A program made the position numbers and the translations under genes. The notes beneath the pieces are model-generated. The model saw nothing but the letters and a program-made list of their open reading frames with translations. It ran no database searches and was not told the origin of the DNA. Of a stretch of DNA of 64,000 nucleotides, positions 1 to 64,000 are shown piece by piece. Origin of the DNA: Anaerolineales bacterium. Lineage in GTDB: Bacteria > Chloroflexota > Anaerolineae > Anaerolineales > Villigracilaceae. Location of the stretch: NCBI GenBank assembly GCA_020847435.1, contig JADLBX010000032.1:62001-126000 (forward strand), read 5' to 3'. Numbering within the stretch: position 1 is the stretch's first letter; each line of letters opens with the position of its first letter.

Positions 1-287
1 TTTGTCTGCTCGCGCACGACAAGCATCGGAGTTGAATACGTCGGTGTGATCGTTTTTGTCGCGGCAAGCGTCGGCGTTTTTTCGATGATGAAATTCGGGA
101 TAGGGGAAAACGTCGCGGTGATGGGGACGTCCGCGCCGTTGCGTCTGCCCTCGATAAACGTCGCTTCGATCGCCGTGGCGGCTTGCTCGTCCGTCGTCAG
201 TGGACGCGGCGCCGTCGGCAGGTTGCAGGCAAGGATCGCCGCGACCAGCGCGAGCGTCGCAGCGACAATGAACCGCTTCGCCCTCAT
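1..287 (-). CDS. Lipoprotein, N-terminal part (truncated by window edge)
   Basis: The first 95 codons of a minus-strand gene run off the left edge of the window. The start is a charged MRAKR followed by a hydrophobic stretch and a lipobox ending LAC with Cys at residue 21, so an exported lipoprotein is expected. The visible mature part is Thr/Pro-rich with no recognisable domain. The ATG overlaps the stop of the upstream serine hydrolase gene (ATGA, 284-287), which suggests translational coupling. Function unknown; the lipoprotein nature is read from the sequence. Confidence 0.7.
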   Translation of the reverse strand, partial: MRAKRFIVAATLALVAAILACNLPTAPRPLTTDEQAATAIEATFIEGRRNGADVPITATFSPIPNFIIEKTPTLAATKTITPTYSTPMLVVREQT

Positions 288-1642
288 TTGATCTTTTTGT
301 GCGCGCGTCCGCCGACTCGGAAATATTCCACGCGTCCTTTGGCGTCGCGGATCACGTCTGCCAGCGCGCCGTTGAAGGGTTCGTCCAGCCCGATGAGATT
401 ATCGCGGTCGTAGAACGCGAAGCGCATCGGCGCGAGCGCGGGACCTGGAGGCGTATCGGGCGTGGGGAATCCCCCGAGCGGGATGTGATGATAGACGAGA
501 TATTTTCCCTTCACTTTGAGGTCGAAACATTCTGTTCCGATCTTGTAGCGCCCGATGAGTTCTTTTCCATCTTGCGGATTCTTCATCGGCTTCGGCGATT
601 TGAGTTTGATTCCGAAATACAAGTCGAGCGCCCAGCCGAAGGTCTGCGCGGTGATAACGCCGCCGTTATCGTTGTTGGTGAGGATGGCGAGGGCGAAATC
701 TTTTTCGGGGATGAAGAAAAAGTATGCCTGCTGTCCGTTTGTCGCGCCGCCGTGCGCGTACGCGGTGAGATCGTCCGCATAGCGGATGAACCACGTGATA
801 CCCATGTCGCCGCGTCCGCCCGCGTTGACCTGCTTGACGCGCATGGCTTGAAGCGATTTGCGTTTGATGATTTTGTTTCCATTTCCCATGTGGAAGCGTG
901 CATACTTGAGCAAATCCCTCACCGTGCTGACCACTCCGCCCACGCCATTGCCCGCCCGCCCGATCGCCCACGGACGCGCAACCTGAACCTTTCCGTTCAC
1001 GATCTGATGACCGACAACGAAGCGATGCGTGAACAAAACATCGCTTGGATAAAGAAACGACATGTTCAAGCCAAGCGGGTCGAGAAGCATTTCTTGCAAC
1101 GCCTGCTCGTAGGGTTTTTTGGTCACAACTTCGATCACGCGTGAGGCGACGTTGAAGCCTGTGTTGTTGTACGACCAAATTTTTCCCAGCGGTTGGATTT
1201 GCGGAAGGTGTGCAATGTCCTTCACCATTTTATCGAGCGCGTCGTCGCCGTTGCCGAAGTCGTTGAAGTAATCGCCGACCCAGCCGCCCGTGTGCGTGAG
1301 CAAATGCCGAATTGTGACTTTCTTCGCCACGTTTTCGTCGCTCAGTTTGAAATCTTTGATGTACTTCCGCACGGGCGCGTCGAGATTCACCTTTCCTTGC
1401 TCGGCAAGCGCCATCAACAATGTGCCCGTGAACGTTTTGCTGATCGAGCCCGTTTGCATCAAGGTGTCGGCTGTGACAGGCAATGGATGTTCGACGCTTG
1501 TTACGCCGAATCCTTGCGCCCATTCTTTGCCTTTGTGGTAAATCCCAATCGAAACGCCTGGCACGTGCAGGCGTTTCATTTCTTTTTGAATACGAGAACC
1601 GATGGTCTTGAAATTTTCGGAGGATGATGTTTTTGTTTTCAT
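284..1642 (-). CDS. Serine hydrolase, beta-lactamase class C / penicillin-binding protein-like family
   Basis: A 452-residue protein of the beta-lactamase-related family, whose members hydrolyse amides or esters through a Ser/Lys pair. The SISK tetrad gives Ser66 and Lys69; a YNN triad (SYNNTG) and an AHGG motif follow in the expected order. The last hundred residues form a separate C-terminal region. No signal peptide is visible. The start at 1642 (MKTKTSSS) has AAGGG upstream; an in-frame ATG 8 codons earlier lies in a palindromic repeat and was rejected. The gene is last but one in the minus-strand series after hmgA. Substrate cannot be deduced. Confidence 0.85.
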   Translation of the reverse strand: MKTKTSSSENFKTIGSRIQKEMKRLHVPGVSIGIYHKGKEWAQGFGVTSVEHPLPVTADTLMQTGSISKTFTGTLLMALAEQGKVNLDAPVRKYIKDFKLSDENVAKKVTIRHLLTHTGGWVGDYFNDFGNGDDALDKMVKDIAHLPQIQPLGKIWSYNNTGFNVASRVIEVVTKKPYEQALQEMLLDPLGLNMSFLYPSDVLFTHRFVVGHQIVNGKVQVARPWAIGRAGNGVGGVVSTVRDLLKYARFHMGNGNKIIKRKSLQAMRVKQVNAGGRGDMGITWFIRYADDLTAYAHGGATNGQQAYFFFIPEKDFALAILTNNDNGGVITAQTFGWALDLYFGIKLKSPKPMKNPQDGKELIGRYKIGTECFDLKVKGKYLVYHHIPLGGFPTPDTPPGPALAPMRFAFYDRDNLIGLDEPFNGALADVIRDAKGRVEYFRVGGRAHKKIK

Positions 1643-1654
1643 GAATCCCTTAGC

Positions 1655-1734
1655 GCCGTACCGCAAGATTTATCTTGCGATTCATTGATTTATCATGTAG
1701 CGGCTGGCGCAAACTGAAGTTTGCGGTACGGGCG
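1655..1734. repeat. Paired small palindromes (CGCAAGAT/ATCTTGCG family)
   Basis: Two palindromes in tandem: CGCAAGATTTATCTTGCG and CGCAAACTGAAGTTTGCG, each with GTACGG-like flanks. The same pair of modules recurs at 59690-59731, so this is a dispersed repeat family and not a local hairpin. It separates hmgA from the serine hydrolase gene. Confidence 0.75.
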
Positions 1735-1748
1735 AACTGCGCGGCGAA

Positions 1749-2915
1749 TTACTCTCCGCTTCCCTCCATCCACGTGGACTGGTACTCGGGCTTCTCGAAT
1801 TCGAGCGCGTCCTTGGTGAGATGCAGGGGATAGAACGTATCCACCATCACGGCGAGTTCCTGCGTTTCTTTTTTGCCGATGCTGGCTTCCGTCATCCCAG
1901 GTTGCGGACCGTGCGCCAAGCCGTAAGGGTGCATGGAAATGTCCGAGCGGTCAATGCCTTTGCGCGACATGAAGTTACCTTCCGCGTAATAGATCACTTC
2001 ATCCGAGTTGACGTTCGAATGGCTGTACGGCGCGGGGATGGCGAGCGGATGATAGTCGAACAGGCGCGGCACGAACGAACAGACGACGAAGTTATGCCCG
2101 TCGAAGGTTTGATGCGCTGGCGGCGGCTGATGCACGCGTCCCGTGATCGGCTCGAAATCTTCGATGTTGAAGATCCACGGGTAGAGATAACCGTCCCAGC
2201 CGACCACGTCGAACGGGTGGTAATCCAAAATGTGTTTGCTGAGGCGGTCGCGCACTTTGACGTGAACTTCAAATTCGCCGCGTTCGGTGTGCGTTTCCAA
2301 TTCTTCGGGTGTGCGGATGTCGCGTTCGCAATACGGCGCGTGTTCGAGCAGTTGACCAAAATTATTTCGGTAACGCTTCGGCGGCTCGATCTGCGACGGG
2401 TTCTCGATGGTGAAGAAGCGCGCTTCGCTCCCGTCAATGTGCATTTGCCACGTAGCGCCGAACGGAATCACGATGTAATCGCCCTTGCGGAATTTGAGAT
2501 TGCCGAATTGCGATTTCAATACGCCGCTCCCCTCATGCACCCACCACGTTTCGTATGCCTGCGCGTTGCGATAGAAATAATCCATGCTCTTGGAGGCGCG
2601 CGCCACGCCGAGAATCACATCCTTGTTGGCGAGCAGGGGAATGCGCGCCGAGACCGCGTCGCCTCCGAGCGGCGCGTCGGCGGTTTTGAAGGCGCGGTGG
2701 CGGATCGGTCCGAACTCAACCGTCTCAGGCAAGCGCGAGCCGAGGTCTTCAGTGTGCTTCACGCGCGCGGGGATGAAGTTGTGATACAGGATGGATTGAA
2801 GCGAAGAGAATCCCTCCAAGCCCATTAACTCCTCACGATACAGTTCGCCGTTCGCTTTGCGGAATTGCGTGTGGCGTTTGTGGGGAATCTCTCCGAGTTT
2901 TTGGTAGAAAGGCAT
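1749..2915 (-). CDS. hmgA: Homogentisate 1,2-dioxygenase
   Basis: A 388-residue cupin-type dioxygenase that opens the ring of homogentisate to maleylacetoacetate in tyrosine and phenylalanine catabolism. Family features seen: FDVVGWDGYLYPW, the region from FDGHNF to RLFDYHPLAIPAPY, SNVNSDEVIYY, and the His-rich ISMHPYGLAHGPQPG segment that carries iron ligands. It is slightly shorter than the classical ~430-residue enzymes, as often in bacteria. AGGAG precedes the ATG. It lies 9 bp after a lipoprotein gene and in the same direction as the FAH-family gene and hpd, which makes a homogentisate pathway very likely. No maleylacetoacetate isomerase is seen nearby. Confidence 0.93.
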   Translation of the reverse strand: MPFYQKLGEIPHKRHTQFRKANGELYREELMGLEGFSSLQSILYHNFIPARVKHTEDLGSRLPETVEFGPIRHRAFKTADAPLGGDAVSARIPLLANKDVILGVARASKSMDYFYRNAQAYETWWVHEGSGVLKSQFGNLKFRKGDYIVIPFGATWQMHIDGSEARFFTIENPSQIEPPKRYRNNFGQLLEHAPYCERDIRTPEELETHTERGEFEVHVKVRDRLSKHILDYHPFDVVGWDGYLYPWIFNIEDFEPITGRVHQPPPAHQTFDGHNFVVCSFVPRLFDYHPLAIPAPYSHSNVNSDEVIYYAEGNFMSRKGIDRSDISMHPYGLAHGPQPGMTEASIGKKETQELAVMVDTFYPLHLTKDALEFEKPEYQSTWMEGSGE

Positions 2916-2924
2916 GGAAATCTC

Positions 2925-3782
2925 CTAGGGCGTAATCTGAATGGATTGGATCAACGCGTCCAATTGAGCGAGGGACGGGGAAAACGACGCGGGGTCAGCC
3001 GCGTTGAGTTTATCTGTGATCGCAAGATAATACGCGTCCATTTCGCCCGGGGCGGCGCTGGCAAAATCGGGGAAGACGATCCCGTCTGCGGATGGATTAT
3101 CGGCTGTGGATTGAAGCGGCGAATGGATCGGAAAAACGGCGACCACGTAATACTTGCCGTCGCTCGTGAGCCCTTGAAAATGATACGCCTGCCCGGTCTG
3201 GGTGATCGGACTGGGGAATTGAGTGTAATGCGAAATCATCCGCACTCCGTTGCCGCTCTCGAACTGAACCAATTTCCCCTGCGCGACCAGAATTTGCCCG
3301 GCATTGAAGAACGGCACAGCGGGAGCGGACTCAACGTTGATCGGCATGGACGGGCTGGCAAGTAACGCGCGCAACTTGGGCAGGCTGATGCTTCCGCCCG
3401 GGTTGAGTTCTTCGTAGCCTTGCGCGGGAAAAACGATGAATTTGGGTCTAACCGCCTGCTCGTCATCCGCGACCGCGTATCCGCTGAACGTGAAAAAAAC
3501 ATGCTCGGGCGCCATTTCCCAGGGCGGGGCATCTTCGCCAGAGGTTGGCGTCACTTCTCCTGTGGCGTTTTCAGCCAAACCCTCTGGGATGGTAAACGAA
3601 ATATTTTGGAACGTGATCGTCGTCCCTTGCTCGACTGGCGCTACAGCCGTCAGCGCTTGAATTGTTTCAGCGACAACAACAGCAACATCCTGTGTGGGTT
3701 GAGGGGCTTGAGCGGTTGGACTCGCGCAACCCGCCAATAACAATACGATCCATACGCTTGCGATTCGGTTGATGGATTTCAT
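2925..3782 (-). CDS. Putative lipoprotein of unknown function
   Basis: A 285-residue protein with a signal peptide ending in LLAGC (Cys19), so a lipoprotein. The mature part is Ser/Pro/Thr-rich at first, then a globular domain without a family I recognise. Its start overlaps the stop of the FAH-family gene (3779-3782, ATGA), and its stop lies 9 bp before hmgA, so it is embedded in the tyrosine catabolic operon. That position is odd for a surface lipoprotein and may reflect gene shuffling instead of a pathway role. Confidence 0.7.
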   Translation of the reverse strand: MKSINRIASVWIVLLLAGCASPTAQAPQPTQDVAVVVAETIQALTAVAPVEQGTTITFQNISFTIPEGLAENATGEVTPTSGEDAPPWEMAPEHVFFTFSGYAVADDEQAVRPKFIVFPAQGYEELNPGGSISLPKLRALLASPSMPINVESAPAVPFFNAGQILVAQGKLVQFESGNGVRMISHYTQFPSPITQTGQAYHFQGLTSDGKYYVVAVFPIHSPLQSTADNPSADGIVFPDFASAAPGEMDAYYLAITDKLNAADPASFSPSLAQLDALIQSIQITP

Positions 3783-4666
3783 TGGGTTGATTTTTCTCCG
3801 ACGACATTTCGTAAAATACCGATCCGTTCCACTTCTAATTCAACCACGTCGCCCTCGCTCAACCACGGACCCTGAAACTTCGTCAGTTCGAGCAGGCATC
3901 CCGTGCCGACAGTTCCCGATCCGATCACGTCGCCAGGGTACAGCGCCGTCGAGTCGGAGGCGCGGGCGATGATCTCGCCGAACGACCAGTGCATGTCTTT
4001 CCAATTGCCTCTGGAAAATTCCTTGCCGTTGACTCGCGCGGCCATTTCGAGATCGTACACGCCCGCGCGTCCCGCCGCCTTGTCGGCAATCGCTTCAGAC
4101 GTGATTATGACTGGTCCAAAAGCGGAAGCGAAATCCTTGCCTTTGGCGGGACCGAGTCCCACGACCATCTCCTTGCGTTGCACATCACGCGCCGACCAAT
4201 CGTTGAAGATGGTGTAGCCGAAGATGTGCTTCTCCGCGTCTTCGGCTTTGATGTTCATTCCTCCCTTGCCGATGATCGCGGCGATTTCGAGTTCGTAATC
4301 CATCGCTTGCGTGTAATGCGGATATGGAATCGTGTCGTCGTGACCGAACGCCGTGTTCGGGTTCGTGAAGTAGAAGACAGGGAACTGATACCATTCTTCG
4401 GGGACTTCACGTCCACGATTCTTGTTGGCGGTTTTCACGTGTTGTTCAAACGCGTAGCCGTCACGGAGCGTGTTCGGCTTGAGCGGCGACAGGAACTTCA
4501 CCTCATCGAGCGCGAGCGATTCCTTGGCGGCTTTCTTCGCCGCGACCTCCGCGCCTGCGGCGATCACCGCGAGCATGTCGGGGTAGGGCAGGGTGTGGAC
4601 TCGGTCGTCCACGACGAGGGCAGGCTGAGTTGTGGAGCGAAGCGTTGATACGGTAGCGAATTTCAT
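3779..4666 (-). CDS. Fumarylacetoacetate hydrolase-family protein
   Basis: A 295-residue FAH-fold enzyme. The metal-binding and catalytic signatures of the family are visible: DYELEIAAIIGKGG, IFGYTIFNDWSARDVQ, and LGPAKGKDFASAFGP. Sitting between hpd and hmgA, the likely reaction is hydrolysis of fumarylacetoacetate to fumarate and acetoacetate. The family also contains decarboxylases and acylpyruvases, so exact specificity is inferred from context. No clear ribosome-binding site precedes the ATG; a dispersed palindromic repeat lies immediately upstream (4678-4765). Confidence 0.85.
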   Translation of the reverse strand: MKFATVSTLRSTTQPALVVDDRVHTLPYPDMLAVIAAGAEVAAKKAAKESLALDEVKFLSPLKPNTLRDGYAFEQHVKTANKNRGREVPEEWYQFPVFYFTNPNTAFGHDDTIPYPHYTQAMDYELEIAAIIGKGGMNIKAEDAEKHIFGYTIFNDWSARDVQRKEMVVGLGPAKGKDFASAFGPVIITSEAIADKAAGRAGVYDLEMAARVNGKEFSRGNWKDMHWSFGEIIARASDSTALYPGDVIGSGTVGTGCLLELTKFQGPWLSEGDVVELEVERIGILRNVVGEKSTQ

Positions 4667-4677
4667 TTCGTTATATT

Positions 4678-4765
4678 ATGTCGTTGCGAGGAGCGGTTCT
4701 TGCGACGAAGCAATCTCCTCGTTAAGATGGGGGTTGCTTCGCCGCTTCGCGGCTCGCAACGACAT
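4678..4765. repeat. Dispersed palindromic repeat, TGTCRTTGCGAG family
   Basis: The element opens with ATGTCGTTGCGAGGAGCG, contains GAAGCAATCTCC and a reversed GGTTGCTTCG, and closes with CTCGCAACGACAT, so it folds into a long hairpin. Relatives occur at 26568, 42267, 46815, 47944, 55574, 56523 and 58663. It occupies the whole hpd to FAH-family gap. Confidence 0.85.
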
Positions 4766-4774
4766 GTTCCTTTA

Positions 4775-5902
4775 TTAGAGATTTCCTCGTCGTTCTTGTT
4801 CCAACTCAATCGACTCGAACAGCGCTTTGAAGTTGCCTTTGCCGAATCCTTTTGCGCCGTGGCGTTGGATGACTTCGATGAACATCGTCGGGCGGTCTTG
4901 AATCGGGCGGGTGAAGATCTGCAGGAGGTAGCCTTCGTCGTCGCGGTCAACGAGGATGCCGAGTTCGTGAATCGCTTTCATATCTTCCTTGATCGTGCCG
5001 ACGCGGTCGGGAAGAACTTCGTAATACGTATCTGGCACGCGCAGGAACTCGACGCCGCGTCTGCGAAGTTCGTCAACCGTTTTGAGAATATCGCCCGTGA
5101 TGATGGCGATGTGTTGCGCGCCAGGCGAGAGGTAATAATCGAGATACTCCTCGATCTGACTCTTGCGTTTGCCTTCGGCGGGTTCGTTGATCGGGAACTT
5201 GACGCGTCCGTTGCCGTTCTGCATCACCTTCGACATCAACGCCGAATATTCGGTGGAAATATCTTTATCGTCGAAGTGCAGAAGTTGGCGGAAGCCCATC
5301 ACCTGATGATAAAAATTCACCCAGTGATTCATCTTGCCCAACTGCACGTTGCCCACGATGTGGTCAATTGCGGCGAGACCCGTCGACTCGGCTTCATGCT
5401 TGATGGGACGATACGTGGGCGCAAACACGCCTTTGTAATCGTCGCGGTCAACGAAGACGTGCAACGTTTCGCCGTAGGTGTAAATGGCAGACGTGCGGTA
5501 AATGCCGTGGTCGTCTTTTTCTTCACGCGGCGCCCAACCAGACCTGCCTCCGCGCGCGGTAGTTTCCTTCCATGCTTTTTCCACATCGTCCACGCCGAGC
5601 GCGATAACTTTCACGCCATCGCCATGCACCATGTGATGCGCGGCAAGCGGACTCGACGGTGAGTACGGCGCAGAAACGACAAACCGCGCTTGCCCCGATT
5701 CCAACACATACGAAGCGAAGTCGCGGTTGCCTGTTTCAAGTCCCGAATAGGCAATGGGCTTGAAGCCGAACGCCTTCCACCAATAATACATGGCGTGCTT
5801 GGCGTTGCCCACGTAAAAGTGAACGTGATCGAATGATTTGATTTTCAGGAAGTCCGCCTCTTCGGTCATCGGGCGGGTTTCGGGTTGAACGGTTGTAGCC
5901 AT
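4775..5902 (-). CDS. hpd: 4-Hydroxyphenylpyruvate dioxygenase
   Basis: A 375-residue non-haem iron dioxygenase that converts 4-hydroxyphenylpyruvate to homogentisate. Two vicinal-oxygen-chelate domains are present: the N-terminal half opens with FDHVHFYVGNAK, the C-terminal half with IDHIVGNV. The iron ligands are expected at His of DHIVGN, His of GAQHIAI and Glu of MFIEVIQR near the C-terminus. The start at 5902 is chosen because AAAGGAGG lies 6 bases upstream; the open frame continues upstream without family similarity. It is the first gene of the tyrosine degradation cluster. Confidence 0.95.
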   Translation of the reverse strand: MATTVQPETRPMTEEADFLKIKSFDHVHFYVGNAKHAMYYWWKAFGFKPIAYSGLETGNRDFASYVLESGQARFVVSAPYSPSSPLAAHHMVHGDGVKVIALGVDDVEKAWKETTARGGRSGWAPREEKDDHGIYRTSAIYTYGETLHVFVDRDDYKGVFAPTYRPIKHEAESTGLAAIDHIVGNVQLGKMNHWVNFYHQVMGFRQLLHFDDKDISTEYSALMSKVMQNGNGRVKFPINEPAEGKRKSQIEEYLDYYLSPGAQHIAIITGDILKTVDELRRRGVEFLRVPDTYYEVLPDRVGTIKEDMKAIHELGILVDRDDEGYLLQIFTRPIQDRPTMFIEVIQRHGAKGFGKGNFKALFESIELEQERRGNL

Positions 5903-6002
5903 CGAGCCTCCTTTGTTGAGATAGAACGATTCTACGACAAAGAGAGTTCGATTGCAAATGAAAAACTTATGTGGCGCAGAGGGTGCGTCGCACCGTGTGC
6001 GA

Positions 6003-6917
6003 CTACGGCTTCGGATGCGCGACGAAAAATTCCCAGATGACTTCGCTGGCGGAAATCGCTTGTGTCGGTTCATCGCCTGCGGGACCCGCTGGACCGTCAC
6101 TGCCTGGCCACGCGTGTTTGCCCCCGACGATGGTGTACAGATGCACCGCGCTATTCGACGCACATTCGTCATACGCTTCAATTCGGACCTCGGGCTGGTT
6201 CGCCGACTTCGGCGTTTTCGCACATTGATCGTGGTCCAACCAAAAATTGATCGACTCTTCCACAGACTCGTAGTCAACGTTTGTGATGGAATCGTCGCCG
6301 ACTCCTCCGTCGTAGGGGAGGTGAGTATCGTCTGTGCCGTGGATGTGAATCACCGACACAGGCTCGCTCGGATCACATTCAGCGTAATTCAACGTCCCCG
6401 AGACGGGACCGATCGCCGCGAAAATATCCGCCGCTTCGCACGCCAGCCGATACGACATGATTCCGCCGTTGGAAAATCCCGCCGCGTAAATTCGCTTTGG
6501 GTCAATGTTGTATTGCGATTGGAGTTCGGCGATCAACGCGCGGACAAAGCCGACATCGTCAATTTGATTCTGAGCCGCGTAGCCGCAACACGCGCCGCCG
6601 TTCCATGTGAGGACGTTGCTATCGAGGCGACCTGTCCCGTTCGGGTAGACGACGATGAATCCATTTTTGTCGGCGAGTTCGTTGAAGCCGCTGACTCGGC
6701 GTTGGTTTTCTGCATTGCCTCCGCCGCCGTGAAAAGATAGCACAAGTGGAATGGGTTTGCTTGCATCATACGATGAGGGGACATGCAAAATATACGTCCG
6801 CTCAATGCCGTCGTGGGTAATGGATTCTGTCGAATCGGTTGGGGTGGCGGGAACGGTTTGGACGCAGGCGAGCAGGCTGAACGTCAGCGCGAGAAGCGTG
6901 ATTTGAATCCGCTTCAT
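6003..6917 (-). CDS. Secreted PHB-depolymerase/feruloyl-esterase-like lipoprotein
   Basis: A 304-residue alpha/beta hydrolase with a lipoprotein signal peptide (LLAC, Cys18). The oxyanion segment LSFHGGGGN, the nucleophile elbow GFSNGG, VIHIHGTDD with the acid residue and GGKHAWPG with the catalytic His are all in order, as in the esterase family that includes LpqC and polyhydroxybutyrate depolymerases. It acts outside the membrane on an ester substrate that cannot be named. The stop overlaps no other gene; the start overlaps the stop of the YbaK gene by 4 bp. Confidence 0.85.
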   Translation of the reverse strand: MKRIQITLLALTFSLLACVQTVPATPTDSTESITHDGIERTYILHVPSSYDASKPIPLVLSFHGGGGNAENQRRVSGFNELADKNGFIVVYPNGTGRLDSNVLTWNGGACCGYAAQNQIDDVGFVRALIAELQSQYNIDPKRIYAAGFSNGGIMSYRLACEAADIFAAIGPVSGTLNYAECDPSEPVSVIHIHGTDDTHLPYDGGVGDDSITNVDYESVEESINFWLDHDQCAKTPKSANQPEVRIEAYDECASNSAVHLYTIVGGKHAWPGSDGPAGPAGDEPTQAISASEVIWEFFVAHPKP

Positions 6918-7393
6918 GGTTTGACGCGCGCGACTTTTCCGCCCGTCATCTTTTGCAGATCGGAAGTCTGCAATTCAAAGATGGCGTTGGGTGTGCCCGC
7001 CGCCGCCCAAACGGTTTGATATTTTAGAAAATCTTCGTCGAGGTAGGTTTCGATTTTTTGCGTGTGACCGATGGGAGGCACGCCGCCGATGGCAAAGCCC
7101 GTGACGGCGCGCGCAAAATCGGCGTCGGCTTTGCCAATGGGCTCGCCCGCGTATTCGCCGATGCGTTTTTCGTCGACGCGGTTGGCGCCGCTGGTGAGGA
7201 CGAGGACGGGCTTGTTCGATTCTTTGCCTTTGAAGATGAGGGACTTCACGATTTGACCGAGCGCGCATCCCGCGCGGTCGGCGGCTTCTTGCGCGGTGCG
7301 CGTGGACTTGGCGTGTTCGATCACGGCATAGTTGTAGCCGAGCGAGTGGAGCAGGTCTTGAATTTTTTGTGCGGAGGGGGAGAGGGTTGACAT
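6914..7393 (-). CDS. YbaK/EbsC-type aminoacyl-tRNA deacylase
   Basis: A 159-residue single-domain protein of the YbaK/ProX editing family, which hydrolyses mischarged aminoacyl-tRNA in trans. Typical segments: STRTAQEAADRAGC, IVKSLIFKGK with the conserved Lys, LTSGANRVDE, and GFAIGGVPPIGH. The start at 7393 (MSTLSPSA) is preferred; the 12 earlier codons fall next to a GTAGACA repeat. No strong ribosome-binding site is visible. Confidence 0.85.
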   Translation of the reverse strand: MSTLSPSAQKIQDLLHSLGYNYAVIEHAKSTRTAQEAADRAGCALGQIVKSLIFKGKESNKPVLVLTSGANRVDEKRIGEYAGEPIGKADADFARAVTGFAIGGVPPIGHTQKIETYLDEDFLKYQTVWAAAGTPNAIFELQTSDLQKMTGGKVARVKP

Positions 7394-7413
7394 GGGGAAG
7401 ATGGGGGTTGGGG

Positions 7414-7469
7414 GTAGACAGGTAAACAAGGAAACAAGTAGACACGTGTTTACCTGTCTACTTGTCTAC
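7414..7469. repeat. GTAGACAAGTA-type repeat forming a hairpin
   Basis: Strings of GTAGACA, GTAAACA and their reverse complements; GTAGACAGGTAAACA pairs exactly with TGTTTACCTGTCTAC. Related repeats lie at 51055, 51690 and 60639, and a short piece lies inside alaS at 21666. It fills the gap upstream of the YbaK gene. Confidence 0.8.
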
Positions 7470-7501
7470 CTTTTACGTGTTTCCGATTTTCGCCAATTAT
7501 A

Positions 7502-7918
7502 TCAGGTCAATTTTCTCTGATACTTGATCTGCCATAAAACGCGCCACGTAACCCCGCCGTCATCGGAGCGTTCCCAATTCCAGTTGAAACGATTTGTGTC
7601 AATGTTGTACCAAACCATGCGTTGTTTGCACGCTTCGCCCTTGACGATGGCGTCGCGGCTGAGGATCATTTTTTCTTCATCCAATTTTCCAGTGAAATCA
7701 AGATACGAGCCTGTGTTGTCCACCCATGTTTGACACCAGAGATTTCGTTCGGAATCGTAGGCGGAGAAGCTCAATCCTTGCAAACCTCCGCCGTCGAAGT
7801 TCTCTCGAATGATCTTTCCATCCAGAATCCGTTCGATGCGGTTTGTGCCTTTGCCGTCCTCGCCCCACGTCACATCCCATTCGCCGAGCCAGAAATCGAA
7901 TTGGTTTTCAGGGTTCAT
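7502..7918 (-). CDS. DUF1579-like small protein
   Basis: A 138-residue protein without signal peptide. It begins with FDFWLGEWDVTW, and the FxxWLGxWxxT pattern, followed by beta strands rich in aromatic residues, is typical of the DUF1579 beta-barrel family (lipocalin-like fold, function unknown). The start at 7918 is preceded by GGAGAGG. Divergent from the acyltransferase gene at 7998. Function cannot be assigned. Confidence 0.7.
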   Translation of the reverse strand: MNPENQFDFWLGEWDVTWGEDGKGTNRIERILDGKIIRENFDGGGLQGLSFSAYDSERNLWCQTWVDNTGSYLDFTGKLDEEKMILSRDAIVKGEACKQRMVWYNIDTNRFNWNWERSDDGGVTWRVLWQIKYQRKLT

Positions 7919-7997
7919 GTTCCTCTCCGTGTTTGTGATGCCGTATAATCTACCATGCTGAATAACTTTCCACACCCTTCTTGAGAAGGTTTTATCC

Positions 7998-8633
7998 ATG
8001 CCTGTTCTTAAAGTTGCTCTTGCTCTTCTTGTAAGCGCTTTGCCGTTGAACGCTTTGCGCGTCCTCGGCTACAAGTTGTTGTTTGGTTATCGAATTGACA
8101 ATTCCAAAATCGGCTTTGGCACGGTCATCGCTGTTGATGAATTCTCTCTCTCGAAATCGAAAATCGGATTGTTCAACCTGTTCATTGGACCGATGAGAAT
8201 TGAGATTGGGCAAGGCGCTTCGATTCAAAACCGCAACTCGTTCGTCTGCGGCTACTGGGTTTTGCGAGCGGAGAACCGCGACAAGAATTACACGCGGAGA
8301 CTCATAATCGGCGCGGAGACGTTGATCACGTCGGGGCATTATTTCGATGTGGCGGGGACGTTCAAACTCGGCGACCGTTCATGGATTGCGGGAATTGGCT
8401 CGCAGTTTTGGACACACGGCGTCGGCGTGCGCGACCGCGACATTGAAATCGGAAGCGATTGCTATCTCGGCAGCGCTGTCCGTTTTGCGCCAGGGTCGGC
8501 GATCGGCGATAATGTCCTTGTGGCGATGGGAAGCGTAGTCAGCGGGAAAATGGAAGCGAACAACGCGCTGGTAGGCGGAGTCCCTGCGAAGGTGTTGAAG
8601 GAAAATTACGATTGGAAGTCACAGAATGAGTGA
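7998..8633 (+). CDS. Hexapeptide-repeat acyltransferase
   Basis: A 211-residue protein with left-handed beta-helix hexapeptide repeats (for example IEIGQGASI, IEIGSDCYLGSAVRFAPGSAIGDNVLVAMGS) and the ending GGVPAKVLKENYDW, typical of acyl-CoA or acyl-ACP dependent O-acetyltransferases of the LbetaH/WbbJ type. An N-terminal hydrophobic stretch could associate with the membrane. A TATAAT box lies at about 7940. It overlaps the following methyltransferase gene by 8 bp, so the two are probably co-translated, perhaps in modification of a glycan or metabolite. Confidence 0.85.
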   Translation: MPVLKVALALLVSALPLNALRVLGYKLLFGYRIDNSKIGFGTVIAVDEFSLSKSKIGLFNLFIGPMRIEIGQGASIQNRNSFVCGYWVLRAENRDKNYTRRLIIGAETLITSGHYFDVAGTFKLGDRSWIAGIGSQFWTHGVGVRDRDIEIGSDCYLGSAVRFAPGSAIGDNVLVAMGSVVSGKMEANNALVGGVPAKVLKENYDWKSQNE

Positions 8634-9327
8634 CGAACAGCAACGAAAAATCTATCAGACCGATGGGGACCGTTACGAAGCGTTGATCGCCCGCGAGGAT
8701 TATCAAGGCAACATCGAAAAAGCGCTGGATGAAATCGTCCGCGTGGACGAGTTGGACGCGCTCGATCTTGGCGCGGGGACGGGTCGGCTGGCGGTGATGC
8801 TTGCGCCGCGCGCAAAGTCAATTCGTGCATTCGATATTTCAGGCGAAATGTTACGAGTGTGTCGTCAACGATTGAAAGCGAGCGGATTGTCCAATTGGGA
8901 GGTTGAAATTGCGGACCACCGTCAATTACCAATTCCAAATTCCTCTGCCGATTTGGTCGTCTCGGGTTGGAGCGTGAGTTATCTCGCAGTGTGGAATCCA
9001 GGCACGTGGCGCGAAGAGTTGGAGAAATGGCTGGAGGAGATGAAGCGCGTCCTACGACGAGGCAGTTATATTGTCCTGTTCGAATCGCTTGGCACGGGGA
9101 ACGAGTCGCCTGTGAGGTTGAGTCATCTCGAAAATTTTTATCGCTGGCTGGACAAAGTCGGATTCCAAAACAAAGTAATTCGCACCGATTACAAATTCGA
9201 CTCGCTGGCGGAAGCCGAAGAATTGTCGCGCTTTTTCTTCGGCGATGAGTTGGGAGAAAAAGTCAGGCAGAACGAGTGGGTCGTCCTGCCTGAGTGTACG
9301 GGGGTGTGGTGGGTAGGACCGACTTAA
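8626..9327 (+). CDS. Class I SAM-dependent methyltransferase
   Basis: A 233-residue Rossmann methyltransferase. Motif I is LDLGAGTGRLAVM; FDISGEML follows as motif II, and LVVSGWSVSYL is in the motif IV position. The segment after the second strand, RQLPIPNSS, coincides with an AATTACCAATTCCAAATT string that resembles a dispersed repeat. The last codons and the stop (WWVGPT) are encoded by an 18-bp perfect palindrome shared with the convergent gene. Substrate unknown. Confidence 0.85.
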   Translation: MSDEQQRKIYQTDGDRYEALIAREDYQGNIEKALDEIVRVDELDALDLGAGTGRLAVMLAPRAKSIRAFDISGEMLRVCRQRLKASGLSNWEVEIADHRQLPIPNSSADLVVSGWSVSYLAVWNPGTWREELEKWLEEMKRVLRRGSYIVLFESLGTGNESPVRLSHLENFYRWLDKVGFQNKVIRTDYKFDSLAEAEELSRFFFGDELGEKVRQNEWVVLPECTGVWWVGPT

Positions 9328-9334
9328 GTCGGTC
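9317..9334. repeat. 18-bp perfect palindrome joining two convergent gene ends
   Basis: GACCGACTTAAGTCGGTC is perfectly self-complementary. It supplies the last codons of the methyltransferase (VGPT stop) on the plus strand and of the membrane protein (VRPT stop) on the minus strand, with the two stops overlapping. It may also act as a short bidirectional hairpin. Confidence 0.8.
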
Positions 9335-9878
9335 TTACTTTGCGCGCGGCTTTGAGCAATCCCAGTAAAAGCAACAATCCGCTCGCGATGGCGAACAGCC
9401 ATTTGATAAATGTAAATAGCGCCGTGAGCCACGCTAATGCAGGCGGCGTGGATGGAAAGATCGAAAGCATCGTGACGATGCCGAGATTTTCAAATAAGTC
9501 GAACAGCCAACCGCCGAACGGCACGACATTGAATTTTTGCATCGCGCTGTCTGGAGCGAACCCGCGCTGGAAAAGCCACGTGATGGCGAAGCTGAAAAAC
9601 AACGTGTATACGATGGGGTAGATAATGTCGCCTGTCAACTCGAAGAGACGATAATCTGCGCGACCCGCTTCGCCGTAGGATTCCACCATCGAATACACTT
9701 TTTCAGGCGTGTAAAAAAGTTGCAGGTCAATTGGACTGACTCCGCCTGAGCCTGCTTCGATCTTTGCTTGTTGTCTCGGCAGGATGACCGCGTTGAAAAA
9801 TATTTCACCCGCGAGAAAGATCAACACGAGCCAGCCGTTCGCATATTTTCTCAATGTCGCGCTCAATTTGTTCAGCAT
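9324..9878 (-). CDS. Multi-pass membrane protein of unknown function
   Basis: A 184-residue protein with about four predicted membrane segments: around WLVLIFLAGEIFFNAV, IIYPIVYTLFFSFAITWLF, LAWLTALFTFIKWLFAI and a final Leu-rich helix. No recognised motif. The start at 9878 is preceded by GGAGGAAACC; the longer frame upstream is formed by palindromic repeats. Convergent with the methyltransferase, overlapping it by 4 bp. Confidence 0.7.
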   Translation of the reverse strand: MLNKLSATLRKYANGWLVLIFLAGEIFFNAVILPRQQAKIEAGSGGVSPIDLQLFYTPEKVYSMVESYGEAGRADYRLFELTGDIIYPIVYTLFFSFAITWLFQRGFAPDSAMQKFNVVPFGGWLFDLFENLGIVTMLSIFPSTPPALAWLTALFTFIKWLFAIASGLLLLLGLLKAARKVRPT

Positions 9879-9919
9879 GGTTTCCTCCATGTTCGTTTTG
9901 TTCTCGACGCTTCTGTTTT

Positions 9920-9969
9920 CGACGCAGTTGTACTGCGTCGATCTCATGCGGCAGTGCAACTGCCGCATG
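9920..9969. repeat. Two GCAGTT..AACTGC palindromes
   Basis: CGACGCAGTTGTACTGCGTCG and CATGCGGCAGTGCAACTGCCGCATG lie side by side between the NUDIX and membrane-protein genes. Both belong to the GCAGTTNAACTGC family, found also at 13219 and twice inside alaS. Confidence 0.75.
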
Positions 9970-9981
9970 AACCAGTAACAT

Positions 9982-10446
9982 CTATTTGATAAACGCCTCT
10001 GCCTGATTTAGCAACGCGTCTTCCACGCGCAGTTTGTGATTGACAAACATCGTCATCGTTTCCATCTCCGCCAGCGAGAAAAACCCCGCCTCGGTCGTCT
10101 CGGCGCTCAAGCCGAGTTCGCCGCCGACGATCTCCGCTTCGAGCGACAAGGCGACGATGAAGGCTTTATTTCCATCGGGATAAATGACCAGCCGATTCGG
10201 ATCGCTGTACACGCCGACCAACCGCTTCACGCGGACGTGGAGACCTGTCTCCTCCAAAACTTCCCTCTCGCACGCCTCCGCCGCAGTCTCGCCCGAATCC
10301 ATTGCGCCGCCTGGCAGGCACCATTGACCGTTGTCCGTTCGACGCGTGAGCAGGACGCGTTTGTCCGCGTCGAAGATGATCGCTGAGGTGCCGAGGCGGA
10401 GTTTGCCTTGTTTGCCGAGTCGTTCGCCGTAGAGAACTTGAGTCAT
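9982..10446 (-). CDS. NUDIX hydrolase
   Basis: A 154-residue NUDIX protein that cleaves a nucleoside diphosphate linked to another moiety. The NUDIX box is visible from GGAMDSGETAAEACEREV to LEETGL, matching GX5EX7REUXEEXGU. The N-terminal GTSAIIFDADKRVLLTRR strand is typical of small MutT/ADP-ribose pyrophosphatase-like enzymes. Substrate cannot be read from the sequence. Confidence 0.88.
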   Translation of the reverse strand: MTQVLYGERLGKQGKLRLGTSAIIFDADKRVLLTRRTDNGQWCLPGGAMDSGETAAEACEREVLEETGLHVRVKRLVGVYSDPNRLVIYPDGNKAFIVALSLEAEIVGGELGLSAETTEAGFFSLAEMETMTMFVNHKLRVEDALLNQAEAFIK

Positions 10447-10448
10447 AT

Positions 10449-10488
10449 TAACAAAAAGACCTCACAGGTCTTCAAGACCTGTGAGGTC
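10449..10488 (-). terminator. Rho-independent terminator downstream of the pirin gene
   Basis: On the minus strand AGACCTCACAGGTCTTGAAG pairs with the following CTTCAAGACCTGTGAGGTCT half and is followed by TTTTTGTT. A 14-16 bp stem with a T tract fits an intrinsic terminator for the pirin gene; the symmetrical sequence may also be one of the local palindrome families. Confidence 0.75.
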
Positions 10489-10498
10489 TATCTCCTTT

Positions 10499-11341
10499 TT
10501 ATTTTATAAACGTCCCATTCCGCAGTTCTTTCAGCGTTTCTTGAATCTCTTCGAGCGTGTTCATCACGAACGGACCGTATGGCACGATCGGCTCTTTGAA
10601 CGGCGCGCCCGCGATGAGCATGAAGCGGACGGTGTCGTTTTCGGTTTTGACAGAGATATGATCGCCATCTGAAAATTTCAGCAGGCGGATGGCATTCACG
10701 GTTTCGCCGCTGAACACGCCTTCGCCGTCGAACACGTACGCGAGCGCGGTGTGTCCGCTGGGGATGGGGAAAAGCCATAAGGTGTCTGGGGCAAGTTGAA
10801 CGTCCATGTAAAGAGGCGAGGCGGCGATATCTTCGACGGGTCCGTTGACTCCGTCCACCGTCCCCGCGACGATGCGGATTTTGACTCCATCCTTTTCGTA
10901 GGTGGGAATCGTCGAGGCGGTCACTTCTTGGTAGCGCGGCGCCGACATTTTGAGATGCGAGGGCAGGTTGACCCAGAGTTGAAAGCCGTAGATGTTTCCG
11001 CTTTCGCCGCGACGCGGCATTTCTTCGTGGAGGATGCCGCGCCCGGAACTCATCCATTGCACGTCGCCGGGACCGATCAATCCCTGATTGCCGAGGCTGT
11101 CGCGGTGATGTGTGGAGCCTTCAAGCATGTACGTGACCGTTTCGATGCCGCGGTGCGGATGATAAGGAAAGCCGCGCAACGGACCTTCAAGCGGATCGTT
11201 GAAGGCGAAGTGATCGAAGAGCAAAAACGGATCGAACAGGTTGCTGACCTTTGGCGCAATGGAGCGGAGCAAGCGCACGCCCGCGCCTTCGATGGCGGTC
11301 TGGGGTTCGATAATTTGGGAGATGGTTCGGGATTTGTTCAT
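10499..11341 (-). CDS. Pirin-family cupin protein
   Basis: A 280-residue bicupin of the pirin family. The N-terminal cupin metal site is seen in GFPYHPHRGIETVTYMLEG (two His) and IGPGDVQWMSSGRGILHEE (His and Glu), followed by the pirin C-terminal domain (VAGTVDGVNGP, LFPIPSGHTALAYVFDGEG). Bacterial pirins can act as quercetinases or regulators; the role here is unknown. Start at 11341 without a strong ribosome-binding site. Confidence 0.9.
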   Translation of the reverse strand: MNKSRTISQIIEPQTAIEGAGVRLLRSIAPKVSNLFDPFLLFDHFAFNDPLEGPLRGFPYHPHRGIETVTYMLEGSTHHRDSLGNQGLIGPGDVQWMSSGRGILHEEMPRRGESGNIYGFQLWVNLPSHLKMSAPRYQEVTASTIPTYEKDGVKIRIVAGTVDGVNGPVEDIAASPLYMDVQLAPDTLWLFPIPSGHTALAYVFDGEGVFSGETVNAIRLLKFSDGDHISVKTENDTVRFMLIAGAPFKEPIVPYGPFVMNTLEEIQETLKELRNGTFIK

Positions 11342-11415
11342 GTTGGGTAGATGAGGTGGGTTGCGAGCGTATTACTTTTCTTATCAATCAAAGGCTTTAT
11401 CTGTTAAGCGCTCGC

Positions 11416-11862
11416 TTATTTCCCAATGGACTTCAGCGCCGTGTCCGCTTCGTCCAGGTGTTCGTTGCGATGCAATGCGCGGATCACCCAGCGCTTGTTG
11501 TAGTTGTACATTTCTTCGAGCAAGCCGGGTGGAAATTCCACCAAGCGCTTATCCAGCGCCTCCGACGTTTCAATGGCGATGCGCGCCGCTACGCGCGGCG
11601 GGACAGCCAGCCACAGCGGGAGTGACAGGTCGTTCACAAAGACGTCAATTTCGGGGATGAACAACGTTCCATTTTTTTCTGTCATGCCCAGCGCATACAA
11701 TACGCGGCGATCCCACCAGGCAAGATGCGCGAAAACGACGCCCACCGTCCAATGCTCGCCAACTTTGGTTTGCATCTGTTCGTCCGTGAGACGTTCTGCC
11801 AGCGCGCGCATCCGCTCACGCGAGGAGCGGTTGAGTTCGATGTAGGATTGCGATAACGGCAT
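11416..11862 (-). CDS. DinB/maleylpyruvate-isomerase-like four-helix protein
   Basis: A 148-residue protein resembling the DinB-like metal-dependent four-helix family: ERMRALAERLTDEQMQTKVG, HWTVGVVFAHLAWWDRRVL with a metal-site His, and a C-terminal RWVIRALHRNEHLDEAD with another His pair. These enzymes are often thiol-dependent transferases or isomerases; function not assigned. GGAG precedes the start, 14 bp after the methyltransferase stop, so the two probably share a transcript. Confidence 0.7.
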   Translation of the reverse strand: MPLSQSYIELNRSSRERMRALAERLTDEQMQTKVGEHWTVGVVFAHLAWWDRRVLYALGMTEKNGTLFIPEIDVFVNDLSLPLWLAVPPRVAARIAIETSEALDKRLVEFPPGLLEEMYNYNKRWVIRALHRNEHLDEADTALKSIGK

Positions 11863-11875
11863 AGAGTTCTCCTTG

Positions 11876-12607
11876 TTATTGAATTGGTTTCGTAGGCTTA
11901 CGCGCTACAAAGATATCGCGTTCGTACGGATCGCGGACGCTTTCCGCATCGAAGCCGACCTCGCGCAACATTTGCATCCATTCATCGTGCGGGAACAGCC
12001 CGATTAAGTGTTGTTCATGTTCAACATGCACGGATCCGTCTCGTTCACGAAGCAGATAGGCGTATTCCACCGTGTAATTAGTGTCCGCCTCATCCGGGTC
12101 GTATGACCATTCGATGTAACGCGCCGCGCGATCTACCCCGTCGCTCCCGTCGCTTTCGGTGGACGGCTCGAAACTTTCGGTCACATCGTCGGGGACGAAT
12201 AGCGCGACCCCTCCCGGCTTGCAATGGACAAAGACAGTTTCCAGCGCTTGCTTCAATTCCTGCGGCGCGATCATGTAATCAATCGCATCGTGGACAAACA
12301 CCGCGTCGAACTCGCGTCCCAAACGGACGGTTCGCATATCGGCTTCGAGGTGTTCGCATTCGGGGTTGAGCGCCTGGCTGATTTTCAACATCGCGGGCGA
12401 AATATCGGTCAATGTGACGCGCGCAAACGCCTTTTTGAGATAGTACGCGTTGCTTCCGCCGCCGCATCCCAACTCAAGCAGGGACGGGGAGGGAGGCAAA
12501 CCCGCTTTCGCCAATGTTTCGCCAAAGAACGTGGCTTCCTCTTCATAATCTTCCACTGGCGAAAGCAGAGACCACCAGTCCGCCAGTTCGTTGTATAGTT
12601 TTAGCAT
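11876..12607 (-). CDS. Class I SAM-dependent methyltransferase
   Basis: A 243-residue methyltransferase with motif I LLELGCGGGSNAYYLKKAF, motif II LTDISPAMLK, and FDAVFVHDAIDYM in the motif IV position. The N-terminus (LYNELADWWSLLSPVEDYEEE) is that of the small-molecule methyltransferase 25 group. Overlaps the upstream kinase-like gene by 7 bp, suggesting coupling. Substrate unknown. Confidence 0.85.
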   Translation of the reverse strand: MLKLYNELADWWSLLSPVEDYEEEATFFGETLAKAGLPPSPSLLELGCGGGSNAYYLKKAFARVTLTDISPAMLKISQALNPECEHLEADMRTVRLGREFDAVFVHDAIDYMIAPQELKQALETVFVHCKPGGVALFVPDDVTESFEPSTESDGSDGVDRAARYIEWSYDPDEADTNYTVEYAYLLRERDGSVHVEHEQHLIGLFPHDEWMQMLREVGFDAESVRDPYERDIFVARKPTKPIQ

Positions 12608-13197
12608 TCGATGATCCTGTGTTTCAAAATTTTATCAACGCTTTGGCTGAAATTCAAATCTTCATTGGAAACATCCAGCCTCAAAACCCGATCGTTCGGG
12701 GCGCTTGCCAGCCAGTCGTCCAAAAAGGAATTGAACAAGGCTGTGTCTGCCGCCTCGGCGATGTTAATCCGTTCTCGCGCGGACAGGCGGTCTGCCACAG
12801 TCGCCTCATCCGCATTCAAGCGGACGATGAGTTCGGGCGGGGGAAGAGTCTCGCGGATGAGGTGGTAGACGCGTCGGCATAGGTCATGCTCAGGGTCTGT
12901 CAGCAGGTTGCGTTGGCGAAAGAGGCGGGTGAAGCAGTGGAAGTCGAGGTCGAGTCCGCCGTCAATCAATCCGATCAGCGAAGAAGCGCGTAATTCTTTT
13001 TCCTGCTCGGCGCGCAAAAGAAAAAAATCCACTTGGTTGGCGAGCGCGTAGCGCCGATCGGCTTTGAAGAGCGCTTGAAACGGACGTTCGTCGTGTTGCT
13101 CGTATGCCGTTGCGAATTTTCCTGTTTTTGCCAGCGCGCGCACGAAGGCAGTCTTGCCTACTCCGCTCGCGCCGACGATCGTGATCAATTTGTTCAT
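12601..13197 (-). CDS. Deoxynucleoside kinase-like P-loop NTPase
   Basis: A 198-residue protein beginning with the Walker A motif GASGVGKTAF. The DRRYALANQVDFFLLRAEQ segment, a DGGLDLD motif, PELIVRLNAD and an ARERINIAEA lid-like segment match the deoxynucleoside kinase family, which phosphorylates deoxynucleosides or related substrates. Assignment is by motif order; an AAA_28-type small kinase is the alternative. Confidence 0.65.
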   Translation of the reverse strand: MNKLITIVGASGVGKTAFVRALAKTGKFATAYEQHDERPFQALFKADRRYALANQVDFFLLRAEQEKELRASSLIGLIDGGLDLDFHCFTRLFRQRNLLTDPEHDLCRRVYHLIRETLPPPELIVRLNADEATVADRLSARERINIAEAADTALFNSFLDDWLASAPNDRVLRLDVSNEDLNFSQSVDKILKHRIIEC

Positions 13198-13218
13198 TGA
13201 ATCGATGGAGTGTTCCTG

Positions 13219-13235
13219 CGGCAGTTTAACTGCCG
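13219..13235. repeat. CGGCAGTTTAACTGCCG palindrome
   Basis: A 17-bp palindrome between the kinase-like gene and the metalloprotease. Same family as 9945-9969 and the in-gene copies at 21836 and 22357. Confidence 0.75.
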
Positions 13236-13248
13236 TTGGAACGCTGGG

Positions 13249-14580
13249 TCAATTGCAAAACGAGGGCGCATCGAAAAACTCGACAGCGGTGATGAACCAA
13301 CCCGCGTTCAATTGCTGGATCGTGATCGTTTGTGGGAGCAACGCCGGTCCGTCGCTCGCGACCAATTGTCCGTCCGAGACGCGATAGGTTGCCGTTGACC
13401 AGACCTCGCATGTGTCCACTTCGATATGCGCGTTATTCACCACGCGAATATCGTTGATATAACTTTCGTAATAATCAATCTGCGAAACCGAAACCAAACC
13501 TTGCGCGTTGAGCGAATTGATTTCATTGGCGAGGGCCTCGAAGATATCGCCTGCCATGATGGACGACGCGATGGACGCGTCGCCGCGTTGATAGGCTTCG
13601 ATCTGCAACTCGATTGCCTGCGTTAGAAAATCGCTTACCTCGTTTTCAAGTTCGGGCGAAACGTCCGCCTGCTCGGGGAAGAACGGGTCGCTTCCATTCG
13701 CCACTTCCTGCCCGTCGTTCACGCCGTCGCGGTCCATGTCGGCGTCGAGCGGGTTCATGCGGTTGACCACTTCCACGCCGTCGCCCAAACCGTCGTTGTC
13801 GCTGTCTTCATTTTTTGGATCGGTGCCGGTGACGAGGACTTCATCGCGGTCGGAAATTCCATCGCCGTCCGAATCGTTTTCCGCGCTGGGAGGCGGCGCG
13901 TCGTCCGCCGGGACATCTGGCGCAGGCGGTGGGGCGCTCGCGGCTCCGTACAGGCTTTGCGCGCCGGCGATATCGTCCTGTCCGAGGAAGCGATGCGGTC
14001 CGCTGTAACTGGGATACATCAACGCGTCGGGGTCGTCGCTGTGCGCCAGCCCGAGCGTGTGACCGATCTCGTGCGCGGCGACGGTGAGCAGATCAACGTT
14101 TTGCGAATTACTGTTCACCCAGCGTTCGTCGTCGTCGAAGTGCAGGAACACCCCGCGGTCGTCGTATGGGTTCGGGAAGGACGCGTGCGCGAGCACGTCG
14201 CCGGGTCCGTCGAAGGGATCGCCGTCGCCGTGTTCGCCGGTCGCCCAGCCGACGACAATATCCGCTCGTGAACGATCCGTTACTTCCGAAAATTTCAGCG
14301 GCGTTTGCCGCGCCCACAGATCGAAGGCTTGTTGCACCAGCGAGTTTTCATCCTCCCCTGAAATTTTGCCGGTGCCGTTCACGAAGAAGTAGGCGATTTC
14401 GAGTTTTCCCCACTGCGCAATGGCGCGATACTCGGAAAACGCCGCCGATTCATTACCCGCCTCCGGCAGGTCATCATAGCGATATTCTGGTTCGGCGGAT
14501 GATTGAGGCGGCGCTGAAGTCGAGCAGGCAAACGATGCCAGCAATAGAACAACAATTCCCTTTAAAAAATTCCATCTCAT
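13249..14580 (-). CDS. Matrixin-like zinc metalloprotease lipoprotein with calcium-binding repeats
   Basis: A 443-residue lipoprotein (lipobox ASFAC, Cys19). Residues about 50-215 form an M10A matrixin-like domain with the zinc motif HEIGHTLGLAH (His170, Glu171, His174, His180) and a Met-turn ALMYP. After a Pro/Asp/Ala-rich linker come thrombospondin type-3-like repeats (DSDGDGISDRDE, DSDNDGLGDGVE, DMDRDGVNDGQE), which bind calcium. The C-terminal 120 residues resemble a small ARC6/NTF2-like alpha-beta domain. Likely a cell-surface protease. Start at 14580 has GGAGGACTCG upstream. Confidence 0.88.
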   Translation of the reverse strand: MRWNFLKGIVVLLLASFACSTSAPPQSSAEPEYRYDDLPEAGNESAAFSEYRAIAQWGKLEIAYFFVNGTGKISGEDENSLVQQAFDLWARQTPLKFSEVTDRSRADIVVGWATGEHGDGDPFDGPGDVLAHASFPNPYDDRGVFLHFDDDERWVNSNSQNVDLLTVAAHEIGHTLGLAHSDDPDALMYPSYSGPHRFLGQDDIAGAQSLYGAASAPPPAPDVPADDAPPPSAENDSDGDGISDRDEVLVTGTDPKNEDSDNDGLGDGVEVVNRMNPLDADMDRDGVNDGQEVANGSDPFFPEQADVSPELENEVSDFLTQAIELQIEAYQRGDASIASSIMAGDIFEALANEINSLNAQGLVSVSQIDYYESYINDIRVVNNAHIEVDTCEVWSTATYRVSDGQLVASDGPALLPQTITIQQLNAGWFITAVEFFDAPSFCN

Positions 14581-14614
14581 CACGAGTCCTCCAGCGTTTC
14601 TGTGGTTATTGTCC

Positions 14615-15286
14615 CTACTCCGACGCGGTATCCCACCAGCGGGAAAGGTGTTTCTGCGGACGGCGCGGATGGTCGGCATAGTGGGAAATATCATTGAACA
14701 ACATCAACCGCGCGTGGACGGCGTCTTTGAAATCGAGGACGTTCAAACAGGCGGGGGCTTGGTCTAACCGGTCGCGGTAGCCGCGTGCGTCGAAGCCGAG
14801 CAAACTGCTGACGATCAGCCGCAAGGTGGCTTTGTGCGAAACGACCAGCACGTTTTTGTCTTTGTGGCTGACGACGATCGCGCGGACCACCGGTAGCGCG
14901 CGCGACATGACGACCAGCCCCGATTCTCCGCCTTCGGGCGCAAAGGTGAACGGATCCGCTTCCCAGGCTTCGTATTCTTCGGGAAATTTTTCTTCCACCT
15001 CGGCGCGCGACAGTCCCTCCCAATGACCGTGAGTGACCTCGCGCAACCCGTCTCTTTTGATCGGGGACAATCCGTGCGGCTTGGCGAGGATGCGCGCGGT
15101 TTCCATCGTCCGGTCCAGCGGACTGGCGTAAGCGGCGGTGATATTTACCTCTGATAGGCGGTGGGCGAGTTGTTCCACTTGAGCGCGCCCCTCGTCGGAT
15201 AGATTTACGTTCAACCCGCCGGAGAAGCGGTCTTCGGCAGTGGACGGCGTCGCGCCGTGACGGACAAGATAGAGGCGAGTGGTCAT
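14615..15286 (-). CDS. Histidine phosphatase family protein
   Basis: A 223-residue phosphoglycerate mutase-like phosphatase. The catalytic LYLVRHGAT motif is at the N-terminus, with ASPLDRTMETARIL, the acid residue in REVTHGHWEGLSR and the second catalytic His in VVSHKATLRL. Such proteins dephosphorylate various metabolites (for example alpha-ribazole phosphate or sugar phosphates). It overlaps the upstream hydrolase gene by 4 bp. Confidence 0.88.
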   Translation of the reverse strand: MTTRLYLVRHGATPSTAEDRFSGGLNVNLSDEGRAQVEQLAHRLSEVNITAAYASPLDRTMETARILAKPHGLSPIKRDGLREVTHGHWEGLSRAEVEEKFPEEYEAWEADPFTFAPEGGESGLVVMSRALPVVRAIVVSHKDKNVLVVSHKATLRLIVSSLLGFDARGYRDRLDQAPACLNVLDFKDAVHARLMLFNDISHYADHPRRPQKHLSRWWDTASE

Positions 15287-16365
15287 TTCACATACCGGTC
15301 GAAGAACTCGATGGTGCGCGCCATTGCCGCGCTGAAATAATTGGAAATGTTGTGGTTGTCGCCTTCATATTTATAAAACTCCACGTACTGCTTGGCGTCG
15401 AGCATTTGGAAAAACAGGTTTTCAGAGAACAGCAACGGCACATCGGTGTCGTTTGTACCGTGATGCAACTGGATTGGTCCCGATATTTCGGCAAGATATG
15501 AATTTGCCGAAATGGAGTTCCAGAATTCGGGGTTTTCCTCCGGCGAGCCGTAGTCTTCCACAAAAGTTAAGCGCCACGAACCGGGACGCGGCTGAGAATC
15601 AGGGGAGGAGCCTGTGCCGCGTCCCCAATTGTAAAGCAGGTCTTCGTATGAGCCGACCACGCCTGCCCAGATCACCCCGGCTTTGATATCTTTTGAGACG
15701 ACCATCGAGCGCAAAGTGATGTAGCCGCCCATGGAATGTCCCCACATGCCGATGCGGTTCGGGTCGGCGTCGGGATATTTTTTCATCGAGGCGGCCGCGT
15801 TCAAGATGTCAATTGTGTAATCGGGGCGGCTGTACGCGCCGAGCGCTTCGCCTTCGGAATTCCCGTGCCCGCGATAATCGGAACGGAAAACAATGTAGCC
15901 GCTGCGCGCGATCAGGTCAACGTAGGCGATATAACGTTCGGTGGTCACGTATTCATCCGGCGGGATGTAGCCGTGATTGAAGATGATGACGGGCCAGCCG
16001 CTGGGCGGTTTTTCGCCGGTGGGGACGGTCATCAGCGCGTAGATTTTGAGTCCCTCTGAAAGATATGAAACGATGTAGCGGTTGTAGTTGACGCCGGGGT
16101 CGAGTTCCGTTTCGATGACGATGTCGCTGCCGGGGTAGTCGCGGGCGCGCAGCGCTTCAATGGAAAGCGGATGAGGGACCGGCGTCGCGGTGGGGAACGG
16201 AGTGAAGGTCGAAGTGGAGAGGGGAGACGCTGTCGGTGTGGGAGTTGCCGACGCTGTGAGCGCAGGTGTACCCGTCGGCGCTGACGCGGCGTTCGTCGTC
16301 CCGCAAGCGGAAAGAATCAGTCCGAGGACGATCAACGGCGCGAGGCGTGCGGCTGGTTTGTTCAT
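15283..16365 (-). CDS. Secreted alpha/beta hydrolase lipoprotein, S9 peptidase/dienelactone-hydrolase-like
   Basis: A 360-residue lipoprotein (LSACG, Cys21) with a Thr/Ser/Pro linker and then an alpha/beta hydrolase fold. IIFNHGYIPP gives the oxyanion region, RSDYRGHGNSEGEA follows, the nucleophile elbow is GMWGHSMGGY, HHGTNDTDVP carries the acid residue and GDNHNIS the catalytic His. Prolyl-oligopeptidase-like or esterase activity is expected. No Shine-Dalgarno is seen; TAGAAT ends 6 bases before the ATG, so a leaderless message is possible. Confidence 0.85.
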   Translation of the reverse strand: MNKPAARLAPLIVLGLILSACGTTNAASAPTGTPALTASATPTPTASPLSTSTFTPFPTATPVPHPLSIEALRARDYPGSDIVIETELDPGVNYNRYIVSYLSEGLKIYALMTVPTGEKPPSGWPVIIFNHGYIPPDEYVTTERYIAYVDLIARSGYIVFRSDYRGHGNSEGEALGAYSRPDYTIDILNAAASMKKYPDADPNRIGMWGHSMGGYITLRSMVVSKDIKAGVIWAGVVGSYEDLLYNWGRGTGSSPDSQPRPGSWRLTFVEDYGSPEENPEFWNSISANSYLAEISGPIQLHHGTNDTDVPLLFSENLFFQMLDAKQYVEFYKYEGDNHNISNYFSAAMARTIEFFDRYVK

Positions 16366-16371
16366 GCCGGG

Positions 16372-16377
16372 ATTCTA
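16372..16377 (-). promoter_or_regulatory. Possible -10 box for a leaderless transcript (alpha/beta hydrolase)
   Basis: On the minus strand TAGAAT is followed by CCCGGC and then the ATG at 16365. A transcription start 7 bases after the box would fall on the start codon. Position only; no -35 box is convincing. Confidence 0.35.
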
Positions 16378-16425
16378 GCGCGCGAATCTTGGAAGATGAT
16401 TAATCCTTCCGGCGGACGGCGCTTG

Positions 16426-17226
16426 TCAGGGGATTGCGAACGAAACCAGTTCGATTGTGCTGTCAACCTGGCTGCCGGTTGTGACGGTTTTGACCATGCC
16501 GATCTTCGGCGCATACCAACTCGACGAGGTGAAATCGAGGGTTGTCTGAATATCGCTCCCGCTCATGGTGATCGTGATAATCATGTTGTTCACACAATCC
16601 ACGTGCAGGGCGTCGAATGCGCCGGCTGGGATCGAGACTGATTCGTTGCCGATGGCGGTGCAGTGGCTGGTGAATTGGTTCTTCGCGGGAACTTCCATGC
16701 CGTTGAAGTTTTCGACTCCCTCGAGCGTGATGGATTGCGACCACGTATCGCCGGGGTTGATGACCGCCGGCAGGGTCATGCCTTCGAGCGAAGTGGTTTT
16801 GAAGTCTGCTTGTACGCCTTCTGTAGTGACCGTGCCGCTTGCTCCGCCCTGCGGGTTGAGCGCGATCAAATTCCCGTTGTCGCACTTCCATTCGGCTTGG
16901 CGCGTAACGCCGGAAGAAAACGCGTCCTGTTCGACGAAACTATCGTTATCCGCGCTCAAGACCGTGTGGACATAGGTGTCGGAAGATGAGCCTTGCATAT
17001 TGTAGTTCCAAGTCGCGCCGACGCTTACTGGCATATACGGATTGGCGCAGCCTCCTTGTGTAGCTTCGTTTGAGGCAGGCGGGTTCGCTTCTTCAACTGC
17101 CGGCGTATTTTCAGGGTTGTCTGATGACGGGCTGGATGTTGGAGCGGCGCTTCCGAAGTTGCAGGCAAGCGCGGTTAACAAAATAAAGGTGAAGGCAACT
17201 TTGACAGGTAGTGTGTGGTTTTTCAT
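16426..17226 (-). CDS. Putative lipoprotein of unknown function
   Basis: A 266-residue protein with signal peptide and lipobox (LTALAC, Cys22), a Ser/Pro/Asn/Glu-rich linker, then a beta-rich domain: YMPVSVGATWNYNM, TRQAEWKCDNGNLIAL, NPGDTWSQS, and paired Cys residues (CTAIG, HVDCVNN). The start pattern PVSVGATWNY is common in uncharacterised bacterial surface lipoproteins. It directly follows the 850-residue lipoprotein gene with a 3-bp gap, so they are in one transcript. Confidence 0.7.
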   Translation of the reverse strand: MKNHTLPVKVAFTFILLTALACNFGSAAPTSSPSSDNPENTPAVEEANPPASNEATQGGCANPYMPVSVGATWNYNMQGSSSDTYVHTVLSADNDSFVEQDAFSSGVTRQAEWKCDNGNLIALNPQGGASGTVTTEGVQADFKTTSLEGMTLPAVINPGDTWSQSITLEGVENFNGMEVPAKNQFTSHCTAIGNESVSIPAGAFDALHVDCVNNMIITITMSGSDIQTTLDFTSSSWYAPKIGMVKTVTTGSQVDSTIELVSFAIP

Positions 17227-17229
17227 GCG

Positions 17230-19782
17230 TTACGGTCCTTTGAATTTCCAAAGCTCGATACCGGCATTATCGTTGCCGTTCGCCTGGAAATAGAGTTCGT
17301 TGTTGAAGATCGCCAGATACGATGGGCTGGCGTTTCCGGCAGAGTTGAGGTCGCCGACGAGTTTCGCGGCTGTGCCGTCGAACTTGTACAGTTCGAAGCC
17401 CTTGCCGTCGTTGCTGGTTGCGCTGAAGTACAACGCGCCGTTGAACACGGTGAGGAACGCAGGCGCGGAATCGCCCGCGTTGGGTTTGAGGTCCGTGACG
17501 CGTGAAGGCGTGTTGGTCCCGTCGTACTTCCACAGTTCGACGCCGAAACCGTCGTTGCCGTTCGCCGCGAAGTACAACACGTTGTTGAAGACCGCCAGAT
17601 ACGAAGGGTTGGAATTACCGACGCCGGGGTTGATATCTGCCACGCGGCTTGGGGGATTCGTTCCGTCATATTTCCAGAGTTCGGTCCCCGCGCCGTCGGT
17701 ACTTGCCGCGCTGAAGTACAACGCGTTGTTGAACGCCGCGAGATGCGACGGGTTTGAATCGCCGGAGCCGGTCAAAATATCGGCAACGAGTTCCACGCCG
17801 ACGCCGTCTGTGCGCCAGAGTTCGATGCCGGTCGCGTCGCTTCCTTTGGCGCTGAAGTACAGCCTGTCGTTGAACACAGTCAGGTAAGCGGGATTGGAAT
17901 CGCCTGTCCCGTTGTTGATCTCCGGCATTCTGCCGGGGTTCGAGCCGTTGAAACGCCAAAGTTCAACGCCCGCGCCGTCGTTGCCGTTCGCCTGGAAATA
18001 CAACTCGCCTTTGAAGGGCATGAGATAACTTGGGTTGCCGCTGCCGGGTCCCGGCATAATATCCGCCGCGCGCGTGGCCGTTTTCGAGGTCGCGTCGAAC
18101 TTCCACAATTCGGCTCCGGCGTTATCGTTGCCGGTGGCGCGGAAGTACAGTTGCCCATTGAACACAGCGAGAAACGCGGGTTCCGAGTTGTTCGCGCCGG
18201 GGTTGATATCCGCCGCGCGCTCGAAGGGCGAGGCTTGCGGAGTTGTGAGAGTCACTTCCAGCGTATACGGTTTCGCCGAACTCCCGGCAATCGCCACAAG
18301 GTCAATGTAGGCATCGCCGGTCGAAGGGATGGTTCCGTTGAAAATCAGGTTTGTATCTTGCTGTTTAAGGCTGGTCCCGTTCGAGGCGACGATGCCCAGC
18401 GCGAGTTCGTTGGCGGGTGAGCCGGTCACGCGGACCGTCAATGCCTGTCCCTGCGTCGCCGAAAAAACATAGCGCACTTTGCTGGAGGCTTGGACTGTGC
18501 CGTTCACCGTGACGTTGGGCGTGATGCGGATCGCGCCGGGCACCGGCTGTGTCGGCGGCGTTCCACTCGACGGGCAGGCTGTCGCGGCCGTTTGGGCGGG
18601 AGTCGCGCCCCCGGCCGAGTTCAACGGAATCTTGAGGCAGTTCCCAAACGACGGCGCGGTGACGGTTCGATTCGCGGCTTTGAGGACGACCACGTCGGCG
18701 TTGAAGCGTGTGGCGATGTTCTCCCACGTGTCGCCGATCTGCACCACGTAATATCCCGCGCACGGCGGACCGAAGATTGTCCCTTTCGAGCCGATGTTCG
18801 GCACGTTGACGGTCATGGCGGGGAGAATCCAATGTGGGTCGGGGATCTGCGGGTTCGCCGCGAGCGTCGCTTTGATGTCCGCGCCGTAACAGCGCGCGAT
18901 CTGGTACAGCCACTCGCCGCTGACCACGTTGTGAGTGATATTCGAGCCTTTGGTGAAGTTGCCGCCGGGCGCGGAGCCTTTGGTCACTGTACTGCTCGCA
19001 GGTTGGGCGGTGGTCGCACCGCCGCCTGCCGCCGTCACCGAGTTGACGATGCTCGCGGCGTTCATGTCGTTCTGGGTCACGGTGTATTTTGCCGAGCAGG
19101 TGAGCGATTCGTTCGGCGCGAGGGTTTTGGTCGCCGCGTCGCAGTTGATCGGCGCGGGGAACTTGTTATCGGTGATAACAAATTGCGCCGGTCCGAGGGT
19201 GGTTGAGCCGGTATTTTTCACCGAGTAGGTGTAGGTGATTTCCTGCCCGGTGGCGGTGTAGGTCGTCGGGTTGGGGCTGACCGTCACCGCGAGCGTCTTG
19301 TTCGATGCCATCGGTACGGTTGTTGTCACGCGGCTCGAAGGAACGCCTGCAACCTGCGCGGTCGCGTTGCTGACGACCGAGCCGGCGTTCAAATCGTTTT
19401 GTGTGATCGCGTAAGTGGAAAGGCAGGTGACGGTTTCGTCGCGGTCGAGGTTGTTGTCCAAGTTTCCCACCGAGTTGACAGCTGAACAGGCGGGAGGAGT
19501 CGTTTTGTCGTCCGTCACTGTAACGGGTCCCGCAAGCGAGGGGTTGCCCGTGTTCTTGACCGTGTAACTGTAGTTGATCGTCTGACCGGCTGTGTTGAAG
19601 ACCGAGTTGCCGTTCACCGCCGTAACCGCCAGGCTGATCGAGGCGACATCTCCCGAAGCAGGTCCGATCAAGGCTGGCGCCGCCTCCTCAGCTGGCGTAC
19701 TGGCGCCTCCGCCGAGGTTGCATCCGTACAGCGCCAACGCGATCACAAGCCCTAAAACCAGGAAGCGAGTAAAGACGTTCAT
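17230..19782 (-). CDS. Large surface lipoprotein: DUF11-like, LysM and ELWxxDG repeat domains
   Basis: An 850-residue lipoprotein (lipobox ALYGC, Cys21). Order of parts: two DUF11/CARDB-like beta domains at about 45-290 (YSYTVKNTGNPSL, YTYSVKNTGSTTL); two LysM domains at about 310-420 (HNVVSGEWLYQIARCYGADI, YYVVQIGDTWENIATRFNAD); a beta domain; then seven tandem repeats of about 47 residues from about 545 to the end, each with PSYLAVFNNxLYFxANGNDGxGxELWKFDG. The ELW repeats probably form a propeller-like surface domain. LysM suggests binding to peptidoglycan or another glycan. Start at 19782 with GGGAAAGGGC upstream; the frame upstream of it has no signal peptide. Confidence 0.85.
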   Translation of the reverse strand: MNVFTRFLVLGLVIALALYGCNLGGGASTPAEEAAPALIGPASGDVASISLAVTAVNGNSVFNTAGQTINYSYTVKNTGNPSLAGPVTVTDDKTTPPACSAVNSVGNLDNNLDRDETVTCLSTYAITQNDLNAGSVVSNATAQVAGVPSSRVTTTVPMASNKTLAVTVSPNPTTYTATGQEITYTYSVKNTGSTTLGPAQFVITDNKFPAPINCDAATKTLAPNESLTCSAKYTVTQNDMNAASIVNSVTAAGGGATTAQPASSTVTKGSAPGGNFTKGSNITHNVVSGEWLYQIARCYGADIKATLAANPQIPDPHWILPAMTVNVPNIGSKGTIFGPPCAGYYVVQIGDTWENIATRFNADVVVLKAANRTVTAPSFGNCLKIPLNSAGGATPAQTAATACPSSGTPPTQPVPGAIRITPNVTVNGTVQASSKVRYVFSATQGQALTVRVTGSPANELALGIVASNGTSLKQQDTNLIFNGTIPSTGDAYIDLVAIAGSSAKPYTLEVTLTTPQASPFERAADINPGANNSEPAFLAVFNGQLYFRATGNDNAGAELWKFDATSKTATRAADIMPGPGSGNPSYLMPFKGELYFQANGNDGAGVELWRFNGSNPGRMPEINNGTGDSNPAYLTVFNDRLYFSAKGSDATGIELWRTDGVGVELVADILTGSGDSNPSHLAAFNNALYFSAASTDGAGTELWKYDGTNPPSRVADINPGVGNSNPSYLAVFNNVLYFAANGNDGFGVELWKYDGTNTPSRVTDLKPNAGDSAPAFLTVFNGALYFSATSNDGKGFELYKFDGTAAKLVGDLNSAGNASPSYLAIFNNELYFQANGNDNAGIELWKFKGP

Positions 19783-20191
19783 TGTCCGTGCCCTTTCCCT
19801 TTCTGCCGAACGGCAAAAACTCCATGACGAATAAAACGATTTCGGATTTAGTATACGCAGTTTGACGGTATTTTTCAACCGAGAGTTCCCGATTTTTCAT
19901 GGCTTTCTCAAGAACCGAAAGGGGGGATTTTCGGTACACGGATTTCACGGATCAAATGGAGTTTTTTGCGTTGCTTACGGAAGAAACCGTATACTCCGTG
20001 TGTTCCGTGTACAAAAGAGAGATTCCGTCAACCTTTCTTGAGAAAACCATACCCGATTTTTTAGGTTTTTCAAAGTTGGAAAATTTTCAACGTAAATACA
20101 GCGCTCTTATGCAATTCCCCGGCTTTTGAAAACCACATCCAAATGCCGCTTGGTATAATTCCGATCATCTTTCACTTGGAGCGCTCAGTAC
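19783..20191. other. Intergenic region between divergent genes, with one inverted repeat
   Basis: No convincing gene. TACACGGATTTCACGGA at 19934 is the near-exact reverse complement of TCCGTGTGTTCCGTGTA ending at 20011, a repeat of the style often seen between genes. A TATAAT at 20154-20159 is a plausible alaS -10 box, giving a leader of about 30 bases. A small open frame through the region is formed largely by the repeat and was not called. Confidence 0.55.
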
Positions 20192-23014
20192 ATGACTCGC
20201 AAACCCAGCGGCAACGAAATCCGCCAGATGTTTATTGACTTTTTCGTCGAGCACGGACATACCGCCGTGCCATCCATGTCGCTTGTGCCGGGCGGCGACA
20301 GCACGCTTCTCTTCACCAATTCGGGCATGGTTCAGTTTAAAGACGTCTTTATCGGCACCGACAAAAAACCCTACACCCGCGCGGTGGACTCGCAGAAGTG
20401 TATGCGCGTGGCTGGCAAGCACAACGACCTCGAAGATGTGGGGCGCGACGATACGCATCACACCTTCTTCGAGATGCTCGGCAACTGGTCGTTCGGCGAT
20501 TACTACAAAAAGGAAGCCATCGCCTGGTCGTGGCAACTGCTCACCGAAGTTTGGGGCTTGCCGAAGGACAAAATTTACGCCACCTGTTTTGAAGACGACA
20601 AAGGCAATGTCCCGCGCGACGATGAAGCCGCCGATGCTTGGCGAGAACAGCCGGGCTTCAACCCCGAACACGTTCTGTTCTTCGGGCGCAAGGAAAATTT
20701 CTGGCAAATGGCGGAGACCGGTCCGTGCGGTCCCTGCTCCGAGATTCATCTCGACCGCGGCGAGGAGTTCGACAATCTGCGCGGCAAGCCGCACCGTTGC
20801 GGCGTGAACGGCGAGTGCACGCGCTTCCTCGAACTCTGGAACAACGTCTTCATTCAATACAATCTCTTCGACGACGGCCGCCTCGAACCGCTCCCACAAA
20901 AACACGTGGACACCGGCATGGGCTTCGAGCGTATCGTCTCCGTTCTGCAAGGCGTCGACTCGAATTACAAAACTGACCTCTTCACCGGCTCACTCGAAGT
21001 GTTGCGAAGCCTCACGGGTCACAGCGAAAAAGAAATGCTCGACAATTTCACGCCGTACCGCGTCATCTGCGATCACGTCCGTTCTGCCGCGTTCCTCATC
21101 GCCGATGGAATTGTCCCTGGCAACGCGGGCCGCAACTACGTGGCGCGCATGATCACCCGCCGCGCGGCGCGCTTTGGCTCAAAGATCGGACTCAACGAAC
21201 CATTCCTCGCTCAAGTCGCCGAAGCGGTGATTCGCCAATACGGCGATTTTTATCCCGAACTCAAAAAAGCGACGCCCGCCATCCTCGACAATTTGACTCG
21301 GGAAGAGATCCGCTTCGCGCGCACGGTGGAAGCGGGCTCTAACCATCTGGAGAATCTCCTCGCCGAACTTCGCGCTGAGCGGAGTGGAACGGAGACGAAG
21401 CGCGTGTTGGACGGTCACAAAGCCTTCGACCTCTACGCCACTTACGGACTCCCCTTTGAAATCTCACGCGACATCGCCCGCGAACAGGGACTCGATGTGG
21501 ATGAGCAAGGATTCAACGAAGCGAAAGAAAAGCACGCGCTTGCCTCCGGCGGCGGAAAGGCAATGGGCAAACTCGGCGGCGAAGACGCGGAGTTCTACGC
21601 CGAGATTTTGAAGAATTTGCAATCGAAAAAGAAACTCGGTAAAGACGGCGTTGAATATGATCCTTATACAGGAACACAAGTAGACAAGTATTCGGGGCTT
21701 GAGGTGTTGGCGTTGGTTGTGGATGGTCAACTGGTCGAGTCGGCGAACTTGGACGATCAAGTTGAAGTTGTCCTGCCGAAGACTGGCTTTTACATTGAAT
21801 CGGGCGGGCAGGTGGATGATACCGGTTACATTCGTTCCTTCGGCAGTTCAACTGCCGAAGGATCAGGCGAGCAAGAGGGGGGCTGGGAAATTGAAGTCAC
21901 TTCAATGCGCCGCCCGTCTGCGGGAGTGATCGTGCATGTCGGCACGGTGATCTCCGGTCAGCCGAAAGTGGGCGATAGCGCCGTCGCTGAAGTAGACGCG
22001 ACGCGGCGTCACGACATCATGCGGAATCACACCGCGACTCATCTCTTGCATAAAGCGTTACATGTTGTTTTGAGCGACCAAGCCACGCAAGCAGGCTCGC
22101 TTGTCGCGCCGACGTACCTCCGCTTTGACTTTAATCATCCCGAAGCGTTGACTCCTGAGCAACTGGATCGAATCGAGCGCATGGTCAACGATGCCGTCGC
22201 GGCGGATATGCCCGTTCACAAAGAATCGAAGTCGCTGGAGGAGGCTAAAAAGGAAGGCGCGATGGCGCTGTTCGGCGAAAAATACGGCGAGACGGTTCGG
22301 ACGATTTCGATCCTAGGCTCGTCGGGGTCTCAGACCCCAATGGAGCAAACAAGTTCGTCCAGCAGTTCAACTGCTGGACAACAGAAATATTCATACGAAC
22401 TTTGCGGCGGCACACATCTTGAGCGGACGTCCGATGTCGGCGCGTTTCTCATCGTGAGCGAGGGATCGGTCGCGGCGAACGTGCGGCGCATCGAGGCGGT
22501 GACCGGACGCGGCGCGTATGAGTTGATCCAGAAACGCTTCAAAGCCATCAAGCAGTCTGCCGCAATTTTGAAATCTAGCGTGGACGATGTGCCGAAGAAA
22601 GTGGAAAGCGGACAAAATGAAATTGCCGAGTTGAAAAAGGAAGTTGCGAACCTTCGCGCTCAACAAGCATTGTCAACTTTCAGCGCGCAACTTTCCAGCG
22701 TTCGAGCCGTGAAGGATGTGAACGTTCTCGCGGCTGAAATCCCGAACGCGGACGCGGACACACTGCGGATGCTGGCGGATAAGTTTCGCGAAAAATATCC
22801 GAAGGGTGGAGTCGCTGTACTGATAACTGGGGCAACCGTAATCGCGGTCGTGACCGAGGATCTCGTCAAGCGCGGAATCAAAGCGGGCGAGCTCATCACG
22901 GGCATCGGAGGCAAAGGCGGCGGGCGCCCGAATATGGCGCAGGGCAGTCTGTCGAACGGCGGCGCGGACGCGTTGGCGCACGTCGGCAGAATTGTCGAAG
23001 AAAAATTGAAGTAG
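20192..23014 (+). CDS. alaS: Alanyl-tRNA synthetase (with repeat-derived inserts)
   Basis: A 940-residue class II synthetase. Seen in order: N-terminal RQMFIDFFVEHGHTAVPSMS and LLFTNSGMVQFKDVF (motif 1/2 region), GFERIVSVLQG (motif 3), the editing-domain zinc site HTATHLLHKAL (HxxxH) with CGGTHLERT, and a C-terminal GGRPNMAQGS in the C-Ala domain. Usual length is about 870-890, so it is about 50-60 residues longer. The excess lies in short stretches encoded by dispersed repeats at 21368, 21666, 21836 and 22321-22379, all in frame and outside the core motifs. The start is supported by class II homology and a TATAAT 33 bp upstream. Confidence 0.97.
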   Translation: MTRKPSGNEIRQMFIDFFVEHGHTAVPSMSLVPGGDSTLLFTNSGMVQFKDVFIGTDKKPYTRAVDSQKCMRVAGKHNDLEDVGRDDTHHTFFEMLGNWSFGDYYKKEAIAWSWQLLTEVWGLPKDKIYATCFEDDKGNVPRDDEAADAWREQPGFNPEHVLFFGRKENFWQMAETGPCGPCSEIHLDRGEEFDNLRGKPHRCGVNGECTRFLELWNNVFIQYNLFDDGRLEPLPQKHVDTGMGFERIVSVLQGVDSNYKTDLFTGSLEVLRSLTGHSEKEMLDNFTPYRVICDHVRSAAFLIADGIVPGNAGRNYVARMITRRAARFGSKIGLNEPFLAQVAEAVIRQYGDFYPELKKATPAILDNLTREEIRFARTVEAGSNHLENLLAELRAERSGTETKRVLDGHKAFDLYATYGLPFEISRDIAREQGLDVDEQGFNEAKEKHALASGGGKAMGKLGGEDAEFYAEILKNLQSKKKLGKDGVEYDPYTGTQVDKYSGLEVLALVVDGQLVESANLDDQVEVVLPKTGFYIESGGQVDDTGYIRSFGSSTAEGSGEQEGGWEIEVTSMRRPSAGVIVHVGTVISGQPKVGDSAVAEVDATRRHDIMRNHTATHLLHKALHVVLSDQATQAGSLVAPTYLRFDFNHPEALTPEQLDRIERMVNDAVAADMPVHKESKSLEEAKKEGAMALFGEKYGETVRTISILGSSGSQTPMEQTSSSSSSTAGQQKYSYELCGGTHLERTSDVGAFLIVSEGSVAANVRRIEAVTGRGAYELIQKRFKAIKQSAAILKSSVDDVPKKVESGQNEIAELKKEVANLRAQQALSTFSAQLSSVRAVKDVNVLAAEIPNADADTLRMLADKFREKYPKGGVAVLITGATVIAVVTEDLVKRGIKAGELITGIGGKGGGRPNMAQGSLSNGGADALAHVGRIVEEKLK
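21368..21400. repeat. CGCTGAGCGGA..CGAAG repeat inside alaS
   Basis: CTTCGCGCTGAGCGGAGTGG followed by AACGGAGACGAAG, in frame, encoding LRAERSGTETK. Close relatives are in the oxidase gene (26583), after eutC (47963) and in nadE (61302). It occurs in the middle of the synthetase, before the editing domain. Confidence 0.7.
21666..21695. repeat. GTAGACAAGTA repeat fragment inside alaS
   Basis: ACAGGAACACAAGTAGACAA at 21668 matches the GTAGACAAGTA repeats at 7414, 51055, 51690 and 60639. It is read in frame as YTGTQVDKYSG. Confidence 0.65.
21836..21862. repeat. GCAGTTCAACTGC palindrome inside alaS
   Basis: A 27-bp perfect palindrome with TCCTTCGGCAGTT on the left arm, translated in frame as SFGSSTAEG within the editing-domain region. 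Same family as intergenic palindromes at 9945 and 13219. Confidence 0.8.
22321..22379. repeat. Two palindromes in tandem inside alaS
   Basis: TCGGGGTCTCAGACCCCA (GGGTCTCAGACCC type, relative at 24380) is followed 17 bp later by a GTCCAGCAGTT..AACTGCTGGAC palindrome. Together they encode a Ser/Thr/Gln-rich linker directly before the zinc-site segment YSYELCGGTHL. Confidence 0.8.
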
Positions 23015-23037
23015 TGGAAGATTAGAAAGGAAGATGT

Positions 23038-23547
23038 ATGTCACGCATTTTGAAAGTTTTGCTGGTCGTATCGGTCGTTACGTTCACGCTTGCCTGTTCG
23101 TTGGTCACCAACCCGATCAACGATGTGAAGAATACGGCGAATACCGCGCAAGCCTTCGCCACCGAGGCGATCGGGCTTGCGACGGCGATGCCGCTCGAAA
23201 CCCTGGGCGCGATACCGACTCAATTGTCTCAGTTCGGGAATTATTTCGATCCGCAAGGGACGCCGGTCGCGGAATGGAACGGCATCCCGATCATGTCGCA
23301 GGCGACCGCCGGGCAGGAGTTCGACGCCAATAACTATAGTTTTAAATTTTCGGGGACGGTGAAAGAGGCGGTGGATTTTTATACCGCCGCGCTCAGCGGG
23401 ACGGGCTGGTCGCCGGTGATTACGGTTCCGGGTGATGAACAGTTTTCGAGTTTGATTTATCAACGCGAGAGCGGTATCCTGACGGTCAGCATAACCAACA
23501 CCGATTCCGCGGGCGCGATCGTGGTTTGGTTTGCGCTGGCGCAGTAG
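23038..23547 (+). CDS. Small lipoprotein of unknown function
   Basis: A 169-residue lipoprotein: hydrophobic signal with FTLACS (Cys20), then a Thr/Ala-rich segment and a C-terminal domain with FSGTVKEAVDFYTAALSGTGW, a pattern found in many small bacterial lipoproteins in which a residue pair from alpha-beta sandwich folds is conserved. AAAGGAAG precedes the ATG. Between alaS and gpmA; function unknown. Confidence 0.75.
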   Translation: MSRILKVLLVVSVVTFTLACSLVTNPINDVKNTANTAQAFATEAIGLATAMPLETLGAIPTQLSQFGNYFDPQGTPVAEWNGIPIMSQATAGQEFDANNYSFKFSGTVKEAVDFYTAALSGTGWSPVITVPGDEQFSSLIYQRESGILTVSITNTDSAGAIVVWFALAQ

Positions 23548-23612
23548 CGCTGATGGCGGACGTTTCGCCAATACACATGCAGGGATTGGAAAATCCTTGA
23601 TCGGAGGTTGTC

Positions 23613-24359
23613 GTGCATAAACTTGTTTTGGTTCGTCATGGGCAGAGCGTTTGGAATCTTGAAAACCGCTTCACCGGCTGGACGGACGTCGGCTTGACCG
23701 AGCAGGGCAGGGCGGAGGCGCACGAAGCGGGACGCCTGCTCAAAGTGGAAGGCTTCGCGTTCGACGCCGCGTATACGTCTGTGTTGAAGCGCGCGATCCA
23801 AACGCTTTGGGTTGTCCTACAGGAATTGAATCTCGAATGGATTCCCGTCACGAACGCGTGGGAGCTCAACGAACGGCATTACGGCGCGTTGCAGGGATTG
23901 AACAAATCGGAGATGGCGGAAAAATACGGCGAAGCGCAGGTGAAAATTTGGCGGCGCAGTTACGACGTGCCGCCTCCCGCGTTGGAGGCGACCGATGAAC
24001 GTCATCCCAAATTTGATCCGCGTTACGCTTCGTTGACCCCCGAACAACTACCCGCCACTGAATCGCTTAAACTTACGCTGGATCGCGTGCTCCCGTATTG
24101 GCATTCGACGTTGGCTCCCGCGATTCAATCGGGCAAGCGCGTGATCGTTGCCGCGCATGGTAACAGCATTCGCGCCTTGGTGAAATACCTCGATGGCATT
24201 TCCGATGCGGAGATCACCGAGTTAAACATCCCAACCGGCGTTCCGCTGGCGTACGAATTGAACAAAGAGTTGAAGCCGATCAAGCATTATTATCTCGGCG
24301 ACCCCGAAGAAGCCGCGAAGAAAGCCGCGGCGGTGGCGGGGCAGGGCAAGGCGAAATAG
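23613..24359 (+). CDS. gpmA: 2,3-Bisphosphoglycerate-dependent phosphoglycerate mutase
   Basis: A 248-residue glycolytic enzyme that interconverts 3- and 2-phosphoglycerate. Motifs: [12 protein letters not shown] with the phosphohistidine, [40 protein letters not shown] with the catalytic Glu region, and [19 protein letters not shown] with the second His. The length is that of the dPGM family. The start is GTG at 23613 with TCGGAGG upstream. The C-terminus is Ala/Lys-rich. Confidence 0.95.
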
Positions 24360-24379
24360 ATTTGTGAAATTGCCTCTTT

Positions 24380-24410
24380 TGCAGGGGCGGGTCTGAGACC
24401 CGCCCCTGCA
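24380..24410. repeat. 31-bp palindrome, GGGTCTGAGACCC type
   Basis: TGCAGGGGCGGGTCT, one spacer base, then the exact reverse complement. It lies between gpmA and the oxidase gene and could serve as a terminator, although no T tract follows on the plus strand. The inner GGGTCTxAGACCC is also inside alaS. Confidence 0.75.
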
Positions 24411-24428
24411 TTGCATTAAAATCAAGGT

Positions 24429-27400
24429 ATGGCGCTCCCTCGCGAGTTTTTGTTCGAACTGCATAAAAGATTCACCGGTGATATCCGCACCGATTTGGCA
24501 TCGCGGATTTTGTACAGCTCCGACGCGAGCATGTACCAGATCGAGCCGCTGGGAGTTGTAATGCCGCGGACTCAGGACGAGTTACACGCGGCAGTTGAGT
24601 TAGCGGCAAAGTATGAAATCCCGATTCTGCCGCGTGGGGCAGGGACGAGTCTCGCGGGTCAGGCGGTTGGCGAAGCGCTCATCCTCGATTGCTCGCGCTG
24701 GTTGGATAAAATCATCGAGGTTAACCCCGAAGAAAAATTCGCAATTGTCGAGCCGGGCGTCGTCCTTTCCGATTTGAACAACGCAGCGGCGAAGCATGGG
24801 TTGATGTTCGGTCCCGACCCGGCTTCTGCCGAACGCGCGACAATGGGCGGCGTGATCGCCAACAACGCGACCGGCGCGCATTCGATTGTTTACGGCATGA
24901 GCGCGGATCATATCTTGGAAGCGGACGTGATTTTGGGGGATGGGAGTATTGCGGTTTGGAGGGAGTTCACGAAGGATGAATTTGGAAGGATGAAGGATGA
25001 AAACAGCCTGATGGGGAGCGTGGCGTCAACATCTTTTTTGATACGAGAAAAATATGCCGAAGCCATTAAGCGGAATTATCCGAAAACATGGCGGAATTCA
25101 GCCGGATATCGCTTGGACTACCTTTTGCCCTTTTCGACGACAAAACCCCCGCGATGGCTGGACGATTACCCTTCGATTCATCCTTCATCATTCAGCCTTC
25201 ATCCTTTACTTGCCGGTTCCGAAGGCACGCTGGCGGTCATGCGGCGGATGAAAGTCAATCTCGTTGCAAAGCCGAAACAGACCGCGCTGGTTGTCTTGTC
25301 GTATCCGAGCGTCGCTGAGGCATGCGACGATGTGCCGCGTTTGTTGAATCACGACCCATCTGCGATTGAGTTAATTCCAAATACGATTTTGCGTGCGGCG
25401 CGAAGTTCGGCGGGCTACGCGAGTCAGGCAGGCTGGATTCACGGCGATCCCGCTGCGGTGTTGGCGGTTGAATTTGACGATGGGCGTGAGACGATTTCGC
25501 TCGGCGAAAATGTGATTGCGATTGCGCGCTCGAAAGAAGAACAAGCGCAAGTTTGGAACGTCCGCAAAATGGGTTTGGGGCTGTTGGATTCACAGCCACG
25601 TTCGGCGCGCCCGATCGCGTTCATCGAAGATTGCGCGATCCCCGTCGAGCGGCTGGGCGAGTTCGTGCGCGAGGTGGAGCGGATCATGTCCGCTCATGGG
25701 ACGGAAGGCGGGATTTACGCCCACGCCTCAGCAGGATGTTTGCACATTCGACCGGTTCTGGATTTGAAGACGACGCGCGGCGTGGAGAGTCTGCGCGCCA
25801 TCAGCGAGGCGGTTCTTTCTCTGACGTTGAGTCTGGGCGGCGCCTTCAGCAGTGAACACGGGGACGGCTTGTCGCGCTCCGAGTATCTTGCGCGCGCATA
25901 CGGCGATGAGGTGATGAGCGCCATGCGGCTGTTGAAAAACGCGGCTGATCCGCATCACATCTTGAACCCTGGCAAGATCATTGACCCGCCAAACATGGAT
26001 ACGAACCTTCGTTACGGCGTTGATTACAAAACGCACGCGTGGACTCCGTCTCTTTCGTTTGCAAGCCAGGGCGGCTTTGAGTTGGCAGTGGAGCAATGTA
26101 ATGGACAAGGCGTGTGCAGGAAATCAACAGGCGTGATGTGTCCGTCCTTTCAGGCGACGCGGGAAGAGATGCACTCGACGCGGGGGAGGGCGAATCTGTT
26201 GAGGGTGTTGATTGCAGGACACGGGATACGAGATACGCGATACGAAATCGGAAATCGTAAATCTGAAATTGAAAATTCTGTTTTCCAAGCCCTCGACCTG
26301 TGCCTCGCGTGCAAAGGCTGCAAAGCGGAATGTCCGAGCGGGGTGGACATGGCGAAGTTGAAGTATGAGTTTGAAAACGAATATTACAAAACGCATCGCC
26401 GTCCGTTGCGAGATTATGTGTTCGGATATTTCCACGTTGTGGCGAAAGTGTTGTCGCCTATTGCGCCGATTGCAAATTGGTTGATGGAGTTTGGTCCCAC
26501 CAAGAAGTTGATCGCAAATGTTTTGGGATTGGCAGAGGCGAGGTCGTTGCCGAAGATCCGCCGGACTATGTCATTGCGAGCTCGCGCTGAGCGGAGTGAC
26601 GAGCGCTTGCCGAGGAACGCAGGCGAAGCGCGGCGAAGCAATCTCCTCGAATCCAAAGAAAATTTTGATAACCAGGAGAGTGCTTCGCCGCCAAAGAACA
26701 CGAGCGGCGGCTCGCAACGGCGTGTGGTTATATTTCTTCCCGATGTCTTCTCGCGTTACATTGAACCACAGGTGGAAGACGCCGCGTTGGAGGTGTTGAC
26801 CGCGTGCGGATATGACGTGCGCGTTCTGCCTGTCGTGGGCGCGGGGGCGTCATTGCTCTCGAAGGGATTCGTGGATGCGGCGCGGCGTCAGGCGCGGAAA
26901 ACGTTGGAGTTGTTGAACCAGCTCGACCCGTCGCGTGAAGCGTTTATCGTCGGGGTGGAGCCTCCTGAAATATACCTGCTGAAAAACGATTATGCGGATT
27001 TGCTTGCCAAATGTGCGGATGAAATCCGCACACTGACAAAGCGTGTCTGGTTGTTAGATGAATTTCTTTTGCGATCAAAAGAGTTTGAAGTCCTGCGTGT
27101 AGGCAGGTGGGGTAATAAGATAGGCGACAAAAAATTGGAAACTAGAAAGAACCGAAAAATATTTTTTCATCCGCACTGTCATCAGCGCGCGGAGCGATCG
27201 TCGGCGAGCGCCAGCGTCGAGTTGTTGCGCGCCTGCGGTTACGACGTGGAGTTGAGCGACGTGGGTTGTTGCGGCTTGGCAGGGACGTTCGGATTCGAAG
27301 CGGAGCATTACGCGCTTTCGATGCAGGTTGGAGAGTTGAAGTTGTTGCCGCGCGTGAGAGAATTAGAGTTTGGAGAATTGATCGCGGCAACCGGCGCAGC

Positions 27401-27479
27401 ATGCAGGATGCAAGTGCGGCACGGATCAGGACGCGAGGCGCGGCATCCGATCGAGTGGGTGAGGGAGGCGGTGGGTTGA
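24429..27479 (+). CDS. Fused FAD-linked oxidase / Fe-S oxidoreductase (GlcD-GlcF-like) with repeat insertions
   Basis: A 1016-residue fusion. Residues about 1-540 form an FAD-binding type 4 and C-terminal oxidase unit (PRGAGTSLAGQAVG, GGVIANNATGAHSIVYG, FSSEHGDGLSRSEYL, ILNPGKI). Residues about 555-690 carry a [4Fe-4S] ferredoxin-like domain (CNGQGVCRK, CLACKGCKAECPSGVDM), and the C-terminal part is a CCG/heterodisulfide-reductase-like domain (FHPHCHQRA, DVGCCGLAGTFG). Enzymes of this architecture oxidise D-lactate, glycolate or other 2-hydroxyacids. Four in-frame repeat-derived stretches (24970, 25176, 26216, 26568) interrupt it without shifting the frame. Confidence 0.92.
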   Translation: MALPREFLFELHKRFTGDIRTDLASRILYSSDASMYQIEPLGVVMPRTQDELHAAVELAAKYEIPILPRGAGTSLAGQAVGEALILDCSRWLDKIIEVNPEEKFAIVEPGVVLSDLNNAAAKHGLMFGPDPASAERATMGGVIANNATGAHSIVYGMSADHILEADVILGDGSIAVWREFTKDEFGRMKDENSLMGSVASTSFLIREKYAEAIKRNYPKTWRNSAGYRLDYLLPFSTTKPPRWLDDYPSIHPSSFSLHPLLAGSEGTLAVMRRMKVNLVAKPKQTALVVLSYPSVAEACDDVPRLLNHDPSAIELIPNTILRAARSSAGYASQAGWIHGDPAAVLAVEFDDGRETISLGENVIAIARSKEEQAQVWNVRKMGLGLLDSQPRSARPIAFIEDCAIPVERLGEFVREVERIMSAHGTEGGIYAHASAGCLHIRPVLDLKTTRGVESLRAISEAVLSLTLSLGGAFSSEHGDGLSRSEYLARAYGDEVMSAMRLLKNAADPHHILNPGKIIDPPNMDTNLRYGVDYKTHAWTPSLSFASQGGFELAVEQCNGQGVCRKSTGVMCPSFQATREEMHSTRGRANLLRVLIAGHGIRDTRYEIGNRKSEIENSVFQALDLCLACKGCKAECPSGVDMAKLKYEFENEYYKTHRRPLRDYVFGYFHVVAKVLSPIAPIANWLMEFGPTKKLIANVLGLAEARSLPKIRRTMSLRARAERSDERLPRNAGEARRSNLLESKENFDNQESASPPKNTSGGSQRRVVIFLPDVFSRYIEPQVEDAALEVLTACGYDVRVLPVVGAGASLLSKGFVDAARRQARKTLELLNQLDPSREAFIVGVEPPEIYLLKNDYADLLAKCADEIRTLTKRVWLLDEFLLRSKEFEVLRVGRWGNKIGDKKLETRKNRKIFFHPHCHQRAERSSASASVELLRACGYDVELSDVGCCGLAGTFGFEAEHYALSMQVGELKLLPRVRELEFGELIAATGAACRMQVRHGSGREARHPIEWVREAVG
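24970..25002. repeat. AAGGATGAAGGATGAA repeat inside the oxidase gene
   Basis: GAAGGATGAATTTGGAAGGA and GAAGGATGAAAAC form a run of the AGGATGAA unit, in frame (KDEFGRMKDEN). Complementary ATCCTTCATC units lie at 25176; similar runs are upstream of eutB and in nadE. Confidence 0.65.
25176..25209. repeat. TTCATCCTTCATC repeat inside the oxidase gene
   Basis: ATTCATCCTTCATCATTCAG and CCTTCATCCTTT encode IHPSSFSLHPL in frame. It is in reverse orientation to the unit at 24970 and falls just before the conserved LAGSEGTL segment. Confidence 0.65.
26216..26280. repeat. GATACGAGATACG / GAAATCGTAAATC repeat inside the oxidase gene
   Basis: A low-complexity stretch made of GATACGAGATACGCGATACG and GGAAATCGTAAATCTGAAAT units, translated as IRDTRYEIGNRKSEIENS. 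It sits in the linker between the FAD/first Cys region and the main Fe-S cluster motif. The translated string looks unlike the rest of the protein. Confidence 0.7.
26568..26719. repeat. Full-length TGTCATTGCGAG element inside the oxidase gene
   Basis: Begins ATGTCATTGCGAGCTCGCGC, contains GAAGCAATCTCC and the reverse GTGCTTCGCC, and ends GGCGGCTCGCAACG, as in the intergenic members of the family. It is 152 bp long and contributes about 50 codons (residues 714-763) between the Fe-S domain and the CCG domain without a stop or frameshift. Confidence 0.88.
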
Positions 27480-27593
27480 GGGCAGATGCAGTCAGGTTGA
27501 CGAATCGGTTTGTAATTTGCGAAATAAGAAACTTGGAGGCTTGCGCAGAAAGAATATGTGCATTATCTTCAATGTATTAATGGAGAATTTTTT

Positions 27594-27884
27594 ATGGCAA
27601 AGATTAACATCGTCACACAGGGACGTTTCGGAAAGATTCAATACATCGAAGGCTCGTTGTTCAAGAAGAACGTCTGCGAGTTCTACTGGGAGTTTGGCGG
27701 CGCGGATGCAGTCGCCATTATTTCATTTCCCAAAGGCGACGCGGAATGGGACAAGCGCTACCCGTGGGCGATGGGGCGGCGCATGGAGATCGTGAAAGAC
27801 ATGGCAGAACAGGTCCGCAAGATGAAATCACCCTCGTCCACGCTGAAGTGGGAAGAGGGGTGTGTGGTCTTGGTCAGCGGGTGA
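27594..27884 (+). CDS. Conserved-looking small protein of unknown function
   Basis: A 96-residue soluble protein rich in aromatic residues (VCEFYWEFGGADAV, IISFPKGDAEWDKRYPWAMG) with a basic middle. The start MAKINIVTQG at 27594 is chosen although there is no clear ribosome-binding site; an earlier in-frame ATG adds 12 unlike residues. No family recognised. It lies after the oxidase and directly before a MITE-like element. Confidence 0.6.
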   Translation: MAKINIVTQGRFGKIQYIEGSLFKKNVCEFYWEFGGADAVAIISFPKGDAEWDKRYPWAMGRRMEIVKDMAEQVRKMKSPSSTLKWEEGCVVLVSG

Positions 27885-27899
27885 GGTGAATGCCTCAGC

Positions 27900-28051
27900 T
27901 AGGGCAATTGCATTAGAAAAATTTGGTACTGAAAACGCCTCATTTTGTTTGAGAATCCGCTAATCTCCACGAATTTACGCTAATTTTTTTAGGAAAATTC
28001 GCGCAGATTAGCGAAGATTAGTGGATAAAAAGCCCAAATGCGATTGCCCTA
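27900..28051. mobile_element. MITE-like element with terminal inverted repeats and 10-bp target duplication
   Basis: A 152-bp element. The left end TAGGGCAATTGCATT is the inverted complement of the right end AAATGCGATTGCCCTA with one mismatch, and it is flanked on both sides by the direct repeat ATGCCTCAGC (27890-27899 and 28052-28061). Inside is a second inverted repeat (GCTAATCTCCACGAATT against AATTCGCGCAGATTAGC). It carries no gene. A 10-bp duplication fits IS4-type transposition; the parent element is not in this window. Confidence 0.8.
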
Positions 28052-28086
28052 ATGCCTCAGCCCTTTTACGCGGACTTGCACACTGG

Positions 28087-28092
28087 TACAAT
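28087..28092 (+). promoter_or_regulatory. Possible -10 box of a leaderless response regulator gene
   Basis: TACAAT followed by ACGTTC and the ATG at 28099. No Shine-Dalgarno is present, so the message may start at the ATG. The right end of the MITE lies 35 bp upstream. Confidence 0.4.
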
Positions 28093-28098
28093 ACGTTC

Positions 28099-28722
28099 AT
28101 GACCTCGCCGGGCTATATCCTCGTTGTAGACGACATCCCCGATATCCTCAACCTGCTCGACACAACACTGCGCTTCAAAGGCTATCGCGTAGTCACTGCG
28201 CGCAACGGGCAGGAGGCGTTGGACGCGATCCAGAACGAACGTCCCGCGTTGGTCATCGCCGACATCCTCATGCCCGTCATGGACGGTTTCAGCCTTGTCC
28301 ATCACCTCCGCATCAATCTCAAGACGCGCGATATCCCCGTCGTTTTCCTTTCCGCCACCTATGTGACGCCCGAAGATAAAGAATTTGCCCACGCCATCGG
28401 CGTGACGCGCTTCCTGGAAAAACCCGTAGACATCGAAGCCTTTCTGCCGGTCGTCTCGGATATTCTTGGAGGCAAGGTCAACCCGGAGCACCAGACAGTG
28501 GACGATTACGAGTTTTACGACGGCTATCGCAAACGCCTCGAAACAAAACTGCATCACAAGAACGCGCAGATCGCGCGCTCCGAACACTTGCTCGCCGCGG
28601 CGCAAGACTACGACGAAAAGCAAGCCATCGCGCAATCGCTGGCTTCCGCCCGCGCTGAACACGCTGAAATTCTGAAACTTCTGGATCAGATCCGCGATCA
28701 TTTGAACGACTCGAGTGAATGA
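28099..28722 (+). CDS. Response regulator with C-terminal coiled coil
   Basis: A 207-residue protein: receiver domain at residues about 5-125 with the acidic pair in YILVVDDIPD, the phosphoacceptor Asp in VIADILMPVMDG, the Ser/Thr in VVFLSATYV and the Lys in RFLEKPVD. The remaining 80 residues form a charged Ala/Glu-rich helix that looks like a coiled coil. No DNA-binding or enzymatic output domain is visible. The start MTSPGYILVVDD is preferred over an upstream in-frame ATG that lies in the MITE. Confidence 0.85.
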   Translation: MTSPGYILVVDDIPDILNLLDTTLRFKGYRVVTARNGQEALDAIQNERPALVIADILMPVMDGFSLVHHLRINLKTRDIPVVFLSATYVTPEDKEFAHAIGVTRFLEKPVDIEAFLPVVSDILGGKVNPEHQTVDDYEFYDGYRKRLETKLHHKNAQIARSEHLLAAAQDYDEKQAIAQSLASARAEHAEILKLLDQIRDHLNDSSE

Positions 28723-28754
28723 AAATCGCCCCGTTGGATCGGGGCGATTTTTTT
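28722..28754 (+). terminator. Rho-independent terminator
   Basis: AAATCGCCCCG pairs with CGGGGCGATTT across a TTGGAT loop and is followed by a T run. It directly follows the response regulator stop. Confidence 0.93.
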
Positions 28755-28790
28755 ATCCGGTGAATTCAATTTGTGCAGCCGCAACGCGTC

Positions 28791-29483
28791 CTATTTCACC
28801 TTGAGATTCACCAACCCGCTGAACGCCAGCGCCACCCATTTCCCTTTTTCGACCTCCACCCACACGCTCTGCGATTGGAGCCGCCGTCCGCTGAACGTCT
28901 TCCCTTTTTGCAGTTGACCGACGATGGGATGCTCAACGCCCGGTCCACTGCGGACGTTCAACAACTCGGAAGTCACCTCGAAGGTGAGGGAGGATGGAAT
29001 CTTCACCGCGTCGGGAATGTCTGTACTGACCGATTCATCCGACGGGGAGGCTGGGTCGCCGGTGGAGAAATACGGCATTGGGTCAACGTAACCTTTATAC
29101 AGCGGGTTCTCGCCGTCAATCTTCAGCCCAAAATGTAAATGCGGACCGGTGCTCGCACCGGTGTTGTTGCTGTGTCCGATCATCGCCCCGGCTTTCACCT
29201 TTTGTCCCGCCGCCACGGTCGCGTTGGCGAGGTGAGCGTAATACGTGTAATACGTTTTGCCTCCGTCGGTGTGGCTGAGTTTGACGTAGTTGCCGTAGCC
29301 GCCGTTCTCAAAGCCGACGAGCGCCACCGTCCCTGCCGCCGCCGCGTTAACCGGCGTGCCGTTCGGGATGCCGTAATCAATGCCGTTGTGTCCGGGAAAA
29401 CCCCACTTTTTATAAAAATCCGGGTTCTCGCCAAAGAGTTGGGTGATGGGTCCGTTCACTGGAACTGTCAATTTGATCGCCAT
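28791..29483 (-). CDS. M23-family peptidase with C-terminal SH3 domain
   Basis: A 230-residue protein. Residues about 10-130 are a LytM/M23 zinc peptidase domain: PGHNGIDYG (metal His and Asp), YYTYYAHLAN and GPHLHFGLKIDG (HxH). The C-terminal 65 residues are a bacterial SH3 domain (SELLNVRSGPGVEHPIVGQL). There is no signal peptide, which is unusual for a cell-wall peptidase, so export by another route or a phage-like origin is possible. GAGGAG precedes the start. Confidence 0.88.
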   Translation of the reverse strand: MAIKLTVPVNGPITQLFGENPDFYKKWGFPGHNGIDYGIPNGTPVNAAAAGTVALVGFENGGYGNYVKLSHTDGGKTYYTYYAHLANATVAAGQKVKAGAMIGHSNNTGASTGPHLHFGLKIDGENPLYKGYVDPMPYFSTGDPASPSDESVSTDIPDAVKIPSSLTFEVTSELLNVRSGPGVEHPIVGQLQKGKTFSGRRLQSQSVWVEVEKGKWVALAFSGLVNLKVK

Positions 29484-29533
29484 GTTCGTCTCCTCTCATC
29501 AAATGGTTGCAGGAATGATAACACACGACAGCC

Positions 29534-30184
29534 TCAATCCGATGCGCTCAGCGCATACGCCGCCACGCCAAACGCCACTGCCGCGTTGAACGATTTCTTC
29601 TCGCCGCGCATGGGGATGTAAAAGACCGCGTCGCACAGGCTCAGCAAACCGGGGTCAACGCCGGTGATCTCACTGCCGACGATCAGCGCTATGTCTCGGT
29701 TTGTGAGCGCTGCCTCATGCAGAGGGCGCGCGTATTTGTTTTCCTCCAGCCCGTAAATCGTCCAGCCTTTTGCTTTCAAACCCTTGACCAGTTTCACCGC
29801 GTCCTTGTGATACGACCAGGGCAAAGAGTCCTCCGCGCCGAGCGCGGTCTTGCGCACCGCGTCGTTTTCCGGCGTGGGCGTGATGCCGCACAGGTACGCG
29901 TGCGCGAACCCGAACCCCTCCGCGCTCCTCAACATGGAGCCGACATTCCACGCCGAGCGGATATTGTCGAGCAGGACGGCGTTGCATTTGCTTCCGTTCG
30001 CGCGCGCGGCAGCGCGGTCGAGGGGCACAGACAGCCTCCGCTCGAAGACCAGCCCGCCCCTGTGCGCGACGCGGGTTTCTCCCATGCAGATCGGGCAACG
30101 AATCCCGGGCGCGCTTCCCATCACGAGTGGGTAGCGTAATCCGCAACTTTTGCAGACGCGTATTTCAAACGATCGTTCGGGCAT
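29534..30184 (-). CDS. SpoU/TrmH-type RNA 2'-O-methyltransferase with N-terminal zinc-ribbon-like domain
   Basis: A 216-residue protein. The N-terminus has CKSCGLRYP and CPICMGET, a CxxC/CxxC pair that may bind zinc; then the SPOUT domain follows: LLDNIRSAWNVGSMLRSAEG, LCGITPTP, ALIVGSEITGVDP and IPMRGEKKSFNAAVAFGVAAY, the three TrmH motifs. It methylates the ribose of a tRNA or rRNA nucleotide. Divergent from the pseudouridine synthase with 20 bp between start codons. Confidence 0.88.
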   Translation of the reverse strand: MPERSFEIRVCKSCGLRYPLVMGSAPGIRCPICMGETRVAHRGGLVFERRLSVPLDRAAARANGSKCNAVLLDNIRSAWNVGSMLRSAEGFGFAHAYLCGITPTPENDAVRKTALGAEDSLPWSYHKDAVKLVKGLKAKGWTIYGLEENKYARPLHEAALTNRDIALIVGSEITGVDPGLLSLCDAVFYIPMRGEKKSFNAAVAFGVAAYALSASD

Positions 30185-30185
30185 C

Positions 30186-30201
30186 GGGTATGATTATACC
30201 C
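30186..30201. promoter_or_regulatory. Shared palindromic promoter between divergent RNA-modification genes
   Basis: GGGTATGATTATACCC is nearly palindromic. On the minus strand TATAAT ends 8 bases before the ATG of the TrmH-type gene; on the plus strand TATGAT ends 10 bases before the ATG of the pseudouridine synthase. Both genes lack a Shine-Dalgarno, so both messages may be leaderless or nearly so. Confidence 0.45.
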
Positions 30202-30204
30202 AGC

Positions 30205-30762
30205 ATGAAATATATCCTGTTTAACAAACCGTATGGGGCGCTGTCGCAATTCACCGACGAGGGGACGGGACACGCGACGCTCAAGGATTTTATTGCCGTG
30301 CCGAATGTTTACGCGGCGGGGCGGCTCGACCGCGACAGCGAAGGCTTGTTGCTCCTCACCGACGACGGCGCGCTCATCAAAAAAATTTCCGACCCGCAGC
30401 ATCACGTTGAAAAAACGTATTGGGCGCTGGTCGAGGGCGAACCCACACCCGAAAAGTTGACAAAACTGGAGCGGGGGATTCAACTCAAAGGCTATCGGAC
30501 GCGCCCGTGCCAAGCCCGCCTCATCCCGGACCCCAACCTGCCCGCCCGACCCAAGCCGGTCACTCCGCACGGACCCACCGCGTGGATCGAACTCAAACTC
30601 CGCGAGGGGAAGAAGCGTCAGGTGCGGCACATGACCGCCGCGGTCGGCTTGTTCACTTTGCGGCTGGTGCGCGCCGCCATCGGCGCGGTTCAATTGGGAA
30701 ATTTAGCGCCGGGGCGGTGGCGCGAACTCACCCAGGGCGAACTCCGCTCGCTGAGGGGTTGA
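30205..30762 (+). CDS. Pseudouridine synthase, RluE/RsuA family
   Basis: A 185-residue single-domain synthase with the catalytic motif AAGRLDRDSEGLLLLTDDG and the RsuA-family segments YILFNKPYGALSQF, VEKTYWALVEG, and LREGKKRQVRHMTAAVGL. It lacks the N-terminal S4 domain, as in RluE, which modifies 23S rRNA U2457; the exact position is an inference. Confidence 0.88.
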   Translation: MKYILFNKPYGALSQFTDEGTGHATLKDFIAVPNVYAAGRLDRDSEGLLLLTDDGALIKKISDPQHHVEKTYWALVEGEPTPEKLTKLERGIQLKGYRTRPCQARLIPDPNLPARPKPVTPHGPTAWIELKLREGKKRQVRHMTAAVGLFTLRLVRAAIGAVQLGNLAPGRWRELTQGELRSLRG

Positions 30763-30894
30763 ACGGGTTACGATAAAGTGGGGATGAACATCACGCCGAT
30801 GAAATTACAAAATCCCCGCCTTTGGTTTTTGCGTGCAGGGTACACTTTGGTTGCAGGGATACCGAGCAAGATCCTAATTTGCGTTAGCAAGTTG

Positions 30895-30954
30895 AACCGC
30901 AAAGCGCGCCGGAATAAAAATATTCCCTGTGTGTCCTTCGCGGTCTTAGCGGTT
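30895..30954. repeat. AACCGCAAAG / CGCGGT..AGCGGTT inverted repeat
   Basis: AACCGCAAAGCGCGCCGG and CCTTCGCGGTCTTAGCGGTT are partly complementary across an AT-rich loop. This resembles the ACCGCAAAGG-type repeats common between genes in this kind of genome. It occupies the gap before the FNT channel gene. Confidence 0.55.
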
Positions 30955-31001
30955 AGAAAAAACGCAATGGACGATTATGTTCAGCATTGGTGGAGGCGAC
31001 C

Positions 31002-31883
31002 ATGAGCGAGATTCGGATTGACGCATTGCTCCCGAAGGAAATGGCGGAACGCGCCGAGCAGGTCGGCATTCGTAAAGCGGAGTTGCCGTTTCTCCCTTTG
31101 TTCACGCTGGCTGTGCTGGCGGGCGCGTTCATCTCGCTGGGCGCGATCTTCGCCACCGTCGTCAGCGCGGGGAGCATGGTTATCACCTCCGCCGATGGGA
31201 CGGTCTTCACCGCGACCCTGCCGTTCGGCGTGACGCGCCTGCTTGCCGGGCTGGTCTTCTGTCTTGGGCTGATCCTTGTGGTGGTCGGCGGCGCGGAATT
31301 GTTTACCGGCAACAATCTTATCGTCATGGCGTGGGCAAGCGGCAAGGTGTCCGGCGCGGCGCTCTTGCGGAACTGGGCGGTTGTTTACTTCGGTAATTTC
31401 GTTGGCGCGCTTGGCACGGTGGTTCTGATGTTCTTCACGCGGCAATATACGTTCAGCGCAGGCGCGGTCGGCGTGGCGGCGTTGAAGATCGGCGTCGCGA
31501 AGAGCGACCTGGCTTTTGCGCAGGCGTTGGCGCTGGGAATATTGTGCAATGGGCTGGTCTGCCTTGCGGTCTGGTTGACGTTCAGCGCCCGCACAACGGC
31601 GGATAAGGTTCTGGCGATCGTCTTTCCGATCACTGCCTTTGTCGCGGCGGGGTTCGAGCACAGCATTGCGAACATGTACTTCATCCCCTACGCGCTCGCC
31701 GTCAAATATTTCGATCCGGCGTTCGCCGACTCTGTCGCGAGTCAGGTTCCAAACTTGGAGCGCCTGACCATGCCGGCGTTTTTCCTCAACAACCTTCTGC
31801 CGGTGACCATTGGGAATGTGATCGGCGGCGTGGCGCTCGTCGCCGTGATCTATTGGTCGGTGTACCTGCGTAAGCCGAAGTAA
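31002..31883 (+). CDS. Formate/nitrite transporter (FNT) family channel
   Basis: A 293-residue protein with six predicted membrane helices and the FNT signature segments GGAELFTGNNLIVMAW, VVYFGNFVGALGTV, and GILCNGLVCLAVWL; GFEHSIANMYFIP and NLLPVTIGNVIGG complete the pore helices. FNT channels pass formate, nitrite or hydrosulfide. The Phe/His determinants are compatible with FocA-like transport but do not settle the substrate. GGAGG precedes the ATG at 31002. Confidence 0.93.
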   Translation: MSEIRIDALLPKEMAERAEQVGIRKAELPFLPLFTLAVLAGAFISLGAIFATVVSAGSMVITSADGTVFTATLPFGVTRLLAGLVFCLGLILVVVGGAELFTGNNLIVMAWASGKVSGAALLRNWAVVYFGNFVGALGTVVLMFFTRQYTFSAGAVGVAALKIGVAKSDLAFAQALALGILCNGLVCLAVWLTFSARTTADKVLAIVFPITAFVAAGFEHSIANMYFIPYALAVKYFDPAFADSVASQVPNLERLTMPAFFLNNLLPVTIGNVIGGVALVAVIYWSVYLRKPK

Positions 31884-31900
31884 ATAGCCTATCTTAGGCA

Positions 31901-31954
31901 GTGCGTCGCGCGATACCCAACGGAAGTTACTTTAATCTTTCAGGCGCGACGCAC
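31901..31954. repeat. GTGCGTCGCGC inverted repeat
   Basis: GTGCGTCGCGC at 31901 pairs exactly with GCGCGACGCAC at 31944 across about 32 bases, just after the FNT gene. A similar GGTGCGTCGCACC piece lies upstream of the esterase gene near 5980. Confidence 0.6.
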
Positions 31955-31979
31955 TCTCTGTACAACCTTATTAAACAAA

Positions 31980-32007
31980 ACAGCCCTCGGAATTTTTCGA
32001 GGGCTGT
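31980..32007 (-). terminator. Rho-independent terminator of the glycosyltransferase gene
   Basis: ACAGCCCTCG and CGAGGGCTGT form a 10-bp stem; on the minus strand the hairpin is followed by TTTGTTTAAT, fitting a terminator for the gene ending at 32023. Confidence 0.85.
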
Positions 32008-32022
32008 GGCTTCTCAATCCTG

Positions 32023-35000
32023 TTATGGCAGGCTGAATCGCATGATGCGGTTATTCCCCGAGTCTGTCACCCAGATGAATCCTTGCGAGTCAACGGCGAT
32101 TCCGCTGGGCAAGCCGAACTGCGTATTCTCGATTCCAAATTCTCCCCACGTGCGGACGAACTCGCCCGAAGCCGTAAACTCGATCACGCGATAGCCTTCA
32201 GGGTCGGTGATGAAAACATTGTTGTTTCTGTCCACCGCGATGTTTGGTTTGTTGTCGAGCGATTGCCCGAACCAGCCGTTTATATCCCATTGCGTGAGAG
32301 GTTGGTAGCTGAGCGCCCCGCCTTCCGCTTCGATGGGGATGAAGGATTGGACGCGTTGATTCCACGTGTCGGTGACGTACACGACGCCGTCGCTTCCAAC
32401 GGCGACGCCCACCGGCTCATCGAATTGACCGGGGTCGAATCCGCCGGAGCCGAATTCGGTGAGGTAGTTCCCGTTCGCGTCGTAGACGACGATGCGCTTG
32501 TTGCCGGTGTCGGCGACGAAGACTCGTCCTTCCGCGTCAACCGCAATGCCGCGTGGACCCCAGAAGAAAAATTCCGATTGAGGCGCGTCCGGCGAGGGCT
32601 GACCGAACTCTCCCCACATTTTGAGCGGTTGCCCGTCGCGTGAAAATTTTTGAACGCGGTTATTCCATGTGTCGGTCACATAGACCGAGCCGTCCGGTCC
32701 GACTGCGATGCCCCACGGCTCGAAGAACGTACCGATCGGCGCCTCGCCAAGGCTCAAGTCTGCGAACGAGCCCCAGGTGTTGATCGTGCTTCCGTCGGAC
32801 GCGATGTGAATGATGCGATGGTTGAAGGTGTCCGCGATGTAGAAATCTCCGTTGCGGCCTGCGGCGATGGCGCGCGGCGCGTTCAACCCCGCCGGCGGGA
32901 AGATTTCACTGCCGAAGATTTGATCCGCTGGCAGGCTGATCTTGCCAGCCTCGTACGGGTCCACTGCCGAAGGCGCGGTGGAAGGTCCGACCCCGTAATT
33001 CCAAATTTGCGAGACAACATCCTTGCGGATGTAAAGCCGCATCAGGTCGGCCGGGTCCCAGGTGGTAAGCGTAAAAGTGGATTTGCCGGTTGCGGTTGCG
33101 TAGCGCGTATAGTCGCGGTTGAACCAGATATCGAAAATGCCAGCGCGGATGTCGGGATTTGTGATCGCGTTCAACACGCGCGCCCGGTCGAGGTTGAAAT
33201 AATCCTGGTTGGGCCACCACATGCGGATGTAATCGAAACGATAGTAACCGTCGCCCAATGCGCCCTCGATCTTGTCGAAGTTCTTTTGGTCAACGATCAC
33301 CGCCACCGCCTCGCGCAACGCGCGCGTCGGCTGGTCGAAGGAACGCTGTTGCGTAAAGTCGCGCAAATACCAAACGACGGGCCACGAAACCCCGGTATCC
33401 GGCGCGCTCGCGTCGTAGGCAATGACCGCGTTCAATCCGCCGGTCGTCCGCATCGAGATTTCCTCCACCTGCGCCAGTACCTCTTTCACGCCGCCCGCGC
33501 CGTGTGCGTAGACGAGATATTCCGTCGCGTCGTTGTAGTTGATGTAATTGGCGCGGAAGGACGTGCGCGCGGTTTGAACCGCCAACAGACCAAACGCCGT
33601 CAGGATCGCATATCCCACCAGCGGGCTTGTGCGCGGCAAACGCGCGAACCAGACCATGCCGCCGATGCTAACGAGCAAAGCCAGAAAGGCGACCGCGAAT
33701 TTAATCCCATACGCTGTGATCATGGCAGGGTCTGAACCCGGCGTGGATTGCAACGACAACAGCCACGCGCCGTTGATCACGCTGGAACTCACTTCGACCA
33801 GCATCAGAATGGCAAGCAAGACCAACCCCAGGCTTGCGAGGTCCGCGCGCATCAACCGGTACAGCGCCATGCCTGCGCCGATGCCGATCAGCAGAGGAAA
33901 GATGAACGCCGAAGTCGCTTGCAACTGGGCGAGCGACGTCCCTTGAAATGGAGGCGTCGGTCCGTATGCCGACCTCACCGCGTTGAATGCCGCCAGCGTA
34001 AATACCGCCATTACGAACAACGCAAGCGCCGACCTCCACGGCGAATCGGCTTCGGAAATTTTTCGCCTAACCGCCTCGATCACCTCGCCGACCAGCCACC
34101 CGGTGAAAAGGATCATGGGCCACGCCATGTGATACGTCAGCCACGGCATCCGCTCGCCCGCAATCGAAAACGCGGCAACGCTGGAGACGCACCACCACGT
34201 CATCAAAGCAAAGAAGACGCCAAACATGGATTCTTTCGGTTCGGGATTCGCCCCCGCTTCACTCCCCGGGTCAGCCTGCCTTTGCCTGAGCAATTTGCTC
34301 GCACCCCACACGGCCGCCGCCAGCGCGCCGAGGGCAGGCAGGAACTCATAGACCGGAATCTGAATCAGCGCGTAAAAATATTCGGGTTGACTGCCGCGCT
34401 CGACGCCTTGTTGCTCCAGCCAATATCCCAACGAGCCGATCACGCCCGTGAAGAAACCCGCCGCGTTGGTGAAGACCGTCGTATACAGAATGATGAAAAC
34501 GCTCCAATAAAACGCGCCGAACTTCCACCATTCGCGGTTCCACCACATGCCGATCACGATCGAGATCACGAAAAAGATCGCCACAAAAATGCCGATGATG
34601 ATCAACGATCTGAGGTCCAACGCCGCAACTTGCGCCGCCTCATTGGGCAGGACGACGTTCAGACTCTTCTCCAGCCATTTGATGGGGAAGGGAGCCAGCA
34701 TGGGTAAAACTAACGTCCCAAGCAGGATGAGCAGATCGAACGACCGTTCCTGAAAAAGTTTTTCCCGACCGTAACCGGAGAATAAAATTGCCGCGGCAAC
34801 CGCCAGCGCGACCCCGGCAAGCAGGAATAAAATGATCGGCGCGCTTGCGCCGCTAGGCGCATCCGCGTTTGGCGCCTGCGAACCGCTTGGGTTGGCGGGC
34901 GCGGCGGTTTCAGTTGCCGACAACGCTGTCGAATGACGCTCCAACAACTTCAACGTCACTCCGCCGCTGGCAAGCAGCGCGGCGACCGTCAAGGCAATGA

Positions 35001-35670
35001 TGAAGGCGCGATAGAGGTTGTATTTTTCTTCCCATGGGCGGCGGGTGACGCGGGCAATGAAATACACTCCCAAAAAGAGCAACGCTTGCGCCGTGTAAAT
35101 AAAGGCGGTCTCTTTCGAGGTGAAGTGCAGGAGTGTGGCGGCAGTGACAAAATACAAATATTTCTTTTCACCGCTTTCAATGTAGCGTAAGAGCGCATAG
35201 AGCAGGAGTATCCCTGATAAGCCCACGAATGATTCGTTGCGGACGTACCTGCCATAGTACAACATGTACGGCGAGATCACCATCAACAGGGCGGCGACGA
35301 CCATGCCCCACGCGCCGAGATACCTTCTCCAATACCAGACCATCCACACGGTGGCGAGACTGAATAAAACAGCCGGGATGCGCGCCGTGAAATCGGAGAC
35401 GCCGAACAGGAAATACGAAAGCGCAATGATGTGGAATTGATACGGTCCGTGCATCATCGGCGAGTGCTGATAGCCCTGACCGCGATATAACAGCCATGAA
35501 AAATATGTGTGCAGGCTCTCGTCGTGACTCATCACACGCGCCCCCAGATCGTAGAAGCGAGTGACCAGCGCAAGGAGCATAACCCCGGCGAATAATGCGG
35601 CTTCATTTGTGATCGCTGGCAGGGAGGGGTGGATCGGGCGTTCGAGCCAGTTGGTTTTTTGATTGTCCAT
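32023..35670 (-). CDS. Agl23-type glycosyltransferase (GT39-like) fused to NHL repeats
   Basis: A 1215-residue protein. Residues about 20-720 form a polytopic domain (12 or more membrane helices) of the TIGR03663 family found next to protein glycosylation genes: ARVMSHDESLHTYFSWLLYRG with the acidic catalytic-type motif, HGPYQFHIIALSYFLFGV, GERMPWLTYHMAWPM. Residues about 720-870 are an extracytoplasmic domain. Residues about 880-1215 hold five or six NHL repeats (for example GIAVDAEGRVFVADTGNKRIVVYD, broken here by rule of length: core ADTGNKRIV). Probable membrane-anchored surface glycan enzyme with a beta-propeller. Confidence 0.88.
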   Translation of the reverse strand: MDNQKTNWLERPIHPSLPAITNEAALFAGVMLLALVTRFYDLGARVMSHDESLHTYFSWLLYRGQGYQHSPMMHGPYQFHIIALSYFLFGVSDFTARIPAVLFSLATVWMVWYWRRYLGAWGMVVAALLMVISPYMLYYGRYVRNESFVGLSGILLLYALLRYIESGEKKYLYFVTAATLLHFTSKETAFIYTAQALLFLGVYFIARVTRRPWEEKYNLYRAFIIALTVAALLASGGVTLKLLERHSTALSATETAAPANPSGSQAPNADAPSGASAPIILFLLAGVALAVAAAILFSGYGREKLFQERSFDLLILLGTLVLPMLAPFPIKWLEKSLNVVLPNEAAQVAALDLRSLIIIGIFVAIFFVISIVIGMWWNREWWKFGAFYWSVFIILYTTVFTNAAGFFTGVIGSLGYWLEQQGVERGSQPEYFYALIQIPVYEFLPALGALAAAVWGASKLLRQRQADPGSEAGANPEPKESMFGVFFALMTWWCVSSVAAFSIAGERMPWLTYHMAWPMILFTGWLVGEVIEAVRRKISEADSPWRSALALFVMAVFTLAAFNAVRSAYGPTPPFQGTSLAQLQATSAFIFPLLIGIGAGMALYRLMRADLASLGLVLLAILMLVEVSSSVINGAWLLSLQSTPGSDPAMITAYGIKFAVAFLALLVSIGGMVWFARLPRTSPLVGYAILTAFGLLAVQTARTSFRANYINYNDATEYLVYAHGAGGVKEVLAQVEEISMRTTGGLNAVIAYDASAPDTGVSWPVVWYLRDFTQQRSFDQPTRALREAVAVIVDQKNFDKIEGALGDGYYRFDYIRMWWPNQDYFNLDRARVLNAITNPDIRAGIFDIWFNRDYTRYATATGKSTFTLTTWDPADLMRLYIRKDVVSQIWNYGVGPSTAPSAVDPYEAGKISLPADQIFGSEIFPPAGLNAPRAIAAGRNGDFYIADTFNHRIIHIASDGSTINTWGSFADLSLGEAPIGTFFEPWGIAVGPDGSVYVTDTWNNRVQKFSRDGQPLKMWGEFGQPSPDAPQSEFFFWGPRGIAVDAEGRVFVADTGNKRIVVYDANGNYLTEFGSGGFDPGQFDEPVGVAVGSDGVVYVTDTWNQRVQSFIPIEAEGGALSYQPLTQWDINGWFGQSLDNKPNIAVDRNNNVFITDPEGYRVIEFTASGEFVRTWGEFGIENTQFGLPSGIAVDSQGFIWVTDSGNNRIMRFSLP

Positions 35671-35755
35671 TGGTTATGTTACCTATAAATGATGGGATGA
35701 CTTATACTTTAATCCGAAAGTTCTGGCAAGTTTGTGTGTAATTTTTAGTTAATGA

Positions 35756-36412
35756 TTACTGGTCGGGCGTATATGTGGTTGGTTGTAGCAACGGCGTGAG
35801 GGTCGTAGAGAAAGTCGGTGCGTGGGCGGTAATTGGGGGTGTGAAACTGCAAATGGGGATGACCAGATCCATGTTCGCGCGCAGCGGTTCTTTATCCAAC
35901 TTGTTGATTTCTTGGATGGCAGCCTCGTTTACCGAGAACCGACGCGCAATCCCTTGAAGCGTATCGCCAGACTGAACTGTGTAAACCGGGTTTTTACAGT
36001 TCAATGGCGTCTTTTGTGTAGTTGTTGGTTGCAACGAAGGGGTTGGGTTGGACAATACGGCAACAGGGACGCTTTTGTTTTCCTGTGGTTTCAATGTTCC
36101 TATCTGCCAGAGGCTGAAAATTGCCAATGCGAAAAACATACCGACCATTGCGAATCGTGTAGCCAATGCGCTTCGCGAAGCAATTTGTCTCCGAGGAACA
36201 GCATCTCTCGAGAGGGGCAGGGGATGCAAAATCCAGCGCTTTTTCATCGCAGTTTGCACTATAGATTCAACCTCCCTGATTTCGCGTGTGTAGTCTCGAC
36301 AACTCTCACAAAGATCAAGGTGATTTGCCAGGGCGGCTCTCCCATCCGCTTCCAATGCATTATCTAGGTTGTATTGAATCAGCCGGCGGGCATCCTCGTG
36401 TGTGAGGCTCAT
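35756..36412 (-). CDS. Anti-sigma factor with zinc finger, one membrane helix and external LysM domain
   Basis: A 218-residue protein. Residues about 1-50 carry a ZAS-type zinc finger (HLDLCESCRDY, HxxxCxxC). A single membrane helix follows near residue 90 (FAMVGMFFALAIFSLW). The C-terminal region after a Pro/Thr linker is a LysM domain (YTVQSGDTLQGIARRFSVNE) and another Thr/Pro tail. It overlaps the ECF sigma gene by 4 bp, so it is its probable anti-sigma partner. LysM outside the membrane would allow binding of peptidoglycan or chito-oligosaccharide as the sensed signal; this is inference. Confidence 0.85.
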   Translation of the reverse strand: MSLTHEDARRLIQYNLDNALEADGRAALANHLDLCESCRDYTREIREVESIVQTAMKKRWILHPLPLSRDAVPRRQIASRSALATRFAMVGMFFALAIFSLWQIGTLKPQENKSVPVAVLSNPTPSLQPTTTQKTPLNCKNPVYTVQSGDTLQGIARRFSVNEAAIQEINKLDKEPLRANMDLVIPICSFTPPITAHAPTFSTTLTPLLQPTTYTPDQ

Positions 36413-37020
36413 TTGTTTTCATCTCCGTGGAATGGCTTGAGCGCAGTCCTTAATCTCTCACGTGCAGTGTGCAGGCGTGAATGCACTGTCCCTTCATGGA
36501 GCGACAGGATTTCGGCGATTTCGGTTGCGGGCAGATCTTGATAATAACGTAATACCATAACGATTCGATGCCTTTCGTCTAATTCGCTCAACGCGTCCCA
36601 AATGGCTGTCTCTTTCTCGGTTTGAAGGACAGTATCTTCGGGCGAGACTTGCTGTTGAGTCTCAACATGGAAGATCGCAGTCAAAGTGTTTCGTAATTTT
36701 TCCAACACTTTTCTTTTGCGCAGCCTGCTCCTGCTTCTGTTCAACGCGATCGTTAGAATCCAGGCTTTGAACGATGATTTTTCACGATAGCTTCGCAGGG
36801 CGTTGAGCGCTGCGATGAAAGTATCTTGAGTCGCTTCATGCGCTTCATGAGAATCCTGCAAAATGGAGAATGTTAATCGGAACACATCCGATTCGTATCG
36901 GTGTACAAGCGCCTCAATGGCTTGCTCATCTCCTTCCATGCACAGTGAGATAAGCCGTGAGGATTCGGCGGTTTCCATGCGTTCTGTATAATAAACGCGT
37001 GCGGCTGTAAAATTCTTCAT
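36409..37020 (-). CDS. ECF-family RNA polymerase sigma factor
   Basis: A 203-residue sigma-70 family protein. Region 2 has ALVHRYESDVFRLTFSIL and EATQDTFIAALNALRSYREK followed by FKAWILTIALNRSRSRLRKRK; region 4 is LSELDERHRIVMVLRYYQDLPATEIAEILSL, split here: RIVMVLRYYQDL and EIAEILSLHEGTVHSRLHTA. A second in-frame ATG at 36978 (METAESSR) is also possible and has TATTAT 9 bases upstream. Paired with the LysM anti-sigma factor downstream. Confidence 0.92.
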   Translation of the reverse strand: MKNFTAARVYYTERMETAESSRLISLCMEGDEQAIEALVHRYESDVFRLTFSILQDSHEAHEATQDTFIAALNALRSYREKSSFKAWILTIALNRSRSRLRKRKVLEKLRNTLTAIFHVETQQQVSPEDTVLQTEKETAIWDALSELDERHRIVMVLRYYQDLPATEIAEILSLHEGTVHSRLHTARERLRTALKPFHGDENK

Positions 37021-37089
37021 TGGATGAATAACATTAATTGCGCGTAGGCAATAAACTCAATCTTCTTCCGAAAAAAGATTGTCAAGCAA

Positions 37090-38169
37090 TCAAACCGACC
37101 CAGCCAGTTGACCGCATCCCGCATGGATATCAATCCCGCGCCTCATGCGGATCGTGCACGGAATCCCAGCCTGCTCCAGCGACTCTTTGAACTTTGCCGC
37201 TCTTTCGCGTGATGTGGCTTGACCGCTGTAGCCCGTAGTGGGGTTGAGGGGGATGGCATTCACATGACACAACAAACCTTTGAGCCGCGCGGCGAGTCTC
37301 TTTGCGACTTCAGGCGAATCATTGACTTCGTTTATCAACGCCCACTCGAATGTGACTCGCCGATGTGTCTGCGCGACGTAATATTTGCAGGCTTCGATCA
37401 CATCGTCAATTTTATAGCGTTTATTCACAGGCAACATCGCCACGCGTGATTCGTCATCCGCCGCGTGGAGGGAGATGGCGAGGTTCACTTGTCGCTTCTC
37501 GTCCGCGAAGCGCCGAATTTGGGGGACCAGCCCCACCGTCGAGATGGTGAAGCGGCGCGCGCCGAAGTTGAATCCGCTCGGGTCGTTGAGTCGGTCAATC
37601 GCCGCCATCGTGTTGTCGTAGTTATGAAAAGGTTCGCCCATGCCCATGAGGACGATATTCGTCACCGATTCGTTCGCATCTTTCAACATGCGGGCGTAAT
37701 ACAAAACTTGCGCGACGATCTCGCCGCTGGAAAGATGCCGCTTGAAACCCATTTGCCCCGTCGCGCAGAATACGCATCCCATCGCGCAACCCGCCTGCGT
37801 GGATATGCAAAGCGTTCGCCGATTTTTTGCGCCGCGCCCAGTGGGGGAGCCAGTGATTTGCGGGTTATCTGCCGGGTCGCCGTATCTCATCAACACGGCT
37901 TCGATTAAATTTTTATCGGGAAGTTGAAAAAGTGTCTTGCGTGTAAAGCCATCGGACGAATCAAGATACGTGTTGACTTTGAACGGCATGAACGAAAGAT
38001 TTTCTTCCAACTTCGTTCGCAGGGATTTTGACAAATTCGTGAATTGGTCTGGCGAATCGTACAAATGCTGATACAAGCCCTGCCAGATTTGCTTCGCGCG
38101 ATAGGCTGGTTCGTCCCATTCTTGCAATAAGTTTGCGATCGAATCTAAATCGAGATCGTAAATTAACAT
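37090..38169 (-). CDS. rlmN: 23S rRNA (adenine2503-C2)-methyltransferase
   Basis: A 359-residue radical SAM enzyme that methylates A2503 of 23S rRNA (and A37 of some tRNAs). The cluster motif is CAMGCVFCATG; the N-terminal KQIWQGLYQHLYDS and FTRKTLFQLPDKNLIEAVLM, the MGMGEPFHNYD segment, and the C-terminal catalytic Cys in GIDIHAGCGQL are typical. The frame also offers TTG two codons upstream (38175), overlapping the HAD gene stop; ATG 38169 is preferred. Confidence 0.95.
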   Translation of the reverse strand: MLIYDLDLDSIANLLQEWDEPAYRAKQIWQGLYQHLYDSPDQFTNLSKSLRTKLEENLSFMPFKVNTYLDSSDGFTRKTLFQLPDKNLIEAVLMRYGDPADNPQITGSPTGRGAKNRRTLCISTQAGCAMGCVFCATGQMGFKRHLSSGEIVAQVLYYARMLKDANESVTNIVLMGMGEPFHNYDNTMAAIDRLNDPSGFNFGARRFTISTVGLVPQIRRFADEKRQVNLAISLHAADDESRVAMLPVNKRYKIDDVIEACKYYVAQTHRRVTFEWALINEVNDSPEVAKRLAARLKGLLCHVNAIPLNPTTGYSGQATSRERAAKFKESLEQAGIPCTIRMRRGIDIHAGCGQLAGSV

Positions 38170-38171
38170 GT

Positions 38172-38957
38172 TCAACTAACCAAACTTGCGAGATCATTTG
38201 TGATGATATCAATTTTCGGCGCCCACGCCTCCGCTTGCTCACGGGTGGACACGCCGCTCAGCGCCAACGCGCACGGACAGCCAACCGCCTGACCTGCCGC
38301 GATGTCAGTCTCAAGCCTATCGCCGACGACGAGAGTTTCATCTATGTCCGCGCCGAGTCGTTCGAGCGCGAGTTCCATCATGAACGGAAACGGCTTGCCC
38401 GCATAAATTGGCTCGACGTTCGTCGCCGTGGTGATAACCGAAATCCACGCGCCCGCGCCTGGGATTTCTCCGCGCGGGGTGGGGAAGGTCTTGTCGGGAT
38501 TTGTCGCGTAAAACGGGACGCCGCGCCGCACGAGCAACGTGGCTTCGCGCATCTTCTCGAAATTGATTTCGCGGTCAATGCCCATCGCAACGATTTGCGC
38601 CTCCTCTGCAGACTCGACGGATAAAATCTCGAATCCCTTTTCCTCCAAAGCGACGCGCATCCCATCTTCGCCGATCATAAATATTTTCGTCCCGCGCTCA
38701 AAAGTGTGACCGAGCAAGTGCGCCAACCCCTGCGCCGATGTGATAACTTGTTGCGTCGAAACATGCACGCCAAGTTTTTCCAGCGTCGTCACATATTGCT
38801 CGGGCGTTTTTGTCCCGTTGTTGGTGGCGAAGACGTAATTCAATCCTTGGGCTTCGATGCGTTTAAAAATTTCAGGCAAATCGCCGATCGGCGCGTCCGA
38901 CCGCCAGATCACGCCGTCCATGTCGAGGATGAGGGCTTTGATATTCGATGGCAACAT
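38172..38957 (-). CDS. HAD-IIA family phosphatase (NagD-like)
   Basis: A 261-residue HAD hydrolase. Motif I is LILDMDGVIW, motif II FATNNGTKTPEQY, motif III has the Lys in YAGKPFPFMMELAL, and motif IV is TLVVGDRLETDIAAG. These enzymes dephosphorylate sugar phosphates or nucleotides such as UMP. Its stop overlaps the RlmN region. TATAAT ends 8 bases before the ATG on the minus strand without a Shine-Dalgarno. Confidence 0.9.
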   Translation of the reverse strand: MLPSNIKALILDMDGVIWRSDAPIGDLPEIFKRIEAQGLNYVFATNNGTKTPEQYVTTLEKLGVHVSTQQVITSAQGLAHLLGHTFERGTKIFMIGEDGMRVALEEKGFEILSVESAEEAQIVAMGIDREINFEKMREATLLVRRGVPFYATNPDKTFPTPRGEIPGAGAWISVITTATNVEPIYAGKPFPFMMELALERLGADIDETLVVGDRLETDIAAGQAVGCPCALALSGVSTREQAEAWAPKIDIITNDLASLVS

Positions 38958-38965
38958 AGTCCGCG

Positions 38966-38971
38966 ATTATA
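38966..38971 (-). promoter_or_regulatory. Possible -10 box upstream of the HAD phosphatase
   Basis: TATAAT followed by CGCGGACT and ATG on the minus strand. The 8-base gap would give a message starting at or next to the start codon. Confidence 0.4.
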
Positions 38972-38985
38972 ACGTCAAACAAACA

Positions 38986-39007
38986 GCCCGCTGATTTCTC
39001 AGCGGGC
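38986..39007 (-). terminator. Rho-independent terminator after clpP
   Basis: GCCCGCTG and CAGCGGGC form an 8-bp stem around AGAAAT, followed on the minus strand by TGTTTGTTTG. It lies between clpP and the HAD gene. Confidence 0.85.
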
Positions 39008-39045
39008 TTCCGACCACAAGACTATTCGACGAGCAGACTAGCAGG

Positions 39046-39654
39046 CTACTTAACTTTCTCTGGCATCTCCAACACCTGGTCAACCAATCCGTATTCAACG
39101 GCTTGCTTCGCCTCGAGATAGTAATCGCGGTCGCTGTCGCGTTCGATCACTTCGAGCGGCTGGTTGGTATGCTTTGCAAGAATACCGAGCAACAAAGCCT
39201 TCAAACGCAGGATCTGCTTGGCTTGAATCTCAATGTCAGTCGCTTGCCCTTGCGCGCCGCCGAGAGGTTGGTGCATGTGGATTGTCGCGTTCGGCAGGGC
39301 GTAGCGCCTGCCTTTCGTGCCAGCCGCCAGCAACACGGTCCCGAACGACGCGGTGACTCCGACCGCGACCGTGCTGATCGGGTTCGAGATCATCTGCATC
39401 GTGTCGTAGATCGCCAGCCCCGCGTAGATCACGCCGCCTGGCGAATTGATGTACATCTGAATTTCTTTTTCAGGGTCTTCGTGATTCAAAAACAGCAACT
39501 GCGCCACGATCACATTCGCCACTTGATCGTCAATCGGCGTGCCGAGAAAAATGATGCGCTCTTTGAGCAACAGCGAGTAAATGTCATACGCGCGCTCGCC
39601 GCGACCCGTATTTTCCACAACCATCGGAACAATGTTTTTGAAATTGGGTATCAT
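39046..39654 (-). CDS. clpP: ATP-dependent Clp protease proteolytic subunit
   Basis: A 202-residue Clp[45 protein letters not shown], the nucleophile Ser in [16 protein letters not shown], the catalytic His in [14 protein letters not shown] and the Asp in [19 protein letters not shown]. It degrades unfolded or tagged proteins with a Clp ATPase. AAAGGAGA precedes the ATG. Directly downstream of tig, the usual order in bacteria; clpX is not next in line here. Confidence 0.96.
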
Positions 39655-39707
39655 TTCTTGTCTCCTTTAAATTGCGACGATGATACTGTTCGTGTATTGG
39701 ATTTTCA

Positions 39708-41147
39708 TTAACTCTTTGTTTCGGCTTCGGATGAAGAGCCCGCTTCATTTGACGGGACGGCTGTCTCAGCCTCGGCGGCTTTCGCGTCCTCTTCCGCCTT
39801 CTTCGCGGCGGCTTCGGATTTTCGCTCCTCAGGCGATTTATACTCGCCCACCGCAATGGACTTCAACATGTCCAACGCTCGGCGTGTGAGCAAGCGGTTC
39901 GCCGATTCCATCGCCACCGCCTGCGCCAACTGCTGTTGACCCTTCTTGCCGCCGCGCACTTTGCCAAAATCCATGCCTTGCATGGCGAGCGCGTTCAACG
40001 TCTGGTTGAATTCATTGTCGAGCGATTCGTTGTCCACTTCGAGTTCTTCCTTGCGTACGATCTCATCGAGCATCAACGAACGCTCAAATCGTTTTTGTGC
40101 AACGGGCTTCGCTTCCTCTTCGATGAATTTCTCGCGCGTGGTATTTTGCAGTTTGAAATAAGTTTCCAGGTCCATGCCTTGATGTGAAAGGCGATGGGTC
40201 AGGTCTTCAAGCACGTGTTCGCCCTCGTGATCGAGCGCGGTCTGGTGATACTTGAAGGTCGCGCCCTCTTTGATCTTCTCGACCAAGTCAACGAAGTATT
40301 TGTCGTCGTAATTTGCCTGCGAGCGAGATTCCACGTCTTTCGCCACGCTTTCGCGCAAGGCGTCGAGCGTCTCGCCCGCGCCGACGGTCTTCGCAAATTC
40401 ATCGTCGAGTTCGGGCAAGGTTACCGCGCGGACGGTTTTCACGGTCACGGTCATTTCCGCGCTTTTTCCTTTTAACTCTTCGAGGTCGTGGTCGGCAGGG
40501 AATTCATGTGTAATCGTCTTTGTCTCGCCAGGCTTCATGCCCACAAGTTGTTTGGCGAACCCTGTAAAGGGCCATTCGGTCTCGCGATCCTCTTTGCGGA
40601 CTACAGCCGCAAACCCCGTTCGCTTCAATTCCACAGTTTCCGAGTCGACGTCCACCAAGACATAATCGCCCTCCTGTACTTCGCGCTCGACGGTTTCGGT
40701 TGTCGCGTACATTTGGCGCAATTCGTCCATCGCCGCGTCAACTTCCCCGTCGGCTGGACCCGTCCACTCGTAGGGCATTCGAATCGAATGATAGTCGCCC
40801 AAATCCACGGTGGGCGCGAGCGGCACTTTGAAGATCAACTTCGGCGGGTCGAGCGATTCGATGTTTTCCAATCGCCCAGACGCGCCAGGTTCCACATCCG
40901 CTTCTTTGAGGATGTTCGAATATTCGGCGTCAATGAAAAAATCAATGGCTTGTTCCACGATGGCTTGTTCGCCGTAATTCAATACGACCATGTGATACGG
41001 CGCTTTGCCGGGACGGAACCCCGCGATCTTGCCGCGTTCGGAAATTTTGCGCGCCGCGCGGCGCTTGTAGGTGTCCATCAATTCGGGTTCAACTTCAACC
41101 ACAAGTTTCGCTTCGTGGTTCTCTTCGATTGTCTTTTCGATTTTCAA
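39708..41147 (-). CDS. tig: Trigger factor
   Basis: A 479-residue ribosome-associated chaperone and peptidyl-prolyl isomerase. Seen: N-terminal ribosome-binding GKIAGFRPGKAPYHMV (the FRxGKxP signature is present as FRPGKAP), the FKBP-type middle domain (GDYVLVDVD, KQLVGMKPGETKTI), and the long helical C-terminal domain, extended here by an Ala/Glu-rich tail. The start is TTG at 41147, with GGAG upstream and the sequence KIEKTIEENH directly after; the preceding ATG frame is made by the GGGAGAGGGTTGGGGTGAGG repeat. Confidence 0.93.
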   Translation of the reverse strand: MKIEKTIEENHEAKLVVEVEPELMDTYKRRAARKISERGKIAGFRPGKAPYHMVVLNYGEQAIVEQAIDFFIDAEYSNILKEADVEPGASGRLENIESLDPPKLIFKVPLAPTVDLGDYHSIRMPYEWTGPADGEVDAAMDELRQMYATTETVEREVQEGDYVLVDVDSETVELKRTGFAAVVRKEDRETEWPFTGFAKQLVGMKPGETKTITHEFPADHDLEELKGKSAEMTVTVKTVRAVTLPELDDEFAKTVGAGETLDALRESVAKDVESRSQANYDDKYFVDLVEKIKEGATFKYHQTALDHEGEHVLEDLTHRLSHQGMDLETYFKLQNTTREKFIEEEAKPVAQKRFERSLMLDEIVRKEELEVDNESLDNEFNQTLNALAMQGMDFGKVRGGKKGQQQLAQAVAMESANRLLTRRALDMLKSIAVGEYKSPEERKSEAAAKKAEEDAKAAEAETAVPSNEAGSSSEAETKS

Positions 41148-41165
41148 TGTTTTCTCCGTAAAACT

Positions 41166-41202
41166 CCCTCTCCCTTTGGGAGAGGGTTGGGGTGAGGGTG
41201 AG
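41166..41202. repeat. CCCTCTCCC..GGGAGAGGG repeat upstream of tig
   Basis: CCTCTCCCTTTGGGAGAGG palindrome followed by GTTGGGGTGAGGGTGAGG. This widely dispersed bacterial repeat extends the open frame of tig with a string SPSPQPSPKGRG that does not belong to the protein. Confidence 0.85.
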
Positions 41203-41208
41203 GTCAAG

Positions 41209-41290
41209 TGGGGACGGAGAGGGTCGAACTCTCAAGCCTCGCGGCACAGCGTCCTAAGCGCTGCGTGTCTGCCAATTCCACCACGTCCCC
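41209..41290 (-). tRNA. tRNA-Leu (anticodon UAG)
   Basis: On the minus strand the acceptor arms GGGGACG and CGTCCCC pair with A as discriminator. The D arm contains GGAATTGGCAGAC; the anticodon stem CAGCG/CGCTG encloses loop CTTAGGA, so the anticodon is UAG; a long variable arm (TGCCGCGAGGC) is as expected for class II tRNA-Leu; the T arm is GAGAGTTCGACCCTCTC. CCA is not encoded. Confidence 0.93.
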
Positions 41291-41397
41291 TTGCGGTGAA
41301 TGCGGCGAAATTATACCTGCTAATTTACGATTTCTGATTGACGAATTTATTTTGGTGAGTATAATCCAGCGCTTGATACATATCTTGGAGCATTCAT

Positions 41398-41802
41398 TTG
41401 AGTCGTCTCATCAAAATTGATACTGTTGGTAAAGACCGAGCCCGTTTGTCGAAAGCCATCGTGTTGGCGGTGCGTGAGTTGGCGAGGCAGGCTGAGGTCA
41501 CGAATGAAGCGAAAGACCTAGCGGCGTTCATCTCGCTGGCGCTGAAAACGATTTCCGAGGGCATCGACGCATCCGTAGCGGCGTGGGAGAAGCGCGATTA
41601 TTGGGTCAAAGCCGACCGCTTCCGCATGGAGTGGATGTGGACGGGGCAATATGCCGAAAAGATGAAGGTGGCTGTCCAAGCGGACGATTGGGCGAGCGTC
41701 GCCATGTTATCGGCGCAGATCGCCCAGAAGTTCGGCAAGGTGGAGATCGCCAAAAATCACAGATTGGGGAAACCGTGGGTGGGGGCGTATAAACAGTTGT
41801 AA
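41398..41802 (+). CDS. Hypothetical alpha-helical protein
   Basis: A 134-residue protein predicted to be mostly helical, with Trp/Lys/Arg-rich segments (RFRMEWMWTGQYAEKM) and a short conserved-looking C-terminus NHRLGKPWVGAYKQL. The start is TTG at 41398 with GGAG 8 bases upstream and a TATAAT at 41355. No family recognised. It lies between tRNA-Leu and the eut operon and is separated from eutN by an inverted repeat, so it is probably a separate unit. Confidence 0.65.
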   Translation: MSRLIKIDTVGKDRARLSKAIVLAVRELARQAEVTNEAKDLAAFISLALKTISEGIDASVAAWEKRDYWVKADRFRMEWMWTGQYAEKMKVAVQADDWASVAMLSAQIAQKFGKVEIAKNHRLGKPWVGAYKQL

Positions 41803-41867
41803 ACTTGTCACGCAACCGTGTGTTATGGTAAAGTAAACTGAGCAAGCCGAAGACACATTCTCTTTAA

Positions 41868-41953
41868 ACCACAAAGGACACGAAGTACACCAAGGGGAAA
41901 GGCAATGCGCCTTGAGGGGATTAAACCTTCGTGACCTTGGTGTCCTTCGTGGT
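41868..41953. repeat. ACCACAAAGGACACGAAG inverted repeat at the head of the eut operon
   Basis: ACCACAAAGGACACGAAG on the left and CTTCGTGACCTTGGTGTCCTTCGTGGT-like sequence on the right (arms at 41868-41897 and 41927-41953) form a long imperfect hairpin of a kind often found between genes. It ends 20 bp before eutN, in the region where the operon promoter is expected. Confidence 0.7.
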
Positions 41954-41972
41954 AAAGATTCTGGAGTCGATT

Positions 41973-42263
41973 ATGAAGATTGCGCTCGTCATCGGTTCGA
42001 CCATTTCAACCATCAAGGATGAAGTGATACGGGGGCGGAAACTGCTCATCGTTCGGGATGCGGATACAGCGGGCAAACCGACGGGTGAGCCGTATATCGC
42101 CGTGGACACGGTCAGCGCAGGGACGGGGGATCTGGTGATGGTGACCGACGGTTCATCGGCTCGTTATACCAACCAAACCACCAACGCGCCCGTAGACGCG
42201 GTGATCGTCGGTGTGATTGATTCGCTGGAGTTGGGGGGGAAGGTGTCATATAGGAAGGAATAG
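41973..42263 (+). CDS. eutN: EutN/CcmL-family pentameric BMC vertex protein
   Basis: A 96-residue BMC-P protein that caps the vertices of a microcompartment. The family pattern is visible: IALVIGSTISTIKDEVIRGRKLLIV, here as IGSTISTIKDE and GRKLLIVRDAD; VDTVSAGTGDLVMVTDGSSAR; and VDAVIVGVIDS at the C-terminus. Length matches EutN. The start at 41973 has GGAG upstream; upstream codons come from the repeat. First gene of the eut cluster. Confidence 0.93.
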   Translation: MKIALVIGSTISTIKDEVIRGRKLLIVRDADTAGKPTGEPYIAVDTVSAGTGDLVMVTDGSSARYTNQTTNAPVDAVIVGVIDSLELGGKVSYRKE

Positions 42264-42266
42264 GAT

Positions 42267-42358
42267 ATGTCGTTGCGAGGGCGTGATCGTCCGCCCGAAG
42301 CAATCTCCTTGCAACTGGAGACTGCTTCGTCGGGCTAAAGCCCTCCTCGCAGCGACAT
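42267..42358. repeat. TGTCGTTGCGAG element between eutN and eutA
   Basis: ATGTCGTTGCGAGG at the left end, GAAGCAATCTCCTTGC in the middle, ACTGCTTCGTCGGG and CGCAGCGACAT at the right. It fills the gap to 9 bp before the eutA start, so eutA has no ordinary ribosome-binding site. Confidence 0.85.
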
Positions 42359-42367
42359 GAATTTTTT

Positions 42368-43843
42368 ATGGCAGACTCCCGCGACCTCCTCTCCGTCGGC
42401 GTAGACGTTGGCACGACCACGACTCAGATCGTCTTTTCACGCCTCAATTTGCAGGATGTGTCGCGGGCAGGACAGATTCCGAGAATCAACATTACCGATC
42501 GAAAGGTGATCTATCAAAGCCCAATCGTTTTCACGCCGTTGATCGATTCGGAAACGATCGACGCCGACAGACTGAATCAACTTGTGCGAAGCGAGTATTC
42601 GTCCGCTGGCGTGGACCCGAGCCAGGTGGAGACGGGCGCGGTGATCATCACTGGCGAGACGGCGAAGAAAAAGAACGCGGATGAAATCCTGCGGGCGTTG
42701 TCGGGATTGGCGGGCGAGTTCGTCGTCAGCGTGGCGGGACCGAACGTTGAGAGTTTGATCGCAGGCAAGGGCGCGGGCGCGGCGCAATATTCACAGACGA
42801 ATTTTGCGACCGTCACGAACGTGGACATCGGCGGCGGGAGCGCCAACAGCGCGACCTTCCGAAGCGGAGAATTGATCGGCGCGGCGGCGATGAATTACGG
42901 CGGACGGATTTTGGAGATCGATCACGCGACGGGCAAGGTGAGGCATATTGCTGAGCCTGCGAAGCACATCTTGACAGATTGCAATTTGGAATTAGTAATT
43001 GGTAATTCGCCCTCACTTGAAGAGTTGCGTCGTTTTACGGATCGCATGGCAGATATGACCGTTGAACTCATTGAAGGGACGAACTCGCCACTGGCGCGGA
43101 AGATTTATCTCACGCCGCCTGTGGGAGAGTCGGGTAAAGGCTCGGTGTTGATGTTCTCGGGCGGGATCGGGCATTATTATTACAATCCGATTCCGATCAA
43201 CTCGGTGAGTGACGCGACGATTCACGATGATGTCGGTCCGTTGTTGGCGGAGTCGTTGCGGAAAAATGCCGCGCTGAACGCGTATTCGATTGTCCCGCCC
43301 GCTGAGACCGTCCGCGCGACGGTGCTGGGAGCCAGCACACAGACGGTGACGCTCTCAGGCTCAACAATCTGGGCAGAGAAAGAAATTTTGCCGTTGAAGA
43401 ATGTGCCTGTGATTCGTCCTGCATTAGCAATCGCTGGTCGAGTAGCCGAAGGCGTATCGAGACCAGAGGGCATCAATGCAACAACTGTTTCAAATGCAAT
43501 CTCCGATGCCGTCACCCGCTGGGACGTGAATCTCGCCACCGACCCGTTTGCGATTGCACTTGAACTTGACAGGTCATTGGATTACGAATCACTCACACAA
43601 CTCGCCAACGGATTGAAAGATTTCGCCAACACCATGCCCTCCGACCGTCCGTTGATCGCCATCATCGAACGAGACTACGCCCAAGCGCTCGGTCAAACCG
43701 TGAAGGGACTCGCTCCAAACCGTTCACTTCTCGTCATTGACCAGGTCGGCTTGTCCGAAGGCGATTACATTGACATCGGCGCTCCGTTGATGGACGGACG
43801 TGTCGTTCCATTGAGTGTGAAGACGTTGATTTTTTATCATTGA
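42368..43843 (+). CDS. eutA: Ethanolamine ammonia-lyase reactivase EutA
   Basis: A 491-residue ASKHA-fold ATPase that exchanges damaged cobalamin on ethanolamine ammonia-lyase. Visible: SVGVDVGTTTTQIVFSRLN (phosphate 1), TGAVIITGETAKKKNADE, NVDIGGGSANSATF (phosphate 2), VLMFSGGIGHYYY and LVIDQVGLSEGDYIDIG. The length is near that of EutA (467 in E. coli). Two repeat fragments are read in frame: AATTAGTAATTGGTAATT at about 42990 and a GGTCGAGTAG palindrome at 43433-43466 (IAGRVAEGVSRPEG). The 3' end is duplicated at 44624. Confidence 0.95.
   Translation: MADSRDLLSVGVDVGTTTTQIVFSRLNLQDVSRAGQIPRINITDRKVIYQSPIVFTPLIDSETIDADRLNQLVRSEYSSAGVDPSQVETGAVIITGETAKKKNADEILRALSGLAGEFVVSVAGPNVESLIAGKGAGAAQYSQTNFATVTNVDIGGGSANSATFRSGELIGAAAMNYGGRILEIDHATGKVRHIAEPAKHILTDCNLELVIGNSPSLEELRRFTDRMADMTVELIEGTNSPLARKIYLTPPVGESGKGSVLMFSGGIGHYYYNPIPINSVSDATIHDDVGPLLAESLRKNAALNAYSIVPPAETVRATVLGASTQTVTLSGSTIWAEKEILPLKNVPVIRPALAIAGRVAEGVSRPEGINATTVSNAISDAVTRWDVNLATDPFAIALELDRSLDYESLTQLANGLKDFANTMPSDRPLIAIIERDYAQALGQTVKGLAPNRSLLVIDQVGLSEGDYIDIGAPLMDGRVVPLSVKTLIFYH
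42984..43008. repeat. AATTAGTAATTGGTAATT repeat inside eutA
   Basis: GGAATTAGTAATTGGTAATT is read in frame as LELVIGNS. The same string, forward or reversed, is in eutC (47140), and right after the tandem-BMC gene (53408). Confidence 0.7.
43433..43466. repeat. Solo GGTCGAGTAG..CGAGACC palindrome inside eutA
   Basis: CTGGTCGAGTAGCCGAAGGC followed by GTATCGAGACCAG, in frame. The same arms make up the composite elements at 48754, 50414 and 52631. Confidence 0.85.
43811..43841 (+). repeat. Left copy of a 31-bp direct repeat (eutA 3' end)
   Basis: TTGAGTGTGAAGACGTTGAT and TTTTTATCATT, the last codons of eutA. An identical 31-bp copy is at 44624-44654, with the preceding CGT.CC also conserved. 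They bracket the transposase unit. Confidence 0.9.
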
Positions 43844-43879
43844 CCTATGGATGGTATTCGTTTGCAATTCCGATTGAGT

Positions 43880-43981
43880 GGGGCTAAAGCCGCCTGCTCA
43901 GTGCATGGAAGCCCATCGGGCTTGCCCAACAGAGTCCGCTTCAGCGGACTTTCACGAACTGAGGCAGGGATTTATCCCGCC
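43880..43981 (+). repeat. REP element, left of the transposase
   Basis: GGGGCTAAAGCCGCCTGCTC, an AGCCCATCGGGCT hairpin, the palindrome GTCCGCTTCAGCGGAC, then GAACTGAGGCAGGGATTTAT and CCCGCC. Matched by a copy at 44501-44614. Confidence 0.88.
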
Positions 43982-44065
43982 GAAACACCGCCATGGATGA
44001 GCGCATTGGTCCCTTGAGCGTTATGATGTTGATTGTCTTATCATCATGAAAAAAGGAATTCTAAA

Positions 44066-44488
44066 TTGACCTACTGGCGGCTTCACTATCATCTCATCTG
44101 GGCGACGTTTGAACGCGAGCCGAGTCTTACGCCAGAACGTGAGAAGATATTCTATGGAGTACTGTACAACAAGGCGAACGAATTAGGAGTGAAAATCCAT
44201 GCGGCAGGTAATATTATTGAACATGCTCACGTGGTTGCTTCAATCCCGCCGAAACTTGCCGTGGCTGACTGTGTTCGTCATCTCAAAGGAGCGAGCTCGT
44301 ATGCCATCAATCACATGCCAGGCAGTGATGGAAATTTCAGATGGCAGGGCGGGTACGGCGCGATAAGCATTGGTGAACGCTCGCTGGAATCGGTCAAGGA
44401 ATATGCCGCAAAACAGAAGGAACATCATCGTGAAAACAGGCTCATTGATATTTACGAACGGATTGACGAGGATGAAGATGACGTATGA
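44066..44488 (+). CDS. REP-associated tyrosine transposase (IS200-like, RAYT)
   Basis: A 140-residue Y1 transposase. Seen: start TYWRLHYHLIWATFERE, typical of RAYT proteins; the HUH-type metal motif IEHAHVVASIPP (His-Ala-His); RWQGGYGAISIG; and the catalytic Tyr region VKEYAAKQKEHHR. It would cut and move single-stranded DNA at REP hairpins. The start is TTG at 44066, with AAAAGGA 9 bases upstream; another TTG at 44033 in frame lacks this. Length is near the usual 140-160 residues and the frame is intact. Confidence 0.88.
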   Translation: MTYWRLHYHLIWATFEREPSLTPEREKIFYGVLYNKANELGVKIHAAGNIIEHAHVVASIPPKLAVADCVRHLKGASSYAINHMPGSDGNFRWQGGYGAISIGERSLESVKEYAAKQKEHHRENRLIDIYERIDEDEDDV

Positions 44489-44500
44489 TTGGGATAGAGC

Positions 44501-44614
44501 GGGGCTAAAGCCACCTGCTCAGTACGTGAAAGCCCTTCGGGCTCGCACTCGCGACGACCGCTCGGAGTCCGCTTCAGCGGACTTCCACGAACTGAGGCAG
44601 GGATTTATCCCGCC
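44501..44614 (+). repeat. REP element, right of the transposase
   Basis: GGGGCTAAAGCCACCTGCTC, AAGCCCTTCGGGCT hairpin, GTCCGCTTCAGCGGAC palindrome, and GAACTGAGGCAGGGATTTAT. Same orientation as the left copy, with a 12-bp extra segment (CACTCGCGACGA) in the middle. Confidence 0.88.
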
Positions 44615-44623
44615 GACGTCCCG

Positions 44624-44654
44624 TTGAGTGTGAAGACGTTGATTTTTTATCATT
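44624..44654 (+). repeat. Right copy of the 31-bp direct repeat (eutA 3' end)
   Basis: Identical to 43811-43841 and read in the same frame sense as DVPLSVKTLIFYH stop, so a fragment of a eutA 3' end remains here. The next gene starts 18 bp later. Confidence 0.9.
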
Positions 44655-44671
44655 AATGATGCTAAGCAAAT

Positions 44672-45325
44672 ATGCGATTATCACTTAAAGAAGCCGAGTT
44701 CTTCTCCAGTATCAAAGCAGGTGATGTAAACGCCGTAAAACTTGCTTTACAGCCCGAACCTTATCTTATTGAATATCAAGATGAGATCGGCAAAACACCT
44801 TTACATCTCGCTGTAGAGAATGCATCTGTTGCGATGGTTAAATTGTTAGTATCAATGGGCGCAAAAGTGGAAATCATTGATGACGAAGGCAGGACTCCGC
44901 TACATGTGGCGATTGGGAAGTGTTTGGAAAGTTATTCAATTGAGCGAGATAAGTTTATTCAGATTGCCACAATACTTTTGCAGTCAGGCGCTGACGTCAA
45001 TTCACTAGATAAATCTAATCTGTCTTCTTTACATCATGCCGCAATTTTAGGCGACAAGGAGATCGTAACCCTTCTCGTTGAGAAAGGCGCAAATATAAAT
45101 TTGAGAGGCGCAAAAGGATTTACCCCTCTTCATTGGGCGTTGTGTGCAAATATTGAAACGCGTGATATTCAGAAGCATTTGGACGCCATCGAAGCCCTGA
45201 TAAACTTTGGCGCTGATGTAACTGCCAAAACACAAAATGGTGAGACTCCATTGGTTGTTTCAAATAAACATAACCCTGGGCGTTCACAGCTGCTTCAATT
45301 GCTGAAGAATTTTGGTGCAGAATAA
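44672..45325 (+). CDS. Ankyrin-repeat protein
   Basis: A 217-residue soluble protein made of about five ankyrin repeats: IGKTPLHLAVENASVAMVKLL, EGRTPLHVAIGKC, NLSSLHHAAILGDKEIVTLL, KGFTPLHWALCAN, and NGETPLVVSNKHN near the end. It should be a protein-binding scaffold. Base composition is clearly more AT-rich than the eut genes around it, and it is next to a transposase, so transfer is likely. No connection with ethanolamine use is known. Confidence 0.9.
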   Translation: MRLSLKEAEFFSSIKAGDVNAVKLALQPEPYLIEYQDEIGKTPLHLAVENASVAMVKLLVSMGAKVEIIDDEGRTPLHVAIGKCLESYSIERDKFIQIATILLQSGADVNSLDKSNLSSLHHAAILGDKEIVTLLVEKGANINLRGAKGFTPLHWALCANIETRDIQKHLDAIEALINFGADVTAKTQNGETPLVVSNKHNPGRSQLLQLLKNFGAE

Positions 45326-45385
45326 ATAATAAAAAGGAATCTTCTATCACTTCGGGCTACTCAACCACCGTATAGAAATGAATCT

Positions 45386-45440
45386 TTCCACTTTCCTTCT
45401 TTCTTCTTTCATCTTTCCTAATTCATCCTTCATCCTTTGG
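45386..45440. repeat. TTTCCACTTTCC / TTCATCCTTCATCC low-complexity repeat
   Basis: A pyrimidine-rich run of CTTTCC, TTCTTTC and TTCATCC units immediately before eutB. The same units, in one or the other orientation, occur in the oxidase gene, in nadE and near 62505. Confidence 0.6.
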
Positions 45441-45447
45441 TGAACAC

Positions 45448-46815
45448 ATGCTCCTCCGTACAAAACTTCACGGCAAGACCTACGAATTCCCCGACATCCG
45501 CCTCCTGATGGGAAAAGCCAACGAGGAGAAGTCGGGCGACCGTCTGGCGGGAGTCGGCGCGGAGACAGCCGCAGAGCGCGTCGCGGCGAAATTGGTGCTG
45601 GCAGAAGTCCCGTTGTGGGTGATGCGGGATAATCCCGCTGTGCCGTACGATCAGGATGAAGTCACGCGCGTCATTCAAGATGCAATGAATCCCACAATCT
45701 ACAACGAGATCAAAGATTGGACGGTGGGGGAGTTCCGTGAATGGATTCTCGCCGACACCACATCCACCGAAATGATCTATCGCATTTCAGACGGCTTGAC
45801 CGCCGAGATGGTCTCTGCGGTGACGAAATTGATGTCGAACCTCGACCTGATGCTTGCCGCAAAGAAAATTCCCCGCACGGCGTTTTGCAACAACCTGATC
45901 GGGTCGCCAGGAACGCTCCTATCTCGCAACCAGCCCAACCATCCGACTGATTCGCCCGAAGGCATCCGCGCCGAAATTTACGAGGGGCTATCCTACGGCT
46001 CAGGCGATTCAGTCATCGGCATCAATCCCGTTGACGATTCATACGGCTCGGTGGCGCGCCTGCTCGACATGAGTTACGACGTCATCAAGACGTGGAACAT
46101 CCCCACGCAAAATTGTCTGCTGGCGCACGTCACCACGCAGATGAAATGTATGCAATCGGGTTCGCCTGTCGGACTCGTCTTCCAATCCATTGCGGGATCG
46201 CAAAAAGGCAACGACTCGTTCGGCATCTCGGTCGGTCTGCTCGACGAGGCGTACGAGATGGCGAAAAAATATTGCTTCCCCAAAGGTCCGAACTTCATGT
46301 ACTTTGAAACGGGTCAAGGCTCCGCCCTCTCCGCCGACGCGCACAACGGCTGGGATCAACTCACGCTCGAAGCGCGCAATTACGGTCTCGCCAAACGCTG
46401 GCATCCGTACCAGGTCAACACGGTGGTCGGCTTCATTGGTCCCGAATATCTCTACGATGCGCGCCAGATCCAACGCGCAGGACTCGAAGATCATTTCATG
46501 GGCAAACTCACGGGCATCCCGATGGGATGCGACGCGTGCTACACCAATCACGCCCGCGCCGACCAAAACGCCATCGAGAATCTTGCCGTCATGCTCACGG
46601 CGGCGGGCTGTAATTATTTCATGGGCGTGCCGATGGCAGACGACTCGATGCTTTCGTATCAGTCCACGTCGTATCACGATGCGCCCTCGCTCCGTCAACT
46701 CTTCAACCTCCGCCCCGCGCCCGAATTCGAAAAATGGCTGGTTGACCTCGGCTTGATGAAAGACGGCGTGCTGACAGAAAAGGCTGGAGACCCTTCGTTT
46801 TTCTTGAAACGCTAA
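45448..46815 (+). CDS. eutB: Ethanolamine ammonia-lyase large subunit
   Basis: A 455-residue TIM-barrel subunit, almost the length of the E. coli protein (453). With EutC and adenosylcobalamin it converts ethanolamine to acetaldehyde and ammonia. Seen: LMGKANEEKSGDRLAG, IPRTAFCNNLIGSPGTLLSRN, QPNHPTDSPEGIRAEIYEGL (split here by motif), MKCMQSGSPVGLVFQSIAG, FYFETGQGS-type segment as FMYFETGQGSALSADAH, and GCNYFMGVPMADDSMLSYQS. No clear ribosome-binding site; a repeat lies upstream. A TGTCATTGCGAG element begins at its stop codon. Confidence 0.97.
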   Translation: MLLRTKLHGKTYEFPDIRLLMGKANEEKSGDRLAGVGAETAAERVAAKLVLAEVPLWVMRDNPAVPYDQDEVTRVIQDAMNPTIYNEIKDWTVGEFREWILADTTSTEMIYRISDGLTAEMVSAVTKLMSNLDLMLAAKKIPRTAFCNNLIGSPGTLLSRNQPNHPTDSPEGIRAEIYEGLSYGSGDSVIGINPVDDSYGSVARLLDMSYDVIKTWNIPTQNCLLAHVTTQMKCMQSGSPVGLVFQSIAGSQKGNDSFGISVGLLDEAYEMAKKYCFPKGPNFMYFETGQGSALSADAHNGWDQLTLEARNYGLAKRWHPYQVNTVVGFIGPEYLYDARQIQRAGLEDHFMGKLTGIPMGCDACYTNHARADQNAIENLAVMLTAAGCNYFMGVPMADDSMLSYQSTSYHDAPSLRQLFNLRPAPEFEKWLVDLGLMKDGVLTEKAGDPSFFLKR

Positions 46816-46963
46816 TGTCATTGCGAGGAGCCGCTGGTCGAGTAGCCCCGTGATCGTCGGGGCGTATCGAGACCGAGGCGACGAAGCAATCTCCTGTTAC
46901 CAAGTGTGTGCTTGTTTCGAGGAGATTGCTTCGGGCGGAAGAACCCCGCCCTCGCAACGACAT
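46815..46963. repeat. TGTCATTGCGAG element with nested GGTCGAGTAG arm, eutB-eutC gap
   Basis: ATGTCATTGCGAGGAGCCGC at the left, a GGTCGAGTAGCCCCG...CGTATCGAGACC arm at 46832-46876 inserted inside it, GAAGCAATCTCCTGTTACCA and GGAGATTGCTTCGGG, and CTCGCAACGACAT at the right. Its first base is the last base of the eutB TAA. Confidence 0.88.
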
Positions 46964-46981
46964 GAATTGGAGACAATTTTT

Positions 46982-47944
46982 ATGAACGACACTCAACTCA
47001 ACGAAATCGTGGACGCAATCGTCCGTGAACTCAAAGCCTCTGGCGCGGTGACGAAAACCTCCGCTTCCTCCTCAGGGACGCCTGCCTCGCCCTCCTCGAC
47101 TCTTGTCGCGTCCCCAGCCGTCCCCGCCCAACCCCGCGCCAATTACCAATTACCAATTACTAATCTCTCCATTGACCTGCCCGACCCCACCCTCGACGAA
47201 CACCGCTACAAAATGCGCGTCAAGAATCCCAAAGACGCCAACGGAGTCAAAGCGATGATCGCCTCCACCACAGCTCGTATCGGCGTGGGACGCGCAGGTC
47301 CACGATACAACACAGCCTCGTTGTTATTATTCCAAGGCGACCACGCCGTGACTCAAGATGCCCTCTACCGCGACGTTGACCAAAAACTTCTCGACGAATT
47401 CAACTTGTTCACAGTCCAAACGAAAATCACTGGCGGCAAACAAGAATACCTCCTCCGCCCCGACCTCGGACGCCAACTCAACGATGACGCCAAACGAATC
47501 GTCAATGAGAAATGCCAGAAGAATGTCAACATCCAACTCTGCGTCGGCGATGGACTTTCCGCCGCGGCGATCGAAGCAAATTTGCGGCAAATCTTCCCCG
47601 TCATCAAGCAGGGAGCGCAAGCCGCAGGGTTAACGTTCGGCACGCCTTTCTTCATCAAGTATGCCCGCGTCGGCGTGATGAACGACATTGGCGAGATCAT
47701 CAAGCCCGATGTGGTCATCCTGCTCATCGGCGAACGCCCTGGGCTGGGACGCGCCGAATCCATGAGCGCGTACATGGCATACAAGCCCAAAACAGGCGAC
47801 AGCGACGCCGACCGCGACGTGGTCTGCAACATCTTCGAGAACGGCGGAACCAATCCGCTTGAAGGCGGCGCGTTTGTGATACAAATAGCCCAGAAGATGA
47901 TGAAACACAAGGCTTCTGGAGTGAAGTTGAAGACAGCAACATAA
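46982..47944 (+). CDS. eutC: Ethanolamine ammonia-lyase small subunit, with N-terminal targeting peptide
   Basis: A 320-residue subunit. The core starts near residue 70 (TSARIGVGRAGPRY-type segment, here TARIGVGRAGPRYNT) and includes YLLRPDLGRQL, VNIQLCVGDGLSAAAIEAN, ARVGVMNDIGEIIKPDVVILLIGERPGLGRAESMSAYM (split by motif: VMNDIGEI, IGERPGLG). The first 20 residues, MNDTQLNEIVDAIVRELK, form an amphipathic helix like the known EutC signal for entry into Eut microcompartments, followed by a Ser/Thr/Pro/Ala linker that contains a AATTACCAATTACC repeat. GGAG precedes the start. Confidence 0.95.
   Translation: MNDTQLNEIVDAIVRELKASGAVTKTSASSSGTPASPSSTLVASPAVPAQPRANYQLPITNLSIDLPDPTLDEHRYKMRVKNPKDANGVKAMIASTTARIGVGRAGPRYNTASLLLFQGDHAVTQDALYRDVDQKLLDEFNLFTVQTKITGGKQEYLLRPDLGRQLNDDAKRIVNEKCQKNVNIQLCVGDGLSAAAIEANLRQIFPVIKQGAQAAGLTFGTPFFIKYARVGVMNDIGEIIKPDVVILLIGERPGLGRAESMSAYMAYKPKTGDSDADRDVVCNIFENGGTNPLEGGAFVIQIAQKMMKHKASGVKLKTAT
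47140..47166. repeat. AATTACCAATTACC repeat inside eutC linker
   Basis: CAATTACCAATTACCAATTA read in frame as NYQLPITNL, at the junction of the Ser/Pro linker and the EutC core. Reverse complement of the eutA and 53408 strings. Confidence 0.75.
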
Positions 47945-48077
47945 TGTCATTGCGAGCCCGTCGCGCTGAGCGGAGGACGCAGTCCGAAGACGAAGCGAGG
48001 ACGAAGCAATCTCCTGTTATCAAGTGTTTGCTTGTTTCGAGGAGATTGCTTCGCCCCTTCGGGGCTCGCAATGACAT
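47944..48077. repeat. TGTCATTGCGAG element, eutC-eutL gap
   Basis: ATGTCATTGCGAGCCCGTCG, a CGCTGAGCGGAGGACGC segment, GAAGCAATCTCCTGTTATCA, GGAGATTGCTTCGCC and GGCTCGCAATGACAT. The core from CTCCTG to TTTCGAGG nearly matches the copy at 46815. Again the first bases include the eutC TAA stop. Confidence 0.88.
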
Positions 48078-48088
48078 AAGGAATGACT

Positions 48089-48745
48089 ATGGCAATCCTC
48101 GACCCTCTATACGGCACACCGCTTGCGGTGCAACTCATCCCTCAAGTGGATCGCAACTTTGCGGAACATCTTAAACTCCGCGACGATCAACGCTCCATCG
48201 GACTCCTCAGCGTGGACAACGACGACGCCACCTACACCGCCATTGATGAAGCGACCAAGATGGCAAACGTGGAAGTGGTCTACGCCAAGTCGTTTTACGC
48301 AGGAGCCAAGCACACATCGGGAAAATGGTCGGGCGAGATCATGGCTATTTTGGCTGGACCAGACCCAGCGGAAGTCCGAGCGGGATTGAACGCCGCGGTC
48401 AATTACATCAAGACACAAGCGATCTGGTATTCCGCCAACGACGACGACTCGATTGCGTTCTTCCCGCATGTCATTTCGAGAACGGGAACATATCTCTCGC
48501 AAGTGTGTAACATCCCTGTCGGCTCGCCGATTGCGTATCTTGTCGCCACGCCAAACGAAGGCTTGGTCGCGCTCGATGCGGCGTTAAAATCAGCGGATGT
48601 GAACATCGTCGCGTTGACCATGCCGCCCTCCGAAACCAACTACATGGGCGTGATGCTCACAGGCGACCAACCCGCCTGCAAAGCCGCCGCAACCGCATTT
48701 CAGAATAAAGTGTTAGAGGTAGCGAGTAAGCCGATAAATTATTGA
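48089..48745 (+). CDS. eutL: EutL trimeric microcompartment shell protein
   Basis: A 218-residue tandem, circularly permuted BMC-domain protein (EutL of E. coli is 219 residues). It forms pseudohexameric trimers with a gated pore in the shell. Seen: LIPQVDRNFAEHLKL, RSIGLLSVDNDDATYTAIDE, VVYAKSFYAGAKHTSGKWSG, FFPHVISRTGTYLS, and ETNYMGVMLTGDQPACKAAA. The start at 48089 fits AAGGA 7 bases upstream better than the ATG two codons earlier. Confidence 0.94.
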   Translation: MAILDPLYGTPLAVQLIPQVDRNFAEHLKLRDDQRSIGLLSVDNDDATYTAIDEATKMANVEVVYAKSFYAGAKHTSGKWSGEIMAILAGPDPAEVRAGLNAAVNYIKTQAIWYSANDDDSIAFFPHVISRTGTYLSQVCNIPVGSPIAYLVATPNEGLVALDAALKSADVNIVALTMPPSETNYMGVMLTGDQPACKAAATAFQNKVLEVASKPINY

Positions 48746-48753
48746 ATTACACC

Positions 48754-48897
48754 GTTGGTCGAGTAGTCCCGCGTGATCGTCGCGGGACGTATCGAGACCA
48801 ACAAGTAACGGAAGCAACTCTTGTTCGAGAAGTATTCTTGAAAACTGGTGGTCTCGATACAGGCTTCGCAACAACCGCTCAGCCCTACTCGACCACC
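48754..48897. repeat. Composite GGTCGAGTAG element, copy 1 (eutL-eutE gap)
   Basis: Left arm GTTGGTCGAGTAGTCCCGCG...CGTATCGAGACCAAC (48754-48802), right arm GGTGGTCTCGATAC...CTACTCGACCACC (48847-48897), and between them a spacer whose reverse complement (TTTTCAAGAATACTTCTCG, AACAAGAGTTGCTT) matches the spacers of copies 2 and 3. So this copy is inverted relative to them. Confidence 0.88.
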
Positions 48898-48910
48898 GAG
48901 GCTAAAAATA

Positions 48911-50410
48911 ATGACCGACTTTGACAACGACCTACAATCCATTCAAGAAGCGCGGACGCTTGCTACACAGGCGCGTGACGCGCAACGAAAATTCCTCCAC
49001 GCTACGCAAGCCGAAGTGGATCGCATCTGCGCGGCGATGACACAAGCCGCAGCAGACGCGTCTGTGACGCTCGGCAAAATGGCAAGCGAAGAGACAGGTT
49101 ATGGCGTGCCTGAACATAAAACGCTGAAGAATTTATTGTCGTCGCAGTTATTGTGGGAAGCCATCAAAGACATTCCCACCGTCGGCGTTATCCGCAGTGA
49201 CCCAGTCAAACGGACGTATGACATTGCCTGGCCCATGGGCGTGGTCTGCGCGTTGACGCCTTCGACGAATCCAACATCAACGACGATGTTCAAGACGTTG
49301 ATCGCCGTCAAAGCGAAGAATGCGATTGTGATCGCGCCGCATCCGTTTGCGGCAAAATGCTGTGCCGAGACGATTCGCATCATGGCAGAAGCGGGGGAGC
49401 GCGCTGGGATGCCGAAGGGACTCATCTCGTGCATGACGAAAGTGTCCCTGCCTGGCACGCAAGAATTGATGAAGCACAAATACGTCGCGTTGATTCTTGC
49501 CACTGGCGGTTCGGACATGGTGCGCGCCGCGCATTCCGTTGGCAAACCAGCTTATGGAGTTGGTCCTGGCAATGTTCCCGCGTATGTTGACCGTTCAGCA
49601 GATGTGGCGCGCGCGGCGAAATACATCGTCGCATCGAAGGCGTTCGACCACTCGGTGATCTGCGCCACTGAACAAGCCGTCATTGCCGACCGACCCATCG
49701 CCGCGCAACTCGAAGAGTTGATGAAAGCCGAAGGCGCGTATTTTGTTGACGAGAATATCAAACAGATCTTGGCGAAGAATTTATTCGTCGGTCATTTGCC
49801 AAACCCGAAATCGGTGGGGAAGAGTCCACAGCAATTGGCGCAACAATACGGATTCAGCGTCCCTGATTGGGCGAGGATACTTGTTGTGCGCCTCAACAGC
49901 GTTGGACGCGACGAGCCGCTCTCTGGCGAAAAGTTGACCACCGTCCTCGGCTGGTACGAAGTGGACGGCTGGGAGGCAGGATGCGAGCGGTCGCTGGAAA
50001 TGATCGCCTACGGTGGACGCGGTCACTCGCTCGTCATCCACGCGCAGGATGAAAATGTGATCATGCAATTTGGGTTGGAAAAGCCTGTCTTCCGCATTGT
50101 CGCCAACACATTCGGCACACTCGGCACGACAGGATACACTACTGGGTTGATGCCCTCCATGACGTTAGGCTCTGGTGGAGTCGGCGGCGCGATCACAGGC
50201 GACAACATCACCGTGCATCACATGTATAATGTGAAGCGGCTTGCCTACGAAATCCGCACAGCGCCTGATGCTGCGTTTACGCCAGGCTCGACAGATACGC
50301 AGGCACAGCGTAGCGCGTTCGCTGGTGGAGCAGGTTCGCTGGCGGCGAGTTCGGTGGATTCAAAAGTGGAGGAGATCGTGAGGAAGGTGTTGTTGGAGTT
50401 GAAGAAATGA
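48911..50410 (+). CDS. eutE: CoA-acylating acetaldehyde dehydrogenase EutE with C-terminal targeting helix
   Basis: A 499-residue aldehyde dehydrogenase that makes acetyl-CoA from acetaldehyde. Motifs: GVVCALTPSTNPTSTTMFK, GLISCMTKVSLPGTQELM, ILATGGSDMVRAAHSVGKP, YGVGPGNVPAYVDRSADV, DHSVICATEQAVIADRP with the catalytic Cys, TLGTTGYTTGLMPSMTLGSGG. E. coli EutE has an N-terminal targeting helix; here the N-terminus goes straight into the catalytic domain and a helix VDSKVEEIVRKVLLELKK ends the protein after a Ala/Gly/Ser linker. Start at 48911, following GAGG in the repeat. Confidence 0.95.
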   Translation: MTDFDNDLQSIQEARTLATQARDAQRKFLHATQAEVDRICAAMTQAAADASVTLGKMASEETGYGVPEHKTLKNLLSSQLLWEAIKDIPTVGVIRSDPVKRTYDIAWPMGVVCALTPSTNPTSTTMFKTLIAVKAKNAIVIAPHPFAAKCCAETIRIMAEAGERAGMPKGLISCMTKVSLPGTQELMKHKYVALILATGGSDMVRAAHSVGKPAYGVGPGNVPAYVDRSADVARAAKYIVASKAFDHSVICATEQAVIADRPIAAQLEELMKAEGAYFVDENIKQILAKNLFVGHLPNPKSVGKSPQQLAQQYGFSVPDWARILVVRLNSVGRDEPLSGEKLTTVLGWYEVDGWEAGCERSLEMIAYGGRGHSLVIHAQDENVIMQFGLEKPVFRIVANTFGTLGTTGYTTGLMPSMTLGSGGVGGAITGDNITVHHMYNVKRLAYEIRTAPDAAFTPGSTDTQAQRSAFAGGAGSLAASSVDSKVEEIVRKVLLELKK

Positions 50411-50734
50411 TTCGTTGGTCGAGTAGTCCCGAATGCTCTTCCCTGGCACCGCCCGCCAGGGCAGGTGTGAGGGACGTACCGAGACCAACGATGTTCAAGA
50501 ATAATTTTGCTACAAGAGTTGCTTTACAATGTGGTGGTCTCGATACGCCCTTCGTCTCCGCCGCCAACGAACGGCGGCTTCGCTCAGGACTATTCGACCA
50601 CCGAGGTCAAATGGAATTAGAAGTCAGATGTTAGGAATTGAAACCCATTCCATTCCTGATGTCCGATGTCTAAGTCGGAGTAAGGCGAGAAAAATCTCGC
50701 GTTACGAATCAATTCACCAAAGGAGAAGTAAGCC
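50411..50734. repeat. Composite GGTCGAGTAG element, copy 2, and remaining gap before eutM
   Basis: Left arm from 50414 (GTTGGTCGAGTAGTCCCGAA ... CGTACCGAGACCAAC), carrying an extra GCCCGCCAGGGC stretch; spacer with TGTTCAAGAATAATTTTGCT and ACAAGAGTTGCTTTAC; right arm GGTGGTCTCGATACGCCC ... CTATTCGACCACC ending at 50602. The rest of the gap holds an AGGCGAGAAAAATCTCGCGT hairpin and the AAAGGAG of eutM. No gene is seen. Confidence 0.85.
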
Positions 50735-51058
50735 ATGCCTGTAGATGTTGCAATGATCGCTTTAGGAATGGTGGAGACCAAAGGTTTGGTCGGCGCGATC
50801 GAAGCCGCCGATGCGATGGTCAAAGCCGCAAACGTGACGCTGATCGGCAGTGAGTATGTCGGCGGCGGATACGTGACCGTGATGGTGCGCGGAGACGTCG
50901 GCGCGGTGAAAGCCGCCACAGACGCTGGCGCTGCCGCGGCAAAACGCGTCGGTGAACTTGCGTCGGTGCATGTGATTCCACGCCCGCACGGCGATGTCGA
51001 GATGATCCTGCCGCAGAATAGCAAGGGTTCGTTCGGCGGGCGGGGCAAAGAGAAGTAG
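50735..51058 (+). CDS. eutM: EutM/PduA-type hexameric shell protein
   Basis: A 107-residue BMC-H protein that builds the shell facets. The domain is complete: [61 protein letters not shown], and VHVIPRPH. The C-terminus is about 12 residues longer than EutM and rich in Gly/Lys ([12 protein letters not shown]). A good AAGGAG precedes the start. The stop codon TAG is the first part of a GTAGACA repeat. Confidence 0.95.
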
Positions 51059-51133
51059 ACACGTATTCAAGTAAACAAGTAGACACGGAACACATGTGTA
51101 CTTGTATACGTGTGTACATGTTTACCTGTCTAC
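51055..51133. repeat. GTAGACA/GTAAACA repeat, eutM-eutQ gap
   Basis: GTAGACACGTATTCAAGTAA, ACAAGTAGACACGG, and then the inverted run GTGTACTTGTATACGTGTGT and TTTACCTGTCTACC. It begins at the eutM stop and ends 6 bp before the eutQ start. Confidence 0.82.
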
Positions 51134-51139
51134 CTCCTC

Positions 51140-51691
51140 ATGCCGCGTCAATTATTTACTGCGGAGGATATCCGCCGCCTGGCGCGTGAGCGCGCGGGTC
51201 CGCTTGTGCTTGCGCCCGACGATATCGTCACAGCCGAAGCGCAGGACGTCGCGTTCGCTTTGGGCGTGAAGATGATTCGGGAAGCCGAATCAGCCGTCCC
51301 GTCGGAAAGAAGCGCCGCGTCCACTGCCGCGAATCTTCCGCCGTTGAAAGTCGTCAAAATGGCGAACGTCCAGATGGAGCAATTCATCGAGGGCAGGACC
51401 ACGCCGGGCGCTCACGTCTGGCTCAAGGATGTGGTCGTCACGCAGGATCGCTCGCCGATGGGCGCGGGGTTCATGTCGCTCGATAAAGGCGAGATGGCGT
51501 GGACGCTGACGTATGACGAAATTGACATTGTGCTGGAGGGCGAACTCGTGATCACGCGCGGCAGTGAGCAGGTGCGCGGCAAAACGGGCGATGTGATCTT
51601 CATCCCCAAAGGTTCGAGCATCACTTTTGGGACGCCCAACTGGACGCGCTTTGTGTATGTGGTGTTTCCGGTGAATTGGAATGAGAAATGA
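51140..51691 (+). CDS. eutQ: EutQ acetate kinase-like cupin
   Basis: A 183-residue protein with the two parts of EutQ: a short N-terminal module (RQLFTAEDIRRLARERAG, VLAPDDIVTAEAQDVAFALG) and a C-terminal cupin (HVWLKDVVVTQDRSPMGAGF, DEIDIVLEGELVITRG, GDVIFIPKGSSITFGTP). E. coli EutQ (233 residues) has acetate kinase activity and is needed for BMC biogenesis. The linker between the modules is short here. No ribosome-binding site is visible; the region upstream is a repeat. Confidence 0.9.
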   Translation: MPRQLFTAEDIRRLARERAGPLVLAPDDIVTAEAQDVAFALGVKMIREAESAVPSERSAASTAANLPPLKVVKMANVQMEQFIEGRTTPGAHVWLKDVVVTQDRSPMGAGFMSLDKGEMAWTLTYDEIDIVLEGELVITRGSEQVRGKTGDVIFIPKGSSITFGTPNWTRFVYVVFPVNWNEK

Positions 51692-51770
51692 GTAAACAAG
51701 TACACAGGTACACAAGTAGACAAATGCGCGGCTTACGTGTTTACATGTCTACGTGATTCCGTGTGTACGG
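51690..51770. repeat. GTAAACAAGTACACAGG repeat, eutQ-eutJ gap
   Basis: AGTAAACAAGTACACAGGTA, CACAAGTAGACAAATG, then GTGTTTACATGTCTACGTG in reverse. It starts in the eutQ TGA stop and fills the gap to eutJ. Confidence 0.8.
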
Positions 51771-51777
51771 ATAATTC

Positions 51778-52623
51778 ATGAATCCAAATCTCTCGACCCT
51801 GCTGACTCAGACAGACCGCATCATGGCTGGACAAAACGGCTGGCACGCGGACCCAAACCTGATTTTCCCCTCAGGCGTTTATCAAGGACGCGTCCATGTC
51901 GGCGTGGATTTGGGAACGGCGTACACGGTGCTGGTCGTTCTCGATGAAAACTATCAGCCGATTGCCGGCGAGTATCAATTCGCCGAGGTGACGCGCGATG
52001 GGTTGGTTGTGGACTTCATCGGCGCGGTGGATTTGTTGCGTTCGATGAAGGCGAGAGTTGAGCAGAAACTCGGGTTCAAGTTGACCTCCGCCGCGACGGC
52101 GTATCCGCCGGGTGTGCCGCAAGCGGAAGTGCGCGCGACCGCCAACGTTCTGCACGGCGCGGAACTCGATTGCACAGGCGTCATTGATGAACCGAGCGCG
52201 GCGAACAACGTGTTGAAAATCCGCGACGGCGCGATCGTGGATGTGGGCGGCGGCACGACCGGCATTGCCATCTTCAAAGATGGAAAGGCAGTCTACACCG
52301 CCGACGAGCCGACAGGCGGAACACATTTTTCGCTGGTCATCGCCGGCTCGACGGGAAAGACGTTCGAGGAGGCGGAGGCGATGAAGAAGGACCCGGCGGA
52401 GCAGACGCGGTTGTTCCCTGTCGTCCGCCCGGTGATGGAGAAAGTCGCTTCGATCATCAACCGGCACATTGCAGGTCATGCGGTTGACAAGCTCTATCTG
52501 GTCGGCGGCACGTGCGCGTTTGCAGGCATGGATGAAGTGATTCAAGAAATGACGGGAATCGAAACGGCGTTGCCGGGCAATCCGCTGTTCGTTACGCCGC
52601 TTGGGATTGCGATGAATAATTAA
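51778..52623 (+). CDS. eutJ: EutJ chaperone-like ATPase
   Basis: A 281-residue actin/Hsp70-like protein (E. coli EutJ 278). Seen: HVGVDLGTAYTVLVVLDE, VDFIGAVDLLRSMKARVE, AATAYPPGVPQAEVRATANV, GVIDEPSAANNVLKIRDG, AIVDVGGGTTGIAIFKDGKA, and LVGGTCAFAGMDEVI. It is supposed to assist assembly or repair of Eut proteins; its exact role is not established. No clear Shine-Dalgarno. Confidence 0.93.
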   Translation: MNPNLSTLLTQTDRIMAGQNGWHADPNLIFPSGVYQGRVHVGVDLGTAYTVLVVLDENYQPIAGEYQFAEVTRDGLVVDFIGAVDLLRSMKARVEQKLGFKLTSAATAYPPGVPQAEVRATANVLHGAELDCTGVIDEPSAANNVLKIRDGAIVDVGGGTTGIAIFKDGKAVYTADEPTGGTHFSLVIAGSTGKTFEEAEAMKKDPAEQTRLFPVVRPVMEKVASIINRHIAGHAVDKLYLVGGTCAFAGMDEVIQEMTGIETALPGNPLFVTPLGIAMNN

Positions 52624-52630
52624 GTTGGAC

Positions 52631-52761
52631 GTTGGTCGAGTAGGGCGTAGCCCGTATCGAGACCAACGCTGTTCAAGAAAAATTTTGTAACGAGAACTAC
52701 TTTACGCACTGGTGGTCTCGATACGCCCTTCGCAACAACCGCTCAGGGCTACTCGACCACC
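52631..52761. repeat. Composite GGTCGAGTAG element, copy 3 (eutJ-shell gap)
   Basis: Left arm GTTGGTCGAGTAGGGCGTAG...GTATCGAGACCAAC, spacer GCTGTTCAAGAAAAATTTTG and TAACGAGAACTACTTTAC, right arm GGTGGTCTCGATACGCCC...CTACTCGACCACC. Same orientation as copy 2. A GGAG for the next gene follows. Confidence 0.88.
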
Positions 52762-52778
52762 GGGCTGATTGGAGACCT

Positions 52779-53411
52779 ATGGCATCAGATCAATTTTCAT
52801 TACGCGTGTACTCCTACCTCGACCGGATGCAGCCGCAGTACGCGGCGTTCGTCGGGACGATCACTCAGGGAGACCTTCCCACCGAGGGCATGGCTTCCTT
52901 GTATGTGGAGGTTGCGCCGGGCAATGAGGTGTTCCGGCTCGTGGATATTGCGGTCAAATCCACCGAAGCGAAGCCGGGCGCGCAACTGGTTGAGCGCGAG
53001 TTCGGCATGTTCGAGGTCCACTCGCATTCGCAAGCGGAAGTGTTGGAAGCCGGGCGGATCGTTTTGGATCGGTTGAACCTCAAGCCCGAGGAACGCATCA
53101 AGCCATTCATCGCCTCGGTGCAGATCATCACCAACGTGGATCCGTATCAAGCGCAGTTGTTGAATCGCTTCCGCCGCGGCTCGATGCTCGTCCCCGGCGA
53201 GACGATGCTTGTTTTGGAATGCGCGCCCGCCGCGTACATCAACTACGCGTGCAACGAAGCCGAAAAAGGCGCGAACATAAAAATCCTGCATGTGTCGTCT
53301 GTGGGACGGTTCGGTCGCATGTGGCTATCTGGCTCCGAAGCGGAGATCGTTTCGGCGCGCAACGCGGCGGTCAAGGCGTTGGAGGGGTTGGATGGAAGAC
53401 CTGAGAAGTAA
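52779..53411 (+). CDS. Tandem BMC-domain (trimeric) shell protein
   Basis: A 210-residue protein with two BMC-like domains that both look permuted in the EutL/EutS manner: first MASLYVEVAPGNEVFRLVDI, AVKSTEAKPGAQLVEREF, SQAEVLEAGRIVLDRL; second MLVLECAPAAYINYACNEAE, KGANIKILHVSSVGRFGRMW, SARNAAVKALEGL. It should form trimers like EutL but is a separate type; no direct E. coli Eut counterpart. GGAG precedes the ATG at the right distance. Its TAA stop lies in the AATTAGTAATTGG repeat. Confidence 0.82.
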   Translation: MASDQFSLRVYSYLDRMQPQYAAFVGTITQGDLPTEGMASLYVEVAPGNEVFRLVDIAVKSTEAKPGAQLVEREFGMFEVHSHSQAEVLEAGRIVLDRLNLKPEERIKPFIASVQIITNVDPYQAQLLNRFRRGSMLVPGETMLVLECAPAAYINYACNEAEKGANIKILHVSSVGRFGRMWLSGSEAEIVSARNAAVKALEGLDGRPEK

Positions 53412-53480
53412 TTAGTAATTGGTAATTTACGGTGGTCGAGTAGCCCCGAATGCTCTTTGAGGGGCGTATCGAGACCACCG
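53408..53480. repeat. AATTAGTAATTGGTAATT plus solo GGTCGAGTAG arm
   Basis: GTAATTAGTAATTGGTAATT is followed directly by GGTGGTCGAGTAGCCCCGAA ... CGTATCGAGACCACC. Two families are adjacent here, in the gap before the last gene of the operon. Confidence 0.82.
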
Positions 53481-53514
53481 CGCTCAATTGAGACTGGAGA
53501 TTGGAGACTGGTGT

Positions 53515-53853
53515 ATGGCAAAGATTTTCTACACCGAACGTGACATTGACGAGATGAAGGCACGCGGCGTCACGTCCATTGATGTGACCGAAAATGTTGT
53601 CATCACAGATTTGGCGTTGGAGCGCGCCATGCGCTACGAGATGAAGATCAACCGCGCCGAGGGCTCGTCCGCGCCGAAAGCGACGATGAGCGGATCGGTG
53701 AATCTGGTCGCGGCGTATCCGCGGACGGAATCCGCTGGCGATGCGGAGTTGAAGCAAAGGATCAAGTCGGCGGCGCTGGCAAAATTGGATGGTCAGGTGG
53801 ACGCGGCGATGTTGGACGCGGTCATTTCGAGGGTGGTCTCATCGCTCAAGTAA
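53515..53853 (+). CDS. Small EutQ/EutT-N-terminal-like protein with C-terminal helix
   Basis: A 112-residue protein. Residues 1-45 (KIFYTERDIDEMKARGVTSI, VVITDLALERAMRYEMKI) align by eye with the N-terminal modules of EutQ and EutT (pattern: xxTxxDIRxxxxxG, then ITPxAxExAxxxGxxI). A linker rich in Ser/Ala follows, and the C-terminus LDAVISRVVSSLK is an amphipathic helix resembling targeting peptides. GGAG precedes the start at 53515. Last gene of the eut operon, followed by a terminator. Function unknown. Confidence 0.72.
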   Translation: MAKIFYTERDIDEMKARGVTSIDVTENVVITDLALERAMRYEMKINRAEGSSAPKATMSGSVNLVAAYPRTESAGDAELKQRIKSAALAKLDGQVDAAMLDAVISRVVSSLK

Positions 53854-53874
53854 TTTTCCCCAAAGAATAAATCA

Positions 53875-53902
53875 ACCCGCCGAAAGGCGGGTGTTTGTTT
53901 TA
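53875..53902 (+). terminator. Rho-independent terminator of the eut operon
   Basis: ACCCGCC and GGCGGGT pair around GAAA and are followed by GTTTGTTTT. It lies 20 bp after the last eut gene. Confidence 0.9.
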
Positions 53903-53910
53903 ATCAAATA

Positions 53911-53972
53911 TGTAGGGGCACAGCGAATCCCGGATTGATATTACCGATTAATCGTCCCGCTGCGCCCCTACA
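53911..53972. repeat. TGTAGGGGCACAGCG inverted repeat
   Basis: TGTAGGGGCACAGCG and CGCTGCGCCCCTACA, one mismatch, flank a 32-bp centre. The same AGGGGCACAGCG motif forms the ends of the element at 57824-58087. It closes the gap to the SET gene. Confidence 0.82.
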
Positions 53973-53974
53973 AT

Positions 53975-54451
53975 TTATAACGTCGGCAAGTTCTTTGCCG
54001 TTGCATTCAACAGATCGATCATCTCCTCACGGATGTGCTTATTGAGGAAATGATGCTCCAGCGTGGACAGCGGCAGGAAGCGCGCGCCCGCCACCACGTG
54101 GATGCAGTTCGTCGAACCGCACAGACAGATGAACGGCGCGTCCATCTCCCATTCGGTGGAGGGATAGAAGAATGAGAGTTCCTCTCCCTTTTCGATGTCG
54201 CGGCGCGCGACCATCTCCATCTTTGCGGTGTCGAGAATCACGTTGGGATCGCAGGAATGGTTCAACGCGGCGAGTTTTCCCACGTCGGTGTGTTCGGTGC
54301 GATCAATTTGCACGGTGAAGCGATTCGGCTTGTTTACCACTTTCTCGCGCGGAATCTCACAGATCACCTCGCCTTTTTTGTATTGCTGTTTTGTGACCAG
54401 ACTTCTGAATTTATTCTCGGTCTTGATCACGAGCGTTTCCATCGAAACCAT
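53975..54451 (-). CDS. SET-domain protein
   Basis: A 158-residue bacterial SET-domain protein. The AdoMet-binding and catalytic signature is LAALNHSCDPN, with RRDIEKGEELSFFY as the following motif (Tyr) and a Cys-rich C-terminal CLCGSTNCIHVV like a post-SET segment. SET proteins methylate lysine in proteins; the target here is unknown. AAAGGATAAAACT precedes the start. Divergent from the HtrA-like gene. Confidence 0.85.
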   Translation of the reverse strand: MVSMETLVIKTENKFRSLVTKQQYKKGEVICEIPREKVVNKPNRFTVQIDRTEHTDVGKLAALNHSCDPNVILDTAKMEMVARRDIEKGEELSFFYPSTEWEMDAPFICLCGSTNCIHVVAGARFLPLSTLEHHFLNKHIREEMIDLLNATAKNLPTL

Positions 54452-54669
54452 AGTTTTATCCTTTCGGTTAAATGTTCATGCGAACATTTTATAAGTATAG
54501 CGATAATAAAAATAATTTCAAGGGCTTGGATGACAAAGATAAAAACTTTAAGAAACTCCCCAAACGGCTAGGATGCGAACCCATCGAACGCCCGATGTAT
54601 TTTATTTTCATATGCAATACACTATCAGCGCTTGGTACAAGTAAACCAATATGATATAAGGAGTGCATC
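54452..54669. other. AT-rich divergent intergenic region
   Basis: Much more AT-rich than its surroundings, as expected for promoters of both neighbours. ATGTTCATGCGAACAT at 54472-54487 is an inverted repeat (ATGTTC, 4-bp spacer, GAACAT) 20 bp upstream of the SET start and may be an operator. A 60-codon frame in the region has no support as a gene. Confidence 0.45.
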
Positions 54670-55560
54670 ATGTCTGAACTAACCAATTTTTCAAACGCGC
54701 TTACCTCCGCTGTGGAAAAAGGCGGCGCAAGCACCATCCTTGTGGATGCGCGCAAACGCTATCCCGCCAGCGGAATCGCATACGCCGAAGACCTCGTCCT
54801 CACTGCCGATCACGTGATCACGCGTGAAGATATAAAAGTGATTCTTCCCGACGGCAAGAGCCTCGCGGCGACAGTCGCTGGTCGCGACGCAGGCTCCGAT
54901 CTTGCGTTGCTCAAACTCACTGAAAAAGTTTTGACTCCCGCAAAGACATCGAACGACGTCAAAGTCGGTCAACTTGTGTTGGCGCTCGGACGACCAAACG
55001 TCTCAGGCATTCAAGCCTCGTGGGGCATCGTCACTGCGATCGCTGGTCCTGCGCGCACGCATCGAGGCGGCTTGCTCGACGAATACATCCAGACCGAAAC
55101 GACGCCGTATCCTGGCTTCTCTGGCGGTCCGCTCGTCAACACCGAAGGCGAAGTCCTTGGACTCAACACCTCGGGTCTCACGCATGGGTCAGCGCTCACG
55201 ATTCCCGTCAACGTGGCGTGGCGCATCGCGGGCGAACTCGCAAAGCATGGCTCGGTCAAACGCGGGTATCTCGGCGTTCGCACACAGCCCGTTGAAATCC
55301 CCGAAGCCGCGCGCAAGAGTCTCAAGCGCGACCAAACCAGCGGCTTGCTCGTGTTGTGGCTCGAAGAAAACGGACCCGCGCAACAAGGCGGCTTGTTTGT
55401 CGGCGACACGATCGTCGCAATTGCCAATCAACCCGTCAGCGACCCCGACGATCTCTTTGCCGCGCTCAACAGCGAAACTGTCGGCAAGTCTGTCGCGGTC
55501 GAAGTGTTGCGCGGCGGCAAGCCCGAAACGGTCAACGTGAGGGTAGGCGAACGCAAGTGA
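54670..55560 (+). CDS. HtrA/Deg-like serine protease with PDZ domain, no signal peptide
   Basis: A 296-residue protein. The trypsin-like domain has the catalytic His in LVLTADHVITRE, the Asp in DAGSDLALLKL and the Ser in PYPGFSGGPLVN; residues about 205-295 form a PDZ domain (RGYLGVRTQPVEIPE, GPAQQGGLFVGDTIVAI, VEVLRGGKPETVNV). Unlike usual HtrA proteases, the N-terminus (SELTNFSNALTSAVEKGG) has no signal or membrane helix, so a cytoplasmic location is suggested. AAGGAG precedes the ATG. Confidence 0.9.
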   Translation: MSELTNFSNALTSAVEKGGASTILVDARKRYPASGIAYAEDLVLTADHVITREDIKVILPDGKSLAATVAGRDAGSDLALLKLTEKVLTPAKTSNDVKVGQLVLALGRPNVSGIQASWGIVTAIAGPARTHRGGLLDEYIQTETTPYPGFSGGPLVNTEGEVLGLNTSGLTHGSALTIPVNVAWRIAGELAKHGSVKRGYLGVRTQPVEIPEAARKSLKRDQTSGLLVLWLEENGPAQQGGLFVGDTIVAIANQPVSDPDDLFAALNSETVGKSVAVEVLRGGKPETVNVRVGERK

Positions 55561-55573
55561 TTCACGCCATTAT

Positions 55574-55610
55574 GTCATTGCGAGACCCGCGTAGCGGGTC
55601 TCGCAATGAC
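55574..55610. repeat. Perfect short hairpin of the GTCATTGCGAG family
   Basis: GTCATTGCGAGACCCGC, three bases, then the exact reverse complement. The shortest member of the family; could also act as a terminator between the protease and the regulator gene. Confidence 0.85.
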
Positions 55611-55626
55611 GGGACGTGTTGAGTCT

Positions 55627-56202
55627 ATGATTCGAGTCTTGCTAAGAATTTCCTCTCCCGCCTTGCGCGCTGGATTGCAAGCGTTACTCGCGACCGACGC
55701 GTCGATTAAAGTTGTCAATGATTCTTTGGATGAAGAAAGCGAAGCGGACGTGATCATCACGTCCGCTTCGCCCGCTTCTATTCTGGGACGTGAGCCTGCC
55801 GCGCCCTCGTCGGCTGGAGTCCTCCTCCTAGGCGGCGACCCGCTTCCCGTCGAGGAAATGAAGCGATTGCCCCACGTGTGGGGAATCCTGCCCGTCGATT
55901 CATCCGCCGAAGAGTTGACCGCCGCCGTCCACGCGTTGTCACAGGGACTCATCGTCGGCGCGCCGCAGTTGTTATTCGAATCGGATAGCGAACCCGTCGA
56001 GCGCGGTCCGCTCACCGAACGGGAATTGGAAGCGCTTAATTTATTGGCGCGGGGATTGGCGAACAAACAGATCGCCGTCGAATTGGGAATCAGCGAACAC
56101 ACCGTGAAATTTCACGTCTCATCGATCTACGCAAAACTCAACGTGACCAACCGCACCGAAGCCGTGCGCGCAGGTCTGCGCGGCGGGTGGATCGCGCTCT
56201 AG
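55627..56202 (+). CDS. LuxR-type response regulator with degenerate receiver
   Basis: A 191-residue protein. The receiver-like part (IRVLLRISSPALRAGLQALL, EADVIITSASPAS) lacks the usual acidic pair after strand 1 and the phosphoacceptor Asp after strand 3, so ordinary phosphorylation is unlikely. The C-terminal LuxR HTH is intact: GPLTERELEALNLLARGLAN, KQIAVELGISEHTVKFHVSS, IYAKLNVTNRTEAVRAG. Start at 55627; an earlier in-frame ATG lies in the hairpin repeat. Its stop overlaps the convergent ABM gene by 4 bp. Confidence 0.85.
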   Translation: MIRVLLRISSPALRAGLQALLATDASIKVVNDSLDEESEADVIITSASPASILGREPAAPSSAGVLLLGGDPLPVEEMKRLPHVWGILPVDSSAEELTAAVHALSQGLIVGAPQLLFESDSEPVERGPLTERELEALNLLARGLANKQIAVELGISEHTVKFHVSSIYAKLNVTNRTEAVRAGLRGGWIAL

Positions 56203-56489
56203 ATTCCATGACCGCCCACTGGCTTGGTCTCAAACCGCTCGCCGAACCCAGCGATGAGCGACCTGCCGCGTGAAATTGCATTTTGAACAGAGGGTAACGA
56301 TAGCGACGCTTTGTGGCTTTCTTCGTTTTCCCACACTTCGGTGATCCAAATCGCATTCTCGTCAGTCGGGTCTTTTGCGATCACATAACTCAAACAGCCA
56401 GGCATATCGTGGATGCCATCCAACAAAATGGCGATCAACGCATCGCGCTGACCTGGCGTTGCATTCATTTTTCCAATCAAGCCATACAT
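56199..56489 (-). CDS. ABM-family (antibiotic biosynthesis monooxygenase-like) protein
   Basis: A 96-residue dimeric alpha-beta barrel protein: YGLIGKMNATPGQRDALIAI, GCLSYVIAKDPTDENAIWI, TEVWENEESHKASLSLPSVQ. YgiN-like members are small monooxygenases or of unknown function. The start at 56489 has GGAG 7 bases upstream; the ATG two codons earlier is too close to it. Confidence 0.85.
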   Translation of the reverse strand: MYGLIGKMNATPGQRDALIAILLDGIHDMPGCLSYVIAKDPTDENAIWITEVWENEESHKASLSLPSVQNAISRGRSLIAGFGERFETKPVGGHGI

Positions 56490-56522
56490 ACCCATACTCC
56501 ATTATCAAATATATTCTCAAGA

Positions 56523-56593
56523 ATGTCATGCTGAACGTGGCGAAGCGTCTCTACTCTCGCGATAGGAGATTGCATCTCGAAGACTCGCAATGA
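56523..56593. repeat. TGTCATGCTGAACG / CTCGCAATGACA repeat
   Basis: ATGTCATGCTGAACGTGGCG at one end, TAGGAGATTGCATCTCGAAG and CTCGCAATGACA at the other, a divergent member of the TGTCATTGCGAG family upstream of the ABM gene and downstream of the radical SAM gene. Confidence 0.65.
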
Positions 56594-56597
56594 CAAA

Positions 56598-57788
56598 TCA
56601 AAACATCGCCAATTGACTCGCGGGACGCCTTCCATCGAGCAGCAAAAACGGCGCGGCGCGTGCGACAACGATGCCTAACTTGCGAAGCGCGGTCAAATCA
56701 CGGAGTTTACTTGAGCGCCGCGCTCGAAGAATCGCCTCCGCGCCTTTGGGCCCAATGCCAGGGACGCGGAGCAGGTCGCGCTTCTCCGCCTTGTTGATTT
56801 CCAGCGGTTTTTCTTTCAAGTTCATTTGCGCCCACGCCAGTTTCGGATCGGTGGGGAGGGGGAGGTTGCCGTTTTGCAGAAAAGGCATTTCTTCCAAGTC
56901 AAAGCCATAATCTCGAAGCAAAAACGACGCCTGATACAAACGATGCTCGCGCAGAGGATCAACGGCGGATTTGTTTTCGAGCGGCGTATCACGGATGGGA
57001 AAGAACGCCGAGTAATACGCCCGCGTCAAGCGGACATTTTTCATCAGCCAGTTCGTCGTTGTCAGCAATTCCAGATCGCTTTCGTCGGAGCCGCCCGCGA
57101 CGAATTGCGTCACCGTGGACGGATATTTCCCGTTCCAGAATTTATACGCGGGCTGTGACCGTCGAATCTCCTCCACCCACTTCAGCGGACGGAGCAATTC
57201 CTCGATGAACATTTTATGCGGGGCAAGTTTCGCCAGCCGTTCGGTGTTCGGCGCTTCGAGGTTGATCGAGACGCGGTCGGCGAGTTGCATCATCCGCTCG
57301 ACCTGTCCCTTTTCCGCGCCAGGCATGATTTTGAGATGCATGTAGCCGCGGAAGCCCATTCGCTTGCGGAGAATCTCCGCCGTGTCAATGATTCTGTTTT
57401 GCGTGTTGGCTCCGCCCGCCGCGATGCCCGAACTGAGGAAAATCCCATCCGCCATTTTGGCTTGATTCATCTTCATGAACAACTCGGCGAATTCCTGCGG
57501 CTTGAACGTGGCGCGGCGGAAGTCGCGTCCCGCGCGGAAGGGACAGTAATAACAATCCCGTTCGCACGCGGACGTGAGCAGGGTCTTCAACAAGACAATA
57601 TTTTTTCCGTTGGGCAGTTGAGCGGAATGTGTGAACGCGGCGCGCTTTTCCTTGGGGGTGAAGCAAGCGGGCTTGGTCTCGATACGCCCCTCGCTGCCGC
57701 TCGGGGCTACTCGACCACCGCGCGCCTCTTCGGCGTGTTCCAACTCCATCTGGCTGGAAAGTTCGATCAGGGTGTCCAGCGGGTTCAT
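56598..57788 (-). CDS. Radical SAM protein, putative DNA modification/repair type
   Basis: A 396-residue protein with a radical SAM motif CERDCYYCPF, followed by the family segments FRRATFKPQEFAELFMKM, IFLSSGIAAGGANTQNRIID, GYMHLKIMPGAEKGQVERMM, SINLEAPNTERLAKLAPHK, and a C-terminal helix-hairpin-helix (LLRVPGIGPKGAEAILRARR). This matches the family that occurs next to a uracil-DNA-glycosylase-like partner; no partner is adjacent here. A GGTCGAGTAG repeat is read in frame near residues 24-39. Start at 57788: TATAAT ends 6 bases upstream, no Shine-Dalgarno. Confidence 0.9.
   Translation of the reverse strand: MNPLDTLIELSSQMELEHAEEARGGRVAPSGSEGRIETKPACFTPKEKRAAFTHSAQLPNGKNIVLLKTLLTSACERDCYYCPFRAGRDFRRATFKPQEFAELFMKMNQAKMADGIFLSSGIAAGGANTQNRIIDTAEILRKRMGFRGYMHLKIMPGAEKGQVERMMQLADRVSINLEAPNTERLAKLAPHKMFIEELLRPLKWVEEIRRSQPAYKFWNGKYPSTVTQFVAGGSDESDLELLTTTNWLMKNVRLTRAYYSAFFPIRDTPLENKSAVDPLREHRLYQASFLLRDYGFDLEEMPFLQNGNLPLPTDPKLAWAQMNLKEKPLEINKAEKRDLLRVPGIGPKGAEAILRARRSSKLRDLTALRKLGIVVARAAPFLLLDGRRPASQLAMF
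57673..57719. repeat. Solo GGTCGAGTAG arm inside the radical SAM gene
   Basis: TTGGTCTCGATACGCCCCTC ... GGGGCTACTCGACCACC, in frame, encoding RGGRVAPSGSEGRIETKP on the minus strand. It lies in the variable N-terminal region before the conserved LLKTLLTSACERD segment. Confidence 0.88.
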
Positions 57789-57794
57789 GCGGCA

Positions 57795-57823
57795 ATTATA
57801 GAACGGATATTCTAAATTAGCAA
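57795..57823 (-). promoter_or_regulatory. Promoter of a leaderless radical SAM gene
   Basis: On the minus strand TTGCTA (-35-like), 17 bases, TATAAT, then TGCCGC and ATG. With normal spacing transcription would begin at the A of the start codon. Confidence 0.55.
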
Positions 57824-58087
57824 GCAGGGGCACAGCGAGTTACATGGCAGTCTCAAAGTCTGAAAAAACCTCAACGCGAATACTGCGAATGCCCGAATGG
57901 CGCGAATGAAACCATGAAAATTCGTGAAACTTGTGTTGACGGTTCGTCTTTCGTTCAGCGTGCCAAAACATTCGCCGATTAGCGACATTCGCGTTCCAGA
58001 ACCGCTAATTTGTCAATCAACTTTGAGAAGACCATACAGGGAATTATCCGTTCGTCGTGTCGGAGCGAAACGTCGCTGTGCCCCTGC
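57824..58087. mobile_element. 264-bp element with perfect 15-bp terminal inverted repeats
   Basis: GCAGGGGCACAGCGA at the left and TCGCTGTGCCCCTGC at the right are exact inverted complements. Inside are AT-rich and GCGAATACTGCGAATGCCCG-type inverted segments and no gene. A shorter relative is at 53911. No target duplication is evident. It fills the divergent region between the radical SAM and NadM genes. Confidence 0.7.
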
Positions 58088-58098
58088 AACGATTCGTT

Positions 58099-58104
58099 TA
58101 TAAT
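58099..58104 (+). promoter_or_regulatory. -10 box of a leaderless nadM gene
   Basis: TATAAT, then TCCTTC, then ATG at 58111. There is no Shine-Dalgarno. The message would begin at the ATG. Confidence 0.5.
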
Positions 58105-58110
58105 TCCTTC

Positions 58111-58662
58111 ATGCCGAATAAAACATATGCGCGCATCGCAATGATCGCCCGCTGGAAACCTGTCCATCTTGGGCACGCGGCGATTCTGCGAGCGTTGTGC
58201 AACAATGGGGATGAGACGCTCATCGGCATCGGCAGTTCCAATCGCTACAACGCGCGCAACCCATTCACACTCGAGGAAACGCGCGACATGCTGGAACTGG
58301 CGCTTGCGGGCTTCACGAACTATCGGATCATCCCCGTCCCCGACCTGGATGACGGTCTGCGCTGGCGCGCGATGGTGAAGGAATTGTTCGGCGCGCTGGA
58401 CGCGTTCGTGACGGAAAACCCTTACGTGACGCATCTCCTCGCGGACGATTACCGCGTCATCCGCCCAGTGCAGTTGGTCCCGCCTCGGGAGCGCGTACCA
58501 GCCGAAGGGTCCGCGGTGAGGCGGGCGATGGCGCAGGGAGCGGACTGGGAGTCGCTTGTCCCAACTGCGGTGGAAGAGTATATTAAGTCCAATCGTTTGG
58601 ATGTGCGCTTTCGGAATGAGTTCGGGCTGGAAACATTGGCAATGATGGCGGTGGTCGAGTAG
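58111..58662 (+). CDS. Nicotinamide-nucleotide adenylyltransferase, NadM-like
   Basis: A 183-residue nucleotidyltransferase: IARWKPVHLGHAAILRAL with the HxGH motif, LIGIGSSNRYNARNPFTLEETRDML (split: GSSNRYNARNPFT), YRIIPVPDLDDGLRWRAMV, and GSAVRRAMAQG near the C-terminus in the place of the ISxTxxR motif. This pattern is that of archaeal-type NMN adenylyltransferases, which make NAD from NMN. NadE lies 2 kb downstream. The last residues and stop (AVVE stop) are encoded by a GGTGGTCGAGTAG repeat. Confidence 0.82.
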   Translation: MPNKTYARIAMIARWKPVHLGHAAILRALCNNGDETLIGIGSSNRYNARNPFTLEETRDMLELALAGFTNYRIIPVPDLDDGLRWRAMVKELFGALDAFVTENPYVTHLLADDYRVIRPVQLVPPRERVPAEGSAVRRAMAQGADWESLVPTAVEEYIKSNRLDVRFRNEFGLETLAMMAVVE

Positions 58663-58711
58663 CCGCTTGAAAGAGGAGACTGCTTCGGCTATCGCCTCAC
58701 AATGACGACAT
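58650..58711. repeat. GGTGGTCGAGTAG and TGTCATTGCGAG fragments
   Basis: GGTGGTCGAGTAGCC spans the nadM stop codon, and AGGAGACTGCTTCGGCTATC with CTCACAATGACGACAT follows, remnants of two families joined before the VWA gene. Confidence 0.7.
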
Positions 58712-58726
58712 ATCAAAGGAGCCAAC

Positions 58727-59689
58727 ATGTATTCATGGGACGAAGACACTTCAAAATGGTACGGCGACGCAAAATATGCGTATGCGCCCGCTGCGGCGCC
58801 CGCTCGAGCCGCGTCTGCCGCGCGCGCCGCGGCTTCGGGACCGCGCACCTACGAAAAGAAGGCGGGACCTAACGAAAAGATCATTGACCCGAAACAACGC
58901 ATTTCAACCGAGTCGAAAAATCCCGTCATCGTGGCGATCGACGTGACCGGCTCGATGGCTTCGTGGCCTTTTGAAATTTTCGACCGCCTGCCGTTGATGT
59001 ACAACACGCTCTCGCAATATCGCCCGGATGTGGCGATCTCGTTCGCGGCGATCGGCGACGCCAAGGTGGACCGCTGGCCCCTGCAAGTGACTCCATTCGC
59101 CAGCGGATTCGATCTTGAGCAATTACTCGGCTCGCTCTACGGCGAGGGCGGCGGAGGCGACGCGCCTGAATCGTACGGTCTGTTCGCGCGCTGGGTCAAT
59201 ACGCACGTGACGATTCCTTCCACCGATGACGTCCCATTCCTCATTGTCTTCGGCGACATCAACATGCACGCCACCATGGATAGCAAACAGGTGAGCCATT
59301 ATCTCGGCGACAGCGCTTGGGGTAACGTTGACGCCATTGATGAATGGCAAAAGGTGACGCAAAAATGGAACACGTGGTTCCTGCGCCGACCCGGCGGCAA
59401 GCGCGGCGACGTGGTGGATAAGCAATGGGGCGACGCCATCGGCGAGCAGAAGATCTTCCACATCGAGGATGAACAACGCGCGGTGGATTACGCCATGGGG
59501 CTGATCGCCCGCTCGTGGGGCTACTTCGGTGACTTCCAAGATAACATGCGCGCGCGGCAGGATGAATCGAAGGTTAAGCAGGTCAGCAAGCCGATTGCGA
59601 TGATCTGCCCGCGCTGTGGCGCGCCGATCCCCGTGGACGCGGGCGGGATGTTCAAGTGCAAGTTCTGCGGGACGACGTTGAAGTTGTAA
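58727..59689 (+). CDS. VWA-domain protein with C-terminal zinc ribbon
   Basis: A 320-residue cytoplasmic-looking protein. After a Tyr/Ala-rich N-terminus comes a von Willebrand A-type domain with the MIDAS motif AIDVTGSMASWP at about residue 70, then GDINMHATMD and a domain with many Trp. The C-terminus CPRCGAPIPVDAGGMFKCKF and CG form a zinc ribbon (two CxxC pairs). Such proteins bind partners in a metal-dependent way. AAAGGAG precedes the ATG. Partner unknown. Confidence 0.8.
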   Translation: MYSWDEDTSKWYGDAKYAYAPAAAPARAASAARAAASGPRTYEKKAGPNEKIIDPKQRISTESKNPVIVAIDVTGSMASWPFEIFDRLPLMYNTLSQYRPDVAISFAAIGDAKVDRWPLQVTPFASGFDLEQLLGSLYGEGGGGDAPESYGLFARWVNTHVTIPSTDDVPFLIVFGDINMHATMDSKQVSHYLGDSAWGNVDAIDEWQKVTQKWNTWFLRRPGGKRGDVVDKQWGDAIGEQKIFHIEDEQRAVDYAMGLIARSWGYFGDFQDNMRARQDESKVKQVSKPIAMICPRCGAPIPVDAGGMFKCKFCGTTLKL

Positions 59690-59731
59690 CGCAAGATAAA
59701 TCTTGCGCTCGCAAAGTGAACTTTGCGGTAC
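59690..59731. repeat. CGCAAGATAAATCTTGCG and GCAAAGTGAACTTTGC palindromes
   Basis: Same two modules as at 1655-1734. They start right at the VWA stop and end 6 bp before the pyruvate kinase-like start, so that gene has no ribosome-binding site. Confidence 0.8.
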
Positions 59732-59737
59732 AAATCC

Positions 59738-60643
59738 ATGAACGTCATCGTCACCACGCCGCCGTACGCCGACTTCCTCGCCGAGGTCGCGTCGCATCCC
59801 ATTGTGAGCGGATTCCGCCTCAACACTGTGATGCCTCTACGCGAAACGCAACGCGAGGTCTTGCAGCGCCTGGGCAAATACAATCAGCCGATCTGGGTGG
59901 ATTTGAAGGGGCGGCAGTTGCGCGTGGTCGGCGCGGCGATCCCGCCGTACACGGAGATAAAACTTTCCCATCGCATCAAAGTCGAAACGCCGGTCGACGC
60001 GTATTTTTCCGACGGGCTGGAACGCGTCCGCGTGGCGGCAGTGGACGGCGACCGACTCATCCTAGCCGACGGTCCGCGACGACTTGTCGGTCCGGGCGAG
60101 TCGGTTAACATCATGCACTCGTCGCTGAAAATCGAAGGTACGCTCACCGAAACGGACAAGACCTATCTCGCCGCGATGAAAGAACTTGGCATGACGAAGG
60201 TGATGCTTTCGTATGTCGAGTCGGTGGAGGATGTGGACGAGGTGAAAAGCCTCCTGTCGAACGCGGAAGTCATCCTCAAGATCGAAACGCAACGCGGGCT
60301 TGACTTCGCCAAGAAACACGGCGCGAAGCATGGGCATCTCATGGCGGCGCGCGGCGACCTGTTCGTGGAGGTGATTCGCCCGCACAAGATCGCGTCCGCT
60401 GTGAAGGCAATCGTCCAAGCGGACAAAGACGCGGTCGTCGCCAGCCGCATTTTGGATTCGATGGCGCTGAGTCCCATCCCCGCGAGCGCCGACATCGGCG
60501 ATGTGGCGTTTTTGCTCGAGATCGGCTATCGCACATTCATGCTTGGCGATTCAGTTTGCTTGAGCCGCGAGTCCGTGATCGAGGCGTTGAATTTGCTGGA
60601 AGAGATGGGGAAGGACTACGCGGGGAAACACGAAGGCAGGTAG
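59738..60643 (+). CDS. Pyruvate kinase-like barrel protein
   Basis: A 301-residue protein that resembles the pyruvate kinase barrel: PIWVDLKGRQLRVVG in the place of the DTKGPEIR motif, a small insert like the B domain (EIKLSHRIKVETPV ... GPGESVNI), VILKIETQRGLDFA with the catalytic Lys, and HLMAARGDLFVEVI like the MVARGDLG motif. It lacks the C-terminal effector domain and is far shorter than the usual 470-residue kinase. Whether it is catalytic is unclear; the family of short PK homologues has no assigned role. Confidence 0.75.
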   Translation: MNVIVTTPPYADFLAEVASHPIVSGFRLNTVMPLRETQREVLQRLGKYNQPIWVDLKGRQLRVVGAAIPPYTEIKLSHRIKVETPVDAYFSDGLERVRVAAVDGDRLILADGPRRLVGPGESVNIMHSSLKIEGTLTETDKTYLAAMKELGMTKVMLSYVESVEDVDEVKSLLSNAEVILKIETQRGLDFAKKHGAKHGHLMAARGDLFVEVIRPHKIASAVKAIVQADKDAVVASRILDSMALSPIPASADIGDVAFLLEIGYRTFMLGDSVCLSRESVIEALNLLEEMGKDYAGKHEGR

Positions 60644-60702
60644 ACAAGTAGACAGGGAAACACGGTAACAGGGAAGCACGGAAACAGGTAAATAGGTACA
60701 CA
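60639..60702. repeat. GTAGACAAGTAGACAGG repeat
   Basis: GGTAGACAAGTAGACAGGGA, AACACGGTAACAGGG and GGAAACAGGTAAATAGGTAC. It begins in the stop codon of the pyruvate kinase-like gene and ends at the nadE start. Confidence 0.82.
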
Positions 60703-60703
60703 C

Positions 60704-62314
60704 GTGAAGATTGCGATTGCTCAGATTAACACAACAGTCGGAGATTTAGAGGGTAACGTGCGCCGCATTTTGGACGCGGCGGAATCGGTCGCGGACCAAC
60801 AGCCCGACCTCATCGTTTATCCCGAATTGACCGTTTGCGGATATCCGCCGCGCGACATTCTGTACGACGCGTCGTTCGTCGAGGCGGTTCAAGCCGCGAC
60901 GGGCGACCTGGCGCGCCAGGCGAAAGAGTTGCCGCCGCTTTTGGTCGGTTCGTTCGCGCCCGCCGCGCGGAAGCTCTATCAACACCCGTCGTTGAACAAC
61001 ATTGCCTGCCTGATGCAAAACGGCGAAATGAAAATCGCGCAGATCAAGCAATTGCTCCCAGTCTACGACGTGTTCTACGAGCCGCGCTGGTTTTTACCCG
61101 GCGAGAAGACGCTGCCTCCAATCGAAATCGCAGGGACAAAGGTCGGCGTGATGATCTGCGAGGATATGTGGGACGAGGAATATCCCATCCACCCTGGCGC
61201 GGACTTGAAAGCGCTGGGCGCGGAGATGTTGATTTGCATTTCCGCGTCGCCGTATCGGAGAGGCGCGGGGGAGGGGAGGTTGCATCACGCAACGCGACAG
61301 GTTCGTCCTGAGCGAAGCGCAGCGCAGACGAAGGGCGATGTGCCATTCGTTTTTGTCAATCTCGTTGGCGGGAACGATGAGTTGATCTTCGATGGGGGGA
61401 GTTTTGTGGTTGAAGATGAGAGGTTGGCGATGTTCGAGGAGGAGGTGAGGGTGATTGAGGTGGGCAAGGAAAGAAGAAAGAGGAAAGATGGGGAGGCAGA
61501 AGTTGGCGAGTTGAAAGTGGAAAGTGAGGAGGATGAAGTTTTTAAAGCATTGGTGTTGGGCTTGCGCGACTTTGCGGACAAGAATCGGCTGAAACACGCG
61601 GCGCTCGGGCTGTCGGGCGGAATCGACTCGTCGGTGGCGGCGGTGATCGCGGCGGAGGCGTTGGGACCCGAGCGCGTGACGGGGGTCGCAATCCCCTCGC
61701 GGTTCACGGACGCGCGCTCGACCGAGGCGGCGCGGGAGTTGGCGAGTCGGCTGGGGATTGGGTTCGAAACGGTCGAGTTGGAGAAAATGCACAAGGCGGC
61801 GGAGCAGGCTTTGGGTCCGGAAAGAAGCGGGGGCGTCGCAGGCGAGAACATCCAGGCGCGGTTGCGGATGATCGCGCTGATGAGTTTCGTCAACCAGCGC
61901 GGAGGCTTCCTGATCAACACGTCCAATAAAACGGAGTTGACCGTCGGTTACTCCACGTTGTACGGCGACATGGCGGGAGCGATCAGCCCGCTCGGCGACC
62001 TGACGAAGCCAGAGGTGTACGCGTTGGCGCGGTGGATCAACGGAAGGGATGAAGGAGGAAGGATGAAGCATGAAGGCGGGATGATTCCAGAGTTTGTGAT
62101 GACGCGCAAGCCGTCGGCGGAGTTGAAAGCGGACCAGGTTGACCCGTTCGATTATGAAACGATCTCGCCCGAATTGGAAGCGCTGGTGCGCGCGGACCAA
62201 TCGAACGCGGCGATGCGCGCGAGCGAACACAAACGCTGGCAAATGGGACCCGTGCTGAAGGTGAGCGAAAAGTCGTTTGGGAAGGGGAGGTTGATGCCGA
62301 TTACGAGGAGGTAA
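60704..62314 (+). CDS. nadE: Glutamine-dependent NAD+ synthetase
   Basis: A 536-residue two-domain enzyme that amidates nicotinic acid adenine dinucleotide. N-terminal nitrilase-type glutaminase with Glu in LIVYPELTVCGYPPRDIL, Lys in QIKQLLPVYDVFYEPRWFL (split), and Cys in VGVMICEDMWDEEY; C-terminal NAD synthetase with LGLSGGIDSSVAAVIA (P-loop) and NTSNKTELTVGYSTLYGDMA (split). Start is GTG at 60704. Several stretches encoded by repeats are read in frame (61302, 61466, 62041) and fall in loops between motifs. Glutamine amide ammonia is used. Confidence 0.95.
   Translation: MKIAIAQINTTVGDLEGNVRRILDAAESVADQQPDLIVYPELTVCGYPPRDILYDASFVEAVQAATGDLARQAKELPPLLVGSFAPAARKLYQHPSLNNIACLMQNGEMKIAQIKQLLPVYDVFYEPRWFLPGEKTLPPIEIAGTKVGVMICEDMWDEEYPIHPGADLKALGAEMLICISASPYRRGAGEGRLHHATRQVRPERSAAQTKGDVPFVFVNLVGGNDELIFDGGSFVVEDERLAMFEEEVRVIEVGKERRKRKDGEAEVGELKVESEEDEVFKALVLGLRDFADKNRLKHAALGLSGGIDSSVAAVIAAEALGPERVTGVAIPSRFTDARSTEAARELASRLGIGFETVELEKMHKAAEQALGPERSGGVAGENIQARLRMIALMSFVNQRGGFLINTSNKTELTVGYSTLYGDMAGAISPLGDLTKPEVYALARWINGRDEGGRMKHEGGMIPEFVMTRKPSAELKADQVDPFDYETISPELEALVRADQSNAAMRASEHKRWQMGPVLKVSEKSFGKGRLMPITRR
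61302..61331. repeat. GTCCTGAGCGAAGCGC repeat inside nadE
   Basis: TTCGTCCTGAGCGAAGCGCA followed by GCGCAGACGAA, in frame (RPERSAAQTK), just after the segment ISASPYRRG of the glutaminase domain. Confidence 0.7.
61466..61500. repeat. GGAAAGAAGAAAGAGGAAAG run inside nadE
   Basis: Purine run read as KERRKRKDGEAEV in frame, between the glutaminase and the synthetase domain, followed by GTTGAAAGTGGAAAGTGAGG. The complement of the CTTTCC runs at 45386 and near 62510. Confidence 0.6.
62041..62078. repeat. GGATGAAGGAGGAAGGATGA run inside nadE
   Basis: Read in frame as GRDEGGRMKHEGG between ALARWIN and PEFVMTRKPSAEL. Same unit as in the oxidase gene. Confidence 0.65.
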
Positions 62315-62639
62315 TTGATAATTTCAGCGGTTGAGCGCGGGCGTTAAAACCACCAAAATGAAGTAAAGAAACATCTCTGACTGCGAGACCTCCGAGTTTT
62401 CAAAAAACTCGGAGGTCTTTTGCTAGGGCAGGGGAGCGGACTCAACTCGTCAGGCGCGAGGCGGCGTGGGTTGGGCGAGACAGCCTCACTCGGCGCGTGA
62501 AGCGGTTTTCCATCTTCCGACTTTCCACTTTCGACTTTTGACAAATCCTTGTTGTGGGGGAGGCGATTGCCAGCTTCATACAGCCAAGCGCTTGACTTTC
62601 TCGTTATCATTCGATATAATTTTTGTTGCATGGAATGAT
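62315..62639. other. Gap between nadE and the recombinase, with a terminator and low-complexity DNA
   Basis: Holds a strong terminator (62387-62421), CTTTCCACTTTCGACTTTTG-like low-complexity DNA around 62505-62540, and TATAAT at 62615-62620 as a probable -10 box of the recombinase gene. The open frame that runs through the region in phase with the recombinase shows no homology. Confidence 0.55.
62387..62421 (+). terminator. Rho-independent terminator after nadE
   Basis: GACCTCCGAGTTTT and AAAACTCGGAGGTC form a 14-bp stem followed by TTTTGC. The same type of symmetrical sequence as at 10449. Confidence 0.85.
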
Positions 62640-63554
62640 ATGGAAACTAAAATAAAATCCTTCCTCGAAACGCTGGACCGTTCACCCCGCACAGTTTTCG
62701 CATATCGAAATGCCTTGAAGCGGTTTGTAGAAGTTGCAGGCAAAGATGCGGAATTGAATCTGGCGACCTACACCAAATTCCTTGCCGCGATCAAATCCAA
62801 GTCCCCCGCCACGAAACGGGTGTACTCGACCGCCGTCCGCAAGTTGTACGCGTTTCACAAGGCTGGCAATTCCGACGAACTCAAAGAGGCCACACAGCAC
62901 TACACTCGAAATCAGGGAAAACGCATCGTCAATTTTGACCGTGAGGCTGTGGAGAAAATCATCGGGTATTGCTCCGCGTTGGATCGCGTACCGTGGTCGT
63001 CGCCCCGCGAAAGGCTCGAAGCCCTGCGCGACCGCGCCTTTGTCTTAACCCTGGCAGATACCGGCTTACGAATTTCTGAAGCCTGCGCCCTCAAACGCGG
63101 CGAGATTGACTGGCGTGAACTGCGTTCCATCATCATCGGCAAGGGCGATAAGCAGGCAATTGTCTACTATTCGAATCGGTGCATCGAGGCGCTGAAGGAT
63201 TATCTACACGAAAGAGCGGGCGTCGAGCCAAATTCTCGGATTCCGTTGAATTCCCAACCGGTGTTTGCCCGTCACGATATTCGAGCAAGCAGGAAGATTC
63301 GCCCCATCACAGCCGGCGGCATGTGGAAAGCCATCAAAACGCGCATTGAAGAGGCGGGCGTGGAGCGCAACGCGATCCGCATCCACGATCTTCGTCACTA
63401 TTTTGTCACCATGACCTATCTGGCGAAAGGCGATCTGAAAATGTCGCAAGTTCTTGCCCGCCATGAAAGCATAGCCACCACGAATCGTTACGCCCATTTC
63501 GATTCGGAGATTGCAAAAGCGTACGACGAAATTTTCAACAAGGGCCCGAAATGA
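62640..63554 (+). CDS. Tyrosine recombinase/integrase (XerC/D family)
   Basis: A 304-residue site-specific recombinase. N-terminal SAM-like core-binding domain (residues about 1-95, FLETLDRSPRTVFAYRNALK), then the catalytic domain with Arg in LADTGLRISEACALKRGEI, Lys in IIIGKGDKQAIVYY, HxxR in IRIHDLRHYFVTMTYLAK, His in VLARHESIATTNRY and the nucleophile Tyr in that same stretch (RYAHF). The start METKIKS at 62640 has GGAATGAT upstream and a TATAAT 20 bp ahead. Overlaps the next gene (ATGA). Confidence 0.92.
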   Translation: METKIKSFLETLDRSPRTVFAYRNALKRFVEVAGKDAELNLATYTKFLAAIKSKSPATKRVYSTAVRKLYAFHKAGNSDELKEATQHYTRNQGKRIVNFDREAVEKIIGYCSALDRVPWSSPRERLEALRDRAFVLTLADTGLRISEACALKRGEIDWRELRSIIIGKGDKQAIVYYSNRCIEALKDYLHERAGVEPNSRIPLNSQPVFARHDIRASRKIRPITAGGMWKAIKTRIEEAGVERNAIRIHDLRHYFVTMTYLAKGDLKMSQVLARHESIATTNRYAHFDSEIAKAYDEIFNKGPK

Positions 63555-64000
63555 TCGAGATCACTTTCAAGGATTTTTACGATTACAACTATCGCCACGA
63601 CGTCTTTTTCGAACTTTATGTCATGAAAAACAGCCTCGAGGAAGCGCTCTATGTCGGCATTTCATCCAAAAATATTTGGGAGCGCTGGTTTGGCTGGAAC
63701 GGCCACATCATGGCTGGACCAAAACATATGACCGGGGAAAGCCCAGTCGGACAGAAGATCGTGGATCATTTGCCGGAATCTTGGAACTGGAAAATACAAC
63801 TATGGACGCTCGACGATTGCAAGAATTTCTGCGCCGAGAAACTAAACCCGCGCGGAAAGTATGACATTCAATGGCTGGAGCCAATGATGATCCAAAAACT
63901 TCGACCAAGCCTGAATGTGATCTATAACCTGAACCCGGGCGTTGATCGCCAACCCAAAAGCGCGCGGGAGAAACAACGAGAAGCGGAGTTGGACAGGGCG
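63551..64000 (+). CDS. GIY-YIG-like protein, N-terminal part (truncated by window edge)
   Basis: A frame of 150 codons open to the right edge, starting with an ATG that overlaps the recombinase stop (ATGA). It has ALYVGISSKNIWERWFGWNG, a VG-x-S-x(6)-R pattern like the second half of a GIY-YIG nuclease motif, with an ELYV segment shortly before as the GIY strand. The rest (NWKIQLWTLDDCKNFCAEKL, RPSLNVIYNLNP) fits small GIY-YIG domains that end with ExxxIxxxxPxLN. Coupling to the recombinase suggests a mobile or plasmid-like module. Confidence 0.65.
   Translation, partial: MIEITFKDFYDYNYRHDVFFELYVMKNSLEEALYVGISSKNIWERWFGWNGHIMAGPKHMTGESPVGQKIVDHLPESWNWKIQLWTLDDCKNFCAEKLNPRGKYDIQWLEPMMIQKLRPSLNVIYNLNPGVDRQPKSAREKQREAELDRA

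Follow-up and report, generated by a model that had tools for sequence, protein, structure and literature searches.

Palindromic repeats that are read as part of proteins are best known from Rickettsia, and what moves them there is not settled. The alanine--tRNA ligase gene (alaS) of an Anaerolineales bacterium raises a related question: how does an essential enzyme come to carry five pieces of repeat sequence? The gene lies in the window, by which we mean the whole 64,000-nucleotide stretch that was analysed, and belongs to the genome referred to here as G000. Its product is a TIGR00344 equivalog (822.7 bits), and it is the only full-length alaS-like match in G000, the other match being partial (20.9 bits). 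The five repeat-derived pieces are spread over four loops, S1 to S4, a loop being defined by alignment gaps and, for S3, also by a gap relative to solved AlaRS sequences.

20192-23014, forward strand: alaS, alanine--tRNA ligase, 940 codons, intact host gene.
21373-21404, forward strand: S1 insert, a GAGCGGAG-type piece (family D) of about +15 nt, the weakest of the five.
21668-21696, forward strand: S2 insert, an octamer array (GTAGACAA-like, octamer family D1) of +12 nt.
21834-21864, forward strand: S3 insert, the family A hairpin GTTCCTTCGGCAGTTcAACTGCCGAAGGATC, with a 13-bp perfect stem at 21836-21862.
22317-22349, forward strand: first S4 insert, a family E hairpin with GGGGTCTcAGACCCC at 22324-22338, a 33-nt in-frame difference from the genome G012.
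22353-22382, forward strand: second S4 insert, the family A hairpin GTTCGTCCAGCAGTTcAACTGCTGGACAAC, with an 11-bp perfect stem at 22357-22379.

Two of the five pieces belong to family A, a 31-nt hairpin unit. S1 and S2 precede the AlaX-like editing region of alaS; S3 and S4 lie inside the match to the AlaXM editing protein (521-768), S4 just ahead of the CGGTH motif. All five pieces were found where the initial annotation had placed them, each in frame, and the gene is intact. Its estimate that alaS is about 50-60 residues longer than usual was too high. Measured over empty loops in an 82-row alignment, the excess was 5 aa at S1, 4 at S2, 13 at S3 and 19 at S4, or 41 aa, and the 940 aa of the product compare with a median of 920 among the 76 rows above 880 aa, with 9 rows exceeding 940; the figure was therefore overstated. 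Relatives with empty loops do lack the extra length. G000 is a draft genome (74 contigs, 88.57 percent complete), but the chance that the inserts are an artefact of assembly or binning is negligible: the alaS frame is unbroken, the same family A hairpin is present in S3 of G012, a single-contig genome, and many further assemblies have inserts of this type at these loops.

Several of the families recur throughout G000. The family A core GCAGTTNAACTGC occurred at 48 exact places, with none for the reversed-pattern control (0-5 for such controls in 40 relatives), and the arms of this family differ between copies, both arms of most copies remaining complementary. The pattern GGGTCTNAGACCC of family E, the GGGTCTnAGACCC family, was found 17 times (control 0; controls in relatives 0-2), a loose version giving 5 matches versus 2 in a shuffle, and family B was represented by 48 strict hairpins (control 0). 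The two-unit octamer was present at 25 positions in 474 kb of G000 and once in a single mononucleotide shuffle, and 17 copies of family D1, in overlapping registers, lie within the window. The case for calling family C dispersed is weak, each of 25 genomes having just 0-2 sites with its strict pattern. The GAGCGGAG piece is in place and in frame as annotated, but it fared less well as a repeat copy in G000, where the loose family D pattern gave 69 matches versus 41 in a shuffle, little above chance; three weak BLAST matches to the S1 piece were found elsewhere in the genome (E 2.7e-5 to 6e-4). Repeat families of the alaS loops were also seen between genes.

The fate of the same loops in relatives was followed in the alaS alignment, for which 110 sequences were offered and 107 kept (L076, L078 and L091, with a frame shift or stop, were left out); removal of 25 duplicate or contained sequences left 82 non-identical relatives. 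Occupancy of the insert columns was 0.46-0.62 versus 0.98-1.00 in the flanks, in agreement with the claim that pieces of several families sit outside the conserved motifs. S1 was empty in 68 of the 82 rows, with comparable or clearer family D copies in L012, L020, L029, L049, L057 and L065. S2 was likewise empty in 68 rows, L011 carrying +24 nt (three octamers) and L100 and L115 showing 15-nt periods. S3, according to family labels assigned by hand, was empty in 32 rows and held family C in 15, B in 14, D in 6, H in 4, A in 3 and I in 1, with 7 unclassified; on the alaS tree this distribution requires 41 changes of state or more, and the family differed between the sister rows L022/L023, L013-L014/L015, L011/L012 and L043/L046. 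Hairpins of type B or C, which have polypyrimidine arms, thus occupy S3 in 29 of the 82 relatives. S4 exceeded 36 nt in 44 rows and its insert was absent in 38. Compared with its nearest relative, G012, G000 carries 33 nt more, in frame, at S4, the family E piece being absent from G012, and this recent insertion, the one examined, showed no clean duplication of its target site. Homologues did not show the same residues written in other codons; their loops were either vacant or filled with different sequence, in many cases a different repeat family. Perfect hairpins with a stem of at least 9 bp numbered 44 in the 82 alaS genes, versus a codon-shuffled mean of 12.8, and 32 of the 44 fall at three loops.

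We considered selection for a benefit that the inserts might bring to the enzyme or to its mRNA, for instance as translation-pacing hairpins or by tuning AlaRS editing. The location of S3 and S4 within the AlaXM-matching stretch, S4 immediately before CGGTH, would fit this, as would the filling of S3 in 50 of the 82 rows and of S4 (above 36 nt) in 44. Yet the inserted peptides are wholly different between sister species, the inserts are missing in 32 (S3) to 38 (S4) of the 82 rows, and the same families are found between genes, which makes such a benefit quite improbable.

The reading that we favour, with a probability of about 80%, is that the alaS pieces derive, as copies or remnants, from small dispersed repeats, kept by survival in loops that are emptied and refilled, and that small enzymes dedicated to the task probably move them. 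These DNA repeats, for the most part palindromic, would insert into alaS; a copy that preserves the frame in a residue-tolerant loop would survive and the others would be purged, and the same loops would lose their contents and regain unrelated families as species diverge. The hairpins would be acted upon by RAYT-type Y1 transposases for GGGTCTnAGACCC and by DUF559 for families B and C in relatives, short B and C copies would arise from full units by loss of the nuclease, and the inserts would be neutral for AlaRS. What the sequences show directly is that the pieces are inserted and in frame, that families A, B and E as well as the octamers have dispersed copies, and that different families recurrently occupy one loop; they also show pieces that one close relative has and another lacks, RAYT and DUF559 genes with hairpins at their flanks, and whole units in frame in metH, valS and uvrA.

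A different origin would be that the loops are ordinary fast-evolving linkers in which slippage and template switching generate palindromes and repeats on the spot, with no mobile element. The octamer and heptamer arrays do resemble products of slippage (24-nt and 15-nt steps in S2), co-variation of the arms within copies is also expected from template switching, and strict family C copies are scarce elsewhere in the genomes. We nevertheless consider this origin unlikely, because many unlinked copies in G000 share their cores (A 48, E 17, B 48, control 0 each), because unrelated families occupy one loop, and because complete hairpin-DUF559-hairpin units and short hairpins share one position in metH. 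For the hairpin inserts, an origin by slippage alone was rejected in view of the shared dispersed cores.

The genes valS, metH and recG were compared with alaS. In valS, 25 hairpins were counted in 30 genes versus 4.4 after shuffling, 5 of the 25 lying at residues 0-16 of stop-to-stop frames, where they may precede the start codon; 15 of the 25 fall at two loops, which hold A, B, C, N, O, octamers or heptamers depending on the species. A loop of metH was readable at 28 of 30 loci (L363 and L369 are cut by contig ends, and G006 was scored as DUF559 from two contigs). It contained a DUF559 unit at 5 loci, a short B/C hairpin at 3, octamers at 2, family N at 1, family O at 1, an AATTACC type at 5 and another hairpin at 1, with 3 unclassified and 7 short or repeat-free. 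The long housekeeping gene recG was barely enriched (6 hairpins versus 3.8 shuffled), and genes and loops therefore differ greatly. Judged by their sequences, valS and metH share the turnover seen in alaS and recG hardly does; the recurrence of same-loop turnover in alaS, valS and metH led us to speak of a "parking loop" phenomenon. Complete hairpin-DUF559-hairpin units were found in frame inside metH (that of G000 included), valS and uvrA. No intein or intron model of Pfam or NCBIfam matched the insert frames of metH and valS at the thresholds used.

DUF559 is a Vsr-like nuclease, and a polypyrimidine hairpin was present within 100 nt at 22 of 30 DUF559 loci, on both sides at 9. These loci were the best-scoring from 39 genomes, and at least two (L271 and L275) are copies inside metH. 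Only 5 of 110 control loci (recG, valS, alaS and RAYT) had such a hairpin (Fisher p 1.3e-14), namely 0 of 20 RAYT and 5 of 90 housekeeping loci, and equally wide positions shifted by 800-1000 nt in the same loci had one in 2 of 105. The figure of 22/30 is post hoc, because the wider polypyrimidine-arm definition was set after the first DUF559 flanks had been viewed; the strict B pattern was found near only 3 of the 30. The rest of the phylum and plasmid loci were scored later with the definition unchanged. In the former, 21 of 22 DUF559 loci had a hairpin versus 4 of 84 shifted positions, with hairpins on both sides in 10 of 22 (120-nt window), and 12 of 22 versus 2 of 84 with a 60-nt window; among plasmid DUF559 loci of other phyla, 5 of 6 had one. 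G000 itself has 48 strict B hairpins despite few DUF559 matches, namely the one in metH and a partial, divergent one (225-aa frame, 49.7 bits). Across 25 genomes and with no correction for ancestry, the number of B hairpins correlated with that of DUF559 (rho 0.64, p 0.0006) and of RAYT (0.48, p 0.015), and the number of DUF559 with that of the unrelated family A (0.46, p 0.02). One DUF559, at L338, looks intein-borne on reading.

These findings suggest that DUF559 may move the B and C hairpins. Alternatively, the hairpins beside DUF559 could be terminators, or reflect a repeat-rich neighbourhood, the nuclease being unconnected with their movement. That possibility is a serious though less probable one: the link rests on neighbourhood, the number of B hairpins also tracks that of RAYT, and the hairpin definition was fixed after the first flanks had been seen, but the control and shifted positions (0/20, 5/90, 2/105 and 4/84) and the presence of hairpins on both sides in 9/30 and 10/22 speak for a more specific association, and a terminator makes no sense within units that lie in frame inside metH, valS and uvrA. 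If DUF559 does move polypyrimidine hairpins, a function could be assigned to a widespread protein family whose very name records that none was known. Whether a new class of mobile element is involved is, in our estimation, an even bet. It would consist of a hairpin whose arms are polypyrimidine and whose tail is GGGTGAGGG-like, and would be mobilised by DUF559, the Vsr-like nuclease, usually encoded by a small gene between two such hairpins, the full form being in frame and unspliced in metH, valS and uvrA and the short hairpin derivatives residing in loops of alaS (S3), valS, metH and recG; it would be homing-like without splicing and present in several phyla. Like inteins and group I introns, these inserts bear a nuclease gene in frame within a conserved gene. 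Unlike them, they showed by eye no splicing part in metH, valS or uvrA, and the DUF559 unit, bounded by hairpins, seems to be translated straight through, adding residues to the host protein. Homing endonuclease families include PD-(D/E)XK and EDxHD, according to the available portions of PMC6083498 and PMC3943268.

Beyond the initial annotation, the analysis adds loop turnover between sister species, the same behaviour in valS and metH, and candidate movers for some families. At fixed loops, the alaS, valS and metH genes of Anaerolineales present dozens of naturally empty or filled examples, and make two questions directly testable: by which route the repeats insert, and how large a load of foreign peptide an essential enzyme tolerates.

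The alaS inserts resemble Rickettsia palindromic elements (RPEs) and intragenic REPs but are identical with neither. Cyanobacteria likewise have tiny tandem repeats, built from units of 7-8 nt, and small dispersed hairpins that are mobile; the Anaerolineales arrays differ in lying inside coding loops with frame-preserving steps. As to MITEs, which have terminal inverted repeats and a target-site duplication, hairpins are present in the Anaerolineales inserts, and one recent alaS insertion had no clear duplication. The likeness to RPEs drawn in the initial annotation was right as an analogy: RPEs are palindromes that lie in frame within conserved protein genes, where they are retained as extra peptide, and they occur between genes as well (accessible text of PMC2229807 and PMC3733652), and the Anaerolineales repeats are likewise in frame in conserved protein genes. 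RPEs are, however, Rickettsia-specific and 105-146 bp long (PMC2229807, same proviso), with the REP-like RPE-4 and RPE-6 as shorter kinds, whereas the units measured here, compared by description, are of about 31-60 nt (A unit 31 nt, E insert 33 nt). In Anaerolineales, moreover, unrelated families replace one another at the same loop, and complete units with a nuclease gene lie in frame.

REPs are hairpins of 20-40 bp beside RAYT genes, with intragenic copies, including in uvrA, and GTAG repeats in Chloroflexi (accessible text of PMC3733652). By eye, family H inserts start with GTAG, but no GTAG/CGTC foot was apparent in copies of A, B, C or E; B and C adjoin DUF559, such hairpins being found at 0 of 20 RAYT loci; and repeated colonisation of one loop in orthologues is not described in that accessible text. 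For family E, a RAYT (Y1 transposase) match in G040 (C263) had strict E copies on both sides, that at L282 had one on one side, and that at L286 had a near-match. RAYT-type Y1 transposases are candidate movers of the GGGTCTnAGACCC (family E) hairpins. No family A core was present among the hairpins beside the same 20 RAYT loci, and the two stretches bounded by A copies that were searched for an enzyme (L298 and L299) held ordinary genes. One of these ordinary genes itself bears another in-frame A copy.

The alaS gene of the window (positions 20192-23014; draft genome G000, 3.05 Mb, contig C32) is intact, has 940 codons and matches the TIGR00344 equivalog model. An alignment of 82 non-identical AlaS sequences, including that of G000, placed extra residues in four loops, with 5 in S1, 4 in S2, 13 in S3 and 19 in S4, or 41 in all; among 80 loci, the relatives that bear names are metagenome genomes of Anaerolineales or Chloroflexi, one of them labelled Candidatus Villigracilaceae. 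S3, which corresponds to a 13-residue gap in solved AlaRS sequences, and S4 fall within residues 521-768, the part that matches the AlaXM editing protein, and the conserved YSYELCGGTH segment comes directly after S4.

These inserts are derived from repeats. Family A provides the S3 insert and the second half of S4. Its canonical copy in G000, GTTC-nnnnn-GCAGTTcAACTGC-nnnnn-GAAC, is a 31-nt hairpin with a single unpaired base at the centre; the middle arms differ among copies, arm complementarity is kept in most of them, and perfect stems reach 7-20 bp. The family A core was found at 48 places in the genome, versus none for the reversed pattern. The piece in the first half of S4 belongs to family E, GGGGTCTcAGACCCC, whose core was counted 17 times in the genome; this piece makes a 33-nt in-frame difference between G000 and its nearest relative, G012. 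S1 holds a GAGCGGAG-type piece, the least certain of the pieces, and S2 an octamer array. Octamer arrays of families D1 and D10 are also listed elsewhere in the window, the first three being followed by inverted copies:

7414-7469, octamer array
51047-51133, octamer array
51676-51752, octamer array
60616-60704, octamer array

These arrays step by 8, whereas S2 of two related alaS loci (L100 and L115) carries frame-keeping coding arrays with 15-nt periods (8+7).

In a 474-kb sample, with genes predicted by a simple script, family A occupied 11 positions, of which 3 were in predicted genes (two in alaS, one at a doubtful gene start), and a loose family E pattern 5 positions (2 in a shuffle), the single one in a gene being in alaS; since this sample includes the contig where the finding arose, it is not an unbiased gauge of how special alaS is. 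Perfect hairpins numbered 38 inside predicted genes, versus 10 in one codon shuffle, and 73 versus 4 between genes.

The alaS loops are occupied recurrently. With labels assigned by hand from the loop sequences, S3 was empty in 32 of the 82 genes and contained family C in 15, B in 14, D in 6, H in 4, A in 3 and I in one, with 7 unclassified. The alaS tree requires at least 41 changes of S3 state, gains and losses not being separable on this quick tree, in which 29 of the 79 inner branches are starred and 22 open. Sister rows differ in S3: L022 (B) and L023 (D), L013 and L014 (B) and L015 (C), L011 (C) and L012 (A), L043 (C) and L046 (B). The 82 genes, related species entering as separate rows in this as in the other counts, contained 44 hairpins whose stem is at least 9 bp long, versus a codon-shuffled mean of 12.8, and 32 of the 44 lay at three loops. 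The same threshold gave 25 hairpins in 30 valS genes versus 4.4 after shuffling; two loops hold 15 of these and are filled, depending on the species, by A, B, C, hairpin families N and O, or octamer/heptamer arrays. Enrichment was barely present in recG (6 versus 3.8), where one loop contains family K in G000 and B in two relatives.

For families B and C, the lead to a candidate mover came from loop 2 of valS in the relative G043, where a 144-codon (432 nt) in-frame insert (L247:3292-3723) consists of a B hairpin, a DUF559 domain (PF04480, 126.7 bits) and a second B hairpin. Whole units of this kind also occur in frame in metH and uvrA. The 1417-codon metH of G000 (L331:1331-5581; TIGR02082, 1053.9 bits versus a cut-off of 1010.85) carries DUF559 at residues 768-874, flanked by B-type hairpins. 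The unit is absent from G012; the loop measures 235 residues in G000 and 32 in G012 despite 97 percent identity over the 493 following residues. A survey of 34 genomes with the following part of metH yielded 30 loci, and the loop could be read in 28: it contained a DUF559 unit in 5 (G000, G006, G007, G021, G024), a short B or C hairpin in 3 (G022, G047, G023), octamers in 2, families N and O in one each, an AATTACC-type repeat in 5 (two mere remnants) and another hairpin in one (G012), while 3 loops were unclassified and 7 short or repeat-free. Further metH genes with DUF559 were found in G002, G042, G077 and G104. The uvrA gene of G047 (L339:1860-5405) bears an in-frame unit and matches the UvrA model in two stretches (1460 bits). 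No splicing part was noticed by eye in the unit-bearing housekeeping genes. DUF559 also lies inside large frames at two other loci, L342 and L338; the end of the latter frame reads as intein-like (VVHNC, then DNA-methylase-like sequence), and this frame had no NCBIfam match at E 1e-60.

DUF559 matches were present in 39 of the 45 genomes of the relatives set. A polypyrimidine-arm hairpin, as defined after inspection of the flanks of these same 30 DUF559 loci, lay within 100 nt of the match in 22 of the 30, and on both sides in 9. Such hairpins were found in 0/30 recG, 3/30 valS, 2/30 alaS and 0/20 RAYT (Y1-type transposase) control loci, and at 2 of 105 positions shifted by 800-1000 nt within the DUF559 loci. 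In other orders and classes of the phylum, with the definition unchanged and a 120-nt search window, 21 of 22 loci with DUF559 frames below 400 aa had the hairpin, 10 of them on both sides, versus 4 of 84 shifted positions. Plasmid DUF559 loci from Azospirillum (2), Deinococcus, Synechocystis and Sinorhizobium all had it (5/5); it was not found at a Pseudanabaena plasmid locus, where a C-like palindrome is visible by eye.

RAYT is the other candidate. Hairpins of at least 8 bp, of several kinds, lie near the frame ends in 15 of 20 RAYT loci. Family E stands at 282-294 and 661-673 of G040:C263, on both sides of a Y1_Tnp match (445-609); at a second RAYT locus (L282) one flank holds a strict copy and the opposite flank a near copy, and a third (L286) has a near copy. 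The window itself has a RAYT-type Y1 transposase frame at 44033-44485 (PF01797, 74.9 bits) with AGTCCGCTTCAGCGGACT palindromes on each side, at 43933 and 44566.

Insertion, frame, family identity, recurrent occupation and hairpin-enzyme adjacency are shown by the sequences. We propose that enzymes of the RAYT and DUF559 types move the hairpins. Insertions that are out of frame or damage the core would be removed by selection, so that only permissive loops would fill up. Once filled, a loop may offer the next element a better or safer target, which would account for stacked copies (E and A in S4 of the G000 alaS, two A in S4 of L011, paired B in S3 of L024 and L096). Loss of the nuclease from whole units may have given rise to the short copies of B and C: outside the hairpin, some retain arms of the sequence CCCTCACCC and GGGTGAGGG (L022 in alaS, L226 in valS, L371 in metH), and for B hairpins across all fetched loci 118 of 248 strand views show a GGGnGAGG tail within 22 nt, or about one per element.

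In-frame palindromic elements have been described in Rickettsia (PMC2229807; PMC2635572). Intragenic REPs, many within replication and repair genes, are reported from several bacteria, and GTAG repeats also from Chloroflexi, in PMC3733652, the sole fitting paper on intragenic palindromes in Chloroflexi among the matches listed. Caulobacter VsrA, a DUF559 protein, is described as a Vsr-like endonuclease behind DNA damage (PMC12907096). In the open-licence literature, none of the 14 papers that mention DUF559, and none of the further matches listed, has a title or abstract opening on palindromic repeats.

Other repeats were seen in coding frames of the window. Two genes downstream of alaS, a 1016-aa frame (24429-27479) contains, in frame at 26568-26589 and 26630-26649, repeats of the ATGTCATTGCGAG and GCGACGAAGCAATCTCC types, together with a IRDTRYEIGNRKSEIENS stretch that appears repeat-derived. 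Around 5970, the frame at 4775-6277 (minus strand) carries 36 nt, in frame and with a hairpin-like GTCGCACcGTGTGCGAC, that G012 lacks. An 882-aa lipoprotein-like frame (17230-19878, minus strand) contains several ELWK-type repeats spaced by 141-147 nt.
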